The notes below the pieces were generated by a model, which saw only the letters and a program-made list of their open reading frames with translations, was not told the DNA's origin and searched no databases. DNA of 64,000 nucleotides from Caulobacter soli (lineage in GTDB: Bacteria > Pseudomonadota > Alphaproteobacteria > Caulobacterales > Caulobacteraceae), in contig NZ_CP049199.1 of assembly GCF_011045195.1 (NCBI RefSeq), positions 496,001 to 560,000 of the forward strand. Reading direction: 5' to 3'. Below are positions 1-64,000 of the stretch, one piece after another (the stretch's first letter is position 1; every line of letters begins with the position of its first letter). Both the position numbers and the translations under genes were made by a program.

Positions 1-30
1 TACGGCGTGACGTTCTCGCTGCGGCGGTAG
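1..30 (+). CDS. TonB-dependent receptor, C-terminal end only (partial)
   Basis: The first nine codons read YGVTFSLRR and then TAG. A final beta-strand of alternating hydrophobic residues with this pattern is typical of the C-terminus of TonB-dependent outer-membrane receptors; the receptor at 48.7-50.9 kb ends in FGVTLNWKH. The rest of the gene lies before the window. The call rests on nine residues only, so another beta-barrel protein is possible. Confidence 0.45.
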   Translation, partial: YGVTFSLRR

Positions 31-43
31 GTCAGCGGGCTTT

Positions 44-187
44 CGCTCCTCCCCCGTGCAACGGGGGAGGGGAACCGCGTAGCGGTGGAGGGGGCGTCCC
101 CCACTGCAGTGCGGTGGCCGGACGCCCCCTCCGTCACGATGCGTATTCGCATCGCGCCACCTCCCCCGCGATGCGGGTGAGGAGCGC
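44..187. repeat. Paired palindromic intergenic repeat (CTCCCCC family)
   Basis: Two GC-rich palindromic units lie head to head. The left unit starts with CTCCCCC-N5-GGGGGAG, followed by a small inner stem (ACCGCGTAGCGGT). The right unit has the same order reversed. The elements at 4.4, 10.9, 19.2 and 42.5 kb share this design. It fills the space between the receptor tail and the convergent ferritin-like gene and could fold as a bidirectional terminator. Confidence 0.7.
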
Positions 188-489
188 TACTTGCTCTCTT
201 CCTCGCGGCCGGCGATCGAGCCGTCCGTGAACAGATATTCCTTCAGCTGGGCGTCGGTCTCCGGATCGCTGCGGCGCAGCCACTCAAGCACCATGGCCGC
301 GTGCTCCAGCTCCTCGCGGGCGTTGTGCGGCAGGATCTTCTTCAGTTCCGCATCGTCGCAGTCGTCGGCCCGCTGACGGTATCAGTTCACCGCCTCCAGC
401 TCCTCGATCAACGAGGTGATGGCGTAATGCTGGTTCAGGGTCTTGCCCCGCAGCTTTTCGCGCGGGACGTGGAGGCCTTCGCTGGACAT
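187..489 (-). pseudogene. Encapsulated-ferritin (EncFtn)-like protein interrupted by an in-frame UGA
   Basis: Read from ATG at 489, the frame gives a 100-residue protein of encapsulated-ferritin type, with EELEAVN before and REELEHAAMVLEWLRR after one in-frame TGA at 382-384 (codon 36). In the EncFtn family as I recall it, this position, just after the EELEAV metal-site helix, is a tryptophan followed by Tyr, so TGG to TGA is the simplest explanation. The second half keeps the Glu and His of the EExEHA ferroxidase segment and the typical YLFTDG ending. Family members oxidise ferrous iron and are usually housed inside an encapsulin shell. No shell gene is adjacent, and the C-terminus (GREEESK) lacks an obvious encapsulin targeting peptide. 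The alternatives are a true nonsense mutation, a sequencing error or recoding of UGA. Frame continuity on both sides is clear. Confidence 0.75.
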
Positions 490-566
490 GCATCGTCATC
501 CTACTGTTGTCTCCAGGGGCTAACGCACGAGAAGGCCAAGCGGCGCCGTGTGCTTCCCGATCGGAG

Positions 567-2282
567 ATGAGCATGACCATCGACAGACGCCGGGCCCTGG
601 CCCTCTTCGGCCTGGGCGGCGCGAGCGCGGCCGGCGAGGCGATGGCGGCGACGCCCAGGGCGGTCTTCGACGGGCGCGTGGCGTTCAAGCACGGGGCGGC
701 CTCGGGCGATCCGCTGGACGACCGCGTGATCCTGTGGACCCGGGCCACCGCCGAGGCCACGACCGCGCCGATCGCCCTGCGCTGGGACGTGGCGACCGAT
801 CCGGCCTTCAAGACCATCGTCCGCCAGGGTCAGGTCACCGCCGTCGCCGCCCGCGACTACACCGCCAAGGTCGACGTCACGGGGCTGAAGCCGGCCACGG
901 ACTATTTCTACCGCTTCCGCCACGTGAAGAACGGCAAGCCGGCCGGCAAGGCCGTGACCGGGCGCACCCGCACCCTGCCCAAGGGACCGACCCGCGACGT
1001 CGTCCTGGCGGCGGTGTCGTGCAGCCTCTATCCGAACGGCTATTTCAACGCCTATGACGCGATCGCCAAGCTGGCGCGCGTCGACGCCGTGCTGCACCTG
1101 GGCGACTATATCTATGAGTACGGCGCGGGGCCCGACGACTACGGCATGAACGCGCCGACCGCCAAGAGCCGCGTGCCCGATCCGCCGCGCGAGATCGTCA
1201 GCCTGGACGACTATCGCCGCCGCCACGCCCTCTACAAGACCGACCCGGCCCTGCAGGCCGCCCACGCCCGCGCGCCGTGGATCTTGGTCTGGGACGACCA
1301 CGAAACCGCCAACGACAGCTGGATCGGCGGGGCCGAGAACCATCAGCCCGCGACCGAGGGCGACTGGGTCAAGCGCAAGGCCGCGGCGATCAAGGCCTAT
1401 TACGAGTGGATGCCGATCCGCGAGCCGGCGGCGGGGACCCTGCCCGAGGCCGCCTGGCGCCGCTTCCAGTTCGGCGACGTGGCCACCCTGCTGATGACCG
1501 AGACCCGGCTGACGGCGCGCAGCCACCAGCTGGACTACGGCCACGATTTGACGCTGAAGGACGGGGCTCCCGACTTCGCCGCTTTCGCCGCCAAGCTGAA
1601 GGATCCGGACCGCCGGATGATGGGCCAGGGCCAGGAGCAGTGGCTGGCCCGCGAGGTCGACGCCTCGGTCAAGACCGGCACGGCGTGGCAGGTGCTGGGT
1701 AACCAGGTGGTCATGGCCCGGGTGGCCGCTCCCAACCTGAAGACCGTGATGGGCGACCAGGCCTACGGCGCCCTGCTGGCCAAGCTGCCGGCCAATGTCG
1801 CCAAGCTGGTGGAGCAGAGCCGGGCGCTGTCGGCGGTCGACACCCCCGGAAACCTCGACGCCTGGGACGGCTATCCGGCCGACCGCGAGCGGGTCTACGA
1901 CATCTTCAAGGCCGGCAAGGCCCGGCCGATCGTGCTGTCGGGCGACAGCCACGCCTTCTGGGCCAACGAGCTGTGGGACGACGCGGGCACGACGCGGGTG
2001 GCGGCCGAGTTCGGCGTCACCGCGGTGACCTCGCCCGGCTATGGCGACTACCTGCCCGGCGCGCCGGTCGACGCGGCCTTCGTGGCGCGCAACAAGGAGG
2101 TCAAGTTCACCGACCAGTTGGCCAAGGGCTATCTGCTGCTGACGCTGGAGCACGGCAAGGCGACGGGCGAGCTGATCGCGGTCTCGACCATCCTGGACAC
2201 CACCTACGAGACCCGGGTGCTGAAGCGCTTCGTCGTGACGCCAGGCGATGCGGGCGGCGTGAAGGCGCTGGCGGAGGGGTAA
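567..2282 (+). CDS. phoD: PhoD-family alkaline phosphatase, Tat-exported
   Basis: This 571-residue protein starts with a twin-arginine signal (RRRALALFGLGG) and an Ala-rich cleavage region, so it is probably exported folded to the periplasm. A PhoD N-terminal beta domain (about residues 40-140, KHGAASGDPLDDRVILWTR) is followed by the metallophosphatase domain. Visible metal-site motifs are SCS near 150, HLGDYIYEYG near 176, VWDDHE near 241 and SGDSHAFW near 455. Family members hydrolyse phosphomonoesters and/or phosphodiesters using calcium and iron. The longer upstream reading has no signal-like start, so I chose the ATG at 567. The gene is divergent from the interrupted ferritin-like gene. 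No Pho box was recognised. Confidence 0.9.
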   Translation: MSMTIDRRRALALFGLGGASAAGEAMAATPRAVFDGRVAFKHGAASGDPLDDRVILWTRATAEATTAPIALRWDVATDPAFKTIVRQGQVTAVAARDYTAKVDVTGLKPATDYFYRFRHVKNGKPAGKAVTGRTRTLPKGPTRDVVLAAVSCSLYPNGYFNAYDAIAKLARVDAVLHLGDYIYEYGAGPDDYGMNAPTAKSRVPDPPREIVSLDDYRRRHALYKTDPALQAAHARAPWILVWDDHETANDSWIGGAENHQPATEGDWVKRKAAAIKAYYEWMPIREPAAGTLPEAAWRRFQFGDVATLLMTETRLTARSHQLDYGHDLTLKDGAPDFAAFAAKLKDPDRRMMGQGQEQWLAREVDASVKTGTAWQVLGNQVVMARVAAPNLKTVMGDQAYGALLAKLPANVAKLVEQSRALSAVDTPGNLDAWDGYPADRERVYDIFKAGKARPIVLSGDSHAFWANELWDDAGTTRVAAEFGVTAVTSPGYGDYLPGAPVDAAFVARNKEVKFTDQLAKGYLLLTLEHGKATGELIAVSTILDTTYETRVLKRFVVTPGDAGGVKALAEG

Positions 2283-2288
2283 TATAGA

Positions 2289-2416
2289 TCCGCTCATCCC
2301 GGCGAATGCCGGGACCCAGATCCCACAGCTGAGTGGCTGATTGGATAGACGCCGCGCTCTTGGCGTCAGCCCAGAGCCGTTCCATCTGGGTCCCGGCATT
2401 CGCCGGGATGAGCGGA
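2289..2416. repeat. Long inverted repeat (TCATCCCGGCG family)
   Basis: Perfect 32-bp arms at 2289-2320 and 2385-2416 flank a 64-bp loop. Each arm begins or ends with CCGCTCATCCCGGCG. The same core forms single hairpins at 15041 and 35087. The element lies between convergent genes and may act as a two-way terminator. Confidence 0.8.
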
Positions 2417-2423
2417 ATTTTGC

Positions 2424-3053
2424 CTACCGCCGCTCCAGCGCGATCCTAACCCCGAACGCCACGAACACCCCGCCGGTCACCCGGTCCAGCCACTTGACCA
2501 CGCCGGGCTTGCGCAGCGCTCGCGCGATCGGGGCGGTGGCCAGGATCAGGCCGCCGGACCAGACCAGACCCAGGATCACGTGAATCCCAGCCAGCAGCAG
2601 GCCGAAGGCGGCGGGGCTGGAGCCGGTGGGAATGAACTGGGGCAGGAACGACACGTAGAACACCCCGACCTTGGGGTTCAGCAGATTGTTCCAGAAGCCC
2701 TTGGCCAGGGCGGCGACCAATCCGCCCGACGGCGGCGCCTGGCCAGCGCCGGTGTCGAAGGCGGCGCGCGGCTTGCGCAGCAGATTGACGCCCAGCCACA
2801 CCAGATAGGCCGCGCCCGCCCACTTCAGGACCGTGTAGGCGGTGTGCGAGGCCACCAGCAGCGCCCCGGCTCCGAACGCCGCCGCCGCGCCCCAGGCCAG
2901 GCACCCCAGGCCGATCCCCACGGCCACGGCGCTCGCCCGCCGCCAGCCCTCGGCCGCGGCGGTGCGCAGCACCAGGGCGGTGTCCAGGCCTGGCGTGAGG
3001 GTCAGCAGCCCGGCGGCGAGAGCGAAGGCGATCAGCGCCTGGGCGGTCGTCAT
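2424..3053 (-). CDS. LysE/RhtB-family amino-acid exporter
   Basis: A 209-residue inner-membrane protein with about six hydrophobic segments. The N-terminus carries the family signature LTPGLDTALVLRTA (usually TPGPN/D), followed by GxxxG-containing helices and the conserved GAAYLVWLGV segment. LysE/RhtB proteins export amino acids such as lysine, threonine or homoserine lactone; the substrate cannot be told here. The gene is transcribed leftward, probably as a single unit, with the palindromic repeat immediately after its stop. Confidence 0.88.
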   Translation of the reverse strand: MTTAQALIAFALAAGLLTLTPGLDTALVLRTAAAEGWRRASAVAVGIGLGCLAWGAAAAFGAGALLVASHTAYTVLKWAGAAYLVWLGVNLLRKPRAAFDTGAGQAPPSGGLVAALAKGFWNNLLNPKVGVFYVSFLPQFIPTGSSPAAFGLLLAGIHVILGLVWSGGLILATAPIARALRKPGVVKWLDRVTGGVFVAFGVRIALERR

Positions 3054-3134
3054 GCGGTGATCTCCATACGATCTGCAAAGCCCGTCGCCACCGGCTCGAC
3101 ATCGGTGGCGGAGGCTGGCCCGATGAGAAGAGCC

Positions 3135-3536
3135 CTAAGCCTCGCGCTCGACCAGCGCCCCGTTCTCCCAGACGCGGTAGAAACACGAGCGGAAGCCCAC
3201 GTGGCAGGCGCCCCCGTCGCCTTGCGGGCGGACCTTGATCAGCACGGCGTCCTGGTCGCAGTCGATCCGCAGCTCGGTGACGACCTGCAGCTGGCCGCTG
3301 GTCTCGCCCTTCTTCCAGAGGCTGCCCCGCGAGCGGCTGAAATAGTGGGCGATCCCGGTGTCGAGGGTCAGCTTCAGGGCCTCGTCGTTCATCCAGGCGA
3401 ACATCAGGATCTCGCCGGTGTCGGCGTGCTGGGCGATGGCGGCGACCAGGCCGCTTCCATCAAAGCGGGGAGCGATGGACGCACCGCGCTCGAGCGCGGT
3501 CTTGTCGGCGGCGGCGGGGAAGATCTGCGAGGTCAT
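3135..3536 (-). CDS. hisI: Phosphoribosyl-AMP cyclohydrolase
   Basis: A 133-residue cytoplasmic enzyme that opens the purine ring of phosphoribosyl-AMP in histidine biosynthesis. Visible family motifs are [27 protein letters not shown], the metal-binding segment DCDQDAVL and the Cys-containing [13 protein letters not shown]. The length fits stand-alone HisI, with no fused HisE domain. The ATG at 3536 is chosen because the conserved body begins soon after. No other his genes are adjacent. It is divergent from the DUF817 gene with only about 30 bp between. Confidence 0.95.
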
Positions 3537-3566
3537 GGGCGCACATATGGCGCCCCCTCGCCCGGC

Positions 3567-4451
3567 GTCAAAGCGTGGATCAAGGAACGGGTCGCGGCGC
3601 TGGACGCCTGGGCGCGACCCTGGGCCGAGCGCGGCCGCCTCAACGGCTGGGCCTACGAGTTCCTGCTGTTCGGCCTCAAGCAGGCCTGGGCCTGTCTGTT
3701 CGGCGGGCTGATGCTGGCCCTGATCGTCGGCACGCATGTCCTTTGGCCGGATGGCGCGGGGCTGGCGCGCTACGATTTTCTCGTCCTGGCCTCGCTGAGC
3801 ATCCAGGTCGCCCTGCTGGCCCTGAAGCTGGAGCGCCGGGACGAGGCTGTGGTGATCGGCGTGTTCCACGTGGTCGGCACGGTGATGGAGGTGTTCAAGA
3901 CCGCCCACGGCTCATGGATCTATCCCGAGCCCGGCCTGCTGAAGATCGCCGGCGTGCCGCTGTTTTCCGGCTTCATGTACGCCTGCATCGGCAGCTACAT
4001 CGCCCGGATCTGGCGACTGATGGACTTCCGGCTCGTGCGCTATCCGCCGATCTGGACGACGTGGACGCTGGCCGTCCTGGCCTATCTGAACTTCTTCACC
4101 CACCACTATGGGCCGGATATCCGGATCGGCCTGTTCGCGGCGTCGGTCATGCTGTTCGGACGGACCTGGGTGGTGTTCACCGTCGACCGTATTCCGCGCC
4201 GCATGCCGCTGCTGGTTGGCTTCGTTCTAGTAGCGCTGTTCATCTGGTTCGCGGAGAACCTCGGCACCCTGGCCGGCGCCTGGGCCTATCCTAGCCAGCG
4301 CGACGGCTGGCACATGGTGTCTATCGGCAAGCTGGGCGCCTGGTACCTGCTGATGCTGCTCAGCTACGTGCTGGTGACGGCGGTGCATCGGCCCGCGTTT
4401 CCCCCTGTGGGGGAGGTGTCGGCGAAGCCGACGGAGGGGGGAGTTTGCTAA
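3567..4451 (+). CDS. DUF817 integral membrane protein; start codon unclear, C-terminal tail from a repeat
   Basis: The frame encodes a roughly 290-residue polytopic membrane protein with the DUF817 hallmark [16 protein letters not shown] and later the motifs [19 protein letters not shown] and [12 protein letters not shown]. Function is unknown. No ATG, GTG or TTG lies in frame near the expected start. The conserved body begins VKAWIKERV with a GTC codon at 3567, where a GTG or ATG would be expected; the nearest alternative is CTG at 3600. The last residues ([16 protein letters not shown]) are translated from the palindromic repeat that follows, so the original stop appears to have been lost or replaced. 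The gene may be functional with an unusual start, or damaged. Confidence 0.75.
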
Positions 4452-4506
4452 TGTGGGTCCACTCCCCCCACCGGCGCCTTCGCGCCGCCTCCCCCACAGG
4501 GGGAGG
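4401..4506. repeat. Paired palindromic repeat (CTCCCCC family)
   Basis: The left unit has CCCCCTGTGGGGG, then the stem GTCGGCGAAGCCGAC, then a G-run. The mirrored right unit ends in CTCCCCCACAGGGGGAG. It overlaps the 3' end of the DUF817 gene and supplies its last codons. It sits between convergent genes, with ubiD ending at 4511. Confidence 0.85.
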
Positions 4507-4510
4507 ACTT

Positions 4511-6046
4511 CTACTTCGCCTTCCAGATCGGCTTGCCGTCTCCCGGCAGGCCCAGGCGCGCCCATTTCTCGCTGACCGTGTCGATCACCGCCTGATCCAT
4601 GCGGATCTCCTCGCCCCACTCGCGGTGGGTCTCGGGGGGCAGCTTGTCGGTCGCGTCCAGGCCGATCTTCGACCCCAGGCCGCTCTCAGGGCTGGCGAAG
4701 TCGAGATAGTCGATCGGGGTGTGCTCGATCACCGTGATGTCCCGCGCCGGGTCCATCTTGGTGCTGATCGCCCACATCACGTCCTTCCAGTCGCGGGCGT
4801 TGATGTCGTGGTCCACGACGATCACCCACTTGGTGTACATGAACTGGCGCAGATAGCTCCAGACGCCCAGCATCACCCGCTTGGCGTGACCCGGATAGGC
4901 CTTCTTCATCGACACCACGGCGATGCGATAGGAGCAGCCCTCGGGCGGCAGCCAGAAGTCGACGATCTCGGGGAACTGCTGGCGGATCAGCGGAATGAAC
5001 ACCTCGTTCAGCGCTTCTCCGAGCACGGACGGTTCGTCCGGCGGCCGGCCGGTGAAGGTGGTCAGATATATCGGCTGCTTGCGCATGGTGATCGCCGTCA
5101 CCTGGAAGACCGGGAACTTCTCGACGCTGTTGTAGTAGCCGGTGTGGTCGCCGTAGGGGCCTTCATCCTCGTATTCGTCGAGCAGGACGTGGCCTTCGAT
5201 GACGATCTCGGCGTGGGCCGGCACCATCAGCGGTACGGTCTTGGCGGGCACCAGGTCGACCTTGGCGCCGCGCAGCAGGCCGGCGAACTGGTACTCGCTG
5301 AGGGTGTCGGGCACCGGCGTCACGGCGGCCAGGATCGTGCCGGGATCGGCGCCCAGCACGGCGCAGGCGGGCAGGGGCTCGCGCTTGCCGGCCTTCTTGT
5401 GGCGGGCATAGTGCTGGGCCCCGCCCCGGTGGGCCAGCCACCGCATGATGCAGCGGTCCTTGCCCAGCACCTGCATGCGGTAGATGCCCAGGTTGAAGTC
5501 GTCCTCGCGGTCCTTGCCGGGGCCCTTGGTGACCACCAGCGGCCAGGTGATCAGCGGCGCGGGCTCGCCGGGCCAGCAGGTCTGGACGGGCAGCTTGGTC
5601 AGGTCGATGTCGTCGCCGGTCAGCACCACTTCCTGCACCGGGGCCTTCTTCACGGTGCCCGGGCGCATGGCCATGACGGTCTTGGCCAGGGGCAGCATGT
5701 CCCAGGCGTCCTTCAGGCCCTTGGGCGGCTGGGGCTGGCGCAGGAAGGCCAGCAGCTCGCCGACCTCGCGCAGCTCGCCGGCGGTGGTGCGCGGCTCGCC
5801 GCCGAGGGTGACGCCCATGGCCACGCGCTTGACCGTGCCGAACAGGTTGGCCAACGCGGGCATCGGCGAGCGGCTGCCGTCGGGCAGGATGACGTTCTCG
5901 AACAGCACCGCCGGCCCGCCCGTGGCCAGCAGGCGCGTCTGGATCTCGGTCATCTCCAGCACGGTCGACACCGGCTCGGTCACCCGCACCAGCTCGCCCT
6001 TCGCCTCGAGGACGTCGATGAATTCGCGCAGACTGCGGTACGCCAT
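4511..6046 (-). CDS. ubiD: UbiD, 3-octaprenyl-4-hydroxybenzoate decarboxylase
   Basis: A 511-residue enzyme of the UbiD family, which decarboxylates the polyprenylated 4-hydroxybenzoate ring in ubiquinone synthesis using prenylated FMN made by UbiX (not in this window). The N-terminus [19 protein letters not shown], the conserved [16 protein letters not shown] block and the [13 protein letters not shown] segment are typical. The ATG at 6046 is chosen because AGGAGC lies just upstream and the family begins here; the longer reading adds an unrelated leader. UbiA, the preceding step in the same pathway, is encoded at 11.5 kb. Confidence 0.95.
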
Positions 6047-6177
6047 GAGGTGCTCCTGAACGGGGCGGAACCTAGAGGCGCCCCCGCTCCCCGGCAAGGT
6101 CGCGCCGGAAAGCTTGACCCTAGGCGCCGCCCGTTCGGCGTGATCTCTGGCTCCACGACATTCGAGGTTGCAGCAAG

Positions 6178-8031
6178 ATGACCGACATCTCCCACGAGGC
6201 CGAAGCCGATCCCCGCGCGGTCCGCCGCGCGACGATCATCCGCCTGGTCACGGGCCTGGCCCAAGGCCTGCTGCTGTACGGGCTGTATCAGGCCGACAAG
6301 TCCAAGGTCTGGCCGGCGACCCAGCGCGAGGTCTATGCGGCCCTGCTGATGGTCTTCCTGTTCGCGCCGTTCGTGGTGCTGGCGGGGGTCTCGGCCCTGC
6401 GCTTTCGCACCCTGGCGATCTGGAAGGGCGTCGCTGGCCTGATCGCCGCCGGCCTCGGCGCCTATGCCGTGTGGAGCGGCGATCCCGCCGCCAAGGGCGT
6501 CGACGGCCTGGGACCGCAGACCTTCCTGGCCATCGCCGCCCTGATCTTCATCGGCCACCACCTGGTCCAGCCGGCCGACCTGGAGCGGCGGCGGATCGCC
6601 GGCTATCCGACCTATTTCGACGTGACTTGGAAGCACGGCGTGCAGGCGGTGCTGTCGCTGGGCTTCACCGGGGCGTTCTGGCTGCTGCTGTTCCTGGCCT
6701 CGGCCCTGTTCAAGCTGATCGGCGTGAACGCCATCGAAAAGCTGATCCAGCATGAGTGGTTCGCTTTCCCCGCCACCGCCGTGATGTTCGCCGCCGCCGT
6801 CCAGCTGACCGACGTGCGGGCCAATCTGGTGCGTGGGGTGCGCAGCGTGGCCCTGACCCTGCTGGCCTGGCTGCTGCCGCTGATGGCCCTGATCGCCGCG
6901 GCCTTCCTGCTGACCCTGCCGTTCACCGGCCTGGAGCCGCTGTGGAAGACCAGGAGCGCCACGGCCATCCTGCTGACCGCCGACGCCTTCCTGATCCTGC
7001 TGGCCAACGCCGCCTATCAGGACGGCACCGAGATGACCGCCGTGGTGCTGAAATGGGCCGCGCGGCTGGCGGGCGTGCTGCTGGTCCCGATCACGGTGCT
7101 GGCCGCTTATGGCCTGAGCCTGCGCATCGGCCAATACGGTCTCAGCCCCGACCGGATCGTCGCGGCGGCCTGCGTGCTGGTCGCGGCCGGTTACGCTGTG
7201 GGCTATGCGGTCGCCGCCGCGCGGCCGGGCGCCTGGATGAAGGCCCTGGAGACGACGAACATCGCCATGGCCTTCGGCGTGATCGCGGTGCTGCTGGCTC
7301 TGTTCACGCCGGCGGCGGATCCGAGGCGGTTGTCGGTGCGGGATCAAGTGGCGAGACTGGAGAGCGGCAAGGTGAAGGCGGCGGACTTCGACTACGTCGC
7401 CCTGCGCTTCGACGACGGCCGTTATGGCCGGAAAGCGCTCGACAGATTGAAGGCCAGTCCGAACCCGGTGGTGCGTGATAAAGTCGCCGAGATCTTGAAA
7501 TACAATGAGCGTTGGGAGGTCGGCTACGTCGCGCCGGTCAAGCCGCCGGAAATCGACAATCGGCCCGAGAACGCCAAGCAGCTGAAGGCGGTGATCGTCT
7601 ATCCGAAGGGATCGGTCCTGCCCGAAAGCTTCCAGCAGCAGTACCTGAAGCCCGGCGCCATGCGCATTCCGTTCTGCGAGCCTGGCGATCGATGCGTGGC
7701 CCTGCTGAAAGACGTCGACGGCGCCGGCGGACCGGAAGTGTTGATCACCGGCGAGGGGGGCGACGATCACCGCATCGCCGTCTATCGCTTCGAGCCGGAT
7801 CACAAGTCGTGGTGGGAATACGGCTACTTCCAACTGCCGAACTGCCAGGGAGCCAGCGCCAGCGAGATCTTCGCCTCGGGCGATCTCAAGGCCATTCCAC
7901 CCTACATCAAGGACCTAGAGATCCGGGGGCGGCGCTTCCACCTGTCGTTCGAGCAGGGCAACTGCGGCTACTACGAACCCGGACAAGAAACCCTGGGGCC
8001 GGTCGATCCGGTCTGGTCGAAGAAGAAATAG
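6178..8031 (+). CDS. DUF4153-type polytopic membrane protein
   Basis: A 617-residue protein. The first roughly 380 residues hold about ten or more hydrophobic segments resembling DUF4153 proteins, for example [21 protein letters not shown] and [22 protein letters not shown]. The final roughly 220 residues are soluble, containing [24 protein letters not shown] and a Tyr-rich end. Function is unknown. It is divergent from ubiD and convergent with the ABC exporter, so it is probably monocistronic. A hairpin follows the stop. Confidence 0.8.
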
Positions 8032-8046
8032 CGGCTCGGCGTTGAT

Positions 8047-8072
8047 GGGGACACATGCATGCGTGTGTCCCC
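8047..8072. terminator. Intergenic hairpin between convergent genes
   Basis: Perfect 9-bp arms GGGGACACA and TGTGTCCCC flank an 8-base loop that is itself partly palindromic (TGCATGCG). It lies 16 bp after one stop and directly before the convergent stop at 8076. There is no clear T-tract, so the terminator role is inferred from position. Confidence 0.5.
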
Positions 8073-8075
8073 GGC

Positions 8076-9866
8076 CTAACCCACGCCCTCCGACACCGCG
8101 TTCAGCCGCGCATAGACCCCGCCGGCCGCCTTCAGCTCCCCATGGCGGCCTTCCTCGACCACCCGGCCGTTCTGGAAGACCAGGATGCGGTCGGCGCCGC
8201 GCACGGTCGACAGGCGGTGGGCGATGACGATGGTCGTGCGGCCGTGCATCAGGGCCTCGGCGGCCTCCTGCACCTGGCCTTCGGTCTCGACGTCGAGCGA
8301 GGAGGTGGCCTCGTCCATCACCAGGATCGGGGCGTCGGTGAGGAAGGCGCGGGCGATGGCCACGCGCTGGCGCTCGCCGCCCGACAGCTTGATCCCCCGC
8401 TCGCCGACCAGGGTGTCGTAGCCCTGGGGCAGACGCAGGATGAAGTCGTGGGCGCGGGCCTTCCTGGCGGCCTCGACGATCTCCTCGATCGTGGCCTCGG
8501 GACGGCCATAGGCGATGTTCTCCCGCAGCGTGCGGTGGAACAGGGCCGGGTCCTGCGGCACCACGGCGATGGCGCGGCGCAGCGAGCCCTGCGTCACCTT
8601 CGAGACGTCCTGGCCGTCGATGACGATCCGTCCGCCCTGCAGGTCGTGCAGGCGCTGGACCAGCTTGACGAAGGTCGACTTGCCCGAGCCCGTCGGCCCC
8701 ACCAGGGCCACGCGCTCGCCCGGCGCGATCTTCAGCGAGAAGTGGTCGTACAGCGGCGCGCCAGCCGACTTGTAGCGGAAGGTGACGTCTTCGAAGGCGA
8801 TGGCTCCGGTACCGCGCTGGAAGTCCGGCGCGTTCGGGGCGTCGGCGATCTGCGGGGCCAGGCCTTCCCAGGCGGCCAGGTCCTCGGTGTCGTCCAGGCC
8901 TTTCTGCAGCATGCGGATGTTCTCGCCCATGTTGCGCAGATAGCCGCTCATCAGCATGAAGGCGGTGATGGCGAAGGCCACGTCGCCGGGCGTCGCCGCG
9001 CCCTTGCTCCAGGCGTGGATCATCGCCGCCGTCAACCCGCCCTGCAGCAGCACCAGCAGCAGGTTCTGGCCCAGCCAGACATTGGTGAACTTGTGCCAGG
9101 TGACCATCACCGCCTCGCGCCAGGCGGCGGTGACCTCGGCGACGCGGGCGCTCTCGCGGGCCTCGGCGCCGAAACTCTTGACGGTAGGGTTGGAGGTGAC
9201 GGCGTCGGCCAGCCCTCCGCCGATCTTGGAATCCAGGGCGTTGGACTTCAGGTTGGCGGGGCGCACGTAGCGGGTGGTGACCACCAGGTTGACGGTGATG
9301 TAGGCGGCGACCACCACCAGGGCGACGCCCCCGGCTAGCGGCTGGCGCAGCAGCAGCATGATCGACAGGCCGACCAGCACGATCAGGCTGGGGGCCAGCC
9401 AGATGGTCACCGCGTCGGTCACGCTGTCATAGCCCCACATGGCGCGGGTCAGCTTGCGCACCGTGGCGCCGGCGAAGCTGTCGGCGTGCCAGTCGGACGA
9501 GAAGGCCTGGACGCGGGCGTAACCCTCGTTGGTCATCTCTTCCATGTTGCGGGCGGCCAGCGGGATCCAGAACCGCATGGCGAGATTCCGGATCAGCGAA
9601 AAGCCCAGATAGACGCCGACAAAGGCCGCCCAGGCGGCCCAGGCCGCGTCGATGGCCGAGGGCCCCCTGGTGATGGTGTCGATCAGCTTGCCCGACGCCC
9701 AGGGCAGGGCCAGGTCGAAGCAGATCGCCGCCAGGGTCAGGCCGACGCCGGCCAGGAACAGGCCCTTCCGGCGCAGCCAGAAGCGCGCGATGAAGCCCAG
9801 CACCCGGGCGTTGCTCAGGGCGCGGCGGGGAGCGCCGTCTTCATCTTCATCGGTGGCGTCGGTCAT
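8076..9866 (-). CDS. ABC transporter, fused permease and ATPase (exporter type)
   Basis: A 596-residue half-transporter that would work as a dimer in the inner membrane. Residues about 35-320 form a six-helix exporter domain. The nucleotide-binding domain follows with Walker [10 protein letters not shown] near 388, signature LSGGERQR, Walker [13 protein letters not shown] and H-loop IVIAHRLST. The substrate is unknown; lipids or drugs are usual for this class. I chose ATG at 9866, though a GTG two codons upstream is possible. It is downstream of the DUF454 gene by 20 bp and likely co-transcribed with it and the glyoxalase-like gene. Confidence 0.92.
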
Positions 9867-9886
9867 GGTGACCGGTAGATAGGCGT

Positions 9887-10159
9887 TTAGCGCCGCTTTT
9901 TCGACCCACCAAACGGCCGCCAGCGCAGGTACCAGCGGATGGCCGGTCCGACGATCGGCGTGCGCAGCAGCGGGCGCACGGCGTGGGGCCGGGTCTTCAG
10001 GAAGCACATCACCGCGCCGATCCAGAACACCGTGGTCGGCAGGCCGGGGGTGACGACGCCCACCGCGCCAGTGGCGAACAGCGCCGCGCCCAGGCCGTCC
10101 AGCGCCCAGTGAACGGGGCGGGACAGGCGTTTTCGGCGCGGGCGGGGCGTGTCGGTCAT
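9887..10159 (-). CDS. DUF454 (YbaN-like) small membrane protein
   Basis: A 90-residue protein with a basic N-terminus and two hydrophobic segments containing GAVGVVTPGLPTTVFWIGA, the DUF454/YbaN signature. The C-terminus is basic (GGSKKRR). Function is unknown. It lies 20 bp upstream of the ABC exporter on the same strand, which suggests a shared transcript. Confidence 0.85.
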   Translation of the reverse strand: MTDTPRPRRKRLSRPVHWALDGLGAALFATGAVGVVTPGLPTTVFWIGAVMCFLKTRPHAVRPLLRTPIVGPAIRWYLRWRPFGGSKKRR

Positions 10160-10210
10160 CGCAGGGGAAGATGGCGGCTCGGCGCGCCGGCCGCCACCCC
10201 TATCGCGCCC

Positions 10211-10750
10211 TTAGGTCGCCGGATCCTGCGAGAAGCGGATGCGGTTTCCGAACGGGTCGTGGACGGTCAGGATGTCGCCCCAGGCCTGGCGCTCGATCCC
10301 GGGACGGCCAAAGCCGTACTTCTTGTCGTTCAGCTCCTTGTGCAGGGCGTGGACGCCCTGCATCGGCACATAGACGGTCGAGCCGGGACTGGCGTCACCG
10401 TGATGTTCGGAGAGATGCAGGGTCAGCCCCGCCCGCGTCACGCCCATGTAGAGCGGCAGGCCGGGCTCGAAGCGGTGCTCGAAATCCACCGTGAAGCCCA
10501 GGAAGTCGCAATAGAATTCGCGGGCCTTGGTCTCGTCGAAACTCCGCAGCACGGGGATGGCGCGCAGGAAGCCTATCGCGTTGGGAGCGGGAGCGGTGTC
10601 GAGCTTGGCGGCCGCGACGTTCCAGTTGTCGTGGCCCAGTTCGGCGGCCACCAGCTCCAGCGTGGCGCTGTGCGAGACGTCGATGTTCTGGGCGGCCAGG
10701 GCGGCGCGCAGCCGCTTGGCCATGGCCTTGGCCTGATCGATGGTCGGCAT
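10211..10750 (-). CDS. Glyoxalase-superfamily (VOC) protein with N-terminal helical domain
   Basis: A 179-residue protein. The first roughly 55 residues (MPTIDQAKAMAKRLRAAL to ELGHDNWNVAAAKL) match the short helical domain found before some glyoxalase-like proteins. The rest is a single VOC fold with FYCDFLGFTVDFEHRFEPGLPLY and the closing HDPFGNRIRFSQ. VOC proteins bind a metal and include glyoxalases, dioxygenases and bleomycin-binding proteins; the activity is unassigned. AGGAGGA lies upstream of the ATG at 10750. It is first in a possible leftward operon with DUF454 and the ABC exporter. Confidence 0.85.
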   Translation of the reverse strand: MPTIDQAKAMAKRLRAALAAQNIDVSHSATLELVAAELGHDNWNVAAAKLDTAPAPNAIGFLRAIPVLRSFDETKAREFYCDFLGFTVDFEHRFEPGLPLYMGVTRAGLTLHLSEHHGDASPGSTVYVPMQGVHALHKELNDKKYGFGRPGIERQAWGDILTVHDPFGNRIRFSQDPAT

Positions 10751-10936
10751 GGAGTCCTCCTCGGTTCGGCGACAGTCCGTCGGGGCTCGCGTTGCCGACC
10801 TGGTCGCCGATCGAAGAAGGGATCCGCTGACAGGAAGATCGATGCCTTCACCTTGTCCCGAAGGATGCGAGCGGCGGGCGGCATCGGCCCGCCGGAACGT
10901 TAGGGCCAGGGGCGGGGGATCGTCAATTGGCGTAGG

Positions 10937-11070
10937 TCCTCCCCCTGTGGGGGAGGTGTCGGCGAAGCCGACGGAGGGGGGAGTAGTCGGCAGGCGGCCG
11001 GCCCCAGGATCGCCGATCCTAAAACTCCCCCCACCGATCGCTGTGCGATCGCCTCCCCCACAGGGGGAGG
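10937..11070. repeat. Paired palindromic repeat (CTCCCCC family)
   Basis: The left unit TCCTCCCCCTGTGGGGGAGG plus the GTCGGCGAAGCCGAC stem faces a right unit with the stem CGATCGCTGTGCGATCG and the mirrored G/C runs. It is nearly identical to the elements at 19.2 and 42.5 kb. I see no gene in the rest of 10751-11076. Confidence 0.85.
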
Positions 11071-11076
11071 ATTTGG

Positions 11077-11310
11077 TCAGGCGAAGCGCATGTGGCCCAG
11101 CGTGTCGCCGTGCAGCCTGGCGCTGATGCGGCCGCCGAACTTCGTGGCCGAGGTCAGCCGGGCCGTCATGCCATCGTCGCCCGCGCGCTCGAAGGCCCGT
11201 GCGGCGGCGGTCCACAGGAGGGTGGTGACCGGGTGGGGCAGCACGATCCCGGCGGCCAGGCCGAGGGCCAGCAAAGTCCAGGCTTCCAGGCGGTCAACGA
11301 TACGGGTCAT
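11077..11310 (-). CDS. Small hypothetical protein, one hydrophobic segment
   Basis: A 77-residue protein of no recognised family. Residues about 12-37 (LLALGLAAGIVLPHPVTTLLW) could form a membrane helix. The rest is basic and polar and ends LGHMRFA. The frame has normal high-GC codon use, and a purine-rich GAAGG stretch lies upstream of the ATG. The stop abuts the palindromic repeat. Confidence 0.55.
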   Translation of the reverse strand: MTRIVDRLEAWTLLALGLAAGIVLPHPVTTLLWTAAARAFERAGDDGMTARLTSATKFGGRISARLHGDTLGHMRFA

Positions 11311-11335
11311 GGCGGAAACCTTTCGAAGGGAAGGA

Positions 11336-11373
11336 GGCGGGCCGCCGTGCTGGGGGGAAACCGGCGGCCCGCC
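11336..11373. other. Strong hairpin in the leader region of the 11.3-kb small gene
   Basis: Perfect 12-bp arms GGCGGGCCGCCG and CGGCGGCCCGCC flank a 14-base loop rich in G and A. It lies 26 bp upstream of the leftward start at 11310. It could be a leader structure or a terminator for anything read leftward from the ubiA side. The remaining intergenic sequence to 11539 shows no convincing gene. Confidence 0.5.
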
Positions 11374-11539
11374 TCGGGCGGCGAAACGGCGGGAGGGGGA
11401 TCACCGTTTCGCTGAAGCCATCTAGTCCCATGGCCATGAATCAATCCAATTGATCGTTTTTCGGATCGAGATCGGAAACCTCTATGCTCGCCGTTCGGCA
11501 TGGTTGCGCGAGGCGGGAGGCCGGCGCTAAGCCTGCGTC

Positions 11540-12478
11540 ATGAGCTCTCCCGACACCGCCATCCTGCCCGACGCCGCCGCCGGCAACTGGGTCGACCGCC
11601 ATGCGCCGCCGGCCTTGCGGCCCTGGCTGAAGCTGGGCCGGTTCGACCGGCCGGCGGGGATCTGGCTGCTGATGCTGCCGGGCTGGCAAGGCATCGCCCT
11701 GGCGGCGGCCGGCAAGGGCCAATGGCCCAATCCGTGGCTGCTGCTCGCCTTCTTCATCGGGGCGGCGCTGATGCGGGCGGCCGGCTGCGCGTTCAACGAC
11801 ATCGTCGACCGCGACTTCGACGCCCAGGTCAGTCGCACGGCCATGCGCCCGATCCCGGCCGGCCTGATCAGCGTCAAGCAGGCCTGGGCGTTCCTGATCG
11901 GCTGCTGCCTGGTCAGCTTCCTGATCCTGATCTGCCTGGGCTGGTTGGCCGTCGGCCTGGGCGTGGCTTCGCTGGCCCTGGTGGCCGGCTATCCGTTCAT
12001 GAAGCGCATCACCTGGTGGCCGCAGGCGTGGCTGGGCCTGACCTTCAACTGGGGCGCGCTGCTGGGCTATGCGGCGGCGACCCACGAACTGAGCTGGGCC
12101 GCCGTGCTGCTCTACGCCTCGGGCCTGTTCTGGACCCTGGGCTACGACACGATCTACGCCATTCAGGACATCGAGGACGACGCCCTGGCCGGGGTGAAAT
12201 CCTCGACGCGCCGGCTGGGCGAACATGTCCAGAAGGGCGTGCTGGCCTTCTACATCGCCTGCTTCGTGCTGGTGATCGCGGCCGCCTGGGTCGGCGGCCT
12301 GGGGCCGCTGTTCCTGCCGCTGGCGGCCTTGGTCGCCGTCCACCTGTCGCGCCAGGCGGCCCGGGTGCGGATCGACGACCCGGTCGGGGCGCTGGCGCTG
12401 TTCAAGTCCAACGCCCAGGTCGGCGTCGTGCTGTTCCTGGCGCTGGCGGCGGGGATGTGGAAACCGCCGGGGCTTTAG
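11540..12478 (+). CDS. ubiA: 4-hydroxybenzoate polyprenyltransferase
   Basis: A 312-residue polytopic enzyme that attaches the polyprenyl tail to 4-hydroxybenzoate in ubiquinone synthesis at the inner membrane. Both Asp-rich Mg-pyrophosphate sites are visible: NDIVDRDFD near residue 86 and YDTIYAIQDIEDD near 201. The GRFDRPAGIWLLMLPGWQG start is typical. It is transcribed alone. UbiD is encoded about 5.5 kb away, not in the same operon. Confidence 0.95.
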   Translation: MSSPDTAILPDAAAGNWVDRHAPPALRPWLKLGRFDRPAGIWLLMLPGWQGIALAAAGKGQWPNPWLLLAFFIGAALMRAAGCAFNDIVDRDFDAQVSRTAMRPIPAGLISVKQAWAFLIGCCLVSFLILICLGWLAVGLGVASLALVAGYPFMKRITWWPQAWLGLTFNWGALLGYAAATHELSWAAVLLYASGLFWTLGYDTIYAIQDIEDDALAGVKSSTRRLGEHVQKGVLAFYIACFVLVIAAAWVGGLGPLFLPLAALVAVHLSRQAARVRIDDPVGALALFKSNAQVGVVLFLALAAGMWKPPGL

Positions 12479-12485
12479 GCGCGGT

Positions 12486-12585
12486 GCGTCCTTCGAGGCT
12501 CGGCTTCGCCTCGCACCTCAGGATGAGGACAACTGTGCTGAATTCCTCATCCTGAGGCGCCCGCGTAGCGGGCCTCGAAGGACGC
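12486..12585. repeat. Long inverted repeat (CTCATCCTGAG family)
   Basis: Outer arms GCGTCCTTCGAGGC at 12486-12499 and GCCTCGAAGGACGC at 12572-12585 enclose a second matching pair around CTCAGGATGAGGA and TCCTCATCCTGAG. It is related to the element at 24061 and lies between convergent genes. Confidence 0.8.
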
Positions 12586-12591
12586 AGGACC

Positions 12592-12933
12592 TCAGAACGG
12601 CGCGTTGCGATAGATCCGCTCCATGCTGCGATCCAGGTCGTCCAGCCGGCGGTCGTAGGCGCGGTTGAGGCAGGCGCGGTTGGCGCCGCAGCCTCGGCGG
12701 TCCTTCAACCACTGGACCTGGGCATCCTGCAAAGCGCCGCGGCCGCCCATGGCCAGGGTGCGCTTGTTGATGTCGTAGAGCACCGACATCTTCACGTCCT
12801 TGTCGTTCAGGGCGGTGTTGGCGCAGATCGCCTTCTCGTCCGGCGCGCGGGCCCGGGCGCAGTCGAAGCTGGCCGCGTGCGCCGCGACGGGCACGGCGAA
12901 GGTCAGGGCGAGGGCGGTCAGCAGCAGGCGCAT
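12592..12933 (-). CDS. Secreted LprI/DUF1311-like protein
   Basis: A 113-residue protein with a signal peptide (MRLLLTALALTFAVPVAAHA) and a small Cys-containing domain: ASFDCARARAPDEKAICAN, then LKDRRGCGANRACLNRAYDRRL. This layout matches the LprI/DUF1311 group, some members of which inhibit lysozyme. It is expected in the periplasm or cell envelope with two disulphides. The actual target is not known. Confidence 0.8.
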   Translation of the reverse strand: MRLLLTALALTFAVPVAAHAASFDCARARAPDEKAICANTALNDKDVKMSVLYDINKRTLAMGGRGALQDAQVQWLKDRRGCGANRACLNRAYDRRLDDLDRSMERIYRNAPF

Positions 12934-13002
12934 GGCGGTCTCCGAAAGGCGTGACGTCGGGTCATTCTGTAAGCCGGACGCTGAATGTGGCATGATGGTT
13001 CC

Positions 13003-13944
13003 ATGGCCGTCGCGTCCCGCATCAAGCCGCAAGCGCTGTTTTCGCCCGAGGAATGGGCCCCGCTGTCGGCGCGCTCGCGCTGGAAGGGCCTGGCCCTGGT
13101 GGCTCACGCCTGGGCGGTGATCATCGCGGCCGGAGCGATGGTCGTGCTGTGGCCCAATCCGCTGACCTACATCCTGGCGGTGATGCTGATCGGCGCCCGC
13201 CAGTTGGGCCTGGCCATCCTGATGCATGAGGCCGCGCATGGCGGGCTGCACCCGAACCTCAAGATCAACGACTGGGTCGGCGAGTGGCTGTGCGCCGCGC
13301 CCACCGGCGCGACCCTGGCCAAGTATCGGCCCTATCACCTGACGCATCACAAGTACGCCCAGCAGGCCGAGGACCCGGACCTGGTGCTGTCGGCGCCGTT
13401 CCCGACCACTCGCGCCAGCCTGCGCCGCAAGATCGTCCGGGACCTGACCAGCCAGACCTTCTTCAAGCAGCGGTTCGGCCCGCTGCTGGGCAAGCTGAAG
13501 GGGGACCAGCCCAAGGGCGCGATCTTCAGCGGCGAGGTCACGCGGCAGGGGCTGTTCCTGCTGTGGAACCTGGGCTTGCTGGTCGCCCTCAGCGCCATGG
13601 GCCTGTGGTGGGCGTGGCTGGCGCTCTGGATCGTGCCGATGGCGACCTGGTTCCCGCTGGTCACCCGCCTGCGCAACATCGCCGAGCACGCCCTGGTGGC
13701 CAAGGACGAGCCCGACCCGTTCCGCCACGCGCGGACAACCCAGGCCAACTGGATCGAGCGGGCCCTGATCGCGCCCTACTACGTCAACTTCCACGCCGAG
13801 CATCACCTGTTCATGCACATGCCATGCTGGAACCTGCCCAAAGCGCACCGGCTGCTGGTCGCCAAGGGACGGACGGAGGGCATGCTGACCGCGCCGGGCT
13901 ACCTGTCGGTGCTGAAGGCGGCGTCCAGTCGGGCTCCAGCCTAG
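13003..13944 (+). CDS. Membrane fatty-acid desaturase family protein
   Basis: A 313-residue membrane di-iron enzyme. Three histidine boxes are present: HEAAHGG near residue 75, HLTHHKYAQ near 112 and FHAEHHLF near 264. Hydrophobic pairs between them fit the four-helix desaturase/hydroxylase topology. Such enzymes introduce double bonds or hydroxyls into acyl chains or sterol-like and carotenoid substrates. Which one is used here cannot be seen. I use the ATG at 13003; an in-frame start six codons earlier is possible. Confidence 0.88.
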   Translation: MAVASRIKPQALFSPEEWAPLSARSRWKGLALVAHAWAVIIAAGAMVVLWPNPLTYILAVMLIGARQLGLAILMHEAAHGGLHPNLKINDWVGEWLCAAPTGATLAKYRPYHLTHHKYAQQAEDPDLVLSAPFPTTRASLRRKIVRDLTSQTFFKQRFGPLLGKLKGDQPKGAIFSGEVTRQGLFLLWNLGLLVALSAMGLWWAWLALWIVPMATWFPLVTRLRNIAEHALVAKDEPDPFRHARTTQANWIERALIAPYYVNFHAEHHLFMHMPCWNLPKAHRLLVAKGRTEGMLTAPGYLSVLKAASSRAPA

Positions 13945-13986
13945 ACGGGTCTCGCCTCGGGGCGGTCCGAATGCTCTAAGGCGGCC

Positions 13987-14646
13987 ATGATCGTCCAGAC
14001 GCTGGAGGGCCGCCGCGCCTTCATCCGCCAGAACACCGTGCTTCAGGCGCCGCCGCACGCGCCCGAACTGGTGCTGCACCTGGCCGACGAGGTGACGCCG
14101 CTCTGGAAGCTGACCGAGGAGGCCCTGGAAGAGATCGGCCTGCCGCCGCCTTTCTGGGCCTTCGCCTGGGCCGGCGGCCAGGCCCTGGCGCGCTACATCC
14201 TCGACCATCCCGAGACGGTGGCCGGCAAGACCGTGCTCGACTTCGCCACCGGCTCGGGCCTGGTGGCCGTGGCGGCGATGAAGGCCGGCGCCGCCCGCGT
14301 GCTGGCCAACGACATCGACGTCTTCTGCGAGGCGGCCGTGACCCTCAACGCCGAGGCCAATGGCGTGACGATCGACTTCACCGACCGGAACCTGCTGGAC
14401 GCCTCGCCGCCACACGCCGACGTGCTGCTGGCCGGCGACATCTGCTACGAGCGGCCAATGGCCGAGGCCGTGATGGCCTGGCTGGCCCAGGGGCGGGCGG
14501 CGGGGGCGAGCGTGCTGATCGGCGATCCGGGCCGCACCTACTTCCCCAAGGACGGCCTGGTGAAGCTGGCCGAATACCAGGTGCCGACCACGCGCGAGCT
14601 GGAAGACATGGCGGTCAAGCGCACCAGCGTCTGGACTCTGCCATAA
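13987..14646 (+). CDS. SAM-dependent methyltransferase, METTL20/ETFB-lysine type
   Basis: A 219-residue class I methyltransferase with the SAM motif VLDFATGSGLVAVAA near residue 83, followed by the acidic loop VLANDID and the post-motif GDICYERPMA. The N-terminal FWAFAWAGGQALARY and the overall length fit the bacterial homologues of ETF-beta lysine methyltransferase (METTL20). The substrate assignment is inference from family resemblance. Confidence 0.82.
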   Translation: MIVQTLEGRRAFIRQNTVLQAPPHAPELVLHLADEVTPLWKLTEEALEEIGLPPPFWAFAWAGGQALARYILDHPETVAGKTVLDFATGSGLVAVAAMKAGAARVLANDIDVFCEAAVTLNAEANGVTIDFTDRNLLDASPPHADVLLAGDICYERPMAEAVMAWLAQGRAAGASVLIGDPGRTYFPKDGLVKLAEYQVPTTRELEDMAVKRTSVWTLP

Positions 14647-14690
14647 CGACGATATAAGAACATAAGAAGAACAATCGGAGGCCCGCGGCC

Positions 14691-15035
14691 ATGCGCGAAG
14701 ACGGCAAGATCGACTATATCGAATGGCCCGCCGGCGACCTGCCGGCCACCAAGGCCTTCTACACCGCCGCCTTCGGCTGGGCCTTCACCGACTATGGTCC
14801 CGACTACGCGGCCTTCGAGGGCCAGGGCGCGGACGGCGGTTTCGCCACCCCGCAGGAAGGCTCGACCGACCGGCCGCTGGTGGTGCTCTACGCCCACGAC
14901 ATCGAGGCCATGCAGGCCAAGGTGAAGGCGGCCGGGGCGACGATCACCAAGCCGATCTTCAGCTTCCCCGGCGGCCGCCGCTTCCACTTCACCGACCCGT
15001 CCGGCAACGAGCTGGCGGTGTGGAGCGAGAGCTAG
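14691..15035 (+). CDS. VOC-family (glyoxalase/bleomycin-resistance fold) protein
   Basis: A 114-residue single-domain VOC protein: IDYIEWPAGDLPATKAFYTAAFGW at the start and FPGGRRFHFTDPSGNELAVWSE at the end. Paired betaalphabetabetabeta units of this size dimerise to form a metal site. Function is unassigned; members of this subgroup are often annotated only as glyoxalase-like. A purine-rich AATCGGAGG precedes the ATG. Confidence 0.85.
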   Translation: MREDGKIDYIEWPAGDLPATKAFYTAAFGWAFTDYGPDYAAFEGQGADGGFATPQEGSTDRPLVVLYAHDIEAMQAKVKAAGATITKPIFSFPGGRRFHFTDPSGNELAVWSES

Positions 15036-15040
15036 ATCAA

Positions 15041-15072
15041 CCGCTCATCCCGGCGTTCGCCGGGATGAGCGG
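15041..15072. repeat. Single palindromic hairpin (TCATCCCGGCG family)
   Basis: Arms of 15 bp (CCGCTCATCCCGGCG and its complement) flank a two-base spacer and are followed by ATTTTGG. It is one unit of the same sequence that is paired at 2289-2416. Its position just after a stop suggests it serves as a terminator. Confidence 0.8.
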
Positions 15073-15146
15073 ATTTTGGAATGCGCGAAAAACCGTCACG
15101 AAACCGCGATAAATCCGTCTCCGGACGATTTATGGGGTGAGCGACA

Positions 15147-15596
15147 GTGGGCGAGGCGGCGCCAGCCAGGACCTGCGGCGATTGCGGAATGTGCTGCAAG
15201 CTGATGGGCGTGGCCGCCATCGACAAGGCGCCTCACGCCTGGTGCGGCCACTATCGCAAGGGCGCGGGCTGCGGGATCTACGCCGACCGGCCCCAGGCCT
15301 GCGCCGACTATGCCTGCTACTGGCTGAACGCGGCCAATCTGGATGATCGCTGGCGGCCGGACCGCGCGCGTTTCATACTGCATCGCGAGGACGACGGGCG
15401 CAGGCTGATCGTCGAAGTCGATCCCTCGACCCCCGACGCCTGGCGCAAGTCGCCGTTCCACGAAACCTTCAAGGCCTGGGCGGCGCGTGGCGCGGCCGAC
15501 GGCCTGACCCTCAACGTCCTGGTCGGACGGCGAGGCTTCACGATCCTGCCCGATCGCGACGTCGACCAGGGCCTGGTGCGCGAGATTCCGGCATGA
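15147..15596 (+). CDS. YkgJ-family cysteine-cluster protein (copy 1)
   Basis: A 149-residue protein with the CxxCxxCC cluster (CGDCGMCCK) near the N-terminus, then CGHYRKGAGCGIY and RPQACADYACYWL. These cysteines probably bind a metal or iron-sulphur cluster; family function is poorly known. The start is GTG at 15147, just ahead of the cluster. It overlaps the next gene by four bases (ATGA), and the two proteins share the full motif order, which indicates a tandem duplication. Confidence 0.85.
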   Translation: MGEAAPARTCGDCGMCCKLMGVAAIDKAPHAWCGHYRKGAGCGIYADRPQACADYACYWLNAANLDDRWRPDRARFILHREDDGRRLIVEVDPSTPDAWRKSPFHETFKAWAARGAADGLTLNVLVGRRGFTILPDRDVDQGLVREIPA

Positions 15597-16132
15597 GCGA
15601 AACCGCTTCCACCCCAGTGCTGTCCAAGTCGTGCGGCGAGTGCGGCATGTGCTGCAAGGTCCTGCACATCAGCGAGCTGGCCAAGCCGGCCGGCCAATGG
15701 TGCGGCGTGTTCCGCAAGGGCTCGGGCTGCGGCGACTACGAGGCCCGCCCCCAGGCCTGCCGGGGCTTTCACTGCCTGTGGCTGACCTCCGAAAAGCTGG
15801 ACGCCGCCTGGCGGCCCGACAAGGCCGGCTTCTTGATGTACCCCGACCGCGACGGCAAGCGGCTGAACGTGGTGGTCGACCCGGGCAAGCCGGCGTCCTG
15901 GCGGCGCGAGCCCTACTATTCGCGGCTGAAGGCGATGTCGCAGCGGGCCTATGACGGCTACGAGCTCTTGATCTGCATCGGCGACCGCCGGGTGGTGATG
16001 TTCCCCACCGAGGACGTCGACCTGGGCGTGCTCAACCCCGACCACAAGCTGGTCAGCGGCTATGTCGAGCGCGACGGCGCGCAGGTGCCGTTCGCGATGG
16101 TGCTGAGCGACGTGGAAGAGATGGTCACTTGA
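15593..16132 (+). CDS. YkgJ-family cysteine-cluster protein (copy 2)
   Basis: A 179-residue paralogue of the preceding protein: CGECGMCCK, CGVFRKGSGCGDY, RPQACRGFHCLWL, followed by WRPDKAGFLMY matching WRPDRARFILH in copy 1. It has an extra C-terminal segment of about 30 residues (DHKLVSGYVERDGAQVPFAM). ATGA overlap means translational coupling. The pair may form a heterodimer or be redundant. The stop codon overlaps the large inverted repeat. Confidence 0.85.
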   Translation: MSETASTPVLSKSCGECGMCCKVLHISELAKPAGQWCGVFRKGSGCGDYEARPQACRGFHCLWLTSEKLDAAWRPDKAGFLMYPDRDGKRLNVVVDPGKPASWRREPYYSRLKAMSQRAYDGYELLICIGDRRVVMFPTEDVDLGVLNPDHKLVSGYVERDGAQVPFAMVLSDVEEMVT

Positions 16133-16373
16133 TCCCTCTCTCATAGAGAGAGGGAGGGGCCCGCCGCCGCAGGCGGTGGGAGGGTGAGAGGTTTCACCGC
16201 CAACCGGCAAATCCGGGGCCGTTGAGCATCTTGGGCAAGGTTCAGACCGCCAGCCCTCTGTGTGGTTGCTGACACGCACTCTCTTCGTCCGAGCTTCGTC
16301 CTGAGAGGTTGTAACCTCTCACCCTCCCACCGCTTCGCGGCGGGCCCCTCCCTCTCTCAAAGAGAGAGGGATC
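16131..16373. repeat. Very large inverted repeat with about 60-bp arms
   Basis: The left arm (about 16131-16194) contains GATCCCTCTCTC, GAGAGAGGGA, a GCCGCCGCAGGCGGTGGGA stem and GGGTGAGAGGTT. The right arm (about 16313-16373) is its complement with minor differences. The 118-bp loop has no gene that I can support. It is a larger version of the other paired palindromes, set between convergent genes. Confidence 0.82.
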
Positions 16374-16396
16374 AAGAAGCCGCCGCCACAGCGCCT

Positions 16397-17278
16397 CTAG
16401 AACCTCGGCCTGAAATCCCGCGGCGCCCACCCGAAGTCCGCCCGCGCGGAGCTGTCGTCGAAGGTCAGGTTCTGGGCCATGCGGTCGCCCATGGTCGCCG
16501 TGGCGCCGGGATAGAACGGCTTGGCCAGGGTCAGCAGCAGGCGAAACAGCCACGCCGGCAGCGGCAGGATCGCCGGGCGGCGGCCGAGGCCGGCATAGAT
16601 CCGCTCGGCCATCACGCGATAGGTCAGGGTCTCGCCGCCGACCAGGTCATAGGCCTTGTCCCGCGCCGCCGGAGCCTGGGCGGCGGCGATCGCCCCGCCG
16701 GCCAGGTCGTCGGCATGGACCGGCTGGCGCAGGCCCTCGCCCTGGCCTGACAGCGGCAGCACCTTGAAGCGGCGGATCAGCCCGGCCAGGCGGCTGACAT
16801 TGCCGTCACGGCCTTCCAGGTAGATCAGGGTCGGCCGCAGGATCGTCCAGGCCACGCCGTGCGCGGCGCAGAAGGCCTCGACCGCCGCCTCGGCGTCGGC
16901 CAGCGACTTGGCCACGGCCCGCTCCGAGGCGTCCGGCGAGTCCTGCTTGGTGAAGCGGCTGGTCGAGGAGAACGCCACCAGTCGGACCATGCCGCGCGCC
17001 TTCAGGGCGGGCAGGGCCTGGGGCAGCAGCCAGATCGGCGACAGCGAGAACACCGTGGCGACCGGCGGCAGTTCGTCGGCCAGGTTCGGGTCGGCCAGGT
17101 CGCCGTCCACCCAGCAGATGTCGTCGCTCGGCGGTCGCCGGCTCAGCGAGATCGGCGTGGTCCCCAGGGCGTTCAGCCGCGTCAGCAGGTGCTCGCCGAT
17201 CAGGCTGGTGGCCCCCAGCACCAGGATCGGCGACGTCAGGCCCGACGGGGAGGGCGAAGAGGTGTTTTCAGCGTCCAT
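16397..17278 (-). CDS. NAD(P)-binding SDR (atypical, NmrA/NDUFA9-like)
   Basis: A 293-residue Rossmann-fold protein with LVLGATSLIGEHLL near residue 20. It has ERAVAKSLADAEAAVEAF and WTILRPTLIYLEGRDGNVSRLAGLIRRF, typical of extended atypical SDRs related to complex I subunit NDUFA9 or NmrA. The classical YxxxK is not evident, so it may bind NAD(P) without dehydrogenase activity. The ATG at 17278 is preferred over upstream alternatives. The C-terminus is GWAPRDFRPRF. Confidence 0.78.
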   Translation of the reverse strand: MDAENTSSPSPSGLTSPILVLGATSLIGEHLLTRLNALGTTPISLSRRPPSDDICWVDGDLADPNLADELPPVATVFSLSPIWLLPQALPALKARGMVRLVAFSSTSRFTKQDSPDASERAVAKSLADAEAAVEAFCAAHGVAWTILRPTLIYLEGRDGNVSRLAGLIRRFKVLPLSGQGEGLRQPVHADDLAGGAIAAAQAPAARDKAYDLVGGETLTYRVMAERIYAGLGRRPAILPLPAWLFRLLLTLAKPFYPGATATMGDRMAQNLTFDDSSARADFGWAPRDFRPRF

Positions 17279-17324
17279 CTTCCCCCTATAGTCGCGCTGC
17301 AAGCGGCGACCCAGGACTTTGCTC

Positions 17325-17669
17325 ATGACCTACGAGGATGTGCGCGCCTTCGCCTTCAAACTGCCCGGGGTGACCGACGGGACCTCGTACGGCCATCCCA
17401 GCCTGAAGGCGCACGGCAAGTTCCTGACCCGGCTGAAGGAGGACGGCGACAGCCTGGTCTGTCCCGGCGTCGGGTTCGACGAGCGCGAGATGCTGATGCA
17501 GGCCGAGCCCGAGACCTTCTACGTCACCGACCACTACCGCAACTATCCCTACGTCCTGGTCCGCCTGTCTCGGGTCGAGGCCGGCACGGTGGAGCGGCTG
17601 CTGGAGCGCCAGTGGCGGGCGACCGCGCCGAAGAAACTGCTCAAGGCCTATGACGCGGAGCGGGCATGA
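17325..17669 (+). CDS. MmcQ/YjbR-family protein
   Basis: A 114-residue protein of the MmcQ/YjbR family: FAFKLPGVTDGTSYGHPSLKAHGKFLTRL, VGFDEREMLMQAEPETFYVTDHY, and C-terminal LLERQWRATAPKKLLKAY. The fold resembles a DNA-binding CyaY-like domain, and the function is unclear. ATG 17325 is chosen; a TTG two codons earlier is possible. It overlaps the following membrane-protein gene by four bases. Confidence 0.85.
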   Translation: MTYEDVRAFAFKLPGVTDGTSYGHPSLKAHGKFLTRLKEDGDSLVCPGVGFDEREMLMQAEPETFYVTDHYRNYPYVLVRLSRVEAGTVERLLERQWRATAPKKLLKAYDAERA

Positions 17670-18313
17670 AGACCCTGTGGCGAAGCGCGGCGGCGACCCT
17701 GGTCTGGCTGGGCGTGCTGATCCAGTTCTGGCTGATGGTCCACGGTCGCCCGCCGGCCGAGGCCGCCCACGCGATCGTCAAGTTCTTCAGCTTCTTCACG
17801 GTGCTCAGCAACATCGCGGTCGGGACCGTGCTGGCCGCGCCGCTCCTGGCGGCGGACCGGCCGTTGGGGCGATGGGCGGAGAGGGCCGGCGCGCGGGTGG
17901 CGATCGGCGTCTATATCGCGATCACGGCGGGCATCTATCACACCCTGCTGGCGGGGCTGTGGCGGCCCACCGGCCTGCAGCTGTTGGCCGACGTCCTGCT
18001 GCATAGCGTGACGCCGGCCCTGTTCCTGGCCGACTTCCTGGCTTTTCCGCCGCGCGAAACCGCCAAATGGGGCTCGGCCTGGAAGGCGCTGGTCTTTCCC
18101 CTGGCCTACGGCGCCTGGACGTTGATCCATGGCGCGGCGACGGGCTTCTACCCCTATCCGTTCCTCGACGTCGGCAAGCGCGGCTATGGCCCGGTGCTGG
18201 TGACGATGCTGATCATGGGCGCGGGCTTCTACGCCGTGACCCTGGCCTTGACCGGCCTGCAGCATCTGCAACGGCGGCTGACGCGGAAGGCGCGAGCGCC
18301 TATATCGGCCTGA
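17666..18313 (+). CDS. Pr6Pr-type membrane protein
   Basis: A 215-residue protein with about six membrane segments. The motif FFSFFTVLSNIAVGTVLA in the second helix region and YGAWTLIHGAATGFYPYPFLD near the C-terminus are characteristic of the Pr6Pr (FAR-17a/AIG1-like) group. The function is unknown. Translation is coupled to the MmcQ gene through the ATGA overlap. Confidence 0.8.
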   Translation: MKTLWRSAAATLVWLGVLIQFWLMVHGRPPAEAAHAIVKFFSFFTVLSNIAVGTVLAAPLLAADRPLGRWAERAGARVAIGVYIAITAGIYHTLLAGLWRPTGLQLLADVLLHSVTPALFLADFLAFPPRETAKWGSAWKALVFPLAYGAWTLIHGAATGFYPYPFLDVGKRGYGPVLVTMLIMGAGFYAVTLALTGLQHLQRRLTRKARAPISA

Positions 18314-18345
18314 CCGTTTCGTCCCTCCCGCCTGGAAGATCCGCC

Positions 18346-19185
18346 ATGCCTCATTCCATCCCCGACATCCGCGCGGGCGACGTGACCATGCCGGTCATCG
18401 GCGTGGGCACCTGGCAGCTGGAGGGCGGCGTCGCCCAGTCGGTGGTCGAGCAGGCCCTGGAGCTGGGCTATCGCCACATCGACACCGCCCAGGCCTATCG
18501 CAACGAACAGGACGTCGGCGCGGCCCTGGCGGCCACCGGCGTGCCGCGCGACGAGATCTTCCTGACCACCAAGGTCTGGGTCGACCAGTTCGCCCAAGGT
18601 GATCTGCAGCGCTCGGTCGAGGCCAGCCTCAAGCGCCTGAAGGCCCCGCAGGTCGACCTGCTGCTGCTGCACTGGCCCAAGCCCAAGCCGGCCCTGGCCG
18701 AGACCATGGCGGCGCTGAACGACGTCCACGCCCGCGGCCTGACCCGCGCCATCGGCCTGTCGAACTTCCCGTCGGCCCTGATGGCCAAGGCCCAGGCGGC
18801 CTCGGAGGCGCCGATCGCCACCAACCAGGTCGAATACCATCCCTACCTGTCGCAGAAGACGGTGATCGCCAAGGCCAAGGCGATGGGCTCGACGATCACC
18901 GCCTGGTCGCCCCTGGCCCAGGGCAAGGTGGCCGACGACCCGGTGCTGATCGAGATCGGCGAGGCCCACGGCAAGACCCCCGGCCAGGTCACCCTGCGCT
19001 GGCAGGTCCAGCAACGCGTCGCCACCATCCCGCGCAGCCGCAACCCGGCGCGGCTGGCCGAGAACTTCGACATCTTCGACTTCGCCCTGTCGGACGCCGA
19101 GATGGCCCGGATCTTCGCCCTGGCGTCGCCGGACGGGCGGCTTGGGCCGTGGCTGGATCCGGCGTTCGAGTGGGATGTGGACTAA
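18346..19185 (+). CDS. Aldo/keto reductase (2,5-diketogluconate reductase-like)
   Basis: A 279-residue NADPH-dependent reductase of the AKR TIM-barrel family. The catalytic tetrad is visible as Asp46, Tyr51, Lys76 and His109 (HIDTAQAY, TTKVW, LLHWP). The C-terminal IPRSRNPARLAENFDIFDF is the nucleotide-binding region. The closest style is DkgB, but natural substrates of this class are broad (aldehydes, methylglyoxal). It is probably transcribed with or just after the Pr6Pr gene, 32 bp away. Confidence 0.9.
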   Translation: MPHSIPDIRAGDVTMPVIGVGTWQLEGGVAQSVVEQALELGYRHIDTAQAYRNEQDVGAALAATGVPRDEIFLTTKVWVDQFAQGDLQRSVEASLKRLKAPQVDLLLLHWPKPKPALAETMAALNDVHARGLTRAIGLSNFPSALMAKAQAASEAPIATNQVEYHPYLSQKTVIAKAKAMGSTITAWSPLAQGKVADDPVLIEIGEAHGKTPGQVTLRWQVQQRVATIPRSRNPARLAENFDIFDFALSDAEMARIFALASPDGRLGPWLDPAFEWDVD

Positions 19186-19188
19186 GGA

Positions 19189-19324
19189 CCCTCCCCCTGT
19201 GGGGGAGGCGATCGCGCAGCGATCGGTGGGGGGAGATCTGGGATCGCTGATCCAGGCTATGGCTGTCGGCCTATTAATCCCCCCACCGTCGGCTTCGCCG
19301 ACACCTCCCCCATAGGGGGAGGAT
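19189..19324. repeat. Paired palindromic repeat (CTCCCCC family)
   Basis: The left unit carries CTCCCCCTGTGGGGGAG and the stem CGATCGCGCAGCGATCG. The right unit carries GTCGGCTTCGCCGAC and the C/G runs. The two inner-stem types seen at 10.9 and 42.5 kb are here in swapped order. It lies between convergent genes and abuts the PPK2 stop. Confidence 0.85.
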
Positions 19325-20086
19325 TTACTTCGCCAGCCGCCCGTCCTTCAGCGCCGTCGGCTCGAACTTGAAGATCACTTCCGGGTCGGGCTTGGCGATC
19401 CCCTTCAGCAGCTTCTTGGGCGCGGAGACGTGCAACAGCCAGCGCAGGATGTTGATCCGCGCGGCCTTCTTGTGGTTGGCCCGCACGCAGACCCAGGGGG
19501 CCGGCGTGGAGTGGGTGCGCATCAGCATCTCGTCGCGGGCGGCCGAATAGTCGTCCCACTTGGCCTGGGCCACGGCGTCCAGGTCGCTGACCTTGAAGGC
19601 CTTCAACGGCTCCTCGCGGCGGGCCTTCAGGCGTTCGGCCTGGGTTTCCTGGTCGATGTCGAGCCAGAACTTGGTCATCTTGACCCCGTTCTCGACCAGC
19701 ATCAGCTCGAAGGCCGGCACGTCGCGCAGGAACTGCTCCTGCTCGTGCGGGGTGGAGAAGCCCATCACCCGCTCGACCCCGGCGCGGTTGTACCAGGAGC
19801 GGTTGAAGACCACGGCCTGGCCGGCGGCGGGCAGGTGGCGGACATAGCGCTGGAAGTACCATTCGCTGCGTTCGTGGTCGCTGGGGGCGGGCAGGGAGAT
19901 CACCTGGGTGGCGCGGCGGTGGGCGTGCTCGGTCAGGCGGGCGATGGCCCCGTCCTTGCCGGCGGCGTCGCGGCCCTCGAAGATCGTGACGGTCTTCCAG
20001 CCTTCCTTGATGGCCTGGCGCTGCAGGCCGATCATCGCCAGCTGCAGGTCGCGCAGTTCGGCTTCGTAGTCTTCAAGCTTGCTCAT
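19325..20086 (-). CDS. ppk2: Polyphosphate kinase 2 (PPK2 family)
   Basis: A 253-residue cytoplasmic kinase that uses polyphosphate to phosphorylate nucleotides. Walker A FEGRDAAGKDG is at residues 36-46, followed by RATQVISLPAPSDHERSEWYFQRY, FNRSWYNRAGVERVMGF and KFWLDIDQETQAERLKAR, all standard PPK2 blocks. The single-domain length fits class I or III enzymes (ADP or AMP/ADP phosphorylation); the exact class cannot be fixed by eye. It is divergent from rsmE. Confidence 0.93.
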   Translation of the reverse strand: MSKLEDYEAELRDLQLAMIGLQRQAIKEGWKTVTIFEGRDAAGKDGAIARLTEHAHRRATQVISLPAPSDHERSEWYFQRYVRHLPAAGQAVVFNRSWYNRAGVERVMGFSTPHEQEQFLRDVPAFELMLVENGVKMTKFWLDIDQETQAERLKARREEPLKAFKVSDLDAVAQAKWDDYSAARDEMLMRTHSTPAPWVCVRANHKKAARINILRWLLHVSAPKKLLKGIAKPDPEVIFKFEPTALKDGRLAK

Positions 20087-20132
20087 TCTTGGAGCCTACC
20101 CCCGTCTGGTCCAGTTGCGCTAGAAGAGCGGC

Positions 20133-20849
20133 ATGATCCGTCTTTTCGTTCCCCACCCCCTCAAGGCCGGCGCCGGCGTCGCGCCCACGGTCGACCAGTC
20201 GCGCTACCTGACCGCCGTGATGCGGCTCAATGTCGGTGACGAGATCCTGGTGTTCAACGGCCAGGACGGCGAGTGGCGCTGCAGCCTGACCGAGGCGGGC
20301 AAGCGCGGCTGCCTGCTGCGGGCCGAGGAACAGACCCGGCCCCAGGCCCATGGTCCCGATCTCGACCTGGTGGTCGCCATGGTCAAGCGCGGCCGGGTCG
20401 AGACCATCGTCGAGAAGGCCGCCGAGCTGGGCGCGCGCCGCGTGCGCCTGACCCAGACCCGGCGAACCAATGTCGACTTCCTCAAGCTGGGCCGCCTGGA
20501 CGCCATCGCCATCGAGGCGGCCGAACAGACCGGCCGCCTGGATGTGCCGGCCGTCGACGACCCGATGAAGCTGGACAAGATCCTGGATGGCTGGGAGCCC
20601 GAGCGGCGGCTGGTCTTCTGCGACGAGGCCGGCGACGCCAAGCCGATGATCGAGGCCCTGGCCGACACCTCGGCGCCGGCCGCCATCCTGATCGGTCCCG
20701 AAGGCGGCTTCGCCCCCGAGGAACGCGAGCGCCTGCGGTCGCTGCCCTTCGTGATCCCGGTCTCGCTGGGTCCCCGCATCCTGCGCGCCGACACCGCCGC
20801 CATCGCCGCCATGACCCTGTGGCAGGCGGCGGCCGGCGACTGGCGCTAG
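20133..20849 (+). CDS. rsmE: 16S rRNA (uracil-1498-N3)-methyltransferase
   Basis: A 238-residue SPOUT-class enzyme that methylates U1498 of 16S rRNA. It has an N-terminal PUA-like domain (RYLTAVMRLNVGDEILVFNG) and the C-terminal knot with LIGPEGGFAPEE near residue 187 and SLGPRILRADTAAIAAM. The gene is followed 16 bp later by the GH43 gene on the same strand. In many alphaproteobacteria rsmE precedes the glutamate-cysteine ligase gene, so GH43 here looks inserted between rsmE and gshA. Confidence 0.95.
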   Translation: MIRLFVPHPLKAGAGVAPTVDQSRYLTAVMRLNVGDEILVFNGQDGEWRCSLTEAGKRGCLLRAEEQTRPQAHGPDLDLVVAMVKRGRVETIVEKAAELGARRVRLTQTRRTNVDFLKLGRLDAIAIEAAEQTGRLDVPAVDDPMKLDKILDGWEPERRLVFCDEAGDAKPMIEALADTSAPAAILIGPEGGFAPEERERLRSLPFVIPVSLGPRILRADTAAIAAMTLWQAAAGDWR

Positions 20850-20865
20850 AGCTCAGGAGACCCGC

Positions 20866-22515
20866 ATGGCCCGTTCCCGCCGCGAGGCGTTGCTGCTCGG
20901 CCTGGCCTCGGCCGGAGGCTTGGCCGCGCCAGCCCAGAGCGCATCCCGTACGCCGATCGCCAAGACCGGGCGGCCGGGCGTCGAGGGCCAGAGGCGGGCG
21001 GATCTGGGCGATGGTTCCTACCTGAACCCGGTGCTGTCGGGGGATCGGCCCGATCCCAACATCCTCAAGGACGGCGACGACTACTACGCGGTGTTCTCGT
21101 CGTTTCTCTACTATCCGGGGGCGGTGGTCTGGCGCTCGCGCGACCTGGTCAACTGGACGCCGGTGGGCCCTGCTCTGAAGACGCCGCTGGGTTCGGTCTG
21201 GGCGCTGGACATCGCCAAGCACGACGGGCGCTATTTCATCTATATTCCAGTCCTGGTCGCCAGCTCGGCCGAGGGCCTGCCCTTCAAGCTCTATGTGGTC
21301 CACGCCGACAGCATGGACGGCCCGTGGAGCGAGCCCGTCGACATGGGGATCGACGGCTACATCGACCCTGGCCACGCCGTGGGCGAGGACGGCCGACGCT
21401 ATCTGTTCCTCAACGACGGGCATCGCGCGCCGATCACGGCGGATGGCCTGCGCGGCGACGGGCCGGTCGAGAAGGTCTATGGCGGCTGGCCGATTCCCGA
21501 CGACTGGGTGATCGAGGCCTTCGCGCCCGAGGGACCCAAGATCCTGCGCCGCGGCGGCTGGTTCTACCTGTTCTCCGGCCAGGGCGGCACGGCCGGACCG
21601 CCGACCAGCCACATGGTCGTGGTGGCGCGATCCCGCTCGATCCATGGGCCATGGGAGAACTGTCCGCACAATCCGATCATCCGCACCACCAGCATCGACG
21701 AGCCGTGGTGGTCGCGCGGTCACGCCACCCCGATCCAGGGACCGGCCGGCGACTGGTGGTTCGCCTATCACGGCTACGAGAACGGCTTTCGCACCTTGGG
21801 ACGCCAGATGTTGCTGGCGCCGTTCGAATGGACCGCCGACGGTTGGCCCAAGGCCCTGGGCGGTGACCTCTCCCGACCTCTGCCCAAGCCCAAGGGCGCG
21901 TCCATGGACAAGGTCGCGGACCAGCGCGGCGTGGCGCTGTCGGACGATCTTCGCCGCGACGTCCTGGGCGCGAAGCTGGCCTTTTACGCGCCGGCGGACG
22001 GCTATCTGGAACGGGCGCGCTTTGGCGACGACGGCCTGGTCCTGGAGGGCCAGGGCAAGGGTCCGGCGGACTCCTCGCCCCTGGCCTTCATCGCTGGAGA
22101 CCGGTCGTATGAAGTCACGATCGATCTCGAGATCCAGGGCGCCGGCCAGGGCGGCCTGCTGCTGTTCTATAACGACAAGCTCTTCTGCGGCGTGGGCGCC
22201 GAAGCCGGCAGGCTGCGCGCCTACAAGATGGGCGTCGAGCAGACCTATCCGTCGCCCGGTGCGATGGAAGGCCGGCGCCTGACCCTGCGCGTGGTCAATG
22301 ACGAGAACGTCGCCAGCTTCTTTATTCGCCAGGGCGACGGGGCCTGGCGCCGGATCGTCTCGTACGAGGTCGCCGGCTATAACCACAACATGGCCGACGG
22401 CTTCGTCAGCTTGCGGCCGGCGCTGTTCGCCTCGGGCGAGGGCCGCACCGTCTTCCGGTCGCTGTCGTACAGGGCGCTGGAGCGCGGGGCGAAAGTCGTG
22501 TCGCGGCGGACCTGA
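20866..22515 (+). CDS. Glycoside hydrolase family 43 protein, exported
   Basis: A 549-residue five-bladed propeller glycosidase (beta-xylosidase/arabinofuranosidase type) with a C-terminal concanavalin-like domain from about residue 350. The N-terminus has a twin-arginine-like signal (RSRREALLLGLASAGGLA). The propeller starts RPDPNILKDGDDYYAVFSS, whose Asp near 62 is the likely base. The other acidic residues are in YIDPGHAVGEDGRRY and WVIEAFAPEGPKI. It would release pentoses from plant polysaccharide fragments in the periplasm, in line with the plant-polymer scavenging habits of this group. Confidence 0.9.
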   Translation: MARSRREALLLGLASAGGLAAPAQSASRTPIAKTGRPGVEGQRRADLGDGSYLNPVLSGDRPDPNILKDGDDYYAVFSSFLYYPGAVVWRSRDLVNWTPVGPALKTPLGSVWALDIAKHDGRYFIYIPVLVASSAEGLPFKLYVVHADSMDGPWSEPVDMGIDGYIDPGHAVGEDGRRYLFLNDGHRAPITADGLRGDGPVEKVYGGWPIPDDWVIEAFAPEGPKILRRGGWFYLFSGQGGTAGPPTSHMVVVARSRSIHGPWENCPHNPIIRTTSIDEPWWSRGHATPIQGPAGDWWFAYHGYENGFRTLGRQMLLAPFEWTADGWPKALGGDLSRPLPKPKGASMDKVADQRGVALSDDLRRDVLGAKLAFYAPADGYLERARFGDDGLVLEGQGKGPADSSPLAFIAGDRSYEVTIDLEIQGAGQGGLLLFYNDKLFCGVGAEAGRLRAYKMGVEQTYPSPGAMEGRRLTLRVVNDENVASFFIRQGDGAWRRIVSYEVAGYNHNMADGFVSLRPALFASGEGRTVFRSLSYRALERGAKVVSRRT

Positions 22516-22666
22516 CGGCGAAACCAAAACTCCGTCTGTTGCGAAAGGCTGGGCGGGGCCCTTGAGGTTCGCTAAGAAAACGCCCAACTGCGCAGCACGA
22601 CAGTTCGCGGGCGGGTCGGAGGGCGACGCCCTCCCTTCTTGATGCGTGTTTTGGGAGGGATGGCCG

Positions 22667-24025
22667 ATGGCCGAAGCCGTGAGCCAGGAGCGTCCGCTGA
22701 CGCTCGACGATCTGACCGCCTATTTCGCCGCCGGCTCCAAGCCCAAGGACCAGTTCCGCGTCGGCGCCGAGCACGAGAAGTTCGGCTTCTACCTGAAAGA
22801 CCATTCGCCCGTTCCCTACGAGGGCGACAAGGGCGTGCACGCTCTGCTGACCGGCCTGCAGCGTTTCGGCTGGAAGCCCGTGATGGAAGGCCCGACGATC
22901 ATCGGGCTGGAGCGCAACGGCGCCAATGTCAGCCTGGAGCCGGGCGGCCAGTTCGAGCTGTCGGGCGCGCCGCTCAAGACCATGCACGACATCTGCGAGG
23001 AGACCGGCCAGCACCTGGACGAGGTCAAGACCGTGGCCGACGAGTTGGGCCTGGGTTTCCTGGGCCTGGGCTTCTCGCCGGTCTGGAAGCGCGAGGACGT
23101 GCCGGTCATGCCCAAGGGCCGGTACGTGATCATGCGCAACTACATGCCCAAGGTCGGCGGCCTGGGCCTGGACATGATGCTGCGCACCTGCACGGTGCAG
23201 GCCAATCTCGACTTCTCAAGCGAAGCCGACATGGTCGCCAAGTTCCGCATGAGCCTGGCCCTGCAGCCCATCGCCACGGCGCTGTTCGCCAATTCGCCGT
23301 TCACCGAGGGCAAGCCCAACGGCTTCCTGTCGGCCCGCGCCAACGTCTGGACCGACACCGACGCCGACCGCACCGGCCTGCTGGACTTCGTGTTCGAGGA
23401 CGGCTTCGATTTCGAGCGTTACGCCCGCTACGCCCTGGACGTGCCGATGTATTTCGCCAAGCGCGGCGACAAATACATCGACCTGGCCGGCCGCAATTTC
23501 CGCGACTTCATCGACGGCAAGATCCCCGAGCTGCCGGGCGAGCACGCCTCGATCAAGGACTGGGCCGACCACACCACCACCCTGTTCCCCGAAGTCCGCC
23601 TGAAGACCTATCTGGAAATGCGCGGCGCCGACGCCGGGCCGTGGAGCCGCCTCTGCGCCCTGCCGGCCTTGTGGACCGGCGTGTTCTACGACGACGCGGC
23701 CCTGGCCGCGGCCTGGGACCTCTGCAAGCACTGGACGGCCGAGGATCGCGCCGGCCTGCGCCGCGACGTGCCGAAGCTGGGTCTGAAGGCCCAGGTGGCG
23801 GGCCGCTCGGCCCAGGACGTGGCCAAGGACTTCGTCGCCATCGCCAAGCAGGGCCTGAAGGCCCGCGCCCATCTGAACGGCGGCTTCCTGGACGAGACGA
23901 TCTATCTGGGCGACCTGGAAGAGATCGCCGACAGCGGGATCACGCCCGCCGAACGGCTTCTGGCGCTCTATAACGGCGCGTGGAATGGCGACATCAACCG
24001 GGTGTTCGAGGACTTCGCCTACTGA
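22667..24025 (+). CDS. gshA: Glutamate-cysteine ligase (plant/alphaproteobacterial type)
   Basis: A 452-residue ATP-dependent ligase making gamma-glutamylcysteine, the first step of glutathione synthesis. Motifs: FRVGAEHEKFGFY near residue 30, NVSLEPGGQFELSG, MRNYMPKVGGLGLDMMLRTCTVQ and the C-terminal ARAHLNGGFLDE. The ATG at 22667 is used; an overlapping ATG at 22660 is out of frame. A small GC hairpin (about 22618-22636) lies in the leader. GloB, GFA and gamma-glutamyltransferase elsewhere in the window also act on glutathione. Confidence 0.95.
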   Translation: MAEAVSQERPLTLDDLTAYFAAGSKPKDQFRVGAEHEKFGFYLKDHSPVPYEGDKGVHALLTGLQRFGWKPVMEGPTIIGLERNGANVSLEPGGQFELSGAPLKTMHDICEETGQHLDEVKTVADELGLGFLGLGFSPVWKREDVPVMPKGRYVIMRNYMPKVGGLGLDMMLRTCTVQANLDFSSEADMVAKFRMSLALQPIATALFANSPFTEGKPNGFLSARANVWTDTDADRTGLLDFVFEDGFDFERYARYALDVPMYFAKRGDKYIDLAGRNFRDFIDGKIPELPGEHASIKDWADHTTTLFPEVRLKTYLEMRGADAGPWSRLCALPALWTGVFYDDAALAAAWDLCKHWTAEDRAGLRRDVPKLGLKAQVAGRSAQDVAKDFVAIAKQGLKARAHLNGGFLDETIYLGDLEEIADSGITPAERLLALYNGAWNGDINRVFEDFAY

Positions 24026-24060
24026 GGTCTATCGACATTCAAAGGCCGTGCATGGCCCTT

Positions 24061-24138
24061 GTCCTTCGACAAGCTCAGGATGAGGACCATTTATAGGCTT
24101 CGGCATTCGGAAACCTCATCCTGAGCTTGTCGAAGGAC
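24061..24138. repeat. Inverted repeat (CTCATCCTGAG family)
   Basis: Perfect 25-bp arms at 24061-24085 and 24114-24138 contain GTCCTTCGACAAGCTCAGGA and its complement, flanking an AT-richer 28-base loop. Outer GACATTC/GAATGTC sequences extend the symmetry. It lies between convergent genes. Confidence 0.85.
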
Positions 24139-24175
24139 GAGGTTTTCGCTTCCCAACGCTGAATGTCGGCACGCC

Positions 24176-24328
24176 CTAGAAGATCGCGCGAACCGTCGCG
24201 ATGATCCCGACCCAGGCCAGCAGGCTGGCCGCCACGGCGGCGAGCCGGCCCCAGGCCAGTTTCGACCGCGCCGGACGCGCTGCGCGCGAGGGCGGATGCA
24301 AACGGGAATCATAACCGACGTAAGCCAC
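24176..24328 (-). CDS. Small single-span membrane protein
   Basis: A 50-residue protein starting with GTG at 24328, preceded by GGGAGAAAC as ribosome binding site. A basic N-terminal half (YDSRLHPPSRAARPARSK) is followed by one hydrophobic helix (LAAVAASLLAWVGIIATV), giving an N-in topology. No family is recognised. A CtrA-like box lies about 75 bp upstream. The longer ATG reading at 24385 lacks a good ribosome site. Confidence 0.6.
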   Translation of the reverse strand: MAYVGYDSRLHPPSRAARPARSKLAWGRLAAVAASLLAWVGIIATVRAIF

Positions 24329-24401
24329 GACGTTTCTCCCTGGACGCCTCTCTGACGGAGGCCTCGCGCTCGGCGCTGCGGTCATTGCAGCGCTTGAAAG
24401 G

Positions 24402-24416
24402 TTAACGAAAGCTTTA
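24402..24416 (-). promoter_or_regulatory. Candidate CtrA box
   Basis: On the minus strand the sequence is TAAA, seven bases, TTAAC, which differs by one base from the CtrA consensus TTAA-N7-TTAAC. It stands out in a GC-rich context. It lies about 75 bp upstream of the small membrane-protein start at 24328, a plausible promoter position. CtrA is the master cell-cycle regulator of Caulobacterales. Confidence 0.45.
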
Positions 24417-24442
24417 CACTCTAGGTAGAGGGAAAACGGGCT

Positions 24443-24997
24443 TCAGATCGATCCGGTTCCCTCATAGGGCTTGGCGACGGGCGGGGGCCCCTCTTCGCGG
24501 AAGTCGTCGCCTTCCCAGGCCTCGTCGTCCGGCATCGAGACGTTGGACGCCCAATGCTCGGCCTGGCTGGAGCCCGAACCGCTGTCGGTGTGCCGGACCA
24601 CCTCGTTGACGTCGACCGCGCGGGTCTCGGCCGCGGTCAGTCCGGCGCGCTTGAAGTCCACGTGCTCGGGATAGAAGGCCAGGCGGCCGGCGATCTGGCT
24701 GACGCCGGGCAGCGGGGCCTCGTACGACCACACCGCGTTCTCGATGATCCGGGCGTCGCGATGGATCGTGTAGTAGCTGGCCTGGCCCTTGTAGGGACAG
24801 TGGGTGACCTTGTCGGTCTTCTGCAGGAAGTCCATGGCCACGTCCGAGCGCGGGAAGTAGCGCACCGGGGCGTAGTCGGCCTCCTTGAGCACCAGCACGT
24901 CGCCGCTGTCGGCGATCTCGTGGCCCTCGAAAAGCACTTCCACCCGTCCGTCTTCGCGCGAGCAGGTGATGGGATGGTCCTGAGTGGGGTCGGTCAT
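24443..24997 (-). CDS. DUF427 domain protein
   Basis: A 184-residue soluble protein with the DUF427 core: RVEVLFEGHEIADSGDVLVLKE, ARYFPRSDV-like VRYFPRSDVAMDFL, HCPYKGQASYYTI, NAVWSYEAPLPGVSQIAGRLAFYPEHVDF. The C-terminal roughly 55 residues are acidic and Ser/Gly-rich, beyond the usual domain. The function is unknown. ATG 24997 is chosen, with a GGGAGA ribosome site upstream. It is divergent from the POT transporter. Confidence 0.88.
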   Translation of the reverse strand: MTDPTQDHPITCSREDGRVEVLFEGHEIADSGDVLVLKEADYAPVRYFPRSDVAMDFLQKTDKVTHCPYKGQASYYTIHRDARIIENAVWSYEAPLPGVSQIAGRLAFYPEHVDFKRAGLTAAETRAVDVNEVVRHTDSGSGSSQAEHWASNVSMPDDEAWEGDDFREEGPPPVAKPYEGTGSI

Positions 24998-25103
24998 GAT
25001 AAATCTCCCGCCTGAGTGGGCGTCGCCTAGGAAACGCGCGGAGAGGGAGCGCGGCTCCGAAGCGGCAAGCCATTGCTTGTGAAACCCAAAGCCCCGTGAT
25101 CTT

Positions 25104-25122
25104 CTCCCCGCCAATTGGGGAG
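25104..25122. repeat. Short single palindrome resembling a CTCCCC repeat unit
   Basis: CTCCCC and GGGGAG flank a seven-base centre (GCCAATT) and sit within the divergent intergenic region before the POT transporter. This may be a remnant of the paired family. It is weak because the arms are only six bases. Confidence 0.35.
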
Positions 25123-25180
25123 GGGAGGGCGAAACCACCTGCTGGTCGCCCGCGCCGCTTGTACGTTTCAAGGTTCGTGA

Positions 25181-27064
25181 ATGAATATCGTTGTCGCCGC
25201 CGGCATTCTGGTCACCCTGGTGACCGGCGTACCCGTGCTTATCCAGCTGCTGCGGGGCCATCCGCGCGGCCTGATCATCTGCTTCCTGGCCGAGATGTGG
25301 GAGCGTTTCTCCTACTACGGCATGCGCGGGCTGCTGATCTTCTATCTGACCCAGCACTTCCTCTTTGATTCGAAGACGGCCGGCGGCCACTACGGCTCCT
25401 ATACTTCGCTGGTCTATATCGTGCCCCTGCTGGGCGGCTTCCTGGCCGACCGCTATCTGGGCACCCGCAAGGCCGTGGCCTTCGGGGCGATCCTGCTGGT
25501 GGCGGGCCACCTGACCATGGCGGTCGAGGGCCGTCCGGCCACCCAGACCCTGGCCTATGCCGGCCAGACCTACGACTTCCAGGTCAAGGGCCGCGGCGAG
25601 GAGCGGACAGCCAAGATCATCGTCGCCGACAAGCCCTACGAGGTGGCGGCCAACGACAAGGGCGACTTCGAGATCAAGAACCTGCCGGCCCAGTCGGCCC
25701 TGCCCTCGGTGCTGCCCAAGGGCCAGTACCAGCTGGGCGTGAAGGACCGCGATCCGCTGTACCTGAACATCTTCTGGCTGGCCCTGGCGCTGATCATCGT
25801 CGGCGTGGGCTTCATGAAGGCCAATGTCGCCACCCTGGTGGGCCAGCTCTATCCGCAGGGCGATCCGCGCCGCGATCCGGGCTTCACCCTCTACTACTAC
25901 GGCATCAACCTGGGCTCGTTCTGGGCGGCCATCCTGTGCGGCCTGCTGGGCGTCAACGTCGGCTGGAACGCCGGCTTCGGCATGGCCGGCATCGGCATGC
26001 TGGCTGGTTTCGTGGTCTTCGTGTTGGGCAAGCCCTGGCTGCTGGGCAAGGGCGAACCGCCCGAGCCGGTCAAGCTGAAGGCCCCGGTCGTGGGTCCGCT
26101 CAACCGCGAGGGCCTGATCTACGCCGGCTCGCTGGGCGTGGTCGGAGTGATCTTCTTCCTGGTGCAGTACACCCCGGTGGTCAGCGCCACCCTGATCGCC
26201 GGCATGTTCGGCTCGCTGGGCTACATCTTCTGGTTCGCCTTCGTGAAGTGCGAGAAGGCCGAGCGCGAGCGGCTGCTGCTGGCCACGGTGCTGGTGCTGG
26301 GCGCGGTGATCTTCTGGGCCCTGTTCGAACAGGCCGGTTCGTCGCTGAACCTGTTCGCGGCCACCAACGTCAACCTGACCCTGCTGTCGCATCCGGTGAA
26401 GTGGCTGGGCGGGGCGATCGTGCTGGGCGCGCCCGAGCAACTGGCCGCGGCGGGCATCGACCCGGCCGGCAAGCTGTGGGTCAACACCGCCTTCAACGCC
26501 GCCCAGACCCAGGCGATCAACGCCGGCTGGATCCTGATCTTCGCCCCGGTGTTCGCCGCGCTCTGGACCGTTCTGGGGCGACGCGGTCGCAATCCGGGCC
26601 CGATGGTCAAGTTCGGCCTGTCGCTGATCCAGGTCGGCGCCGGTTTCCTGATCCTGCTGGTCGGCGCGCACTTCGCCGACGGCGCGTTCCGCATGCCGCT
26701 GATCTTCCTGATCGTGATGTACATGCTGCACACCTCGGGCGAGATGTTCATGTCCCCGGTCGGCCTGTCGCAGATGACCAAGCTGTCGCCGCTGTCGATC
26801 GTCTCGTTCGTGATGGCGGTCTGGTACATGGCCCTGGCCATGGGCAATCTGGTGGCCGGCTGGATCGCGGGCATCGCCTCGACCGAGACCATCGGCGGTC
26901 AAGTGCTGGATCCGGCCGCGGCCATGACCCAGTCTCTGCTGGTGTTCAAGGTCGTCGGCCTGATCTCGATCGGCCTTGGCGTGGTGTTCCTGGCCCTGTC
27001 GCCGATCCTCAAGAAGTGGTCGCACGGCTCGGACGACACCACCCCCGAGGCCGTCGCGCCCTAG
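25181..27064 (+). CDS. POT/PTR2-family proton-dependent oligopeptide transporter
   Basis: A 627-residue inner-membrane symporter. The family proton-coupling motif EMWERFSYYGMRG begins at residue 38, and the second signature GGFLADRYLGTRK is present. Di- and tripeptide uptake is expected. Between the early helices, residues about 117-190 form a soluble, charged insertion (ATQTLAYAGQTYDFQVKGRG to QYQLGVKDRD) not found in minimal POT proteins; it may lie in the periplasm. A rho-independent terminator follows. Confidence 0.92.
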   Translation: MNIVVAAGILVTLVTGVPVLIQLLRGHPRGLIICFLAEMWERFSYYGMRGLLIFYLTQHFLFDSKTAGGHYGSYTSLVYIVPLLGGFLADRYLGTRKAVAFGAILLVAGHLTMAVEGRPATQTLAYAGQTYDFQVKGRGEERTAKIIVADKPYEVAANDKGDFEIKNLPAQSALPSVLPKGQYQLGVKDRDPLYLNIFWLALALIIVGVGFMKANVATLVGQLYPQGDPRRDPGFTLYYYGINLGSFWAAILCGLLGVNVGWNAGFGMAGIGMLAGFVVFVLGKPWLLGKGEPPEPVKLKAPVVGPLNREGLIYAGSLGVVGVIFFLVQYTPVVSATLIAGMFGSLGYIFWFAFVKCEKAERERLLLATVLVLGAVIFWALFEQAGSSLNLFAATNVNLTLLSHPVKWLGGAIVLGAPEQLAAAGIDPAGKLWVNTAFNAAQTQAINAGWILIFAPVFAALWTVLGRRGRNPGPMVKFGLSLIQVGAGFLILLVGAHFADGAFRMPLIFLIVMYMLHTSGEMFMSPVGLSQMTKLSPLSIVSFVMAVWYMALAMGNLVAGWIAGIASTETIGGQVLDPAAAMTQSLLVFKVVGLISIGLGVVFLALSPILKKWSHGSDDTTPEAVAP

Positions 27065-27087
27065 CGGTGCGACACGCGCGAACGACG

Positions 27088-27116
27088 AAGGCCCCGGAGC
27101 GATCCGGGGCCTTTTT
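27088..27116 (+). terminator. Rho-independent terminator
   Basis: The stem GGCCCCGGA / TCCGGGGCC with a four-base loop is followed by TTTTT and preceded by AA. It lies 24 bp after the POT transporter stop. It is the clearest classical terminator in the window. Confidence 0.9.
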
Positions 27117-27204
27117 CATGCGCGATCGTCGTTGACGGGAATAAATCTACAATGCACGCTATGGTCGATATGGCGGCGTCTGACCGTCTGTTGGGGAGGG
27201 CGTC

Positions 27205-28950
27205 ATGGGAACGACCTACACGATCTTCGGCGCGGGCCCGGCGGGTCTCTATACCGCCTGGCGACTGGTCACCGGCGGCAAGGCCGTGGCGGGCGACACC
27301 GTCGAGCTGATCGAGTGGGGCGACTACGCCTTCGACGGTCCCGGCTCGGGCACGCGCTTGCCGGCCGGGCGGATCGTGACCCACTTCTGCGACGACGACC
27401 CGACCCAGTCCTATGTCGAGGCCGGGGGCATGCGGTTCATCGAGTGGGACGGAACCCAGGGCCACCAGCTGGTCACCCTGACGATCAACAAGCTGGGCCT
27501 GGGCGGATCGGTGGTGCCGTTCAACACCACCACCAACCCGCTGCTCTATCTGCGCGGCGAGCACATCTATCAGAACAACCTGGCCACCCAGCACGCGCCC
27601 TACAACACGCCGGGCAACAACGCCGCGCCGGCCGCGCAACTGTTCGCCAACATCTCCGACCTGATCACCGGCGTTCCGGCGCCCTCGACCCGCACGGCCC
27701 AGTGCCAGTTCTACGGCGACGGGACCCTGCCGCCGACCTTCAATTCGTTCGTCTATCGGCCGGGCTCGACCGCCGGCAACATCGGCTACTGGAACATCTT
27801 CTACGACCAGGCCGGCAACGAGGGCTACGAATACGCCTCGGACGCGGGCGGCTACACCTCCAACGTCATCAACTGGAACGCCGCCAACGCCGCCGTCTAC
27901 AACAGCGAGTTCGCGCCCGGCGGCCAGTTCAAGACCGTGCAGGGCGGCTATTCCCAGGTCTTCGTCCAGCTGTTCCAGCAGACCCGGACGGCGGCGCGGA
28001 ACGCCGGCGTCGGGTTCAGCCTGCAGGCCAACACCCGGCTGCATTCGGTCTGGCTCGAGGACGGCGTCGTAAACTACCGCCTGGCCACGGCCGCCGACCC
28101 GTTCAAGGGTGGGCCGACCCTGACCACGCCCAACGCCTTCCTGGCCATGCCGCCGGCCTCGCTGGACCTGGTGGCCGAGGCCACCCGCTACGCCGACCTG
28201 CCGGACGGCACGCTGGACATCATGAACCAGCGGCCCGTGCAGCTCTACATGGACGGGGTGATCCGCCAGCCGTCGATGCGGGTGATGCTGTTCTTCGACA
28301 GCCCCTGGTGGGAGACCTGCCCCTATCCGCCGGACCTGACCAGCGACAAGCTGCCCAACACCTTCGGCCCGACCATCACCGACCTGCCGCTGCGCCAGGT
28401 CTACTATTTCGGCAACAACAGCGACGGCAATCCGAACCCCGTCTACGGCGTGCTCGCCTCGTACGACGACATGCAATACGTGCAGTTCTGGCAGGAGCTG
28501 GAGCTGCACGTCGACGAGCGCCGCACCATCCCGCTGGAGGAGGACTATCAGGTCCTGCATGCGCCGGCGCGGGCCAATGACACCATGATCCGCATGGTGC
28601 TGCTGGAGCTGGCCAAGGTGCACTACGGCAGCCCCGACGACGCCTGGAAGATCCCGTACCCGGTCTCGGCGGTCTATAACGACTTCTCGTTCAACCCGTT
28701 CGGCGCCGGCTATCACGCCTGGGCGGCGCATTACGACATCTGCGACGTGATGCAGAAGATCCGCCAGCCCACGGGCCTGGTCGACTGCGCTCAACCCGCC
28801 AACCTGTTCATCATCGGCGAGGCCTATTCCAACGACCAGGCCTGGGTGGAGGGCGCGTTCTGCACGGCGGAGTCGGTGCTGGTCGACTATTACGGCATGA
28901 CCACCATCGCCGACACGACCAACTATCCGCTGATCTGCGCCTGCAAGTGA
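27205..28950 (+). CDS. Flavin-dependent amine oxidoreductase-like protein
   Basis: A 581-residue protein with an N-terminal FAD-binding dinucleotide fold (IFGAGPAGLYTAWRL, glycines 9, 11 and 14) and a long substrate region. The C-terminus shows ANLFIIGEAYSNDQAWVEGAFCTAESV, the second FAD contact typical of flavin amine oxidases and L-amino-acid oxidases. There is no export signal. The middle is rich in Asn, Tyr and Gly. Substrate and product are unknown, and no biosynthetic partners are adjacent. It stands alone between a terminator and a convergent cupin gene. Confidence 0.75.
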   Translation: MGTTYTIFGAGPAGLYTAWRLVTGGKAVAGDTVELIEWGDYAFDGPGSGTRLPAGRIVTHFCDDDPTQSYVEAGGMRFIEWDGTQGHQLVTLTINKLGLGGSVVPFNTTTNPLLYLRGEHIYQNNLATQHAPYNTPGNNAAPAAQLFANISDLITGVPAPSTRTAQCQFYGDGTLPPTFNSFVYRPGSTAGNIGYWNIFYDQAGNEGYEYASDAGGYTSNVINWNAANAAVYNSEFAPGGQFKTVQGGYSQVFVQLFQQTRTAARNAGVGFSLQANTRLHSVWLEDGVVNYRLATAADPFKGGPTLTTPNAFLAMPPASLDLVAEATRYADLPDGTLDIMNQRPVQLYMDGVIRQPSMRVMLFFDSPWWETCPYPPDLTSDKLPNTFGPTITDLPLRQVYYFGNNSDGNPNPVYGVLASYDDMQYVQFWQELELHVDERRTIPLEEDYQVLHAPARANDTMIRMVLLELAKVHYGSPDDAWKIPYPVSAVYNDFSFNPFGAGYHAWAAHYDICDVMQKIRQPTGLVDCAQPANLFIIGEAYSNDQAWVEGAFCTAESVLVDYYGMTTIADTTNYPLICACK

Positions 28951-28953
28951 TCG

Positions 28954-29421
28954 CTAGGAGCGCCGCAGGGCCTGGGAGTGGGGCCGCCAATCCTTGGGAG
29001 CCAGCTCGAAGCCGTCGAAGTGGAAGCCGGGGGCCACGGTGCAGCCGACCAGGGTCCAGGGACCCAGGCTGACGGCGCTCTGCCACCAGCCGACCGGTAC
29101 GATGACCTGCGGGCGGGCGCCGCTCCGCAGGTCGGGGCCCAGGACGTGGGTCGTCGCGCCCTGGCCGTCGGGCGGCGACAGGGTGATCGAGATCGGCGCG
29201 CCGGCGTAGTAGTGCCAGACCTCCACCGCGTCGATCCTGTGCCAGGCCGACTGCTCGCCCGCCTGCAGCAGGTAGTAGATCGCGGTCGAAGCGGGACGGC
29301 CCTCGTCGGCCGGCGTGTCCTCGAAGGTCCGGTTGTACCAGCCGCCTTCCGGATGCGGCTGCAGGTCCAGGAGGCGAATGACCTCGTTGCCGCTCAGTTC
29401 GCTCGAGATCGCCGACGCCAT
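28954..29421 (-). CDS. Cupin (DUF985) protein
   Basis: A 155-residue single-domain cupin: IRLLDLQPHPEGGWYNRTFED, STAIYYLLQAGEQSAWHRIDAVEVWHYYAGAP, and VGCTVAPGFHFDGFEL. The His residues of WHRIDAVEVWHYY are the likely metal ligands. DUF985 proteins resemble sugar-binding or isomerase cupins, and the function is unproven. It begins two bases after the gloB stop on the same strand, so it is the second gene of an operon. Confidence 0.9.
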   Translation of the reverse strand: MASAISSELSGNEVIRLLDLQPHPEGGWYNRTFEDTPADEGRPASTAIYYLLQAGEQSAWHRIDAVEVWHYYAGAPISITLSPPDGQGATTHVLGPDLRSGARPQVIVPVGWWQSAVSLGPWTLVGCTVAPGFHFDGFELAPKDWRPHSQALRRS

Positions 29422-29423
29422 GT

Positions 29424-30170
29424 TCACCCCTTGAAGCTGTCCTTGGCGGCTCGAATCTCGCCGAACGCCTCGGCCGGCGCCAGATGAGGCCGCAGCAAAG
29501 GCGCGCGCAAGAAGGGATTGGTGGCTTTTTCCAGCCCGATCGTGGTCGGCACGGTCGGCTCGCCCCGTTCGCGGGCGGCGAACACCGCGTCCGCCCGATC
29601 CTTGAGCGCGGATGCGTCGTCCACGGACAATGCGAAGCGGGCGTTCGAGGCGGTGTATTCGTGGGCGCAATAGACGGTGGTGTCGTCGGGCAGGGCGGTC
29701 AGCTTGGACAGCGACCCCCACATCTGCTCGGCCGTGCCCTCGAACAGGCGGCCGCAGCCCAGGGCGAACAGGGTGTCGCCGACGAAGGCGATGTGGTCCG
29801 TCGCGTCGTGATAGGCGATGTGGCCCAGGGTGTGGCCGCCGGTGTCGATCACCGCCAGGGGGGTCTGCCCCAGCATCACCGTGTCGCCCTCGACGACCGG
29901 GCGATCGAGCGGGGCGATGCGGGTCACTTCCTGCGGGCCGACGATGGTCGCGCCGGTCGCCGCCTGGACCGCCGCGTTGCCGCCGGCGTGGTCCGGATGC
30001 CAGTGGGTGTTGAGGATCAGGTCCAGTTTCCAGCCCAGCTTGCCCAGTTCGGCCAGGATGGCGTCGGCGTCCGGGGTGTCGATGCTGGCCGTCGTTCCGG
30101 TGGCGTCGTCGCGCACGAGAAAGCCGTAATTGTCCGACAGGCAGGGAAACTGGTGGACGGTCAGCGACAT
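29424..30170 (-). CDS. gloB: Hydroxyacylglutathione hydrolase (glyoxalase II)
   Basis: A 248-residue binuclear metallo-beta-lactamase-fold hydrolase that releases D-lactate and glutathione from lactoylglutathione. The metal motif THWHPDH is at residues 55-61, followed by GGHTLGHI, FVGDTLFALGCGRLFEG and CAHEYTASNARFAL, all glyoxalase II signatures. It is divergent from the methyltransferase at 30253. Confidence 0.95.
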   Translation of the reverse strand: MSLTVHQFPCLSDNYGFLVRDDATGTTASIDTPDADAILAELGKLGWKLDLILNTHWHPDHAGGNAAVQAATGATIVGPQEVTRIAPLDRPVVEGDTVMLGQTPLAVIDTGGHTLGHIAYHDATDHIAFVGDTLFALGCGRLFEGTAEQMWGSLSKLTALPDDTTVYCAHEYTASNARFALSVDDASALKDRADAVFAARERGEPTVPTTIGLEKATNPFLRAPLLRPHLAPAEAFGEIRAAKDSFKG

Positions 30171-30252
30171 GTTCTCGACTCCGGCAGGGTGTTGGACGTG
30201 ACGCGAGGTGTCCGCCCGCCTACATAGATGATGCCATCGTTCGGGAGACTCA

Positions 30253-31059
30253 ATGCGCCGCGACGTGCTCGATCTCAGAGCCTTCTACGCCAGTCCGCTC
30301 GGACGCTCGGCCCGCGAGATGCTGGGGCGCAAGGTCGAGGAGGCCTGGGGCGACGCGCGCGGGCTGGACGTGCTGGGCCTGGGCTACGCCACGCCGTTCC
30401 TCGAAAGAGCCCGTCCCCAGGCGCGCCGGGTGGTGGCCGCTATGCCGGCCGCCCAGGGCGTCGAGGTCTGGCCCAGCGGCGGGTCCAACGCCGCGACCCT
30501 GGTCGAAGAGACCGCCCTGCCGTTCGCCAACGCCATGTTCGACCGCATCCTGGCCGTCCACGCCCTGGAGGAGGCCGACGATCCGGCCGCCGTCCTGCGC
30601 GAGATCTGGCGGGTCATGGCGCCCTCGGGCCGGCTGATCGTCGCGGTGGCCTCGCGCGACGGCCTGTGGGCCGGGGCCGAAAGCACGCCCTTCGGCCATG
30701 GCCGACCGTTCAGCCGCCACCAGCTGGAAGCCCTGCTGCGCGAGGCGGACCTGGAACCGGCCGGCTGGACCCGCGCTCTCTACGCGCCGCCGATGCCGGT
30801 GGCCGCGCGCTGGGCCGAGGGGTTCGAGCAGGTCGGGGCGCGTCTGTGGCCGCGCTTCGCCGGCCTGATCCTGATGGAGGCCGTCAAACAGACCTTCGCG
30901 GTCAAACCGCGCGGTAGCCGTGCGCGGGCCAGGGTGTTCGCGCCGGGCGTGTTGGCCCCTTCGCCGGGAGGTCCGGCGCCTGTTCGAAAGGCGCCGGGTA
31001 ATCTAAATGCCGCAAAGCCCTTGGAGCCATCGATTCCCGGGCCTAGCCTCAAGTCGTGA
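30253..31059 (+). CDS. Class I SAM-dependent methyltransferase
   Basis: A 268-residue protein with a methyltransferase type 11 core: LDVLGLGYATPFLE (a degenerate SAM motif I), ALPFANAMFDRILAVHALEEADDPAAVLREIWRVMAPSGRLIVAV. The C-terminal roughly 60 residues are Pro- and Arg-rich and probably disordered. The target is unknown. Divergent pairing with gloB, as seen here, is common in alphaproteobacteria. Confidence 0.85.
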   Translation: MRRDVLDLRAFYASPLGRSAREMLGRKVEEAWGDARGLDVLGLGYATPFLERARPQARRVVAAMPAAQGVEVWPSGGSNAATLVEETALPFANAMFDRILAVHALEEADDPAAVLREIWRVMAPSGRLIVAVASRDGLWAGAESTPFGHGRPFSRHQLEALLREADLEPAGWTRALYAPPMPVAARWAEGFEQVGARLWPRFAGLILMEAVKQTFAVKPRGSRARARVFAPGVLAPSPGGPAPVRKAPGNLNAAKPLEPSIPGPSLKS

Positions 31060-31087
31060 AACAAGCCGTGTCAGCGGGAGCCGCGCC

Positions 31088-31432
31088 ATGAAGATGATCG
31101 TCGCCGTTATCAAGCCCAGCCGTCTGGACGCCGTGCTTGAGGCGGTCACCGAGGCGGGCGCCTCGGGCCTGACGGTCACCGAGGTGCGCGGCTACGGCCG
31201 ACAGAAGGGCAAGACCGAGGTCTATCGCGGCGCCGAGTACGAGGTGAAGCTGCTGCCCAAGGTCAAGCTGGAGATCGCCGTGGCCAACGACGTGGTCGAG
31301 CCAGTGGTCGAGGCCCTGCAGCGCACCGCCAACACCGGCAAGATCGGCGACGGCAAGGTGTTCGTCATGGACCTGGAACAGGCCCTGCGCATCCGCACCG
31401 GCGAACGCGACGCCGCCGCGATCGCGGGCTGA
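31088..31432 (+). CDS. P-II family nitrogen regulatory protein
   Basis: A 114-residue P-II signal protein. It has the N-terminal MKMIVAVIKPSRLDAV, the T-loop GRQKGKTEVYRGAEY with the uridylylation Tyr51, and the C-terminal TGKIGDGKVFVMDLEQALRIRTGE. It would sense 2-oxoglutarate and ATP/ADP and control nitrogen assimilation. Neither glnA nor amtB is adjacent, so whether it is GlnB or GlnK cannot be settled by context. The chosen ATG follows GGGAG. Confidence 0.95.
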   Translation: MKMIVAVIKPSRLDAVLEAVTEAGASGLTVTEVRGYGRQKGKTEVYRGAEYEVKLLPKVKLEIAVANDVVEPVVEALQRTANTGKIGDGKVFVMDLEQALRIRTGERDAAAIAG

Positions 31433-31441
31433 GGCGGCTCT

Positions 31442-31864
31442 TCAGCCCGGCAGCCCGTCGAACCGGGGCGCGTCCCCGATCCTCGCCTCCCAGTCCGCCC
31501 GGCTGGCGCAGCAGATGTGCGCGGTCGGTCGTGCATCCAGCTGGCTGTCCAGGCTTCCCGCCGGCGTGACCAGCAGGGCGCCGTCCATCTGCGATCGCGG
31601 CAGGGCCGAGCCACAGGTCCCGCAGAAGCTTCTCTCATGCCGTGTCTCCGGCAGTCGGTAGGTTCTGACCAGATCCTCGCCCGACAGCCAGCGGATCGTC
31701 GCACGTGTCGAGAACAGGTTGGCCGCGTGGGCCGATCCGGTGTCCTTGCGGCAGCGCGAGCAGTGGCAGAAAAAGAAGCTTTCGAACGGGCCGGTGATCT
31801 CGAAGGTCACGCCGCCGCATAGGCAGGAACCGGCGGCGGTCTGGTCGGTGCTAGGCTCGGTCAT
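31442..31864 (-). CDS. GFA (glutathione-dependent formaldehyde-activating)-family protein
   Basis: A 140-residue zinc-binding protein with three Cys sets: SCLCGGVTFEI, FFCHCSRCRKDTGSAHAAN and FCGTCGSALP. This is the GFA/CENP-V fold. Few members have shown formaldehyde chemistry, so the enzymatic role is uncertain. It is convergent with the P-II gene, nine bases between. Confidence 0.9.
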   Translation of the reverse strand: MTEPSTDQTAAGSCLCGGVTFEITGPFESFFFCHCSRCRKDTGSAHAANLFSTRATIRWLSGEDLVRTYRLPETRHERSFCGTCGSALPRSQMDGALLVTPAGSLDSQLDARPTAHICCASRADWEARIGDAPRFDGLPG

Positions 31865-31894
31865 GCTTACGGCTCCTCGTTTTGAGGGCGGACG

Positions 31895-33451
31895 CTAGCC
31901 TTCCAGCTCCCGCAGGTCACGTCCGCGCGTCTCGGTTCCGAACCACGCGACCAGCGCCAGGGCCAAGGCCAACGGTGCGATGATCATCAGGGCCGCGATC
32001 TTCAACGGGGGCACGGCCGCCAATATGCCCAGCAACTGGGCGATCAGCCCGCCGGACTTGCTGCACGCCGCCACCCAGCCGGTGGCCCGGCCGCGAATGC
32101 GCAGGGGAAAGCTCTCGGCGGTGTAGGGCAGCAGGATGGCCAGCAGGCCGTTCGTGCCGATGATCATCAGCGCCACCGGCAGCACGGGGCTGACGCCGGG
32201 CCCAAGCGTCAGGACGCCGGCGACGCCCAGGGCGCTGACCCCAATCGTCGCCGCCAGCGACCACTTGGTGCTCCAGCGGCTGTACAGGAACGCGCAGACG
32301 AAGACGGTCGGGAAGGCGATCAGGGCCGACTTGGCCAGCAGCTGGCTGGAGACGCCGACGCTGTGGCCCTCGGCCACCAGTTCGGCCGGCAGCCACAGCA
32401 GCAGGCCGAAATTGACCAGGCCCCAGGCCACGGCCGCGACGCTGAGCGCCGCCGTCAGGCCGGCGAAGCGGCGCTCGACCGGCGGAGCGGTCAGCACGTG
32501 GTGGTGGTCTTCAGGCGTGTCGGCCTTCTCGCGCACGATCGAACCGAACCGCTTCATCACCGCATGGGCCGCGTCGGTCCGGCCGATGGTCACCAGGAAC
32601 TTGGCCGATTCCGGAATGAAGCCTGACAGGGCGATCAGGATCAGGCCCGTGGGCAGGTTCAGGAACCACATGATCCGCCAGCCGAACTCGGGCTGCAGCC
32701 AGGCCGACGAGCTGGACGAGGCCAGGTAGCCGCCCACCGCGCCCAGGCCGCCGACCAGCACCAGGGCCCAGCCGCGATGCTTGGACGGCATGGTTTCGGC
32801 CAGCAGGGCGTAGACCACGGGCAACAGGCCGCCCGCCGCCGCGCCCATCATGAAGCACATGCCGACGTTCCACCAGAAATCGGGCATGGCGCCGCAGATC
32901 GAGGTGCCGACGAACATCACAGCCGACAGCAGGATCGAGGCCCGCCGCCCGAACAGGTCGGCCAGGGCGCCCCAGATGATCGAACCGGTCACCGTGCCGG
33001 TCAGGGCCGCGAAAGGCAGCCAGGCGGCCACGGCCTTGGTCACTCCATATTCCTTGATCATGCCGGGCACCACGAAACCCAGGCTGGCCGGTTTCATGAT
33101 GTCGATGATCAGGGCCATGACCAGCACCAGCATCAAGCCCCAGTGGGCCAGGGTCAGCGGGGCGTCCTCCGGCGGCGTGACCTCGATCGTGTGTTCCAGG
33201 TGGTGGTCGACGCCGCGCCGGGGCAGCAGGCCCCAGCCGGCCAGGACGCAGCCGGGAGGGATGATCAGCATGCCGATGGTCATGCCCAGATCCATCTTCA
33301 TGCCGGCCAGCTGGTAGCCGATGTCGGCGCCCATCAGGTACATCGGCACGTGCAGGACCACGCCCGCCGTGACCACCAGACAGCCCAGCCAGAACGCCCA
33401 CAGGCGCTTGCGGTCGGCCAGGACGTGGTGGGCGGGGGGCTGGGCTGTCAT
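31895..33451 (-). CDS. Major facilitator superfamily transporter
   Basis: A 518-residue permease with 12 predicted helices. Loop 2-3 has GALADLFGRRASILLSAV, the standard MFS motif, and PSKHRGWALVLVGGLGAVGGYLAS follows helix 4. A cytoplasmic His-rich stretch (DTPEDHHHVL) lies in the central loop. The pattern resembles aromatic-acid or sugar-acid symporters (AAHS-like). The substrate is unknown. An extra N-terminal pair of helices may precede the core. Confidence 0.88.
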   Translation of the reverse strand: MTAQPPAHHVLADRKRLWAFWLGCLVVTAGVVLHVPMYLMGADIGYQLAGMKMDLGMTIGMLIIPPGCVLAGWGLLPRRGVDHHLEHTIEVTPPEDAPLTLAHWGLMLVLVMALIIDIMKPASLGFVVPGMIKEYGVTKAVAAWLPFAALTGTVTGSIIWGALADLFGRRASILLSAVMFVGTSICGAMPDFWWNVGMCFMMGAAAGGLLPVVYALLAETMPSKHRGWALVLVGGLGAVGGYLASSSSSAWLQPEFGWRIMWFLNLPTGLILIALSGFIPESAKFLVTIGRTDAAHAVMKRFGSIVREKADTPEDHHHVLTAPPVERRFAGLTAALSVAAVAWGLVNFGLLLWLPAELVAEGHSVGVSSQLLAKSALIAFPTVFVCAFLYSRWSTKWSLAATIGVSALGVAGVLTLGPGVSPVLPVALMIIGTNGLLAILLPYTAESFPLRIRGRATGWVAACSKSGGLIAQLLGILAAVPPLKIAALMIIAPLALALALVAWFGTETRGRDLRELEG

Positions 33452-33543
33452 GGCCGTCCAACAAACATGCGCGAGAAATCAATCCAAGCGCAGCCATAAC
33501 ATGGGTCCGTGCGTTGACGAATTTCCGTGGCACAAGGGGCGAC

Positions 33544-35079
33544 ATGGCCGACGACGCATCTTCGCTGACCTCCGCTTCCCTCCTCAGGCCCGGGGCGACC
33601 TGCTGGCGCGTGGAGCAGGCCGACCGGCTGGCGCTGTTCATCGACAACGACGAGGCGTTCGACGCGCTCAAGGACATCCTGCTGTCGGCCAAGAAGTCGA
33701 TCTGGATCCTGGCCTGGGTGTTCGACCCCCTGACCCGGCTGGACCCCGACCGCGTGCGCAAGAGCCGCGACCCCCAGCATGTGGATCGCATCGGCCTGCT
33801 GCTACGTCGGCAGGCGGCGCTGAATCCCGGGCTCGACGTGCGCATCCTGGTCTGGGACATGCCGTTCCCGATCGCCGCCTCGCAGCTGTTCGGCCCGCAT
33901 CGCGGCCAGGTGTTCTTCACCGGCTCGCGGGTCAAGTACCACCTGGACAACACCCTGCCGGCCAGCGCCTGCCATCACCAGAAGGTGGTGGTGGTCGACG
34001 GCTCGGTCGCCCTGGTCAGCGGCGGCGACATCGGCGTCGACCGCTGGGACACCACCCAGCATCTGGACAACGACCCGCGTCGACGCCTGCCCACCGGCCA
34101 TCACTATCCGGCGCGGCACGAAGTCGCCGCCCTGGTCGATGGCAAGGCCGCCGAGGCCCTGGGCGACCTGTTCATCGCCCGCTGGGAGAAGTCGCAGGGC
34201 GAGGTGCTGGAGCGCTCGGAGAAGCCTGACGAGGCGCCCTGGCCCGACTATCTGATCCCCGACCTGCGCAACGTTCCCCTGGCCATCTGCCGGACCGAGC
34301 CGGCCTGGAAGGACCAGCCCGAGGTCAATGAGACGATGCTGATGCACCTGGCCAGCATCCGCTCGGCCAGGCGGCTGGTCTATCTGGAGAACCAGTACCT
34401 GACCTCGCCGATCATCGTCGAAGCCCTGGCCGACCGCCTGGCCGAGCCGGACGGGCCCGAAGTGGTGACGGTGGGACCGGCCCACAGCCCCAGCTATTTC
34501 GACCAGATGACCATGGACAGCGCCCGCACCTCGGCGATCAACCGCCTGCGCGAGATCGACGTCCACGGCCGCTTCTCGGCCTTCAGCGCCCGCACGCCCA
34601 AGGGGGCGGCGATCATCGTCCACTCCAAGGTGGCGATCATGGACGACCGCATGCTGCGGCTGGGCTCGGCCAATCTGAACAACCGCTCGATCGGGCTGGA
34701 CACCGAGTGCGACATCGCCTTCGAGGGCGTCGACGACACCAGCCGGGCGGCCGTGCGCGCCTTCCTGGGCCGGCTGATCGGTCACTTCATCGACCACGAG
34801 ACCGAGCACGTGCTCGAGACCTACGACCGCCTGGGAAGCCTGGCCGCGACGATCAACGAACTGGACCGCAGGGGCGGCCAGCCACGCCGCCTGACGCCGG
34901 TGCCGATCAAGGCGCTGACCGGCGTGCAGCAGTTCATCGCCGACTGGAGCCTGGGCGACGCCATCTCGCCGACCGACGCCTGGCGCCCCTGGGGCCGCCG
35001 CAAGCGCCTCAAGCGCGAGCTGCACCGCCTGATGGACGATTGTCGGACGCCAGCTCTGCCGGATCACCTGCAGGACTGA
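33544..35079 (+). CDS. Phospholipase D-family protein (cardiolipin-synthase-like)
   Basis: A 511-residue protein with two HKD motifs: HHQKVVVVDGS near residue 144 and HSKVAIMDDR near 360, each followed by a GS or GSAN/N segment. The layout matches bacterial PLD-family transphosphatidylases or phosphodiesterases. ATG 33544 is used; the TTG at 33514 adds ten unlikely residues. The endonuclease/exonuclease/phosphatase-family gene converges on it, a common neighbour for such PLD genes. Confidence 0.92.
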   Translation: MADDASSLTSASLLRPGATCWRVEQADRLALFIDNDEAFDALKDILLSAKKSIWILAWVFDPLTRLDPDRVRKSRDPQHVDRIGLLLRRQAALNPGLDVRILVWDMPFPIAASQLFGPHRGQVFFTGSRVKYHLDNTLPASACHHQKVVVVDGSVALVSGGDIGVDRWDTTQHLDNDPRRRLPTGHHYPARHEVAALVDGKAAEALGDLFIARWEKSQGEVLERSEKPDEAPWPDYLIPDLRNVPLAICRTEPAWKDQPEVNETMLMHLASIRSARRLVYLENQYLTSPIIVEALADRLAEPDGPEVVTVGPAHSPSYFDQMTMDSARTSAINRLREIDVHGRFSAFSARTPKGAAIIVHSKVAIMDDRMLRLGSANLNNRSIGLDTECDIAFEGVDDTSRAAVRAFLGRLIGHFIDHETEHVLETYDRLGSLAATINELDRRGGQPRRLTPVPIKALTGVQQFIADWSLGDAISPTDAWRPWGRRKRLKRELHRLMDDCRTPALPDHLQD

Positions 35080-35086
35080 TCTCTCT

Positions 35087-35120
35087 CCGCTCGTCCCGGG
35101 CGAACGCCGGGATGAGCGGG
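35087..35120. repeat. Single palindromic hairpin (TCATCCCGGCG family)
   Basis: CCGCTCGTCCCGGGCG and CGCCGGGATGAGCGG pair with one G-T and one bulge, followed by TTTAAA. This is a diverged copy of the units at 2289 and 15041. It sits between convergent genes and is a likely two-way terminator. Confidence 0.75.
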
Positions 35121-35135
35121 TTTAAAGGCGGGGCG

Positions 35136-35882
35136 TCAGACGCTGCTGACTTCCAGATCGATCACCAACGGCAGGTGATCGGAAGCCGCCCGCGCCAGCG
35201 ACCCGTAGGGCGAGCGCACGTGAACCGTCTCCAGGCCCTTGGTCAGGAAGACGTGGTCGATGCGCATGAACGGGAAGTTCGAAGGGAAGGTCGCGGTGGG
35301 CGTGCGGGTCCACGACGCGCTCTGCGTCTGGGCGTCGCGCAGGGCGGCCTTCAGCAGCCGATAGGTCGCCGAATAGGGCGTGGCGTTGAAGTCGCCCAGC
35401 AGGATGCCCGGGGCTTTCCAGTCCTCATGCGCCATCCACTGCTCGCCCAGCAGGGCGGCGGCCTGGCGCTTCTGCTCCTGGGGCACCAGGCCCAGGTGCG
35501 TGTTGATGATCTGGACGGGCGTGCCCTGGACGTCGACGGTGATCCAGATCGCGCCGCGCGGCTCCAGGCCGGGGATGCGCGGATACAGCGGCAGGCCGTC
35601 GGCCTTGACCTTCGTCTCCGGCAGGCAGGTCAGGATGGCGTCGCCGTAGAGCTCCTCCTCCACGGCCATGGCCGGGTGGAAGTGCGACTTCATCTTCAGC
35701 AGTTCGGCCAGGCGATGGGCCTGGTCCACGCCCTTGGTGCGGGCCCGGCGAACGTCCAGTTCCTGAAGCGCCACCACGTCGGGTTTTTCCGCAGCGATGA
35801 CCTCGGCGACGCGCTCGACGTCGAGCTTGCGGTCCGTGCCCACGCAACGGTGGACATTGTAGGTCATGAGGCGAAGTTTCAT
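35136..35882 (-). CDS. Endonuclease/exonuclease/phosphatase-family hydrolase
   Basis: A 248-residue metal-dependent phosphodiesterase fold: LMTYNVHRCVGTDRKLDVERVAEVI, DVVALQELDVRR, NTHLGLVPQEQKRQA, LLGDFNATP and the final ASDHLPLVIDLEV. These carry the Asn, Glu, Asp and His of the EEP active site. There is no signal peptide. It overlaps metW by four bases (ATGA) and so belongs to the metX-metW operon. Its substrate may be a lipid or nucleic acid phosphodiester. Confidence 0.92.
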   Translation of the reverse strand: MKLRLMTYNVHRCVGTDRKLDVERVAEVIAAEKPDVVALQELDVRRARTKGVDQAHRLAELLKMKSHFHPAMAVEEELYGDAILTCLPETKVKADGLPLYPRIPGLEPRGAIWITVDVQGTPVQIINTHLGLVPQEQKRQAAALLGEQWMAHEDWKAPGILLGDFNATPYSATYRLLKAALRDAQTQSASWTRTPTATFPSNFPFMRIDHVFLTKGLETVHVRSPYGSLARAASDHLPLVIDLEVSSV

Positions 35883-36538
35883 CCGTCGAAGAGATCGCCT
35901 GAAGTCGCTGGAGGTTCCGCCAGGGCGGCTGGAACGGGATTGCGGCTGAGCATGAACAGACAGGTTTCGGCCCGCCAGTTCTCGATGGTCCGGGTCGGGT
36001 CGATCTGCCGGGCCGGGCCGTTGCCGGCGAAGGCGGCGCAGGCGTCGATGCGCACGTCCAGGTCCTCGGTCAGGGCCAGGAAGTCGGCCAGGGTGCACAG
36101 GTGGATGTTGGGCGTCGACCACCAGGGCAGGGGCAGGGCCTCGGTCTCGGGCATCCGCCCCCGATGCAGCAGCGACCAGCGCACCCGCCAGTGGCCGAAG
36201 TTGGGGAACGACACCACGGCCCGGTCGGCGATCCGCAGCAGCTCGTCCAGCACGTGGCGCGGCCGGCGCGTGGCCTGCAGGGTCTGGGACAGCACCGCGT
36301 AGTCGAAGGTGCGGTCAGGGAAGTGGTCCAGGTCCTGGTCGGCGTCGCCCTGCACCACCGACAGGCCGCGCGACATGCAGGCGGCCACGCCCGCGGCGCT
36401 GATCTCCAGTCCCCGGCCGTCGACCTGCTTTTCCTGGGTCAGCAGGTCCAGCAGCACGCCCTCGCCACAGCCGACGTCCAGCACGCGGGATCCCGGGCGG
36501 ACCAGCCGCAGGATCTCCTTGAAGTCTTCGCGGATCAT
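35879..36538 (-). CDS. metW: MetW, methionine biosynthesis protein
   Basis: A 219-residue methyltransferase-fold protein with VLDVGCGEGVLLDLL at residues 19-33 and the MetW-specific SQTLQATRRPRHVLDELLRIADRAVVSFPNFGHW. MetW usually works with MetX in making acyl-homoserine for methionine. It starts directly after the metX stop and overlaps the next gene, so the three are one transcript. Confidence 0.95.
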   Translation of the reverse strand: MIREDFKEILRLVRPGSRVLDVGCGEGVLLDLLTQEKQVDGRGLEISAAGVAACMSRGLSVVQGDADQDLDHFPDRTFDYAVLSQTLQATRRPRHVLDELLRIADRAVVSFPNFGHWRVRWSLLHRGRMPETEALPLPWWSTPNIHLCTLADFLALTEDLDVRIDACAAFAGNGPARQIDPTRTIENWRAETCLFMLSRNPVPAALAEPPATSGDLFDG

Positions 36539-37690
36539 CTAGAGCCCCCGCTCCCGTTCCACCGAACCGAGGAACCCCGACAGCGCCGCGTCCATCACCG
36601 GTTCGTCCAGCAGGAAGGCGTCGTGGCCCTTGTCGCTCTCGATCTCGACGAAGGCCGCGCGGCAGCCGGCGGCGGTCAGGGCGCGCACGATGTGGCGGTT
36701 CTCGGCCGTCGGATAGAGCCAGTCGCTGGTGAAGCTGAGCACGCAGAAGCGCACGTCGCGTGCGCCGGCGAAGGCGTTGGCCAGCACCCCGCCATGGCTA
36801 GCGGCCAGGTCGAAATAGTCCATGGCCCGGGTGATGTAGAGATAGGAGTTGGCGTCGAAGCGGTCGACGAAGCTGGCCCCCTGGTGGCGCAGATAGCTCT
36901 CCACCTGGAAGTCGGCGTCGAAGCCCCACGACAGGCCGTCGCGCTGCAGCTCGCGACCGAACTTCCGTTGCAGGGCCGGCTCGGACAGATAGGTGATGTG
37001 GGCGGCCATCCGCGCGACGGCCAGGCCCTTTTCCGGACGTGACGGCCCTTGCGCATAGGCGCCGGCCTTCCAGTCGGGGTCGGCCATGATCGCCTGGCGG
37101 CCCACCTCGTGGAAGGCGATGTTCTGGGCCGAGTGGCGCGAGGCCGAGGCCACGATCACCGCGCTGAACAGCTTGTCCGGATAGTCGGCCGCCCATTGCT
37201 GGACCTGCATGCCGCCCATCGAGCCGCCGACCACGGCCAGCAGGGTGTCCACGCCCAAGGCCTCGACCAGCATGGCCTGGCCGCGCACCATGTCGGCGAT
37301 GGTGATCACCGGGAAGGTCAGGCCGTAGACCTGGCCGGTGGCCGGGTTGATCGAGGCGGGGCCGGTCGAGCCCATGCAGCCGCCGACCACGTTCGAGCAG
37401 ATGATGAAGTGCTTGGCCGGATCGATCGGCTTGCCCGGACCCACCAGTCGCGTCCACCAGCCGGGCTTGCCGCTGACGGGGTGGGTTCCGGCCACGTGCT
37501 GGTCGCCGGTCAGGGCGTGGCAGATCAGGATGGCGTTCGTGCCGTCCGTGTTCAGTTCGCCCCAGGTGCGGTAGGCGATCTCCAGATTTTCCAGCTGGGC
37601 GCCGGAATCGAGCCGCAGCGGTTGATGCGGCGGGAACCGCCAGGTTCCGCCTTCCGACAGCACAGCTCCGGCGAAGTCGAGTTCAGCCAT
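36539..37690 (-). CDS. metX: Homoserine O-acyltransferase (MetX)
   Basis: A 383-residue alpha/beta-hydrolase transferase, the first committed step of methionine synthesis. The nucleophile elbow GGSMGGMQ places the catalytic Ser at 157. The Asp is in FTSDWLYPT and the His in [12 protein letters not shown]. Acetyl- or succinyl-CoA use cannot be decided by eye. The 77-bp divergent intergenic region contains TTGACA as a possible -35. I found no SAM-II riboswitch-like fold there. Confidence 0.94.
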
Positions 37691-37767
37691 GCCCGCCTTG
37701 GACCGCTTGGCGCCTTCTGTGTCAACCGCGTGCTTCCTGAGCGCCCCGGTGAAGGCTATGGAGGATC

Positions 37768-38280
37768 ATGGACCGACTGATCCTCATGCGCCACGGCAAG
37801 GCCGAGCAGCACGCCGCTTCGGGCGGCGATTTCGAGCGCGCCCTGGCGCCGCGCGGCCAGAACGACGCGACCCTGATGGGTCAGGTCCTGGCCAAGGCAG
37901 GCCTTTCGCCGGACCTGGCGCTGGTTTCCTCGGCCCGTCGCACCCGCGAGACCTGGGAGGCGGCCGCCCCAGCCTTCCCCAAGGCCCGCGTCGAAACCCG
38001 CCGCGATCTCTACCACGCCGAGGCCCAGGACGTGCTGGCGGCGATTCGCGACGAGGCCCCCGACAGCGGCACGGTGATGGTGGTCGGCCACAATCCCGGT
38101 CTGCACGAGCTGGCCCTGCGTATGGCCCTGGGCGGTCCGCTGGACCCGGCCAGGCTGGCCCAGCTGCGCGGCAAGTTTCCCACCTCCACCGCGGCGGTGT
38201 TTTCGATCGACCCGGATGGAGCCCCGACCTTGAGCCACCTGTTCTATGCTTCGGAAAACGGCGGACACGGCGGCGAATGA
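37768..38280 (+). CDS. SixA-type histidine phosphatase
   Basis: A 170-residue phosphatase with the RHG motif LMRHGKAEQ (His9 catalytic) and the second site VVGHNPGLHEL. The length and single domain match SixA, which removes phosphate from histidine-containing phosphotransfer proteins. It heads a rightward run of five genes with overlapping starts. The histidine kinase at the end of that run makes a role in phosphorelay control an attractive idea, but it is inference. Confidence 0.9.
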   Translation: MDRLILMRHGKAEQHAASGGDFERALAPRGQNDATLMGQVLAKAGLSPDLALVSSARRTRETWEAAAPAFPKARVETRRDLYHAEAQDVLAAIRDEAPDSGTVMVVGHNPGLHELALRMALGGPLDPARLAQLRGKFPTSTAAVFSIDPDGAPTLSHLFYASENGGHGGE

Positions 38281-38621
38281 GCAAGATCTACAAGATCCTT
38301 CCGAAGACCGAGTGGGACGCCGCCCGCGCCGCGGGCGCTTTCAAGGGCTCGGCGGTCGACCTGGCCGACGGGTTCATCCACTTCTCAGGCCATGACACCG
38401 CCCAGCGGACGGCCGAGCTCTATTTCAAGGGCCAGGCAGGCCTGGTGCTGCTGACCGTCGAGGCCGACGACCTGGGCGAGACCCTGAAGTGGGAAGCCTC
38501 GCGCGGCGGAGCCCTGTTCCCGCACCTGTTCCGTGACCTGCGGGTCGGCGAAGTGATCGCCGAGCGGGCGCTGACGCTGGACGCCGACGGCGTGCCGATC
38601 CTGGGCGAGCTGCCCGCATGA
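38277..38621 (+). CDS. DUF952 protein
   Basis: A 114-residue protein of DUF952: IYKILPKTEWDAARAAGAFKGSAVDLADGFIHFS, then VLLTVEADDLGETLKWE and GALFPHLFRDL. The family has a fold related to ADP-ribosyltransferase-like proteins, and the function is unknown. Its ATG overlaps the preceding stop (ATGA) and its stop overlaps the pyrD start, so translation is coupled on both sides. Confidence 0.9.
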   Translation: MSKIYKILPKTEWDAARAAGAFKGSAVDLADGFIHFSGHDTAQRTAELYFKGQAGLVLLTVEADDLGETLKWEASRGGALFPHLFRDLRVGEVIAERALTLDADGVPILGELPA

Positions 38622-39694
38622 GCCTGCACGACATCGCCGCCCGCGCCCTGCATGCGCTGGACCCCGAGGACGCGCATGGCTGGGCGATCAAGGGACTGAA
38701 GATGGGCCTGGGCCCGCGCCAGTCCGACGTCGACGACCCGATCCTGGCCTGCACGATCGCCCACCTGCCGCTGTCCAACTGCGTGGGTCTGGCCGCCGGC
38801 TTCGACAAGAACGCCGAGGTCCCCGCCGCCATGTCGAGGGCCGGCTTCGGCTTCGTGGAATGCGGCACGGTCACGCCTCTGGCCCAGGCCGGCAATCCGC
38901 GCCCGCGCCTGTTCCGGCTGACCCAGGACCAGGCGGTGATCAACCGCATGGGCTTCAACAACGAGGGCCTGGAGCCGTTCGCCGCGCGCCTGTCGGCCCT
39001 CAACGCCAAGCGGGCCGCCAAGAACGGGAGTGTCGTGGTCGGGGCCAATATCGGGGCCAACAAGGACGCGACCGACCGGGTCGCCGACTATGTCACCGGC
39101 CTGACCCGGCTGTGGGGCCTGTCGGACTATTTCACCGTCAACATCTCCTCGCCCAACACCCCGGGCCTGCGCGCGCTGCAGACCAAGGCGGCGTTGGAGG
39201 ACCTGCTGGGCAAGATCGCCGAGGCGCGGGGCCTGCTGAAGGCGGCCGGCACGGTCGACTATCCGATCTTCCTGAAGGTCGCCCCCGACCTGGAGGACGG
39301 CGAGGTCGAGGCCATCGTCGAGACGGTCACGGCCAACGGCCTGAACGGGATCATCGTCAGCAACACCACCATCGCCCGCCCCGACAGCCTGGCCTCGTCC
39401 CACAAGGGCGAGAGCGGCGGCCTGTCGGGCAAGCCGCTGCTGACCGCCTCCACCGCCATGCTGGCCCGCTTCCACGCGGCCAACCACAGCCATCTGGTCC
39501 TGATCGGCGCCGGCGGGATCGCCAGCGGGGCCGACGCCCTGGCCAAGATCAAGGCCGGCGCCTGCGCCGTGCAGCTCTATTCGGCCCTGGTCTATGGCGG
39601 CCCCGGCCTGGTCCAGCGGATCAAGGCCGACCTGGCCGCGAGACTTCGCGCGGAGGGTTTCGCCTCGGTGACCGACGCGGTCGGCGCGGGATGA
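38618..39694 (+). CDS. pyrD: Dihydroorotate dehydrogenase (quinone), class 2
   Basis: A 358-residue membrane-associated FMN enzyme that oxidises dihydroorotate to orotate with ubiquinone in pyrimidine synthesis. The class 2 N-terminal helix precedes VGLAAGFDKNAEVP. The active-site Ser loop is VNISSPNTPGLR, and FMN contacts are in GIIVSNTTIARP and GAGGIASGADALAKIKAGA. It is the third gene of the overlapping run from 37768. Confidence 0.96.
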   Translation: MSLHDIAARALHALDPEDAHGWAIKGLKMGLGPRQSDVDDPILACTIAHLPLSNCVGLAAGFDKNAEVPAAMSRAGFGFVECGTVTPLAQAGNPRPRLFRLTQDQAVINRMGFNNEGLEPFAARLSALNAKRAAKNGSVVVGANIGANKDATDRVADYVTGLTRLWGLSDYFTVNISSPNTPGLRALQTKAALEDLLGKIAEARGLLKAAGTVDYPIFLKVAPDLEDGEVEAIVETVTANGLNGIIVSNTTIARPDSLASSHKGESGGLSGKPLLTASTAMLARFHAANHSHLVLIGAGGIASGADALAKIKAGACAVQLYSALVYGGPGLVQRIKADLAARLRAEGFASVTDAVGAG

Positions 39695-40428
39695 CGCCTG
39701 ACACCACCCTGGCCTGGCTGCGACGGTTCGGACCGCTGGGCGCGCTGCTGATCCTGCTGGTCGTCGCCCTGGCCAGCGGCTTGGCCGGCAAGCTCGACCT
39801 GGCGACCCTGCAGGCCCACGGCAAGGCGCTGCAGGCCTACGCCGCGGCCAATCCGCTGAAGGCGGCGGTGATCTATGTCGCCATCTATGTGGCCACGGTC
39901 TCGGTCTCGCTGCCGGGCGCCCTGATCCTGTCTCTGACCGGCGGCTTCCTGTTCGGACCGATCGGCGGCGGCGCGGTGGCGGTGACCGGCGCGACCGGCG
40001 GCTCGACCGTGGTCTATCTGGTCTGCCGCACCGCCTTCGGCGACTTCCTGCGCCAGAAGCCCGGCGCCCTGCTGACGCGGATCGAGGAGGGCTTCAAGGC
40101 CGACGCCTTCTCCTATCTGCTGACCCTGCGCCTGATCCCGGCCTTCCCCCTGCTGCTGGTCAATGTCGCCTCGGGCCTGATGAACATCCCGGTGCGGACC
40201 TATCTGCTGGCCTCGTTCCTGGGCATGGTGCCCAGCTCGTTCGTCTATGCCGGCATCGGCGCGGGCCTGGGCCACATCTTCGCCAGCGGCGAGCCGGTGA
40301 CCTTGCACACGCTGTTCTCGCCGCGCATCTATCTGCCGATCGCGGCGATGGGCGCCCTGGCCCTCCTGCCGCCGCTGTGGCGCTATTGGCGACGCCGACG
40401 CGTTGTCGAAGCCTCTGACGTGAAGTAA
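39691..40428 (+). CDS. TVP38/TMEM64 (VTT-domain) membrane protein
   Basis: A 245-residue protein with about six hydrophobic segments. The VTT core is ATVSVSLPGALILSLTGGFLFGPIGGGAVAVTGATGGS, with TLRLIPAFPLLLVNVASGLMNIP later. VTT proteins resemble DedA and lipid scramblases. The C-terminus is basic (RYWRRRRVVEASDVK). Its start overlaps the pyrD stop. Confidence 0.92.
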   Translation: MTPDTTLAWLRRFGPLGALLILLVVALASGLAGKLDLATLQAHGKALQAYAAANPLKAAVIYVAIYVATVSVSLPGALILSLTGGFLFGPIGGGAVAVTGATGGSTVVYLVCRTAFGDFLRQKPGALLTRIEEGFKADAFSYLLTLRLIPAFPLLLVNVASGLMNIPVRTYLLASFLGMVPSSFVYAGIGAGLGHIFASGEPVTLHTLFSPRIYLPIAAMGALALLPPLWRYWRRRRVVEASDVK

Positions 40429-40437
40429 CCCAGACAG

Positions 40438-41952
40438 ATGACCGAGCCGGTCACGCCGTCCGTTCCGGAAACTGCCAAGCCAGGGCGTCGCTTCCCGTGG
40501 CCCGGCGGCCTGTCGGCGCGACTGCTGCTGCTGACCGCCCTGTTCGTGGCCCTGGCCGGCGCCTTCATCCTGCCCCCCGCCCTGGCCGCGTTCGAGGAGC
40601 AGTGGCTGCTGGACCGCGTGCGCTCGGCCGAACTGGCCTCGACCATCGCCGACGCAGACCCCGAGCGCCGGGTCACCGACAAGGTCTCCCAGCAGCTGCT
40701 CGACCAGGCCGGCGTCGTGATCGTGGCGCTGGAGGTCGACGGCGCCCGGCGGCTGGTCCTGCCGTCCGAACCGCGCGGCCTGAAGATCAAGACGCCTTAC
40801 CTGGTCGACCTGCGCCGCCAGAACCCCGGTTCGTGGCTGGCCGCTCCGTTTTTCACCCTCAAGAGCGCCCCGGGCAGCATGGTGCGGGTGATGGCCGAGC
40901 CGCGCTTCCGCCAGGAGGCCGAGTTCGTCGAGATCGTGCTGCCCGACGCCCAGCTGAAGGCGTTGCTGGTCGGCTATCTGGGGCGGCTGGCGGGGGTGAC
41001 GATCTTCGTGGCGGGCCTGGCCGGCGGTCTGATCTATCTGTCGCTGAACTTCCTGCTGGTGCGGCCCATGCAGCGCATCACCCAGGCCATGGAGCGGTTC
41101 CGCGCCGATCCCGAGGACCCCGCCGCACGAGTGGTGGTCTCCCGTCGCCGCGACGAGGTGGGCCGCGCCGAGCGCGAGCTGGACATGATGCAGACCGACC
41201 TGATCACCGCCCTCCAGGCCAAGGCGCGCCTGGCCGCCCTGGGCGAGGCGGTGGCCAAGATCAATCACGACCTGCGCAACATGCTGACCAGCGCGCAGAT
41301 GGCGTCGGATCGCCTGGCCGCCCTGGGCGATCCCAAGGTGGCGCAGGCCCTGCCGCGCCTGGAACGGGCCCTGGACCGCGCCATCACCCTGGCCAGCGAC
41401 GTCATGGCCTATGGCAAGTCCAAGGAGCCGGCGCCGGTGCTGCGCACCACCCCGCTGCGCGCCGCCCTGGACATGGCCGCCGAGGACTCCGGCCTGCAGC
41501 CCTCGGGCGTGGCCCTGGAGACCGTGATCGACGGTCGCGAGCAGGTGGTCGCCGATCCGGACCAGCTGCACCGCATCCTCACCAACCTGCTGCGCAACGC
41601 CCGCGAGGCCATCGAGGGCGCGCCCGATCGCGGCGGCAAGGGCCGGGTGTTCGTCGAGCTGCGCCGGGCCGAGGGCCTGAGCATCCTGCGCCTGTCCGAC
41701 GACGGCCCCGGCGTGCCGGAAAAGGCCCGCAACAACCTCTTCCAGCCGTTCGTGGGCTCGGTGCGGCGCGGCGGCACCGGCCTGGGCCTGGCCATCGCCC
41801 GCGAGCTGGCCCAAGGCCACGGTGGCGACCTGGCGCTGGTCGAGACCGGCCCCGGCGGCTCGGTGTTCGACCTGACCCTGGCCGGCGCGCCCGAGCCCCT
41901 GCCCGAAGCGCCGCCGGAGCCGGCCAAGCCCAAGGCGAAGTCGAAGCCCTGA
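40438..41952 (+). CDS. Membrane sensor histidine kinase (orphan)
   Basis: A 504-residue kinase. One N-terminal helix (about 27-50), a periplasmic sensor region, a second helix (about 182-205) and HAMP (RPMQRITQAMERFRAD) precede the phospho-acceptor KINHDLRNMLTSAQM (His near 277). The ATPase domain has NLLRNAREAI, LSDDGPGVP and GTGLGLAIARELAQGHGG. The tail is Pro/Lys-rich. No response regulator is encoded nearby. The SixA-like phosphatase four genes upstream may act in the same relay. Confidence 0.93.
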   Translation: MTEPVTPSVPETAKPGRRFPWPGGLSARLLLLTALFVALAGAFILPPALAAFEEQWLLDRVRSAELASTIADADPERRVTDKVSQQLLDQAGVVIVALEVDGARRLVLPSEPRGLKIKTPYLVDLRRQNPGSWLAAPFFTLKSAPGSMVRVMAEPRFRQEAEFVEIVLPDAQLKALLVGYLGRLAGVTIFVAGLAGGLIYLSLNFLLVRPMQRITQAMERFRADPEDPAARVVVSRRRDEVGRAERELDMMQTDLITALQAKARLAALGEAVAKINHDLRNMLTSAQMASDRLAALGDPKVAQALPRLERALDRAITLASDVMAYGKSKEPAPVLRTTPLRAALDMAAEDSGLQPSGVALETVIDGREQVVADPDQLHRILTNLLRNAREAIEGAPDRGGKGRVFVELRRAEGLSILRLSDDGPGVPEKARNNLFQPFVGSVRRGGTGLGLAIARELAQGHGGDLALVETGPGGSVFDLTLAGAPEPLPEAPPEPAKPKAKSKP

Positions 41953-42538
41953 CGCCCTCTCCCCATGGGAGGGTGAGCTTTGCGGTGATCCAGCCGCGTC
42001 TATCCCCGCGACCTCCGCAAAGAACCCCAGCCCTTTCAACGCCCTGAAAAATAATCAGCGTCACAAGCCCTCGGCGCTCAAACCCGTCGCACAATGATCC
42101 TGTCTCCGTCGCGGAGGAGGGCGCTTGGTACCGACCCGAAGCGGCGATGGAGATGGAACCGAGCGGGGCCGCGCAGGCCACGCGCGAGGCCGGTGTGGGT
42201 CTGTTCGTGGATAGATCCGGGACCCACCGAAACCTCGCCGGGATCTGCGCGGGTCGACGGGGCCGGGAAGCAAAACCGGTCTGTTCCAGGATCTGTCGGA
42301 GTCGCTGACGGCCCCTTCCGGGCGACTTTGATCCTGCCCGTCCGAGGGGGAATGTCGACCGGGATGAAACAGGCCCTCAGTCGCCGTCCCTCGGTAAAAA
42401 CGGTTTCGCGGAGCGGTTGGTCCACGCCGAAACGCAAACTCTAAACCCACGGTCTCCGGGCTTGGCCCGGCCGCTCCGCGCCTCCTCACCACCCCTTTCG
42501 GGACTGTCCCGTCAGGTCGCGAAGCCGCGTGTCGAAGG
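41953..42538. other. Long intergenic region without a secure gene
   Basis: The first 50 bp hold a partial CTCCCC-type palindrome. From about 42078 to 42444 both strands are open: a plus-strand frame of 116 codons (42094-42444, very Arg/Ser/Pro-rich) and a minus-strand frame of 119 codons (42078-42437). Neither shows the strong GC third-position bias of the neighbours or a recognisable domain. A non-coding RNA, a fast-evolving basic protein or decayed sequence are all possible. The remaining 42445-42538 is GC-rich with no feature I can support. Confidence 0.4.
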
Positions 42539-42673
42539 TCCTCCCCCCGTGGGGGAGGTGTCGGCGAAGCCGACGGAGGGGGGAGTGATAGGCCAATGGG
42601 CAGACCTAGGATCGTCGACCCTAAAACTCCCCCCACCGATCGCTGCGCGATCGCCTCCCCCACAGGGGGAGGG
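42539..42673. repeat. Paired palindromic repeat (CTCCCCC family)
   Basis: The left unit CCTCCCCCCGTGGGGGAGG plus the GTCGGCGAAGCCGAC stem faces a right unit with CGATCGCTGCGCGATCG. It is nearly the same as the 10.9-kb element, including part of the spacer (GGATCGTCGACCCTAAAACT versus GGATCGCCGATCCTAAAACT). It ends just before the ggt stop. Confidence 0.85.
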
Positions 42674-42679
42674 ACTTGC

Positions 42680-44410
42680 CTAAAGCCCCTTGGCCACGCC
42701 TTCACGCCGCGGATCGGCCCCGCCTTCCAACACGCCGCCTTCGCGCACGATCACGCCGTGCAGGCCCGAGGTCTCGTTCTGGCCGGTCTTGATCGCCACG
42801 CCGCGCGCCTGCAGGGCCGCCGTCATCTCCGGCCCGAACTTCTCGACGTCGGCCGAGAAGCTGTCGCCGCGCGCCACCATGTTGGGCAGGTTGATCGCCT
42901 GCTGCATGGTCAGGCCCCAGTCGAACACCCCGACCATGGCCTTCAGATTGTAGGACAGGATCGCCGAGCCGCCCGGCGAGCCGACGGCGGCCAGGAACTT
43001 GCCGTCCTTGAGCACGATGATCGGCACCATCGACGAGCGCGGCCGCTTGCCGCCCGCCACCGCGTTGGCGCCTGGCGCGCCGTCGCCGTCACGCGGGTCG
43101 AAATTGAAGTCGGTCAGCTGGTTGTTGAGGAAAAAGCCGCCGACCATCCGGCCCGAGCCGAACACGCTCTCGACCGTGGTGGTCATCGACAGCACGTTGC
43201 CCATCGGATCGACGATGACCATGTGGGTCGTGCCGTGCGGCTCCTGGGTGCTGTCGGGGCCGACCACGGGCGCGCCCTTGGGCCGGCCGAACGTCGGGAC
43301 CGGACCGGCGCTCGTGCCGATCAGCTTGGCGCGCTCGGCCACATAGGCCGGGTCCAGCAGGCCCTCGACCGGCACCTTCACGAACGACGGATCGCCCACA
43401 TAGCGGTCGCGGTCGGCGTACATCACCCGCTCGGCCTCGGCCAGCTGGGTCCAGGCCACCGGATCGTTCGGGCCGCGCTTGGCGATGTCGGTGTGGTCCA
43501 GCATCAGCAAGGCCTGGATCAGCGACACGCCGCTCGACGACGGATTGGGCACGCAGACGGTGTAGACCTGCCAAGGCCGGCACAGGGCGTCGGCCGAGCG
43601 CGGCTTGTAGGCCTTCAGGTCCGCCAGGGTCATGCTGGAGGGCAGGTCGCCCTGGTGCAGGCGGTCGACGATCTTCTGGGCCAGGGGGCCCTCGTAGAGG
43701 GCGCTGGGGCCCTTGGCGGCCAGGTCGCGCAGGGTGGCGGCGTAGGCGGGGTTCTTCAAAGTGTCGCCGGCCTGGTAGAGCTGGCCGTTGGGCTTGGTGA
43801 AATAGGCGATCACGTCCGGGGCGACGTTCTGCGGCACGCGCGGGCTGTTGATCATGCCGGCCAGGCGCGGGCTCACGGTGAAGCCGCCGTCGGCCAGGCC
43901 CTCGGCGTCCTTGAACAATGTGTTCCAGGCGGCCTTGCCGTGCTCCTTCTGGGCCTGGGCCAGCATGCCCACGGCGCCCGGCACGCCCGTCGAACGACCG
44001 GAAAGGACCGCGGTAACGAAGTTCAGCGGCTTGCCGTCGGGGCCCATGAACAGCTGCGGCGTCGCCGCCTGCGGGGCCTTCTCGCGGCCGTCATAGGCGG
44101 TCACCTTGCCGGTCTTGGCGTCGTAGAACACCATGAACGATCCGCCGCCCAGGCCCGAGCTCTGCGGCTCGACCAGGCCCAGCACCGCCTGCACCGCCAC
44201 CGCCGCGTCCACCGCGCTGCCGCCGTCGCGCAGCACCCGCAGGCCCGCCTCGACCGCCAGCGGATTGGCCGCCGCCACCATGCCGCTGGGCTTGTAGGCC
44301 GGCGCCGAGGCGGAGGCGGCCGCCGGCGGTTCGGCCTGGACCGGAAGGGCGGCGCAGCCGGCGAGCAGGGCGGCGAGCATGACGGCGTTTAGGGGAGCGA
44401 CCAGACGCAT
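42680..44410 (-). CDS. ggt: Gamma-glutamyltransferase, lipoprotein signal
   Basis: A 576-residue exported Ntn-hydrolase that cleaves the gamma-glutamyl bond of glutathione in the periplasm. The N-terminus MRLVAPLNAVMLAALLAGCAA is a lipoprotein signal with LAGC lipobox. The self-cleavage site is EPHGTTHMVIVD, whose first Thr is the nucleophile of the small subunit. The substrate loops GSGRMVGGFFLNNQLTDF and RPRSSMVP are present. The start at 44410 is preferred over a longer unrelated reading. Confidence 0.94.
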   Translation of the reverse strand: MRLVAPLNAVMLAALLAGCAALPVQAEPPAAASASAPAYKPSGMVAAANPLAVEAGLRVLRDGGSAVDAAVAVQAVLGLVEPQSSGLGGGSFMVFYDAKTGKVTAYDGREKAPQAATPQLFMGPDGKPLNFVTAVLSGRSTGVPGAVGMLAQAQKEHGKAAWNTLFKDAEGLADGGFTVSPRLAGMINSPRVPQNVAPDVIAYFTKPNGQLYQAGDTLKNPAYAATLRDLAAKGPSALYEGPLAQKIVDRLHQGDLPSSMTLADLKAYKPRSADALCRPWQVYTVCVPNPSSSGVSLIQALLMLDHTDIAKRGPNDPVAWTQLAEAERVMYADRDRYVGDPSFVKVPVEGLLDPAYVAERAKLIGTSAGPVPTFGRPKGAPVVGPDSTQEPHGTTHMVIVDPMGNVLSMTTTVESVFGSGRMVGGFFLNNQLTDFNFDPRDGDGAPGANAVAGGKRPRSSMVPIIVLKDGKFLAAVGSPGGSAILSYNLKAMVGVFDWGLTMQQAINLPNMVARGDSFSADVEKFGPEMTAALQARGVAIKTGQNETSGLHGVIVREGGVLEGGADPRREGVAKGL

Positions 44411-44571
44411 GGCGAACTTTCGACAAGGGGCTCGAACGTGAACGGCGATCGCGCCGTCGCGATCCGCGCACGGCCAAGGTCGTCCTCGTCTCAAAAGGGG
44501 AGCGGAGCCTTGCGGGTCAAGGCCTGGAAGCGCTTCTCCCCAAACTTCGCGCATTCTGCATCAAAAGGCGC

Positions 44572-44600
44572 TTGCGTCCCCGGATGGTCCGGGCTATCTC
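44572..44600 (+). promoter_or_regulatory. Housekeeping-sigma promoter of tRNA-Arg
   Basis: TTGCGTC is followed by 14 bases and GCTATCTC, close to the Caulobacter sigma-73 consensus TTGACGS, 10-14 bases, GCTANAWC. The -10 element ends 24 bp before the tRNA, a sensible distance. Confidence 0.65.
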
Positions 44601-44624
44601 CCCCGCCTCGCCGAAAGGCAATGC

Positions 44625-44701
44625 GCGCCCGTAGCTCAGCTGGATAGAGCATCAGACTACGAATCTGAGGGTCGGACGTTCGAATCGTTCCGGGCGCGCC
44701 A
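44625..44701 (+). tRNA. tRNA-Arg(ACG)
   Basis: A full cloverleaf of 77 bases including encoded CCA. The acceptor arms GCGCCCG and CGGGCGC pair. The D-arm is AGCTCAGCTGGATAGAGC. The anticodon stem CAGA/TCTG holds loop CTACGAA with anticodon ACG. The T-arm is GGACGTTCGAATCGTTCC. ACG is read as ICG and decodes CGU, CGC and CGA. It sits at the boundary between repeat-rich and repeat-free DNA. Confidence 0.97.
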
Positions 44702-44805
44702 TTTCTTCCAATCACTTAGCTCCCACGAGCGCCGTGATTTGGGGTCTGATTTACAATCATTTCCAAGTCGATCTACACGACCCGTTCGCGGGGCGTCTCT
44801 GACGC

Positions 44806-45154
44806 GTGGGCGCTGCTACGGTTGTGCCTCACATCGTTTTGTCGCGGGCAAAGCGCGCTTCCCTCGCTTATCCGCCGACGTTCGCGGAGCTCCTGTCAGG
44901 CATTAGATCTGGCGATCTCCTGTTCGTACCGGGGCAGGTTGGCGGCCGCGGCGACGGCGCGCCGGAGCCTGACTTCGAGGCTCAGGTACGCTTGGCGTTC
45001 GCCAATATCGAGGCGACCCTCAAGGAGGCTGGAGGCGCCTTATCCAAACTGGACGGTGGTCGGCGTGACTGGGCTGGCCGGCTTCGATTTCGAGATCAAG
45101 GTCATTGCCGCATTCCTCAATAGCAAGATGGCGCGCCGACAAAGAACGGCATGA
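44806..45154 (+). pseudogene. RidA/YjgF-family protein, internally deleted and frameshifted
   Basis: One frame encodes the front of a RidA-like protein: SGDLLFVPGQVGG, DFEAQVRLAFANIEATLKEAGG. Near 45031-45041 the match moves to another frame, which gives YPNWTVVGVTGLAGFDFEIKVIA, the usual C-terminal block. The roughly 40-residue middle of the family (the part between the AFANIEA helix and the closing strand) is absent. The gene is therefore a deletion remnant. Intact members hydrolyse reactive enamines/imines. The reading before 44840 and after 45115 is unlike the family. Flanking stretches 44702-44805 and 45155-45290 hold no gene I can support and are less GC-rich than usual. Confidence 0.75.
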
Positions 45155-45290
45155 GCTCGGGCGTTCGTCATCCAGGTCGCTCGGAACTCGGCCTTGTCGT
45201 CTTTCGACTGATTTGATGCGTTTTGCGCATTGGCCTGAATACGCCTTCGCGGCCTACCCCAGACGACGTGGAATGTAGCGCGGAGGCGAC

Positions 45291-46571
45291 GTGACCAACC
45301 AGCAGGCCCGGGAGGCCTTGAGGGCGCTGTTCGACGCCGCGGTGGCGGCCGCCTCGCCAGCGCTGTGCGTACCGCCGCACCTGCCGCCGCCGCCGAAGGG
45401 GCGTACGATCGTGATTGGGGCGGGAAAGGCCGCGGCCGCCATGGCCGCGGCGGTCGAGGCCCACTGGGACGGACCCCTCGATGGGCTGGTTGTCACGCGT
45501 TACGGCCACGGGATCGCGTGTCGGCGCATCCTTGTTGTCGAGGCCGCCCATCCCGTCGCCGACGAGGCTGGCATGGCCGCGACCGCGGCCATGATGGACA
45601 TGCTGCGCGGCCTGACCGCTGACGACCTGGTGCTGTGCCTGCTGTCGGGCGGCGGTTCGGCGCTGCTGGCCGCGCCCGCGCCCGGTCTGACCTTGGCGGA
45701 CAAGCAGGAGATCACTCGGGCCCTGCTGCGCAGCGGCGCGCCGATCGACGAGATCAACTGCGTCCGCAAGCACCTGTCGGCGGTGAAGGGCGGACGGCTG
45801 GCGCAGATGGCCGCGCCGGCTCGGATGGTGACGCTGGCGATTTCCGACGTGCCCGGCGACGATGTCTCGGTGATCGCCTCGGGCCCGACCACGCCCGATC
45901 ACACCACGCGCATGATGGCGCTGGCCATCCTCGACCGACGCCAGATCACCATCCCTGATCATGTGCGGGCCTGGCTGGAGGACGTTCGCAGCGAAACGCC
46001 CAAGCAGGTTCCGCCGAGTGAGACCGTGATTGTGGCGCGTCCGCGCGATGCGCTGGAGGCGGCGGCGCGCGAGGCCCGCAGGCGAGGGCTAAGTCCCGTC
46101 GTGCTGGGCGACGCGATCGAGGGCGAGGCGTGCGTGGTGGCGGCCGAACAGGCGGGCTTGGCCCTGGAGGTGGCGGCAGGCCGCTTCGCGATCAGCGCGC
46201 CGTGCGTCCTGCTGTCGGGCGGGGAGACGACCGTTACGGTGCGCGGGCGAGGGCGGGGCGGCCGCAACGCCGAATACCTGCTGGCTCTGGCGGTGGCGCT
46301 GCAAGGCGAGGCTGGAATCCACGCCCTGGCGGCCGATACCGACGGCATCGACGGTTCCGAGCACAACGCCGGCGCGCTGCTGTCGCCCGATAGTCTGGCG
46401 CGGGCCACCGCCCTTGGCCTGAACCCCGCCTGGCGTCTGGCCGACAATGACGGCTTCGGCGTCTTCGAGGCCCTGGACGACCTTGTGATCACCGGCCCGA
46501 CCCTCACCAACGTCAATGACTTCCGGGCGATCCTGATCGACGCCCCGCCTTCTTCGGAGCACCTCGCATGA
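45291..46571 (+). CDS. ttuD: Glycerate 2-kinase (MOFRL/TtuD family)
   Basis: A 426-residue two-domain protein: the N-terminal glycerate kinase fold has GRTIVIGAGKAAAAMAAAVE, CLLSGGGSALLAAPAPGLTL and INCVRKHLSAVKGGRLAQ. The C-terminal MOFRL domain has LLSGGETTVTVRGRGRGGRNAEYLLALA and DGIDGSEHNAGALL. It would phosphorylate D-glycerate to 2-phosphoglycerate; older names call it hydroxypyruvate reductase. It overlaps ttuC by four bases, so it forms a tartrate-to-glycolysis module with that gene. Confidence 0.93.
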   Translation: MTNQQAREALRALFDAAVAAASPALCVPPHLPPPPKGRTIVIGAGKAAAAMAAAVEAHWDGPLDGLVVTRYGHGIACRRILVVEAAHPVADEAGMAATAAMMDMLRGLTADDLVLCLLSGGGSALLAAPAPGLTLADKQEITRALLRSGAPIDEINCVRKHLSAVKGGRLAQMAAPARMVTLAISDVPGDDVSVIASGPTTPDHTTRMMALAILDRRQITIPDHVRAWLEDVRSETPKQVPPSETVIVARPRDALEAAAREARRRGLSPVVLGDAIEGEACVVAAEQAGLALEVAAGRFAISAPCVLLSGGETTVTVRGRGRGGRNAEYLLALAVALQGEAGIHALAADTDGIDGSEHNAGALLSPDSLARATALGLNPAWRLADNDGFGVFEALDDLVITGPTLTNVNDFRAILIDAPPSSEHLA

Positions 46572-47692
46572 CCAAGCAGCGCCAATACCGGATCGCGGTG
46601 ATCCCGGGCGATGGGATCGGCAAGGAGGTGGTCCCCGAAGGGTTGCGCGTGCTGGAAGCCGTGTCGGCGCGGTTCGGCTGCCAGTTCGCTTTCGACCACT
46701 TCGACTTCGCCTCATGCGACTACTATCTCAAGCACGGCGTGATGATGCCGTCCGACTGGAAGGCCAGGATCGGCGGGCACGACGCCATCTTCTTCGGCGC
46801 CGTCGGCTGGCCTGAAACCGTGCCCGACCATGTCTCGCTCTGGGGATCGCTGATCCAGTTCCGGCGCGAGTTCGACCAGTACGTCAACCTGCGTCCGGTC
46901 AAGCTGATGCCCGGCGTACCCAGCCCGCTGGCAGGGCGAAAGCCGGGCGATATCGACTTCTACGTGGTGCGCGAGAACACCGAGGGGGAATATTCCTCGA
47001 TCGGCGGGCGGATCTTCCCCGACACCGAGCGCGAGGTGGTGGTCCAGGAGACGGTCATGACCCGCGTGGGCGTCGACCGGATCCTGAAATACGCCTTCGA
47101 CCTGGCGGCGCGGCGCGACAAGAAGCACCTGACCTCGGCCACCAAATCCAACGGCATCTCGATCACCATGCCCTACTGGGACGAGCGGGTTGAAGCCATG
47201 GCGCCGAACTATCCGCAGGTGCGCTGGGACAAGTATCACATCGACATTCTGACGGCGCATTTCGTGCAACATCCCGACTGGTTTGACGTGGTGGTGGCCT
47301 CCAATCTGTTCGGCGACATCCTGTCGGACCTGGGACCGGCCTGCACCGGCACGATCGGGATCGCACCCGCGGGCAACATCAATCCCGAGCGGGCCTTCCC
47401 GTCTCTGTTCGAGCCCGTGCATGGTTCGGCGCCGGACATCGCCGGTCTGGGCGTAGCCAATCCGGTGGGGCAGATTTGGTCGGCGGCCTTGATGTTGGAC
47501 CACCTGGGAGAGTCTGAGGCCGCGGCGGCCGTCCTGGCGGCGATCGAAGCGGTCCTGGCCCAGCCCGAGCTGCGCACCCGCGATCTCGGCGGTCCGTTGG
47601 GCACCGAGGCCTGCGGTCGGGCCATCGCCGAGGCGGTGGCTCGACCTGGCAGTCCGCCAAGCGCGGCGCTGAAGTTGAATTCGAATATTTAA
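46568..47692 (+). CDS. ttuC: Tartrate dehydrogenase/decarboxylase
   Basis: A 374-residue NAD- and Mn-dependent beta-hydroxyacid oxidative decarboxylase of the isopropylmalate/isocitrate dehydrogenase fold. Family blocks: IAVIPGDGIGKEVVPEG, QYVNLRPVKLMPGVPSPL, VVRENTEGEYSSIGG, SNLFGDILSDLGPACTGTIGIAPAGNINPE and FEPVHGSAPDIAG. The WGSLIQFRREFDQY and SIGGR details match tartrate dehydrogenase rather than LeuB. meso-Tartrate would yield D-glycerate for the upstream kinase. Codons near the 3' end are AT-rich (AATTCGAATATTTAA). Confidence 0.92.
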   Translation: MTKQRQYRIAVIPGDGIGKEVVPEGLRVLEAVSARFGCQFAFDHFDFASCDYYLKHGVMMPSDWKARIGGHDAIFFGAVGWPETVPDHVSLWGSLIQFRREFDQYVNLRPVKLMPGVPSPLAGRKPGDIDFYVVRENTEGEYSSIGGRIFPDTEREVVVQETVMTRVGVDRILKYAFDLAARRDKKHLTSATKSNGISITMPYWDERVEAMAPNYPQVRWDKYHIDILTAHFVQHPDWFDVVVASNLFGDILSDLGPACTGTIGIAPAGNINPERAFPSLFEPVHGSAPDIAGLGVANPVGQIWSAALMLDHLGESEAAAAVLAAIEAVLAQPELRTRDLGGPLGTEACGRAIAEAVARPGSPPSAALKLNSNI

Positions 47693-47752
47693 ATTTAGGA
47701 TGCAAAACTGAGAGGGTGATCTCCGAAGGGTGACGTCATGGGCGTATTCCAA

Positions 47753-47773
47753 GCGCTCGGATGTCCCGAGCGC
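47753..47773. other. Small hairpin in the mipA leader
   Basis: GCGCTCGG and CCGAGCGC pair with a five-base loop, 20 bp upstream of the MipA/OmpV-family ATG. It could separate expression of ttuDC from the outer-membrane gene or simply be a leader structure. There is no T-tract. Confidence 0.4.
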
Positions 47774-47792
47774 GCGTCGCTAGGAGATATCG

Positions 47793-48590
47793 ATGCGGCT
47801 TCTACCCATGGGCTCCCTGCTCGCCTTCCTGCCGCTGCTCGCCACGCCCGCCGTGGCCAGGGAAGAGGAGCGCGCCTGGTCGGGGAACATCGCCGTCGGG
47901 GCTGGCATGCGGCCGGACTATCTCGGCTCAGACGACCTGGAGGCCACGCCCTATGTCGCCGGCCGCATCAACTACGGTAAGTTCTATCTCGACTTCCAGG
48001 GCGAGCAGGTCCGCCTCAACGTCTCGCCGTTCGAGGGCCTGGCCTTCGGCCCGATGATCGACGTCGAGAACAAGCGTGACGACGGGGTGAAGAGCCCGCT
48101 GGTGGCCAAGCTGCCGCAAATCGACGACGCGCTGGAGGCCGGCGGCTTCGTGGCCTATTCGCGCCGCGCGATCTTCTCCGACCGTGACGAACTGACGGTC
48201 ATGGCCAACTACCTGGCTGACACGTCCGACACCTTCGACGGCGGGGTAGGGGCGGTCAGCATCAGCTATGGACGTCGCCTGAACGGGCGCTGGTCGGTCG
48301 GCGGCTCGGCCAAGCTCGACATCGTCGACAAGAAATACGCCCAGACCTATTTCGGCGTCACCTCGTCCCAGTCGGCGGTCAGCGGCCTGCCAGCCTATGA
48401 CCTGAAGGGGGGAGTGCGCGACGTCGCCCTGAGCGTGAAGGTCGGCTACGCCTTGAGCGACCATTGGAACCTGCAGGTCCTGGGCGGCTACAAGCGCCTG
48501 ACCGGCGACTTCGCCGACAGTCCGCTGGTCAAGGGGGAGGGCAGCGCCGACCAGTTCAGCGCCGCCATCGCCATCGGCTATCGCTTCTAG
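47793..48590 (+). CDS. MipA/OmpV-family outer-membrane protein
   Basis: A 265-residue protein with a signal peptide (GSLLAFLPLLATPAVA) and a beta-barrel rich in alternating aromatic and polar residues: GNIAVGAGMRPDYLGSDD, GFVAYSRRAIFSDRDELTV, SYGRRLNGRWSVGGSAKLD and the terminal AAIAIGYRF with C-terminal Phe. This is the MipA/OmpV pattern. GGAG (TAGGAGATATCG) precedes the ATG. It probably acts as a porin or scaffold, and a role in tartrate entry is only suggested by position. Confidence 0.88.
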   Translation: MRLLPMGSLLAFLPLLATPAVAREEERAWSGNIAVGAGMRPDYLGSDDLEATPYVAGRINYGKFYLDFQGEQVRLNVSPFEGLAFGPMIDVENKRDDGVKSPLVAKLPQIDDALEAGGFVAYSRRAIFSDRDELTVMANYLADTSDTFDGGVGAVSISYGRRLNGRWSVGGSAKLDIVDKKYAQTYFGVTSSQSAVSGLPAYDLKGGVRDVALSVKVGYALSDHWNLQVLGGYKRLTGDFADSPLVKGEGSADQFSAAIAIGYRF

Positions 48591-48658
48591 GCGCGAGCTC
48601 GATATCCCGTGGAGCCGCTGAGCCCAAAGTTCCGCGTGGATCCGGACGGTGTCCGGAA

Positions 48659-48698
48659 GGCCGCTAGCGCCTTCGTCCCCCCCGAAGGGCTAGCGGCC
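48659..48698. terminator. Strong intergenic hairpin between convergent genes
   Basis: The outer arms GGCCGCTAGC and GCTAGCGGCC are perfect over 10 bp, with an inner stem CCTTCG/CGAAGG and a seven-base loop (TCCCCCC). It lies between the convergent mipA-like and TonB receptor genes. It differs in sequence from the repeat families of the first 44 kb. Confidence 0.65.
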
Positions 48699-48707
48699 GG
48701 TCGGCGA

Positions 48708-50870
48708 TCAGTGCTTCCAGTTCAACGTCACGCCGAAGGTGCGCGGCGGATTATAGGCTCCGAAATTGGCGCCCAGGAAGACGGCCTGGTAGGTGCGGGT
48801 GACCTCGTTGGAGAGGTTCTTGCCCCACAGCGAGACCGACCAGTGGTCGCTGGGCGCGGTGTAGACCGCCCGGGCGTCGTAGAAGTTGGTCGGGTCGCGG
48901 CGCTCGGGACCCGTGTTGGAATTGTCATCGAAGATCATGCTCTCGTAGTGATAGTCGACGGCGAAGCGGATATTCCCGCCCCGGGCCAGCGCCAGGTCAT
49001 AGGATGGCGACAGAACCAGCTTGTGCTTGGGCGTGCGCGAGATGCGGTTGCCGGCGTAGTCGATTCCCGGCTCGGGCGAGAACTCGTCGAACTTGGCGCT
49101 GGTATAGCCATAGGCCGCCACCAGACGCGCGCCGCCGAACGGGCGCCAGGCCAGGTAGGTCTCGTAACCCTTGATCGTCGCCTTGCCGGCGTTGTCGGTG
49201 ACAACCGACAGGTCGGGCAGGGTGCGGCGGGTCTGCAGGTCGCTGTACTTCATGACGTAGACGGTGTTGTTCCAGACCAGCGTTCCGTCCAGGAACGTGC
49301 TCTTCTGGCCGACTTCGTACTGGGTGGCGTACTCGGGCTGGAAGCCGTCCGCGGCGTCCGCCGCATTGCCGGGCGTGTCCTGGAAGCCGCCGCTCTTGAA
49401 GCCGCGCGAGGCCATGGCGTAGACCAGATGGCGCTCGGCCGGCTTGAAGTTGACGCCGGCGCGCCAGGTCCAAGCCTTGTAGGTGTCCGATACCGAGACG
49501 GCGAAACGCTCATCGCCACGGAAGATCGAGTCGCCGTCCAGATTGTCGACGCGATAGTCCTTTTCGTCTTTCGAATAGCGCAGGCCGCCGATCAGCGAGA
49601 CGCGGTCATTGACTGGAACCGTCACGTCGCCGAAGGCCGCGTAGCTCTTCAGGCCCGCCGACTGGGTGTAGATTTCCGTTCCCGCGCCGCCGATGTCGAG
49701 CACCAGGGTGTCCAGGCGATCGGTGTCGCTGCGGAAGGTGTAGAGGCCAGCCACCCACTGCACCGGACTGCTGGGCAGCGACGAAAGGCGCAATTCGTGG
49801 CTGGAGAAGTCGGTCTTCTCGTCGTTGCCGCCCGAAATGCCGATGAAGTTGGTGGTGGGGTTGCCGCCATCGAAGTCGTAGGCGGCGTGATAGTCCAGGT
49901 CGCGGTACGAGCCCAGATAGGTCAGGACGCCGAACGACAGGTCCCAGTCGGCCTGCAGGCGCACGCCCCAGGTGTCCTTGTTCTGGTAACCGTCGTCGGA
50001 CCCGGCGGTGTGCTTACGATCGCGGTCTACGGTCCAGAACGCCGACATCGGGTCGGTCTCGTCCAGATCCAGGACGTGCTGGGCCGGGCCGGTCTCGCGG
50101 CTGCGCGTGCCGTCCACGGTGGCCAGCACGCGTATACGCTCGGTGGGTTCCACACGCAGGGCCAGGCGACCGCTGCGGGTGTCCTGGTCCTCGACGTCGT
50201 CGCCGGTGAAGGTGTTCTTCACGTAGCCGTCGTGGGTGCGCCAACTGGCGCTAGCCCGAACGGCGGCCTTGCCGTCGGCGAACGGGGCGTTGATCACGCC
50301 GGCGCCTTCCAGGCGGCTGTAGTTGCCGGCCGTCACCTCGGCGGCGGCGTCGAAGCCGTCGAGATCGGGCTTGTGCGAGACCACGTTGATGGCGCCGCCC
50401 ACGACGTTGCGCCCGTAGAGCGTGCCTTGGGGACCCTTCAGCACCTCGATGCGCTCGACGTCGAAGGCGTCGAAGGCCACGGCCGCCGGACGGCCCAGAT
50501 AGATTTCATCCAGGAAAACGGCCGAGCTGGGATCGCCGGCCGCGCCACGGTCGGACGAACCGATGCCGCGGATCGAGATGCGCGGCTGCGAGGCGGGAAA
50601 GGCGTCGAACTGCAGTCCTGGCGTCAGGCCGGCGACATCGTCGATCTGGCGGATGCGCGCCTGCTGCACCTGGTCGGCGCCGAAAGCGGTCACCGTCACG
50701 GGCACGTCCTGAAGGCTTTCGTTGCGCCGCTGGGCGGTGACGACGACTTCCTCGATCTGGACCGCCTCGGGGGCCGAGGCCGCCGGTGTGGTTTGAGCCA
50801 ACGCCGGCGCGGCGCCCAGAAGCGCCATCAGCGCTGGTCCATAGGTCAAGGCTTTGCGGCTGACCGCCAT
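48708..50870 (-). CDS. TonB-dependent outer-membrane receptor
   Basis: A 720-residue receptor. Signal peptide (MALLGAAPALAQ), TonB box region EEVVVTAQRR, plug domain with RISIRGIGSSDRG and VERIEVLKGPQGTLYGRNVVGGAINVVS, and a 22-strand barrel ending FGVTLNWKH. It would import a large or chelated ligand across the outer membrane. No STN domain, so no sigma-signalling arm. The promoter at 50939-50987 carries the 22-bp-phased ATCCA sites. Position beside ttuDC, GntR and CitMHS suggests a hydroxycarboxylate or its metal complex as ligand. Confidence 0.95.
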   Translation of the reverse strand: MAVSRKALTYGPALMALLGAAPALAQTTPAASAPEAVQIEEVVVTAQRRNESLQDVPVTVTAFGADQVQQARIRQIDDVAGLTPGLQFDAFPASQPRISIRGIGSSDRGAAGDPSSAVFLDEIYLGRPAAVAFDAFDVERIEVLKGPQGTLYGRNVVGGAINVVSHKPDLDGFDAAAEVTAGNYSRLEGAGVINAPFADGKAAVRASASWRTHDGYVKNTFTGDDVEDQDTRSGRLALRVEPTERIRVLATVDGTRSRETGPAQHVLDLDETDPMSAFWTVDRDRKHTAGSDDGYQNKDTWGVRLQADWDLSFGVLTYLGSYRDLDYHAAYDFDGGNPTTNFIGISGGNDEKTDFSSHELRLSSLPSSPVQWVAGLYTFRSDTDRLDTLVLDIGGAGTEIYTQSAGLKSYAAFGDVTVPVNDRVSLIGGLRYSKDEKDYRVDNLDGDSIFRGDERFAVSVSDTYKAWTWRAGVNFKPAERHLVYAMASRGFKSGGFQDTPGNAADAADGFQPEYATQYEVGQKSTFLDGTLVWNNTVYVMKYSDLQTRRTLPDLSVVTDNAGKATIKGYETYLAWRPFGGARLVAAYGYTSAKFDEFSPEPGIDYAGNRISRTPKHKLVLSPSYDLALARGGNIRFAVDYHYESMIFDDNSNTGPERRDPTNFYDARAVYTAPSDHWSVSLWGKNLSNEVTRTYQAVFLGANFGAYNPPRTFGVTLNWKH

Positions 50871-50938
50871 GTTTCAACTCCCCATTTTCGTTCTTGCGGC
50901 GGCGGTCTAGCCGCGCCGTTGACGAAACTTAGGTGAGT

Positions 50939-50987
50939 TGGATCACATCAGTCAATAAACTGGATGCAATTGATCTATGAACTGGAT
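50939..50987 (-). promoter_or_regulatory. Promoter with three GGAT/ATCC sites at 22-bp spacing
   Basis: TGGAT occurs at 50939, 50961 and 50983, exactly 22 bp apart, so on one face of the helix. On the minus strand the core is ATCCAGTTTATTGAC, with TTGACT as a plausible -35. It lies 69 bp before the receptor start. The same architecture occurs at 53539 and 61622. The rest of 50871-51022 shows nothing else. Confidence 0.65.
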
Positions 50988-51022
50988 GCCGATATGACGG
51001 ACCAAAGGGGAGGATCTCGCCG

Positions 51023-51790
51023 TCACCGTCGAATGGCGGCCGCGTGCAAACGGGTCCTGGTAGCAAGAACGTGGTCCGACATGAGACGTCCCGCCTCCAA
51101 ACTGTCCTCGGCTCGGATCGCGGCCAGGATCTTCTCGTGATCGTCCTGGGACTGGAGGATGTGATCGGGCGGCGTGACCGGCACCTGGCGAAGGCGCGGC
51201 GGGACGCACACGGCCACGGTCGGGCAAAGACGCGCGGCGTCCCCGAACAGCGGGTAGACCAACGTCATGCGGATGGCGTTGCGCAGCACGGTGTTCTGCG
51301 CCGCGTGCAGGATCTGGGCGTGGAACTGGCGGTTGATCGTGTACCATTCCAGCTCGATCGCCTCGGACCAGCGACCGGCGTCGGTCACCGCACGGCCGGC
51401 GGCGCTCAGGCGCGACAGGTTGCCAAGGGCCTCCTTGGACCATCCCAGATCCACCGAGGTGCGGGCTCCCAGACCTTCCAGCGCTGCGCGGGTGTCGATC
51501 GAATCGAAGATATCGCCCAGCGACATGGCGCGTACGGTGTAGCCGCGATTGACGCTGTAGCTGACCAGTCCCTCGGCCGAGAGCACCGCCAGGGCGCTGC
51601 GGATCGGGGTGCGCGAGACATTCATCTCGGTCGCCAGGGCTTCGGCCCGCAACCGGGCGTCGGGGGCGATCTCGCCAGTCACGATCCGCTCGCGCAGACG
51701 GGTCAGCACCGTGTGGGTCGCGGGCTCGGTGTGGGGCGTGTCCAGCCCAACCGCATCGTGACCCTGTTCCTCAACCGTCGCCGCCGTCAT
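51023..51790 (-). CDS. GntR-family (FadR-type) transcriptional regulator
   Basis: A 255-residue regulator. A winged helix (LTRLRERIVTGEIAPDARLRAEALATEMNVSRTPIRSALAVLSAEGLVSY) precedes an FCD ligand-binding domain (DIFDSIDTRAALEGLGARTS to DHEKILAAIRAEDSLEAGRLMSDHV). FCD regulators commonly sense small organic acids. It lies between the TonB receptor and the divergent CitMHS gene, and is the nearest candidate for the TGGATCCA-type sites. The ATG at 51790 is chosen, as the domain begins about 25 residues in. Confidence 0.93.
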   Translation of the reverse strand: MTAATVEEQGHDAVGLDTPHTEPATHTVLTRLRERIVTGEIAPDARLRAEALATEMNVSRTPIRSALAVLSAEGLVSYSVNRGYTVRAMSLGDIFDSIDTRAALEGLGARTSVDLGWSKEALGNLSRLSAAGRAVTDAGRWSEAIELEWYTINRQFHAQILHAAQNTVLRNAIRMTLVYPLFGDAARLCPTVAVCVPPRLRQVPVTPPDHILQSQDDHEKILAAIRAEDSLEAGRLMSDHVLATRTRLHAAAIRR

Positions 51791-51939
51791 GTCCGTCCTC
51801 TGATCGAAGTGCGCGCGCTCTGCGGCGGGCGCCCTTCTCCTTACACCGCTCGCGCCAGGACCGCGCAAGTCACTCCATGCAACCGCCATATCCGAGCTTG
51901 CACGCCCGGTCGGCCCTTCCTGATCTCGGAGACCGCCTC

Positions 51940-53277
51940 GTGATCGACGTTCTGAGCCAGCCCGCCGTTCTCGGCCTGTTGATGGTCGTGACCTTCATGA
52001 CGCTGATCATGACCAAGCGGATGTCGGCGATCGCGGCCCTGCTGATCGTGCCCATCGCCTTTGGCCTGCTGGCGGGGGCGGGGCCCAGGTTGGGTCAGAT
52101 GATCCTGGACGGCGTCCTGCAGGTGGCGCCCACCACCCTGATGCTGTCGTTCGCGGTGCTCTATTTCGCGGTGATGATGGATGCGGGCCTGTTCGAACCT
52201 CTGGTGCGCAAGGTCCTGTCGATCGTCGGCGACGATCCCCTGAAGATCAGCCTTGGCACGGCGATCCTCGCCACGGTGGTGTCGCTGGACGGGGACGGCA
52301 CGACCACGGCCCTGATCGTCATCACCGCCTTCCTGCCGGTCTATCGGCGCGTGGGCATGAATCCGCTGATCCTGGCCACCCTGCTGGGGCTGGCCAATTC
52401 GCTGATGAACTACGTGCCGTGGGGTGGGCCGGCGGCGCGGGCGGCGGCGGCCACCCACGTGGACCTGGCGCAGGTGGTCGGACCGATCCTGCCCGCCGCG
52501 GCGGTCGGCCTGCTGGGCGTCTTCGGCCTGGCCTGGCTGTTCGGTCGCTCGGAGCGCAGGCGGCTGGCCGGACGCGCGACCGCGGTCGACGTCGTCAATG
52601 ACGGGTTCGCCCCGATCCCGGCCACGACCGACGACGAGGCGGCGCGCGCCTTCCGGCGACCCAAGCTTTTCTGGTTCAACCTGGTTCTGACCCTGGTGCT
52701 GATCCTGGGCATGGTCTCGGGGCTGGCGCCGCTGCCCGTGCTGATGATGTCGGCCTTCGCCATTGCCATCACCGTCAACTATCCGTCCCTGAAGGATCAG
52801 AAGGCGCGGCTGGCGGCCCACGCCGACAACGTGGTCAACATCGTGGTGCTGCTGTTCGCCGCCGGGGCCTTCACGGGCATCCTCAACGGCGCGGGCATGG
52901 CCGACGCCATGGCCAAGTCGGCCTTGTCGATCATCCCGCCGCAGGTGGGGCCCTACCTGGCTCCGATCACCGCCCTGGTCAGCATGCCCCTGACCTTCGT
53001 GATGTCCAACGACGCCTACTATTTCGGCGTGGTGCCGGTGGTGGCCCAGGCGGCGGCGGGCTTCGGCATCGAGCCAGCGGCCATCGCCCGCGCGTCGCTG
53101 ATCGGTCAGCCGGTCCATTCGCTCAGCCCGCTGCTGGCGCCGATCTACCTGGCCTGCGGGCTGCTGGGCGTGGATGTCGCCGACGCCCAGCGCTTCAGCC
53201 TGAAGTGGGCGGTGCTGATCTGCCTGGTGGTCCTGGCCTCGGCTCTGGCCATGGGGGCGATCCCGCTCCGCGCCTGA
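51940..53277 (+). CDS. CitMHS-family citrate/hydroxycarboxylate transporter
   Basis: A 445-residue inner-membrane transporter of about 12 helices. Characteristic segments: SLDGDGTTTALIVITAF, LLGLANSLMNYVPWGGPAARAAAA, VVNIVVLLFAAGAFTGILNGAGMADAMA and MSNDAYYFGVVPVV. CitMHS members take up citrate with a divalent metal and a proton. GTG at 51940 with GGAGA upstream is the preferred start; the ATG at 51877 would add 21 unlikely residues. It is divergent from the GntR gene. The tartrate genes nearby make tartrate or a similar diacid a reasonable substrate. Confidence 0.9.
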   Translation: MIDVLSQPAVLGLLMVVTFMTLIMTKRMSAIAALLIVPIAFGLLAGAGPRLGQMILDGVLQVAPTTLMLSFAVLYFAVMMDAGLFEPLVRKVLSIVGDDPLKISLGTAILATVVSLDGDGTTTALIVITAFLPVYRRVGMNPLILATLLGLANSLMNYVPWGGPAARAAAATHVDLAQVVGPILPAAAVGLLGVFGLAWLFGRSERRRLAGRATAVDVVNDGFAPIPATTDDEAARAFRRPKLFWFNLVLTLVLILGMVSGLAPLPVLMMSAFAIAITVNYPSLKDQKARLAAHADNVVNIVVLLFAAGAFTGILNGAGMADAMAKSALSIIPPQVGPYLAPITALVSMPLTFVMSNDAYYFGVVPVVAQAAAGFGIEPAAIARASLIGQPVHSLSPLLAPIYLACGLLGVDVADAQRFSLKWAVLICLVVLASALAMGAIPLRA

Positions 53278-53520
53278 CCGACACGGCCTGTCGAGAGACA
53301 TTTTGAAAGCGCGCCGCAGGATCTCGATCGGCGCGCTGGGCGGCCGCCTGGGCGTGAGGCCGCGCGCCCTGCGTGGCGCGCGGCTGCGTCGTTGCGGGCG
53401 TCGCGATCGGTTCGTCTGGAACAAGGCGCTGAATAACTTCGGCGGAGCGGCGACGAACCCAACTCCATCAATACGCGCCAGCCCAGTAGGGGCGCCGCGC
53501 CACCCCCGCATCGCCATTCG

Positions 53521-53565
53521 ATCCAATTTCCAAATTGGATCCAATTTATTGACATAATGCATCCC
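53521..53565 (+). promoter_or_regulatory. Operator/promoter of the AtuA operon
   Basis: ATCCAATTT and AAATTGGAT form a perfect inverted repeat with a two-base spacer (53521-53540), overlapping the palindrome AATTGGATCCAATT. ATCCAATTTATTGAC starts at 53539, and ATCC recurs exactly 22 bp on at 53561. TTGACA is a good -35. It matches the receptor promoter at 50.9 kb. The remainder of 53278-53623 is Arg-codon-rich open sequence without a credible gene. Confidence 0.7.
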
Positions 53566-53623
53566 AAGTTTTAGATGCATGGGGAAGCGGTCGACAAGGC
53601 CGCGCCCTCTGTGGTGGAAGCGC

Positions 53624-55009
53624 ATGTTGCCAGGTCCGATCAAAATCATTGTACCGTGCGGTTCGCTCGGCGCGGGTGTCCATGAGGACGAGGTTCGCCG
53701 GGGAGTGGAGATGGGCGCGCACGCCATCGCCACCGACGCGGGCTCCACCGACAGCGGCGCGGCCTACCTGGCGCTCGGCATGTCGAAGAACAATCGCTCG
53801 TCGGTGAAGCGCGACCTGGCGATCCTGATGAAGGCTGGGGCCGAGGCGGGCATTCCCGTCATCGTCGGCACCAGCGGCCAGGCTGGCGGCGACAAGAACG
53901 TCGACTGGACGCGCGACATCGCCCTCGAAATCGCCGCGGAGCACGGCCTCAACCCCAAGATCGCGCTGCTCTACTCCGAGGTGGACAAGGCCTCGCTGAA
54001 GGTTCGCAATGCGGCCGGCCAGGTTAAGCCGCTGGCTCCGTTGGGCGCCCTGGACGACGCCACCATCGACTCCTGTGACCACATCGTCGCGGTGCTGGGC
54101 GCCGAGCCCTATGTGTCGGCCCTTGAGGCCGGCGCCGACCTGATCCTGGGCGGCCGAACCACCGACACCGCCGTGCTGTCCAGCTTCGCCCTGCTGAAGG
54201 GCGCCCCATGGGGCCCGGCCTGGCACGCCGCCAAGATCGCCGAATGCGGCAGCCAGTGCGCGGTCTACCGGACCAAGGGCGCGGGCGTCATGATCAGCAT
54301 CGACAACGACGGCTTCGAAGTGGAGACCCTGAGCCTGGAGAACCGCTGCGACCCGCACAGCGTCTCGGCGCATATGCTCTACGAGAACTCCAATCCGTTC
54401 CGCCTGACCGAACCCGGTGGCGTGTTGGATGTGACCCAGGCTCGCTACGTGGCGCTGGACGAGCGCCGGGTGGGCGTAACCGGGTCGGTCTGGGAAAAGA
54501 CGCCCTACACCGTGAAGCTGGAAGGCGCCGGGGCCGGCGGCTACCAGACCATCATGCTGGTGGGCATCCAGGACCCCGAGGTCTTGTCGCGGCTGGACGA
54601 ATTTCACGATAAGATGCTGGCCGCCCTGAGGCATCGGGTGGACACCACCATCGGTGCGGCGGCTGGCGACTATCACATCTCGCTGCGCCTCTACGGCTGG
54701 AACGCCGTGTCCGGGGACAAGCCGTCCGAGGGCACGCCGGCTCCGCGCGAGGTGGGTGTGCTGTTCGTCGCCACCGCCGCGACCCAGGATATGGCCAGCC
54801 AGATCGCCAAGGCCTGCAACGCCTGGTTCTTCCACTTCCCAATCGTCGAGGACGAGGAGTTGCCCAGCTACGGCTTCGCCTTCACGCCCGCCGATATCGA
54901 GCGCGGCGCCGTCTATGAGTTCAAGCTGAATCACGTGGTCGAGCTGGACGACCCCATGGAGTTGGTCCGCACCACCTGGATCGACCTGAAAAAGAAGGAA
55001 GCGGCGTGA
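53624..55009 (+). CDS. AtuA-family protein (DUF1446)
   Basis: A 461-residue cytoplasmic protein with the DUF1446 signature near the start: VPCGSLGAGVHEDEVRRG, ATDAGSTDSGAAYLALG, then GIPVIVGTSGQAGGD and DLILGGRTTDTAVLSSFALL. The named member, AtuA, belongs to acyclic terpene degradation, but its reaction is not established, and no other atu genes are here. ATG 53624 with GGAAG upstream is preferred over 53579. It is followed by the DUF4387 gene with overlap, a standing pair in other genomes. Confidence 0.9.
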   Translation: MLPGPIKIIVPCGSLGAGVHEDEVRRGVEMGAHAIATDAGSTDSGAAYLALGMSKNNRSSVKRDLAILMKAGAEAGIPVIVGTSGQAGGDKNVDWTRDIALEIAAEHGLNPKIALLYSEVDKASLKVRNAAGQVKPLAPLGALDDATIDSCDHIVAVLGAEPYVSALEAGADLILGGRTTDTAVLSSFALLKGAPWGPAWHAAKIAECGSQCAVYRTKGAGVMISIDNDGFEVETLSLENRCDPHSVSAHMLYENSNPFRLTEPGGVLDVTQARYVALDERRVGVTGSVWEKTPYTVKLEGAGAGGYQTIMLVGIQDPEVLSRLDEFHDKMLAALRHRVDTTIGAAAGDYHISLRLYGWNAVSGDKPSEGTPAPREVGVLFVATAATQDMASQIAKACNAWFFHFPIVEDEELPSYGFAFTPADIERGAVYEFKLNHVVELDDPMELVRTTWIDLKKKEAA

Positions 55010-55317
55010 TGACGACCGTCAAGGATGTCTGCCGCCACGTGCGGTCCAAGAACGCGGGCCCCTACTGGGTGACGTTCGACCTGTTCTTCGACGGGCCGGA
55101 CAGCTTCGAGAAGCATCACGCCAACCCGGCTCTGGGCCCGCAACTGTTCCAGCGGCTGTTCGGCGCCGACCCGGCGCTGGTGAGGCACTATCCGGTGGCT
55201 GACCTCAACGTGGTCAAGATCTCGTACGCCCGCACCTCGCCCCAGGGCGGGGTCGTCGAGCGCGACATGCACTGCGGCCAGCAGTTCGTGCGCCTGCTCG
55301 ACGTGCAGCTCGACTAG
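55009..55317 (+). CDS. DUF4387 protein (AtuA partner)
   Basis: A 102-residue protein: VKDVCRHVRSKNAGPYWVTFDLFFDGPDSFEKHH, then LGPQLFQRLFGAD and VKISYARTSPQGGVVERDMHCGQQF. It belongs to DUF4387, repeatedly encoded after DUF1446 and sometimes fused to it, which suggests that the two form one enzyme. The ATG touches the last base of the AtuA stop (TGATG). The chemistry is unknown. Confidence 0.88.
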   Translation: MTTVKDVCRHVRSKNAGPYWVTFDLFFDGPDSFEKHHANPALGPQLFQRLFGADPALVRHYPVADLNVVKISYARTSPQGGVVERDMHCGQQFVRLLDVQLD

Positions 55318-55376
55318 CGATCGCCCAGGCCGGGCGGTTGTGACCGCGGCCGCCCTTCGTCTCGCCAGGACGTTTC

Positions 55377-55817
55377 ATGCTCCCTAACTCCCGAGCGCCG
55401 CGCGGGGCGCTCCAGGCGCCCCCGGGGCCGCTGACCGACTATCCGGTGACGGTCCGGGTCGAGGACATCGACCACATGGGGCACGTCAATAACGCCGTCT
55501 ATCTTCAGTGGGTGCAGTCGGCGGTGGTCCGCCACTGGGAGCGGATCGCCGACGCCGAGGCCGTGGCGCGTCACCTGTGGGTGGCGCTCAAGCACGAGAT
55601 TACCTACCGCAGTCCCGCCTTCCTGACCGACACGATCGTGGCCACCACGGGCATCGAGCGGGCGGCGGGCGCCAAGGCCCAGTTCCAGACCCTGATCCGT
55701 CGCGGCGACCATCTGCTGGCCGAGGTCAACAGCTTGTGGTGCTGCATCGACCACCAGAGTCATCGGCCGGTGCGCCTGCCCAAGCCCACCCTGGCCCGCT
55801 TCGTCGCGTCGGCCTGA
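55377..55817 (+). CDS. Acyl-CoA thioesterase, 4HBT hotdog fold
   Basis: A 146-residue hotdog protein: YPVTVRVEDIDHMGHVNNAVYLQWVQSAVVRHW carries the catalytic-type Asp of the 4HBT family. The rest (ALKHEITYRSPAFLTDTIVATTGIERA) is standard. It probably hydrolyses a CoA thioester made in the operon. It lies 59 bp after the DUF4387 gene and 12 bp before the TerC-like gene, so all are likely co-transcribed. This hints that the AtuA substrate passes through a CoA ester. Confidence 0.9.
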   Translation: MLPNSRAPRGALQAPPGPLTDYPVTVRVEDIDHMGHVNNAVYLQWVQSAVVRHWERIADAEAVARHLWVALKHEITYRSPAFLTDTIVATTGIERAAGAKAQFQTLIRRGDHLLAEVNSLWCCIDHQSHRPVRLPKPTLARFVASA

Positions 55818-55829
55818 GAGTTCGCCGCC

Positions 55830-56510
55830 ATGACTTCGACTCTGATCGGCGAGATGGGACCGTCCCTGGCCGCCTTCGCACAGGTGCTGATGATCGATCT
55901 GGTCCTGGCGGGCGACAACGCCGTTGCCGTGGGACTGGCGGCGGGCGGCCTTCCGACCGAGCAGCGCCGCAAGGTCATCGTCTGCGGCCTGGCCGCCGCC
56001 GTCGTGCTGCGGATCGGCTTCGCTTTGGTCACGACCTGGCTGCTCGGCGTGGTGGGCCTGCTGCTGGCGGGAGGGCTTCTGCTGCTATGGGTATGCTGGA
56101 AGATGTGGCGTGATCTGCGAGCCGCCGAGGCGAACGAGGCCGGCCATGTCGCTGGCCCCGCCAAGACCTTCGGCTCGGCCTTTCTGCAGGTGCTGGTTGC
56201 CGATGTCTCCATGTCGCTGGACAACGTGCTGGCCGTGGCGGGGGCGGCGCGTGAGCATCCGGGCGTGCTGGTGGCGGGTCTCCTGCTGTCGATCATCCTG
56301 ATGGGCCTGGCCGCCAATGCGATCGCCGCCCTGCTGCGCCGCTATCGCTGGATCGGCTATGCGGGCCTGGCCATCGTGCTCTACGTGGCCGGCCACATGA
56401 TCTGGCAGGGCTATCGCGACGTCGCCGTCGACCTGGGCTGGACCTCGACCTACGACCGCCTGACGCCCCAGCCGCTCCACATCGGGGCGTCGGGACACGT
56501 GGGGAGATGA
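55830..56510 (+). CDS. TerC/YjbE-family membrane protein
   Basis: A 226-residue protein of seven hydrophobic segments with two metal-like motifs in TerC style: LMIDLVLAGDNAVAVGLAA near residue 20 and VADVSMSLDNVLAVAGAA near 130. TerC proteins are linked to manganese or metal export and to metallating exported proteins. Its stop overlaps the start of the next gene. In this context it may manage a metal that enters with a hydroxycarboxylate. Confidence 0.92.
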   Translation: MTSTLIGEMGPSLAAFAQVLMIDLVLAGDNAVAVGLAAGGLPTEQRRKVIVCGLAAAVVLRIGFALVTTWLLGVVGLLLAGGLLLLWVCWKMWRDLRAAEANEAGHVAGPAKTFGSAFLQVLVADVSMSLDNVLAVAGAAREHPGVLVAGLLLSIILMGLAANAIAALLRRYRWIGYAGLAIVLYVAGHMIWQGYRDVAVDLGWTSTYDRLTPQPLHIGASGHVGR

Positions 56511-57577
56511 ACCCGCACGAGATTCTCCGACGCCCTTGGGCGCAGTGGATGCTGCTGATCGCCGCCACCGTGGCGGCCGATACGGTGCTGACCCTGCTCC
56601 ACGCGCCCGCGGCCCTGCTGTTGGGCCCCCTGGTGATGGCCATCGGCTTCGGCGTGGCCGGAGCGACCCTGCGGCCGCCTGGGCCGCTGCGCCTGACCAG
56701 TTCGACCCTGATTGGCTGCCTTGTGGCCACCGCCCTGGGACCCGCGCTGGGACCGGACCTGCTGGGCCACCTGCCAACCTTCCTGCTGATCGCCGTCTCC
56801 ACCCTGGCCATGAGTCTGGGCCTGGGATGGCTGCTGGCCCGCCTCGGCTGGTTCGAGGGAGCGACGGCGGTGTGGGGGCTGTCGCCGGGCGGGGCGGCCA
56901 GCATGATCGCCCTGGCCCAGGAGATGGGCGCCGACGCCCGCACCGTGGCCCTGATGCAGTACTTCCGGGTGCTGCTGGTGGCGGCCGCCGCCATAGGCCT
57001 CGCCCATGTGGCCGCGCCGGGCATGCACGCCGGCCCGGGCAAGGCCTGGCTGGGTCCGGTCCACCTGTCGGGCCTGGCCGCGACGGCGCTGCTGGGCTTG
57101 GTTGGGGCGGGACTGTCTCGCGTGCTGAAGTTCCCGGCCGGCATCTTCCTGATCCCCGGTCTTTCGGGCGCGGTGCTGATGCGGCTGGGCTGGCTGCACC
57201 CCGAGGTGCCGCCGATCCTGGGGGCCATGGCCTATGCGGTGGTCGGGTGGACGATCGGGCTCAGCTTCACGCCCGCGACCCTGGCCCACAGCGCCCGCGC
57301 CCTGCCCAGGATCATCGCCTCGACCCTGATCCTGATCGCCCTGTGCGGCTTGTCAGGCCTGGTGATCGGGCTGACCTGCGGCGTCGATCCGCTGACCGGC
57401 TATCTGTCGACCAGCCCTGGCGGCGTCGATTCCATCCTGATCATCGCCGCCTCCACGCCGGTGGACTTGCCGTTCATCCTGTCGGCTCAGGTCGTGCGGG
57501 TGATCCTGGTGCTGATCGCCGGGCCGTGGGCCGCCGGTCAGGTCGCCCGCTGGACCCAGGCGAAGGAAGAACCCTAG
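56507..57577 (+). CDS. AbrB/PF05145-family membrane protein
   Basis: A 356-residue protein of about ten helices in two similar halves: RLTSSTLIGCLVATALGPAL and WGLSPGGAASMIALAQEMGADARTVALMQYFRV in the first, and GYLSTSPGGVDSILIIAASTPVDLPFILSAQVVRVILVL in the second. This is PF05145, sometimes annotated as AbrB or as a putative ammonia monooxygenase without proof; a transport role is more likely. Its stop shares bases with the convergent receptor's stop. Confidence 0.88.
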   Translation: MNPHEILRRPWAQWMLLIAATVAADTVLTLLHAPAALLLGPLVMAIGFGVAGATLRPPGPLRLTSSTLIGCLVATALGPALGPDLLGHLPTFLLIAVSTLAMSLGLGWLLARLGWFEGATAVWGLSPGGAASMIALAQEMGADARTVALMQYFRVLLVAAAAIGLAHVAAPGMHAGPGKAWLGPVHLSGLAATALLGLVGAGLSRVLKFPAGIFLIPGLSGAVLMRLGWLHPEVPPILGAMAYAVVGWTIGLSFTPATLAHSARALPRIIASTLILIALCGLSGLVIGLTCGVDPLTGYLSTSPGGVDSILIIAASTPVDLPFILSAQVVRVILVLIAGPWAAGQVARWTQAKEEP

Positions 57578-60009
57578 AATCGCGCCGACAGCCGCAAGCC
57601 CAGGGTCCTGGGTCGCAGCGGCGTCATCTCGGCGTCGGTGGGCGGATTGAAGGGATTGCCGAAGGCGAAGCTGTCGGCGGTTCGGTCGAACAGGTTGTCG
57701 ACATAGACGCCCAGGGTCCAGCGCGGGGTCTCCAGCGAAAGGCTTGCCGAGCCCTCGATATAGTCCGGCGCGGCTTCCGCCGGCTCGGGGGCGAGGCTCA
57801 GCCGTGCATGGCCGACATAGCGTAGCCGGCCTTGGGCGCGAAGGGTCCGCTCACCATTCAACGGTTGGCGAAAGTCGAAGCCGAAGCTGGCCGAGACGCC
57901 GTTGATTCCCGCCAGGGCGACGCCCGCGCCATCGAGCGCGGGATCCTGTCGCTTCAGGCTGGGATCGCTCAACAGCGCCGCGCCACGCAGGTCCAGACGC
58001 GGGCTCGCGCGCCAGACCGCCTCCAGTTCCAGCCCGCGGTTGTGGCCCGCGCCGATATTGGCCGTGTAGGGCAGGCCGTCGGCCCGGTACTGGTCGCTCT
58101 GGATCGAGGTCCAGTCGGCCTGGAACAGCGCCGCGCGCAACTGCAGGCGATCGTCCAGCCAGCGGACCTTGGCGCCGACCTCGTAGTTCCACAGCTCGTC
58201 CGGGCGATAGCGCCGGGTTGGCGCGCCGGGTTGGTCGAAATCCAAATCCAGGCGGCCGGCCGTGTTGAACCCGCCGGCGCGGTAGCCCTCGGCGACCTGG
58301 ACGTAGACCAGCCAGTCGGAGGACGCGGAGACGCTGAGCAGCAGCTTGGGCGACAGGCCGTTCTCGTCGTTCTTGCCGGCGACGTCGCGCGTTTCGTCGT
58401 CCTGGGTCACTTGGGAGACGACGTCGAGGCCGTAGTCGAACCAGCGCAGCCCGGCCGTCAGCGACAGGTGCGGAGTCAGGGCGTAGGTCAACTCGCCATA
58501 GAGGGCGGCTTCCCGAATGTTGTCGTCCCGCGCCTCGGCATAGGCGACCGCGCCCAGCGGCGCATCCGGGCCGTCCACGGAGCCCAGGGCCGTGGCGGTG
58601 CGGGCGTGGCCCGTCGACACGAAGGCGCCGGCCAGTCCCGTCACCCGTCCGCCCTGTGGCGTGGCGTAGGTGATCTCGGCGACGGTCAGGTTCGTGCGCT
58701 TGGTCTCGTCGAACGCCGCGGCGCCTTCGGCAAGACCGTAAAGTCCAGTCGCCGCGCTGGCGTCGAAGCGGCTAGTGAAGTGATGGCCCAGGCGGGAGGC
58801 GCTGGCGGTCAGCCGGCCCCAAGATCCTTCCCCCGCCAGGGTCAGCGAGCCCTGGTCGAAGCTGTTGTCATGCGGCTCTCGCACCCGGTTGTCGCGCAGT
58901 AGCGGGCCCAGGCGTCGCAGGCTGTACTGGGTGTCGTCGTTGTGGATCGACTGGTGGGTCAGCACCATGTTGGCGCTCCAGTCGGGTCCCAGGGCGGTGC
59001 GCAGGGCCAGGCGGCCGCCGTGACGGTCAGCATGGTTGACGCCGTCCAGGCCCAGGGCGGGATTGTCGATATAGCCGCCCTGGCGCTCGCGATAGACGAC
59101 GGCGCGCAGAGCCGCCTTGCCGGAAATGAGCGGGATGTTGGCGGTCGCCTCGAGTTCGTCGCCCGGGCCGCCGCCGCGGGTGTTCGACAGTCCCGCCATC
59201 AGGTCCACCGAGGTCTCGTCAAGGTCGGGCTTGCGGGTGACGATCCGCACCACGCCGCCGATCGAGCCGCCGCCGTAGAGCGTGCCCTGGGGGCCGCGCA
59301 GCACCTCGACCCGCTCGATATCGGCCAGGCGCAGATCGGGATCGGGGGCGTTGTAGGTGACGGGGACCTCGTCCAGGTAAAGCGAGACGATCGACTGGGT
59401 TTGACCAGTGAAGGCGCCGTCCGAAAGGCCCCGCAGCAGGACTTTGTCGCGGCCGGGTCCCAGGTGGGTCGTGCTCATGCCCGCCACCTCGCCGTCCAGG
59501 TCGCCAAGACTATAGATGCGCTCGCGGCGGGCCTGTTCACTGGAAACGACCGAGAGGGCGAAGGGCGTGCGGCCGGGCAGGTTGGGCTGACGTTGGGCGG
59601 TGACGATCACCTCGCCCAGGGCCGATGGCGGCGCCTCGGAGGTGGCCGGCGATGGTCCGGGAGGAGCCGGCTTCGCTGGCGTCCGCCGGATCAGGATCGT
59701 CTCCGCGTCGATCCGAGTCCAGGCGCACCGAGAACCCGCCAGGATCCTGTCCAGCGCTTCGTCCAGGTCCATGACGCCCGACAGGCGAGGGGCTTGGCCG
59801 CGACAGGCTTCCAGATCACCGCCCAGCGAAATGCCGGCCTGCAGAGCGAGGTCCAACAGGGCGGCGCGGACCGGCTTGGCGGGGAGGTTCAGGCGGATCC
59901 GGCCTGGGGCGGCGACCGCTTCGCCAGGCGTGGCGGCAAAGGCGGCAAAGCCCAGGACGACCGCCGCGCGCCAGATTCGGTCAGCGCGCTTCAAGGACGA
60001 CTTCATCAC
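57574..60009 (-). CDS. TonB-dependent receptor with STN signalling domain (FecA type)
   Basis: An 811-residue transducer. After the signal peptide, the STN domain (residues about 35-110: IRLNLPAKPVRAALLDLALQAGISLG and LSGVMDLDEALDRILAGS) contacts the anti-sigma factor. The plug has EVIVTAQRQ, DKVLLRGLSDG and VEVLRGPQGTLYGGGSIGGVVRIVT, and the barrel ends LGLRLSARF. Its start overlaps the fecR stop by 29 bp. Together with the sigma and FecR genes it would sense its own ligand outside the cell. Confidence 0.95.
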   Translation of the reverse strand: MMKSSLKRADRIWRAAVVLGFAAFAATPGEAVAAPGRIRLNLPAKPVRAALLDLALQAGISLGGDLEACRGQAPRLSGVMDLDEALDRILAGSRCAWTRIDAETILIRRTPAKPAPPGPSPATSEAPPSALGEVIVTAQRQPNLPGRTPFALSVVSSEQARRERIYSLGDLDGEVAGMSTTHLGPGRDKVLLRGLSDGAFTGQTQSIVSLYLDEVPVTYNAPDPDLRLADIERVEVLRGPQGTLYGGGSIGGVVRIVTRKPDLDETSVDLMAGLSNTRGGGPGDELEATANIPLISGKAALRAVVYRERQGGYIDNPALGLDGVNHADRHGGRLALRTALGPDWSANMVLTHQSIHNDDTQYSLRRLGPLLRDNRVREPHDNSFDQGSLTLAGEGSWGRLTASASRLGHHFTSRFDASAATGLYGLAEGAAAFDETKRTNLTVAEITYATPQGGRVTGLAGAFVSTGHARTATALGSVDGPDAPLGAVAYAEARDDNIREAALYGELTYALTPHLSLTAGLRWFDYGLDVVSQVTQDDETRDVAGKNDENGLSPKLLLSVSASSDWLVYVQVAEGYRAGGFNTAGRLDLDFDQPGAPTRRYRPDELWNYEVGAKVRWLDDRLQLRAALFQADWTSIQSDQYRADGLPYTANIGAGHNRGLELEAVWRASPRLDLRGAALLSDPSLKRQDPALDGAGVALAGINGVSASFGFDFRQPLNGERTLRAQGRLRYVGHARLSLAPEPAEAAPDYIEGSASLSLETPRWTLGVYVDNLFDRTADSFAFGNPFNPPTDAEMTPLRPRTLGLRLSARF

Positions 60010-60937
60010 GGGTGAAGCGGGCCCGGATCGGAATGAAGGCTTCCAGCCGGCGGATCATCGTCGGCTGGTCGTCCTGCCTGAGCACGCCGCTCACCCGGAT
60101 CGAGATCGCGCTGGAAGCCACCCGCACCTTCAAGGGCCCATAGCGGCTGAGATCGGCCGCCACCTCGGCCAGGGGGGTGTCATCGTAGTAGAGTCGGCCT
60201 TGCGTCCAGCCGAAGGCCCGGTCGGGATCGGTCGCGCGGACGGCCTGGTCGGTGGCCCCTTCCTGGTGCGACAGCTCCTGGCCCTCACCCAGACGCACCG
60301 TGCGGCCGTCGCGGGGATCGCTGACAGCCACAAGGCCGCGGCGGACGGTGACCATCAGGCGGCCGGCGCGACGGACAATGTCGAATTCGGTGCCGACCAC
60401 CCGCACGCGCCGATCGCCGACGGTTACCTCGAACGGACGGTCGGACAGGTGAGCCACGTCGAACGTCGAGGCGCCGTCGACCAGTTCGACCTCGCGCAGG
60501 CGCGGCGCCAGGCGCACGCGCACGGTCGTGGCCGGACCAAGAACCAGCCGCGAGCCGTCTTCCAGCGCGACCGTGCGAAGCTGGCCGGGCGGCGTGGCGT
60601 ATTCCCGCCAGGGTTCGGCGGGCGAACGGGCAACCAGCACGGCCAGCACCACGGCGGCCGCGGCGGCCAGGCCGCCGATCGACCAGACGAACGCTGAGCG
60701 CCGGATGGGAGGTCGAGCCGGTCGGCGGGGGAAAGGGGTGACGACAGGCGCGCCGGCCGCTGGCGCCTCCAGGTCTTCCCAGAAGGCCTCGACCGCGTCA
60801 TAGGCGGCTCTATGGTCGAGCGAGGCGTCCAGCCAGGCGGTGAAGGCCCGCCAGTCGGCGACGTCCATCTCGCCGCGCACCCGGATGCACCAGGCGACGG
60901 CCTCCTGCTCCACGGCGTTGTCTGGCGACCCGGTCAT
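59981..60937 (-). CDS. FecR-family anti-sigma regulator
   Basis: A 318-residue single-span protein. The cytoplasmic N-terminus has AVAWCIRVRGEMDVADWRAFTAWLDASLDHRAAYD. A membrane helix lies near 90-110 (IGGLAAAAAVVLAVLVA). The periplasmic FecR domain has GQLRTVALEDGSRLVLGPATTVRV and VRVVGTEFDIVRR. It relays ligand binding by the receptor to the sigma factor. It lies between the two on one transcript. Confidence 0.94.
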   Translation of the reverse strand: MTGSPDNAVEQEAVAWCIRVRGEMDVADWRAFTAWLDASLDHRAAYDAVEAFWEDLEAPAAGAPVVTPFPRRPARPPIRRSAFVWSIGGLAAAAAVVLAVLVARSPAEPWREYATPPGQLRTVALEDGSRLVLGPATTVRVRLAPRLREVELVDGASTFDVAHLSDRPFEVTVGDRRVRVVGTEFDIVRRAGRLMVTVRRGLVAVSDPRDGRTVRLGEGQELSHQEGATDQAVRATDPDRAFGWTQGRLYYDDTPLAEVAADLSRYGPLKVRVASSAISIRVSGVLRQDDQPTMIRRLEAFIPIRARFTRDEVVLEAR

Positions 60938-61019
60938 GCGCGCTCACCCGAGGTCCGACGCCGGCAGGACGGCCGGCTCGGCCACAATGACGCCGCCGAT
61001 GGGCGCATACCCCCCGCGG

Positions 61020-61574
61020 TCATCGTCCCACCTTCGCGTACAGATGGGCCAGGGCCGCGCTCATGTGCTTTTCGACCGTCTTCAGCGACAGGCCCAGCCG
61101 CTGGGCGGTCTGGGCGTAGGTCAGGCCCTCGAACTTGTGCAGGCGGAAGATCCCCTGGGTGCGGGAAGGCAGGGCCAGCAGGGCCTCAGACAGTCGCTCC
61201 AGCCGCTGGCGGGCGATCAGGGTGGTTTCGGCGTCGGGATCCTCGACCATCTCGACGCGCCCGATCACCGTCGTGCTGGTCCGCCGCCAGGCGTCGTCCC
61301 GCGCCCGGTTCCGGCGGCCGCGCCGAAGCCAGTCCAGCATGTGGTTGTGTGCCAGGCGATAGAGGAAGGCGGCGGGATTGCGCACGTCCTGGCCCTCCAG
61401 GTTCCGGATCTTGACGTAGAGATCCTGGACCAGGTCCTCGACGTCGGCTTGGGGCCCCAGGCGCGCCCTATAGAAGCCGCGCAGTTCGTTCTGCCGCGCC
61501 AGATAGGTCTCCAGCACGAGGGCGGAGGCCGGTGAGGGGCTAGCGGGCGGGGGCTTTTCGTCGGTTGGGGACAA
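61020..61574 (-). CDS. ECF sigma factor, FecI type
   Basis: About 184 residues from the TTG at 61574. Region 2 is YLARQNELRGFYRARLGPQADVEDLVQDLYVKIRNL and AAFLYRLAHNHMLDWLRR. Region 4 is LPSRTQGIFRLHKFEGLTYAQTAQRLGLSLKTVEKHMSAAL. The longer open frame to 61709 reads straight through the phased operator sites, so it cannot all be coding; a shorter start is expected. GTG at 61517 is another option. It heads the sigma-FecR-receptor operon. Confidence 0.92.
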   Translation of the reverse strand: MSPTDEKPPPASPSPASALVLETYLARQNELRGFYRARLGPQADVEDLVQDLYVKIRNLEGQDVRNPAAFLYRLAHNHMLDWLRRGRRNRARDDAWRRTSTTVIGRVEMVEDPDAETTLIARQRLERLSEALLALPSRTQGIFRLHKFEGLTYAQTAQRLGLSLKTVEKHMSAALAHLYAKVGR

Positions 61575-61621
61575 GTCTTGCGCACGATGTCGGGCCGCGC
61601 CCGGATGCGCGTTTTGCCTCA

Positions 61622-61670
61622 AGGATGCGTTTGGATCAAAAATTGGATCCAAAATGAGGCGATTGTGGAT
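61622..61670 (-). promoter_or_regulatory. Promoter of the sigma factor operon with three 22-bp-phased GGAT sites
   Basis: GGAT elements begin their pentamers at 61622 (AGGAT), 61644 and 61666 (TGGAT), 22 bp apart, with TGGATCCA at 61644-61651 and an additional TGGAT at 61632. On the minus strand ATCCAATTTTTGATCC aligns with the receptor and AtuA promoters. It lies between the Crp/Fnr stop and the sigma start, 48 bp from the latter. Confidence 0.68.
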
Positions 61671-61681
61671 GTCGCCATGCC

Positions 61682-62374
61682 CTAACGCCCAAATGCCTCC
61701 GGATTGCACAGCCGCGACAGGCGGGCCGGGTCGAGTATGGCGATGCTGGCGTAACCCAAGGCGACGACGCCGGCTTCCTCCAGTCTGCGCAGGCCACGGT
61801 TCAGAGTCTGGCGGCTGACCCCGACGACGGACGCCAGCTCGGCCTGGCGGATGGACAGGGGGCTAGGAGAGCCGGCTTCGTCCGCCGCCTTGGCCAGGGC
61901 GCGGGCCAGGCGCACCGCCACCGGTTGGGCGGCGCGCTGCTCGATAAAGGCCAGGGCCGTGCGCTGGTTGGCGCAGACCAGCAGGCCCAGATCGCGATAG
62001 AAAGCGCCGTCTTGCACGCCCAGTCGCGCTACCGAGGCCGGCGACAGATGGAGCACGCTGGCCGACCCGAAGGCCACGGCGTCGTGGGGGCGCGGCCCGC
62101 CGTCCAGGGTCGAGAGCTCGCCGAACCAGACGCCGGGCCCCAGGATCCGCACCAGGATCTCCATGCCGCTGGCCGGATAGCCGATCAGCCGCACCTGGCC
62201 CTCGAGCACCGCCCAAAGGCCGTTGGGCGGATCGCCGGCGCCATAGAGGCGCGCGCCATCCGGAACCGCCGAGACGCTGGCCTCGCCGAGAATCAACTCG
62301 CGGCGCTCGACGGGGAGGGCGGCGAACCAGTCTCCGGCCTCAAGGGTGCGGCGGTCGTCGGCGGTGGGACGCAC
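61682..62374 (-). CDS. Crp/Fnr-family transcriptional regulator
   Basis: A 230-residue regulator. An N-terminal cyclic-nucleotide-type beta-roll (ARLYGAGDPPNGLWAVLEGQVRL and VWFGELSTLDGGPRPHDAVAFGSASVLHL) and a C-terminal HTH (QAELASVVGVSRQTLNRGLRRLEEAGVVALGYASIAILDPARL). No N-terminal Fe-S Cys set, so not an FNR oxygen sensor. The ligand is unknown. A 22-bp perfect palindrome lies just upstream and may be its own operator. It is divergent from the aldolase-family gene. Confidence 0.93.
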   Translation of the reverse strand: MRPTADDRRTLEAGDWFAALPVERRELILGEASVSAVPDGARLYGAGDPPNGLWAVLEGQVRLIGYPASGMEILVRILGPGVWFGELSTLDGGPRPHDAVAFGSASVLHLSPASVARLGVQDGAFYRDLGLLVCANQRTALAFIEQRAAQPVAVRLARALAKAADEAGSPSPLSIRQAELASVVGVSRQTLNRGLRRLEEAGVVALGYASIAILDPARLSRLCNPEAFGR

Positions 62375-62391
62375 GAAGAGCCTTTCGATGA

Positions 62392-62413
62392 GATTGTCGC
62401 GGGCGCGACAATC
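62392..62413. promoter_or_regulatory. Perfect palindrome, candidate Crp/Fnr operator
   Basis: Arms GATTGTCGCG and CGCGACAATC with a GG spacer, between the divergent Crp/Fnr-like gene (start 62374) and the aldolase gene (start 62466). It is 18 bp from the regulator start. The TTGTCG-GC-rich centre-CGACAA layout has the symmetry and size of a Crp/Fnr-family dimer site. Confidence 0.6.
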
Positions 62414-62465
62414 CTCATTTCGACCCGGTGTTAGCGTCCGTCAAACCATAATGGAGGAAGCAAGT

Positions 62466-63233
62466 ATGACAGCGGCTTTGAAAGCGGTTCCTGGCGTGCG
62501 CGAACGCGTGTCGCCCGAGGAATGGGCCCTGCGGGTTGACCTGGCGGCGGCGTTTCGCCTGGCGGCGCTGAACGGCTGGGATGACCTGATCTTCACCCAC
62601 ATGTCGGTGCGAATCCCGGGACCCGAGCACCATTTCCTGATCAACTCCTACACCAACATGTTCGAGGAGGTGACCGCCTCGAACCTGGTGAAGATCGACC
62701 TCAACGGCGACAAGGTCATGGACTGCGCCGGCCAGGTGATCCGTGCTGGCTTCGTGATTCATTCGGCGATCCACAGCGCCCGCGAGAACGCCAATGCGGT
62801 GATCCATCTGCATACCCCGCAGGGCCAGGCGGTGTCGGCCTCGGCCGACGGCCTGCTGCCGGTGACCCAGACGGCGATGATCGTCTGTCACGACGTCGCC
62901 TACCACGAGTCCGAAGGCATCGCCGAGGACATGGGCGAGCAGGAGCGCATCGTCGCCGATCTGGGCGAGAAGAACACGATGATCCTGCGCAACCACGGCA
63001 CCATGGCCGTGGGCGAGACGATCCAGCAGGCGTATCTGCGCATGTATTTCCTGGAACGGGCCTGCCAGGCCCAGGTGCTGATCCCGGGCAAGGTCCACCG
63101 TCCGCAACAGGGCGTGGCCGAGGTGATCAAGGGCCAGGTGACCGGCCCGGCCACCAAGATGATCGCCGAGCACTTCGCCTGGCCGGCTCTGCTGCGCAAG
63201 CTGGACCGGATCGACTCCAGCTTCCGCGACTAG
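62466..63233 (+). CDS. Class II aldolase/adducin-family protein
   Basis: A 255-residue zinc-enzyme-type protein. The metal ligands are visible as HLHTPQGQAVSAS (His-x-His) and the later NHGTMAVGETIQQAYLRMYFLERACQ. The N-terminal LAAAFRLAALNGWDDLIFTHMSVRIPG and GFVIHSAIHSAR fit the larger adducin-like subgroup rather than fuculose aldolase. The substrate is unknown. ATG at 62466 follows GGAGGAA at good spacing. Confidence 0.92.
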   Translation: MTAALKAVPGVRERVSPEEWALRVDLAAAFRLAALNGWDDLIFTHMSVRIPGPEHHFLINSYTNMFEEVTASNLVKIDLNGDKVMDCAGQVIRAGFVIHSAIHSARENANAVIHLHTPQGQAVSASADGLLPVTQTAMIVCHDVAYHESEGIAEDMGEQERIVADLGEKNTMILRNHGTMAVGETIQQAYLRMYFLERACQAQVLIPGKVHRPQQGVAEVIKGQVTGPATKMIAEHFAWPALLRKLDRIDSSFRD

Positions 63234-63487
63234 GCCTCGGCGACATGCGGTGGTTGAAGGCCGACGGCGTGGCGATCGAAAAGCCGCATCGAACGATGCG
63301 TGTTCAAGCGCCTGAAAAACGCCTGCCGGACAAGGCCTTGGGTTAAGCTTCGGCGTCTCCTCGAGACACCCGCGCCGACCTCCTCGTCGCGAACTCGTCG
63401 ATAGCCCGTGGCGGCCGAGGCCGCCGCGCTCCCGCGTCATCCTCTTGCACGTCGATGGATGGCGCGCCGGACGCAGGACGGCTCGGC

Positions 63488-63528
63488 CCGGGCGCACCGA
63501 CACCCTGTGGTGCGCCCGGTCCTCTTTT
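63488..63528 (+). terminator. Hairpin terminator
   Basis: Perfect 11-bp arms CCGGGCGCACC and GGTGCGCCCGG with a ten-base loop, followed by TCCTCTTTT. It lies 255 bp after the aldolase-family stop and next to the convergent LysR stop. The stretch 63234-63487 contains only a 33-codon frame (63245-63346) that I cannot support as a gene. Confidence 0.75.
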
Positions 63529-63533
63529 GAAGC

Positions 63534-64000
63534 TCAGAGCGTGTCGACCGGCGGACCCGGCTCGGCGCGCTGCTTCAGGCGAGTCCAGAAGGCCTCCGCC
63601 GCCACGGTCTGGCGGGCGCGGGGGCGAAACAGCCGGATATCGATCGGCACGTCCCAGGTCTCGTCGCCGGCCCGAACCAGGCTGCCTTCCTCCAGGTCGC
63701 GCGAGATCAGGCTCATGGGTAGCCAAGCCAGACCCCGTCCCGCCCGAGCCATGGCCGCCAGCACTGTCGCCACATGGGCGGTGAAGCTGGGCGACAGCCA
63801 CATCGAGGGGCCCTCCAGGGCATGGGCCGAGGCCAAGATCCGCCCCATGCCCGACACCTCGCTGAACGCCAGATAGGGCACGGGCGCGCCCAGGCGACCG
63901 GGCAGGGCGAAGCGTGGTTGGTCCGGGACGCCCGCCATGGTGGCGCTGACGGGGATCAGCACGTCGCGCCCGACGTCAATCGAGGTGAAGTAGTTGGGTC
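63534..64000 (-). CDS. LysR-family transcriptional regulator, C-terminal part (partial)
   Basis: About 155 residues of the effector-binding domain are inside the window: PNYFTSIDVGRDVLIPVSATM, SAHALEGPSMWLSPSFTAHVATVLAAMARAGRGLAWLPMSLISRDLEEGSLV and the ending TVAAEAFWTRLKQ. The layout (a GRG(L/V)AWLPxSL segment after an alpha/beta lobe) is typical of LysR regulators. The DNA-binding half lies beyond 64000. Its target may be the adjacent aldolase-family gene, but they are convergent, so this is only a guess. Confidence 0.85.
   Translation of the reverse strand, partial: PNYFTSIDVGRDVLIPVSATMAGVPDQPRFALPGRLGAPVPYLAFSEVSGMGRILASAHALEGPSMWLSPSFTAHVATVLAAMARAGRGLAWLPMSLISRDLEEGSLVRAGDETWDVPIDIRLFRPRARQTVAAEAFWTRLKQRAEPGPPVDTL

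Follow-up and report, generated by a model that had tools for sequence, protein, structure and literature searches.

Putative tandem operators at 22-bp steps tentatively link a proposed VanR-type repressor with uptake, citramalate-lyase-type catabolism and FecI–FecR signalling in Caulobacter soli

Palindromic sites repeated at a step of 22 bp precede the gene of the TonB-dependent receptor TonB1 and the AtuA/DUF4387 operon of Caulobacter soli. Judged from the sequence, these sites are very probably the operators of the GntR/FCD protein encoded beside them, a relative of VanR, which would switch TonB1 and the AtuA/DUF4387 enzymes together. The wider reading, in which this VanR-type repressor ties uptake, catabolism of the citramalate lyase type and FecI–FecR signalling to one another through tandem 22-bp operators, is advanced only tentatively; a role of the regulon in uptake signalling would follow from it. 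The whole stretch of DNA that was analysed, 64,000 nucleotides in length, is referred to as the window, and its features are listed in Table 1.

A preliminary description had reported pentamers at exact 22-bp spacing at three promoters of the window, and all of its coordinates and steps are right. TGGAT begins at 50939, 50961 and 50983 before the TonB receptor, ATCCA at 53539 and ATCCC at 53561 before AtuA, and AGGAT at 61622 and TGGAT at 61644 and 61666 before the sigma factor gene, the step being 22 bp throughout. Extra copies are found at the AtuA promoter (ATCCA 53521, TGGAT 53536) and at the sigma promoter (TGGAT 61632, ATCCA 61647). The direct repeats recur at 22 bp as described, but the repeat unit is not the bare pentamer. 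It is the palindrome TTGNATNCAA, a putative repressor dimer site, which adjoins the -35 box TTGAC; at the TonB1 and AtuA promoters, a second copy of the palindrome lies 22 bp downstream, inside the -35/-10 spacer. The sequence TTGGATCCAA, present at AtuA and before the sigma gene, is a perfect palindrome. Exact copies of the core ATCCANTTTNTTGA in the genome are limited to the TonB promoter and the AtuA promoter, and both are followed by TTGAC, which agrees with the reported overlap of core and TTGAC at two of the three promoters. The reported distance of 48-69 bp to the start codon holds only if ATG 53624 and TTG 61574 are taken as the starts of the AtuA and sigma genes, respectively; the AtuA proteins of relatives align from the residue of ATG 53624, at which the query itself began.

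Table 1. Coordinates of the genes and of the proposed regulatory elements in the window
Feature	Position	Strand	Remarks
Possible fourth operator	47693-47707	-	TTTTGCATCCTAAAT, 85 bp before MipA/OmpV-like ORF
MipA/OmpV-like outer-membrane protein, possible further target	47793-48590	+	NCBIfam OmpV far below cut-off
TonB-dependent receptor TonB1	48708-50870	-	Pfam
TonB1 promoter	50926-50987	-	conserved in relatives
TonB1 promoter, -10-like	50926-50931	-	TAAGTT
TonB1 promoter, O3	50938-50947	-	TGTGATCCAA
TonB1 promoter, -35	50951-50955	-	TTGAC
TonB1 promoter, O2	50960-50969	-	TTGCATCCAG
TonB1 promoter, half-site O1	50983-50987	-	ATCCA
GntR/FCD regulator, proposed repressor	51023-51790	-	Pfam GntR + FCD
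CitMHS transporter	51943-53277	+	NCBIfam TIGR00784 above cut-off
AtuA promoter	53521-53577	+	upstream ATCCA at 53521
AtuA promoter, O2	53535-53544	+	TTGGATCCAA
AtuA promoter, -35	53549-53553	+	TTGAC
AtuA promoter, O3	53557-53566	+	ATGCATCCCA
AtuA promoter, weak -10-like	53572-53577	+	TAGATG
AtuA-family protein	53624-55009	+	related to subunit A of citramalate lyase (PDB 9erq)
DUF4387 protein	55006-55317	+	related to subunit B of citramalate lyase (PDB 9erq chain B)
Second TonB-dependent receptor	57574-60009	-	downstream of fecR; Pfam plug + barrel
FecR-type protein	59981-60937	-	Pfam FecR
ECF sigma factor, FecI type	61020-61574	-	start codon uncertain; Pfam sigma-70 regions 2 and 4
Region before the FecI-type sigma gene	61622-61670	-	palindrome TTGGATCCAA 61643-61652
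Sigma-gene region, near-palindrome	61631-61640	-	TTTGATCCAA
Sigma-gene region, half-sites	61622; 61666	-	AGGAT; TGGAT

The signal is carried by the palindrome, not by ATCC pairs. At distance 22, the window has three same-strand pairs of ATCCA, as against 0 or 1 at each of the remaining distances between 15 and 39. When up to 3 mismatches are allowed, the composite ATCCARTTTNTTGANNNNNNNSATCC matches 8 places in the whole genome (backward-pattern control: 1). The best three, with 0, 0 and 2 mismatches, belong to AtuA (one site) and to TonB (two sites); 3 mismatches are seen at five, namely the sigma site and four places elsewhere in the genome. The genome contains the palindrome TTGGATCCAA three times, twice within the window (backward control: 1 place); the remaining copy is located in an ORF of 291 aa and was dropped as a target. 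A scoring matrix built from relatives only (27 sites) gives its three highest scores in the window to these promoters: 52.8, 41.6 and, for the sigma site, 33.3; the next-best score outside these regions is 8.7, and the reversed window reaches at most -0.4. The possible fourth operator, TTTTGCATCCTAAAT, which is absent from the preliminary description, scores 23.5 bits and takes the fifth row of the O2 matrix scan, in which each of the two perfect palindromes takes up two rows. The MipA/OmpV-like gene is located close behind the DUF4387 gene in five relatives (L014, L016, L019, L023 and L026). None of the listed matches of the matrix scan falls into the window's divergent GntR/CitMHS region.

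The site architecture, its conservation and its co-occurrence with the GntR gene can be read from the DNA itself. The O2/-35/O3 layout before TonB1 and AtuA is kept in relatives, including the gammaproteobacterium Steroidobacter. A pattern taken from the window only (up to 3 mismatches) matched DNA before TonB1, AtuA or CitMHS in 13 of the 42 AtuA loci scanned. The 26 sites of relatives (TonB1 12, AtuA 14) were chosen by O2 and TTGA; since the general pattern was refined after the relatives had been seen, these elements, and likewise TGNATNCA, are present in 26/26 by construction. O3 and the -10 element were outside the choosing rule. O3 lies at exactly +22 in 10/12 TonB1 and 12/14 AtuA sites, TAnnnT is kept at the -10 position of the TonB1 sites, and TTGNATNCA is found in 23/26. 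These group counts omit the CitMHS site of L022, which is included in the 27-site matrix. TonB1 is 67-76% identical in the 12 loci with a site before it. In 80 AtuA loci, pattern A gave 37 matches, 10 of them without an assigned target gene, and the tighter pattern B gave 27, of which 23 are at TonB1 or AtuA, 1 is at CitMHS and 3 are elsewhere or reversed. A search of 30 genomes for the exact composite gave 24 perfect matches (TonB1 13, AtuA 10, CitMHS 1), all in GntR-bearing genomes and one being the window's own, versus a single perfect match, located elsewhere, when the step is shortened by one base. With up to one mismatch, 22 of the 30 genomes have a match; the 18 GntR-bearing genomes contain 12 one-mismatch matches elsewhere, which are chance-like, and 5 come from the other 12 genomes, in which a close GntR is lacking. 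The backward control of the composite is without a match in the GntR-bearing group, its 6 matches being confined to two Colwellia genomes. Because the genomes are related, the counts are not independent, and the genomes without sites belong mostly to distant lineages.

The window regulator scores above the cut-offs of PF00392 and PF07729, which places it in the FCD subfamily of the GntR family. Its orthologs in relatives are 57-71% identical, and the 17 of these orthologs that were aligned all share the recognition-helix sequence SRTP[IV]RSAL. Sites are present in 16/16 AtuA genomes with a close GntR ortholog versus 0/16 without. This test covered 32 of the 80 AtuA genomes, namely the complete set of 16 with sites plus 16 more; the remaining 48 have neither a site before TonB1 or AtuA nor GntR in the AtuA stretch. 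Counted over all 80 loci, a site is found in 13/13 with GntR in the stretch and 3/67 without (reversed pattern: 0), and in these three genomes GntR is encoded elsewhere. In two Phenylobacterium genomes (L020, L053), AtuA is 75% identical, and both site and GntR are absent. In the family sample, a site occurs in 3/3 genomes with GntR and 2/146 without, and the backward control pattern matches 4 genomes; the match in G010 (L095) was rejected as chance, being located inside an ORF with the target genes absent nearby. The family genome G123 and L021 are apparently one and the same. Among 385 genomes of the class, the pattern is found in 54 and GntR in 1, with about 25 matches of the backward control in 21 genomes; the pattern alone is therefore not specific, and the class-wide scan was set aside as uninformative. 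Five relatives in which GntR and TonB1 are not neighbours have a matrix match ahead of GntR's own operon, although in three of them (L019, L023 and L026) its score is comparable to that of the best chance match. Conservation, co-occurrence and these matches before GntR's own operon support the earlier nomination of the GntR protein as the regulator. The idea of one regulator for three promoters is upheld by conservation and co-occurrence for two of them, those of the TonB receptor and of the AtuA/DUF4387 operon, and in part for the sigma gene.

We infer binding, repression rather than activation, an inducer and cooperativity as follows. A GntR/FCD dimer would bind the palindrome. At the TonB1 and AtuA promoters, the dimer site O2 abuts the -35 box on its upstream side, and O3, two helical turns downstream, is placed between -35 and -10; TonB1 has O1 as an additional upstream half-site. 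With O2 and O3 filled on one face of the DNA, RNA polymerase would be excluded. An intracellular inducer, probably a substrate or product of a citrate-, tartrate- or citramalate-like pathway encoded here, would free GntR, so that TonB1 uptake and the AtuA/DUF4387 enzymes would be switched on together. In the genome of C. soli, the FecI–FecR–receptor cassette may have been recruited to the GntR regulon, and perhaps the MipA/OmpV-like gene too.

VanR and its operator VanO come originally from Caulobacter. The sequence of VanO, which is in synthetic-biology use, is ATTGGATCCAAT according to PMC7970624. This operator form is present in the window as ATTGGATCCAAT at AtuA, TTGGATCCAA at the sigma gene and TTGCATCCAG at TonB1. 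The earlier view that the arrangement was undescribed is thus not supported as regards the operator. The kind of regulator and its site type are known, the latter from the vanillate switch, while the regulon, as the set of genes controlled, appears to be new. VanR/VanO and the window share the palindrome, a GntR/FCD protein and neighbouring catabolic genes. In a genome of the same genus (L097), the vanA/GntR promoter carries a VanR-type operator, with O2 adjoining TTGAC in the same register (TTGGATCCAATATCTTGAC); however, the operators are 41 bp apart instead of 22 bp, and the target genes differ. The window GntR was rejected as an ortholog of the vanillate repressor VanR, as its neighbours are a TonB receptor and CitMHS and it is 31% identical to the L097 GntR beside vanA.

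The closest PDB sequence to the window GntR is Atu1419 of Agrobacterium fabrum, a member of the VanR group (PDB 6z74, 6za0, 6za3, 6za7 and 6zab); regulators of this group have an effector domain of six helices versus seven in FadR (PMC7797058). Its 10-bp palindrome with essential G3/C8 corresponds to TTGnnnnCAA at the window sites, whereas the core, ATGTATACAT, and the pathway differ, and its palindromes lie 190 or 109 bp apart with a tetramer looping the DNA, unlike the 22-bp step (same source). AlkR of Pseudomonas aeruginosa is a GntR/VanR repressor with a palindromic operator that is likewise conserved in relatives; its operator ATTGTCAGACAAT covers the -10 element and its target is an n-alkane oxidation gene, unlike in the window (PMC12042122). 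The main text of PMC4494728, as far as available, mentions neither VanR nor GGATCC. The subunits A and B of citramalate lyase CmlAB (PDB 9erq, 9evf) are sequence relatives of the window AtuA and DUF4387 protein. Literature searches found neither DUF4387, alone or together with AtuA, nor a link of citramalate lyase to AtuA, nor GntR/FCD operators at 22-bp or helical-turn phasing; for citramalate lyase or cmlA, nothing relevant was among the matches listed.

The site before the sigma gene could be a chance or decayed match, with FecI outside the regulon; this is possible, though rather unlikely. FecI relatives occur in 67 of 149 family genomes, the window's own included. The family-scan pattern fails to match the window's own sigma site, and FecI was judged on a scan of the 500 bp upstream. 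Thirty FecI-like loci were compared, one being the window's own, and none of the other 29 has a comparable site there (best composite -4.1 versus 33.3), so the sigma target is not conserved in the relatives compared, an outcome that the preliminary description had itself listed as refuting its proposal; the locus L167 has a lone TTGGATTCAA and a best upstream O2 score of 7.0. In addition, the TTGA of the sigma site is off register by one base, and its 3 mismatches to the first composite put it level with four places elsewhere. On the other side, the region has an exact palindrome found at only 3 genomic places and a second near-palindrome. Its composite score stands well above background, which reaches at most 21.9 in loci without a site before TonB1 or AtuA and 18.9 in the reversed control of 1.5 Mb. 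The sigma protein stays below the cut-offs of the FecI models, and the second receptor has a plug, a barrel and an N-terminal extension, with no STN match at E 0.001.

Activation of TonB1 and AtuA by GntR instead of repression is improbable. O2 lies just upstream of -35, where some activators bind, but O3 in the -35/-10 spacer occupies a repressor position. Moreover, Atu1419 and AlkR are both repressors (PMC7797058, PMC12042122).

A link to GntR by synteny, with the sites being those of a different regulator (for example, the Crp-type protein of 61682-62374, the product of the LysR-type gene or a true VanR), is very improbable. The operator is identical to that of VanR, a VanR-like GntR beside vanA has it in the same-genus genome, and near AtuA, Crp-like genes are found in 5/16 and LysR-like genes in 1/16 motif loci. 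However, GntR is present in 16/16 motif genomes and Crp- or LysR-like neighbours in few (counted at AtuA loci only). Furthermore, three genomes keep the sites though GntR is outside the AtuA stretch, and the genome of C. soli contains only two, weak, relatives of the window GntR (36% and 28%). Chance repeats in AT-rich promoter DNA can practically be dismissed: bare ATCC pairs in the window are as common at 24 bp (7) as at 22 bp (6), for which reason they were rejected as the unit, but the conservation across genera, which in the sequences compared speaks against chance for the TonB1 and AtuA sites, the one-base-shift control and the co-occurrence with GntR argue otherwise.

The AtuA/DUF4387 locus, for which no description was found in the literature, gains a candidate regulator, operator and inducer hypothesis, and TonB1 becomes the predicted importer of its substrate. 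If the regulon does include the sigma gene, an intracellular metabolite would license surface signalling in the manner of a two-key switch, and the FecI–FecR layer would be a recruitment for which the 29 other FecI-like loci compared show no parallel. The results suggest that the VanR-type operator serves more than one regulator within one bacterial family; if it is shared in this way, crosstalk may be possible for the vanillate-inducible promoters of synthetic biology.

Re-reading of the window sequence showed that the ATCC-containing pentamers of the preliminary description, set at 22-bp steps before the TonB-dependent receptor gene (TonB1), the AtuA gene and the FecI-type sigma factor gene, are present at the correct coordinates. 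Once both strands are read, however, the site is bigger than the pentamers and forms a palindrome (table) with the inner eight bases TGNATNCA; TTGAC starts 5 bp beyond these at TonB1 and AtuA. A second copy of the palindrome, often weaker, lies 22 bp downstream of the first, and TonB1 has an additional third half-site upstream.

Proposed operators and operator-like sites in the window and in relatives' loci (L)
Feature	Position	Sequence	Score	Remark
TonB1 promoter site		AATTGCATCCAGTTT		version of palindrome TTGNATNCAA
AtuA promoter site		AATTGGATCCAATTT		version of palindrome TTGNATNCAA
Sigma upstream site		TTTTGGATCCAATTT		version of palindrome TTGNATNCAA
Candidate fourth operator	47693-47707		23.5 (first-palindrome matrix)	before MipA/OmpV-like gene, directly after stop codon of tartrate-dehydrogenase-type gene
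Head of gene preceding GntR	L016:14599		34.9	
Head of gene preceding GntR	L019:14686		21.8	
Head of gene preceding GntR	L023:14493 and 14524		19.7 (best)	
Head of gene preceding GntR	L025:4975		24.5	
Head of gene preceding GntR	L026:14654		22.8	

The relatives sample comprised 80 loci with record titles (1.50 Mb in total), obtained with AtuA as the search query. Their titles include Caulobacter, Brevundimonas, Phenylobacterium, Niveispirillum (alphaproteobacterial), Azospirillum, Peristeroidobacter and the gammaproteobacterial Steroidobacter and Hydrocarboniphaga. A pattern derived solely from the window matched upstream of TonB1, AtuA or the CitMHS transporter gene in 13 of 42 loci scanned. 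The later patterns are not blind to the relatives, because the palindromic form was read from their upstream DNA, and controls serve as the safeguard. The pattern TTGNATNCA-N4-6-TTGAC gave 27 matches in all 80 loci and a looser one 37, the reversed patterns giving none; kinship among the genomes inflates such counts. With the looser pattern, a site precedes TonB1 or AtuA in 13/13 loci carrying the gene of the GntR/FCD protein (GntR), versus 3/67 without it; 64 loci have neither. Among 26 aligned relatives' sites, in which the first palindrome and TTGA are present by construction, the second copy at +22 accompanies 10 of 12 TonB1 and 12 of 14 AtuA sites, and a TAnnnT -10 element at a fixed position is common to the TonB1 promoters. 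L015 and L031 have no site at AtuA, but AtuA there lies downstream of TonB1, whose promoter has one.

GntR, the nearest candidate regulator in the preliminary description, was sought across the whole genomes of 32 of the 80 loci. A close ortholog (57-68% identity) occurs in 16, exactly the 16 with sites. Where sites occur and GntR is absent from the AtuA-locus stretch (L017, L022 and L024), it is encoded elsewhere in the genome. Whole-genome search found no GntR for two Phenylobacterium loci without sites (L020 and L053, AtuA 75% identical), and two Colwellia genomes, also without sites, encode a relative at 39-40% identity. Among 149 genomes of the family, GntR is present in three and the site in five. 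Besides these three, L097 has it at a vanA/GntR promoter and L095 within an ORF; run backwards as a control, the pattern matched in four genomes. One of the three (G123) is apparently the genome of L021, so this test overlaps with that on 32 genomes. Class-wide, 54 of 385 genomes have the pattern and only the window's own has GntR, so that the pattern by itself is no proof.

Across 30 genomes, the composite TGNATNCA-N5-TTGA-N8-ATNCA is matched perfectly 24 times, every time before TonB1, AtuA or CitMHS and in a genome with close GntR; the other 12 genomes have none. Shortened by one base, it is matched perfectly once, in a genome that lacks close GntR. A matrix built from 27 relatives' sites, none taken from the window, scored the window promoters at 52.8 (AtuA), 41.6 (TonB1) and 33.3 (sigma). 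The rows ranked next are shifted or opposite-strand readings of these, the next independent place scores 8.7, and the reversed window reaches at most -0.4. The sigma site ranks between background and training sites, since background over the 80 loci reaches 18.9 (reversed control) and 21.9 (loci without a TonB1/AtuA site, L088), and training sites score 39.3-65.2 when their locus is left out, except for one at 8.3 with a TTGAC spacing of 4, not 5. The three best composite matches genome-wide all lie in the window locus; the sigma site ties at three mismatches with four other places. Its conservation in relatives was not borne out: a comparable site was found upstream of 0/29 other FecI-like genes (best score -4.1). 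The sigma target is known from the window's genome only, and the start codon of the gene is uncertain.

VanR-group FCD regulators bind short palindromes as dimers, and GntR, as a putative member, would do likewise. The spacing of two helical turns, with one site at the -35 edge and the other inside the spacer, is consistent with dimers that repress RNA polymerase cooperatively; this mechanism, like the inducer and the sign of the regulation, is what we infer from sequence. The segment SRTP[IV]RSAL is invariant in 17 aligned GntR orthologs from relatives. By sequence comparison, the closest solved relative is Atu1419, for which G3 and C8 of the 10-mer are essential and a recognition-helix arginine contacts G3 (PMC7797058); the proposed window operator TTGnnnnCAA retains both bases. 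ATTGGATCCAAT is the VanR operator of a published biosensor (PMC7970624). L097 comes from the same genus as the window; at L097:1400-1560 a gene for VanA (Pfam VanA_C) diverges from a GntR/FCD gene, and the promoter carries TTGGATCCAATATCTTGAC, then a second TTGGATCCAA 41 bp on; both TTGGATCCAA are perfect, the first adjoining TTGAC. The operators are alike, but the two GntR proteins share 31% identity and orthology was rejected. Since the VanR-type operator is the same and GntR no ortholog, the regulon appears to be a new one of an already known kind of regulator, with an operator spacing of 22 bp, tighter than the 41 bp of L097.

A MipA/OmpV-like gene is a plausible further target, because it follows shortly after DUF4387 in five relatives. 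Matrix matches at the head of the gene preceding GntR in five loci suggest autoregulation (table; chance maxima as for the 80 loci). This gene is a 2-hydroxyacid dehydrogenase by Pfam at L016 and was assigned by eye at the others; at L019 and L026 the called ORF overlaps the site. In Hydrocarboniphaga, an operator-like pair (L024:5935, composite 37.8) is flanked by a hydantoinase B-like gene and a divergent amidohydrolase gene (Pfam assignments), possibly an extra branch of the regulon. At L027, L028 and L039, an ORF of about 235 aa directly upstream of AtuA resembles, by eye, another GntR/FCD regulator. AtuA may be served there by a different regulator and operator, because no TTGNATNCA site lies upstream of it.

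The substrate and inducer likely belong to the small hydroxy-di- or tricarboxylates or their esters, because the locus codes for CitMHS and a tartrate-dehydrogenase-type enzyme, both above NCBIfam cut-offs, and for AtuA and DUF4387 (53624-55317), which are related in sequence to the A and B subunits, respectively, of citramalate lyase (PDB 9erq/9evf). A literature search found no paper on DUF4387, on DUF4387 with AtuA, or on citramalate lyase with AtuA. The likeness to citramalate lyase offers a lead to the function of the AtuA and DUF4387 families.
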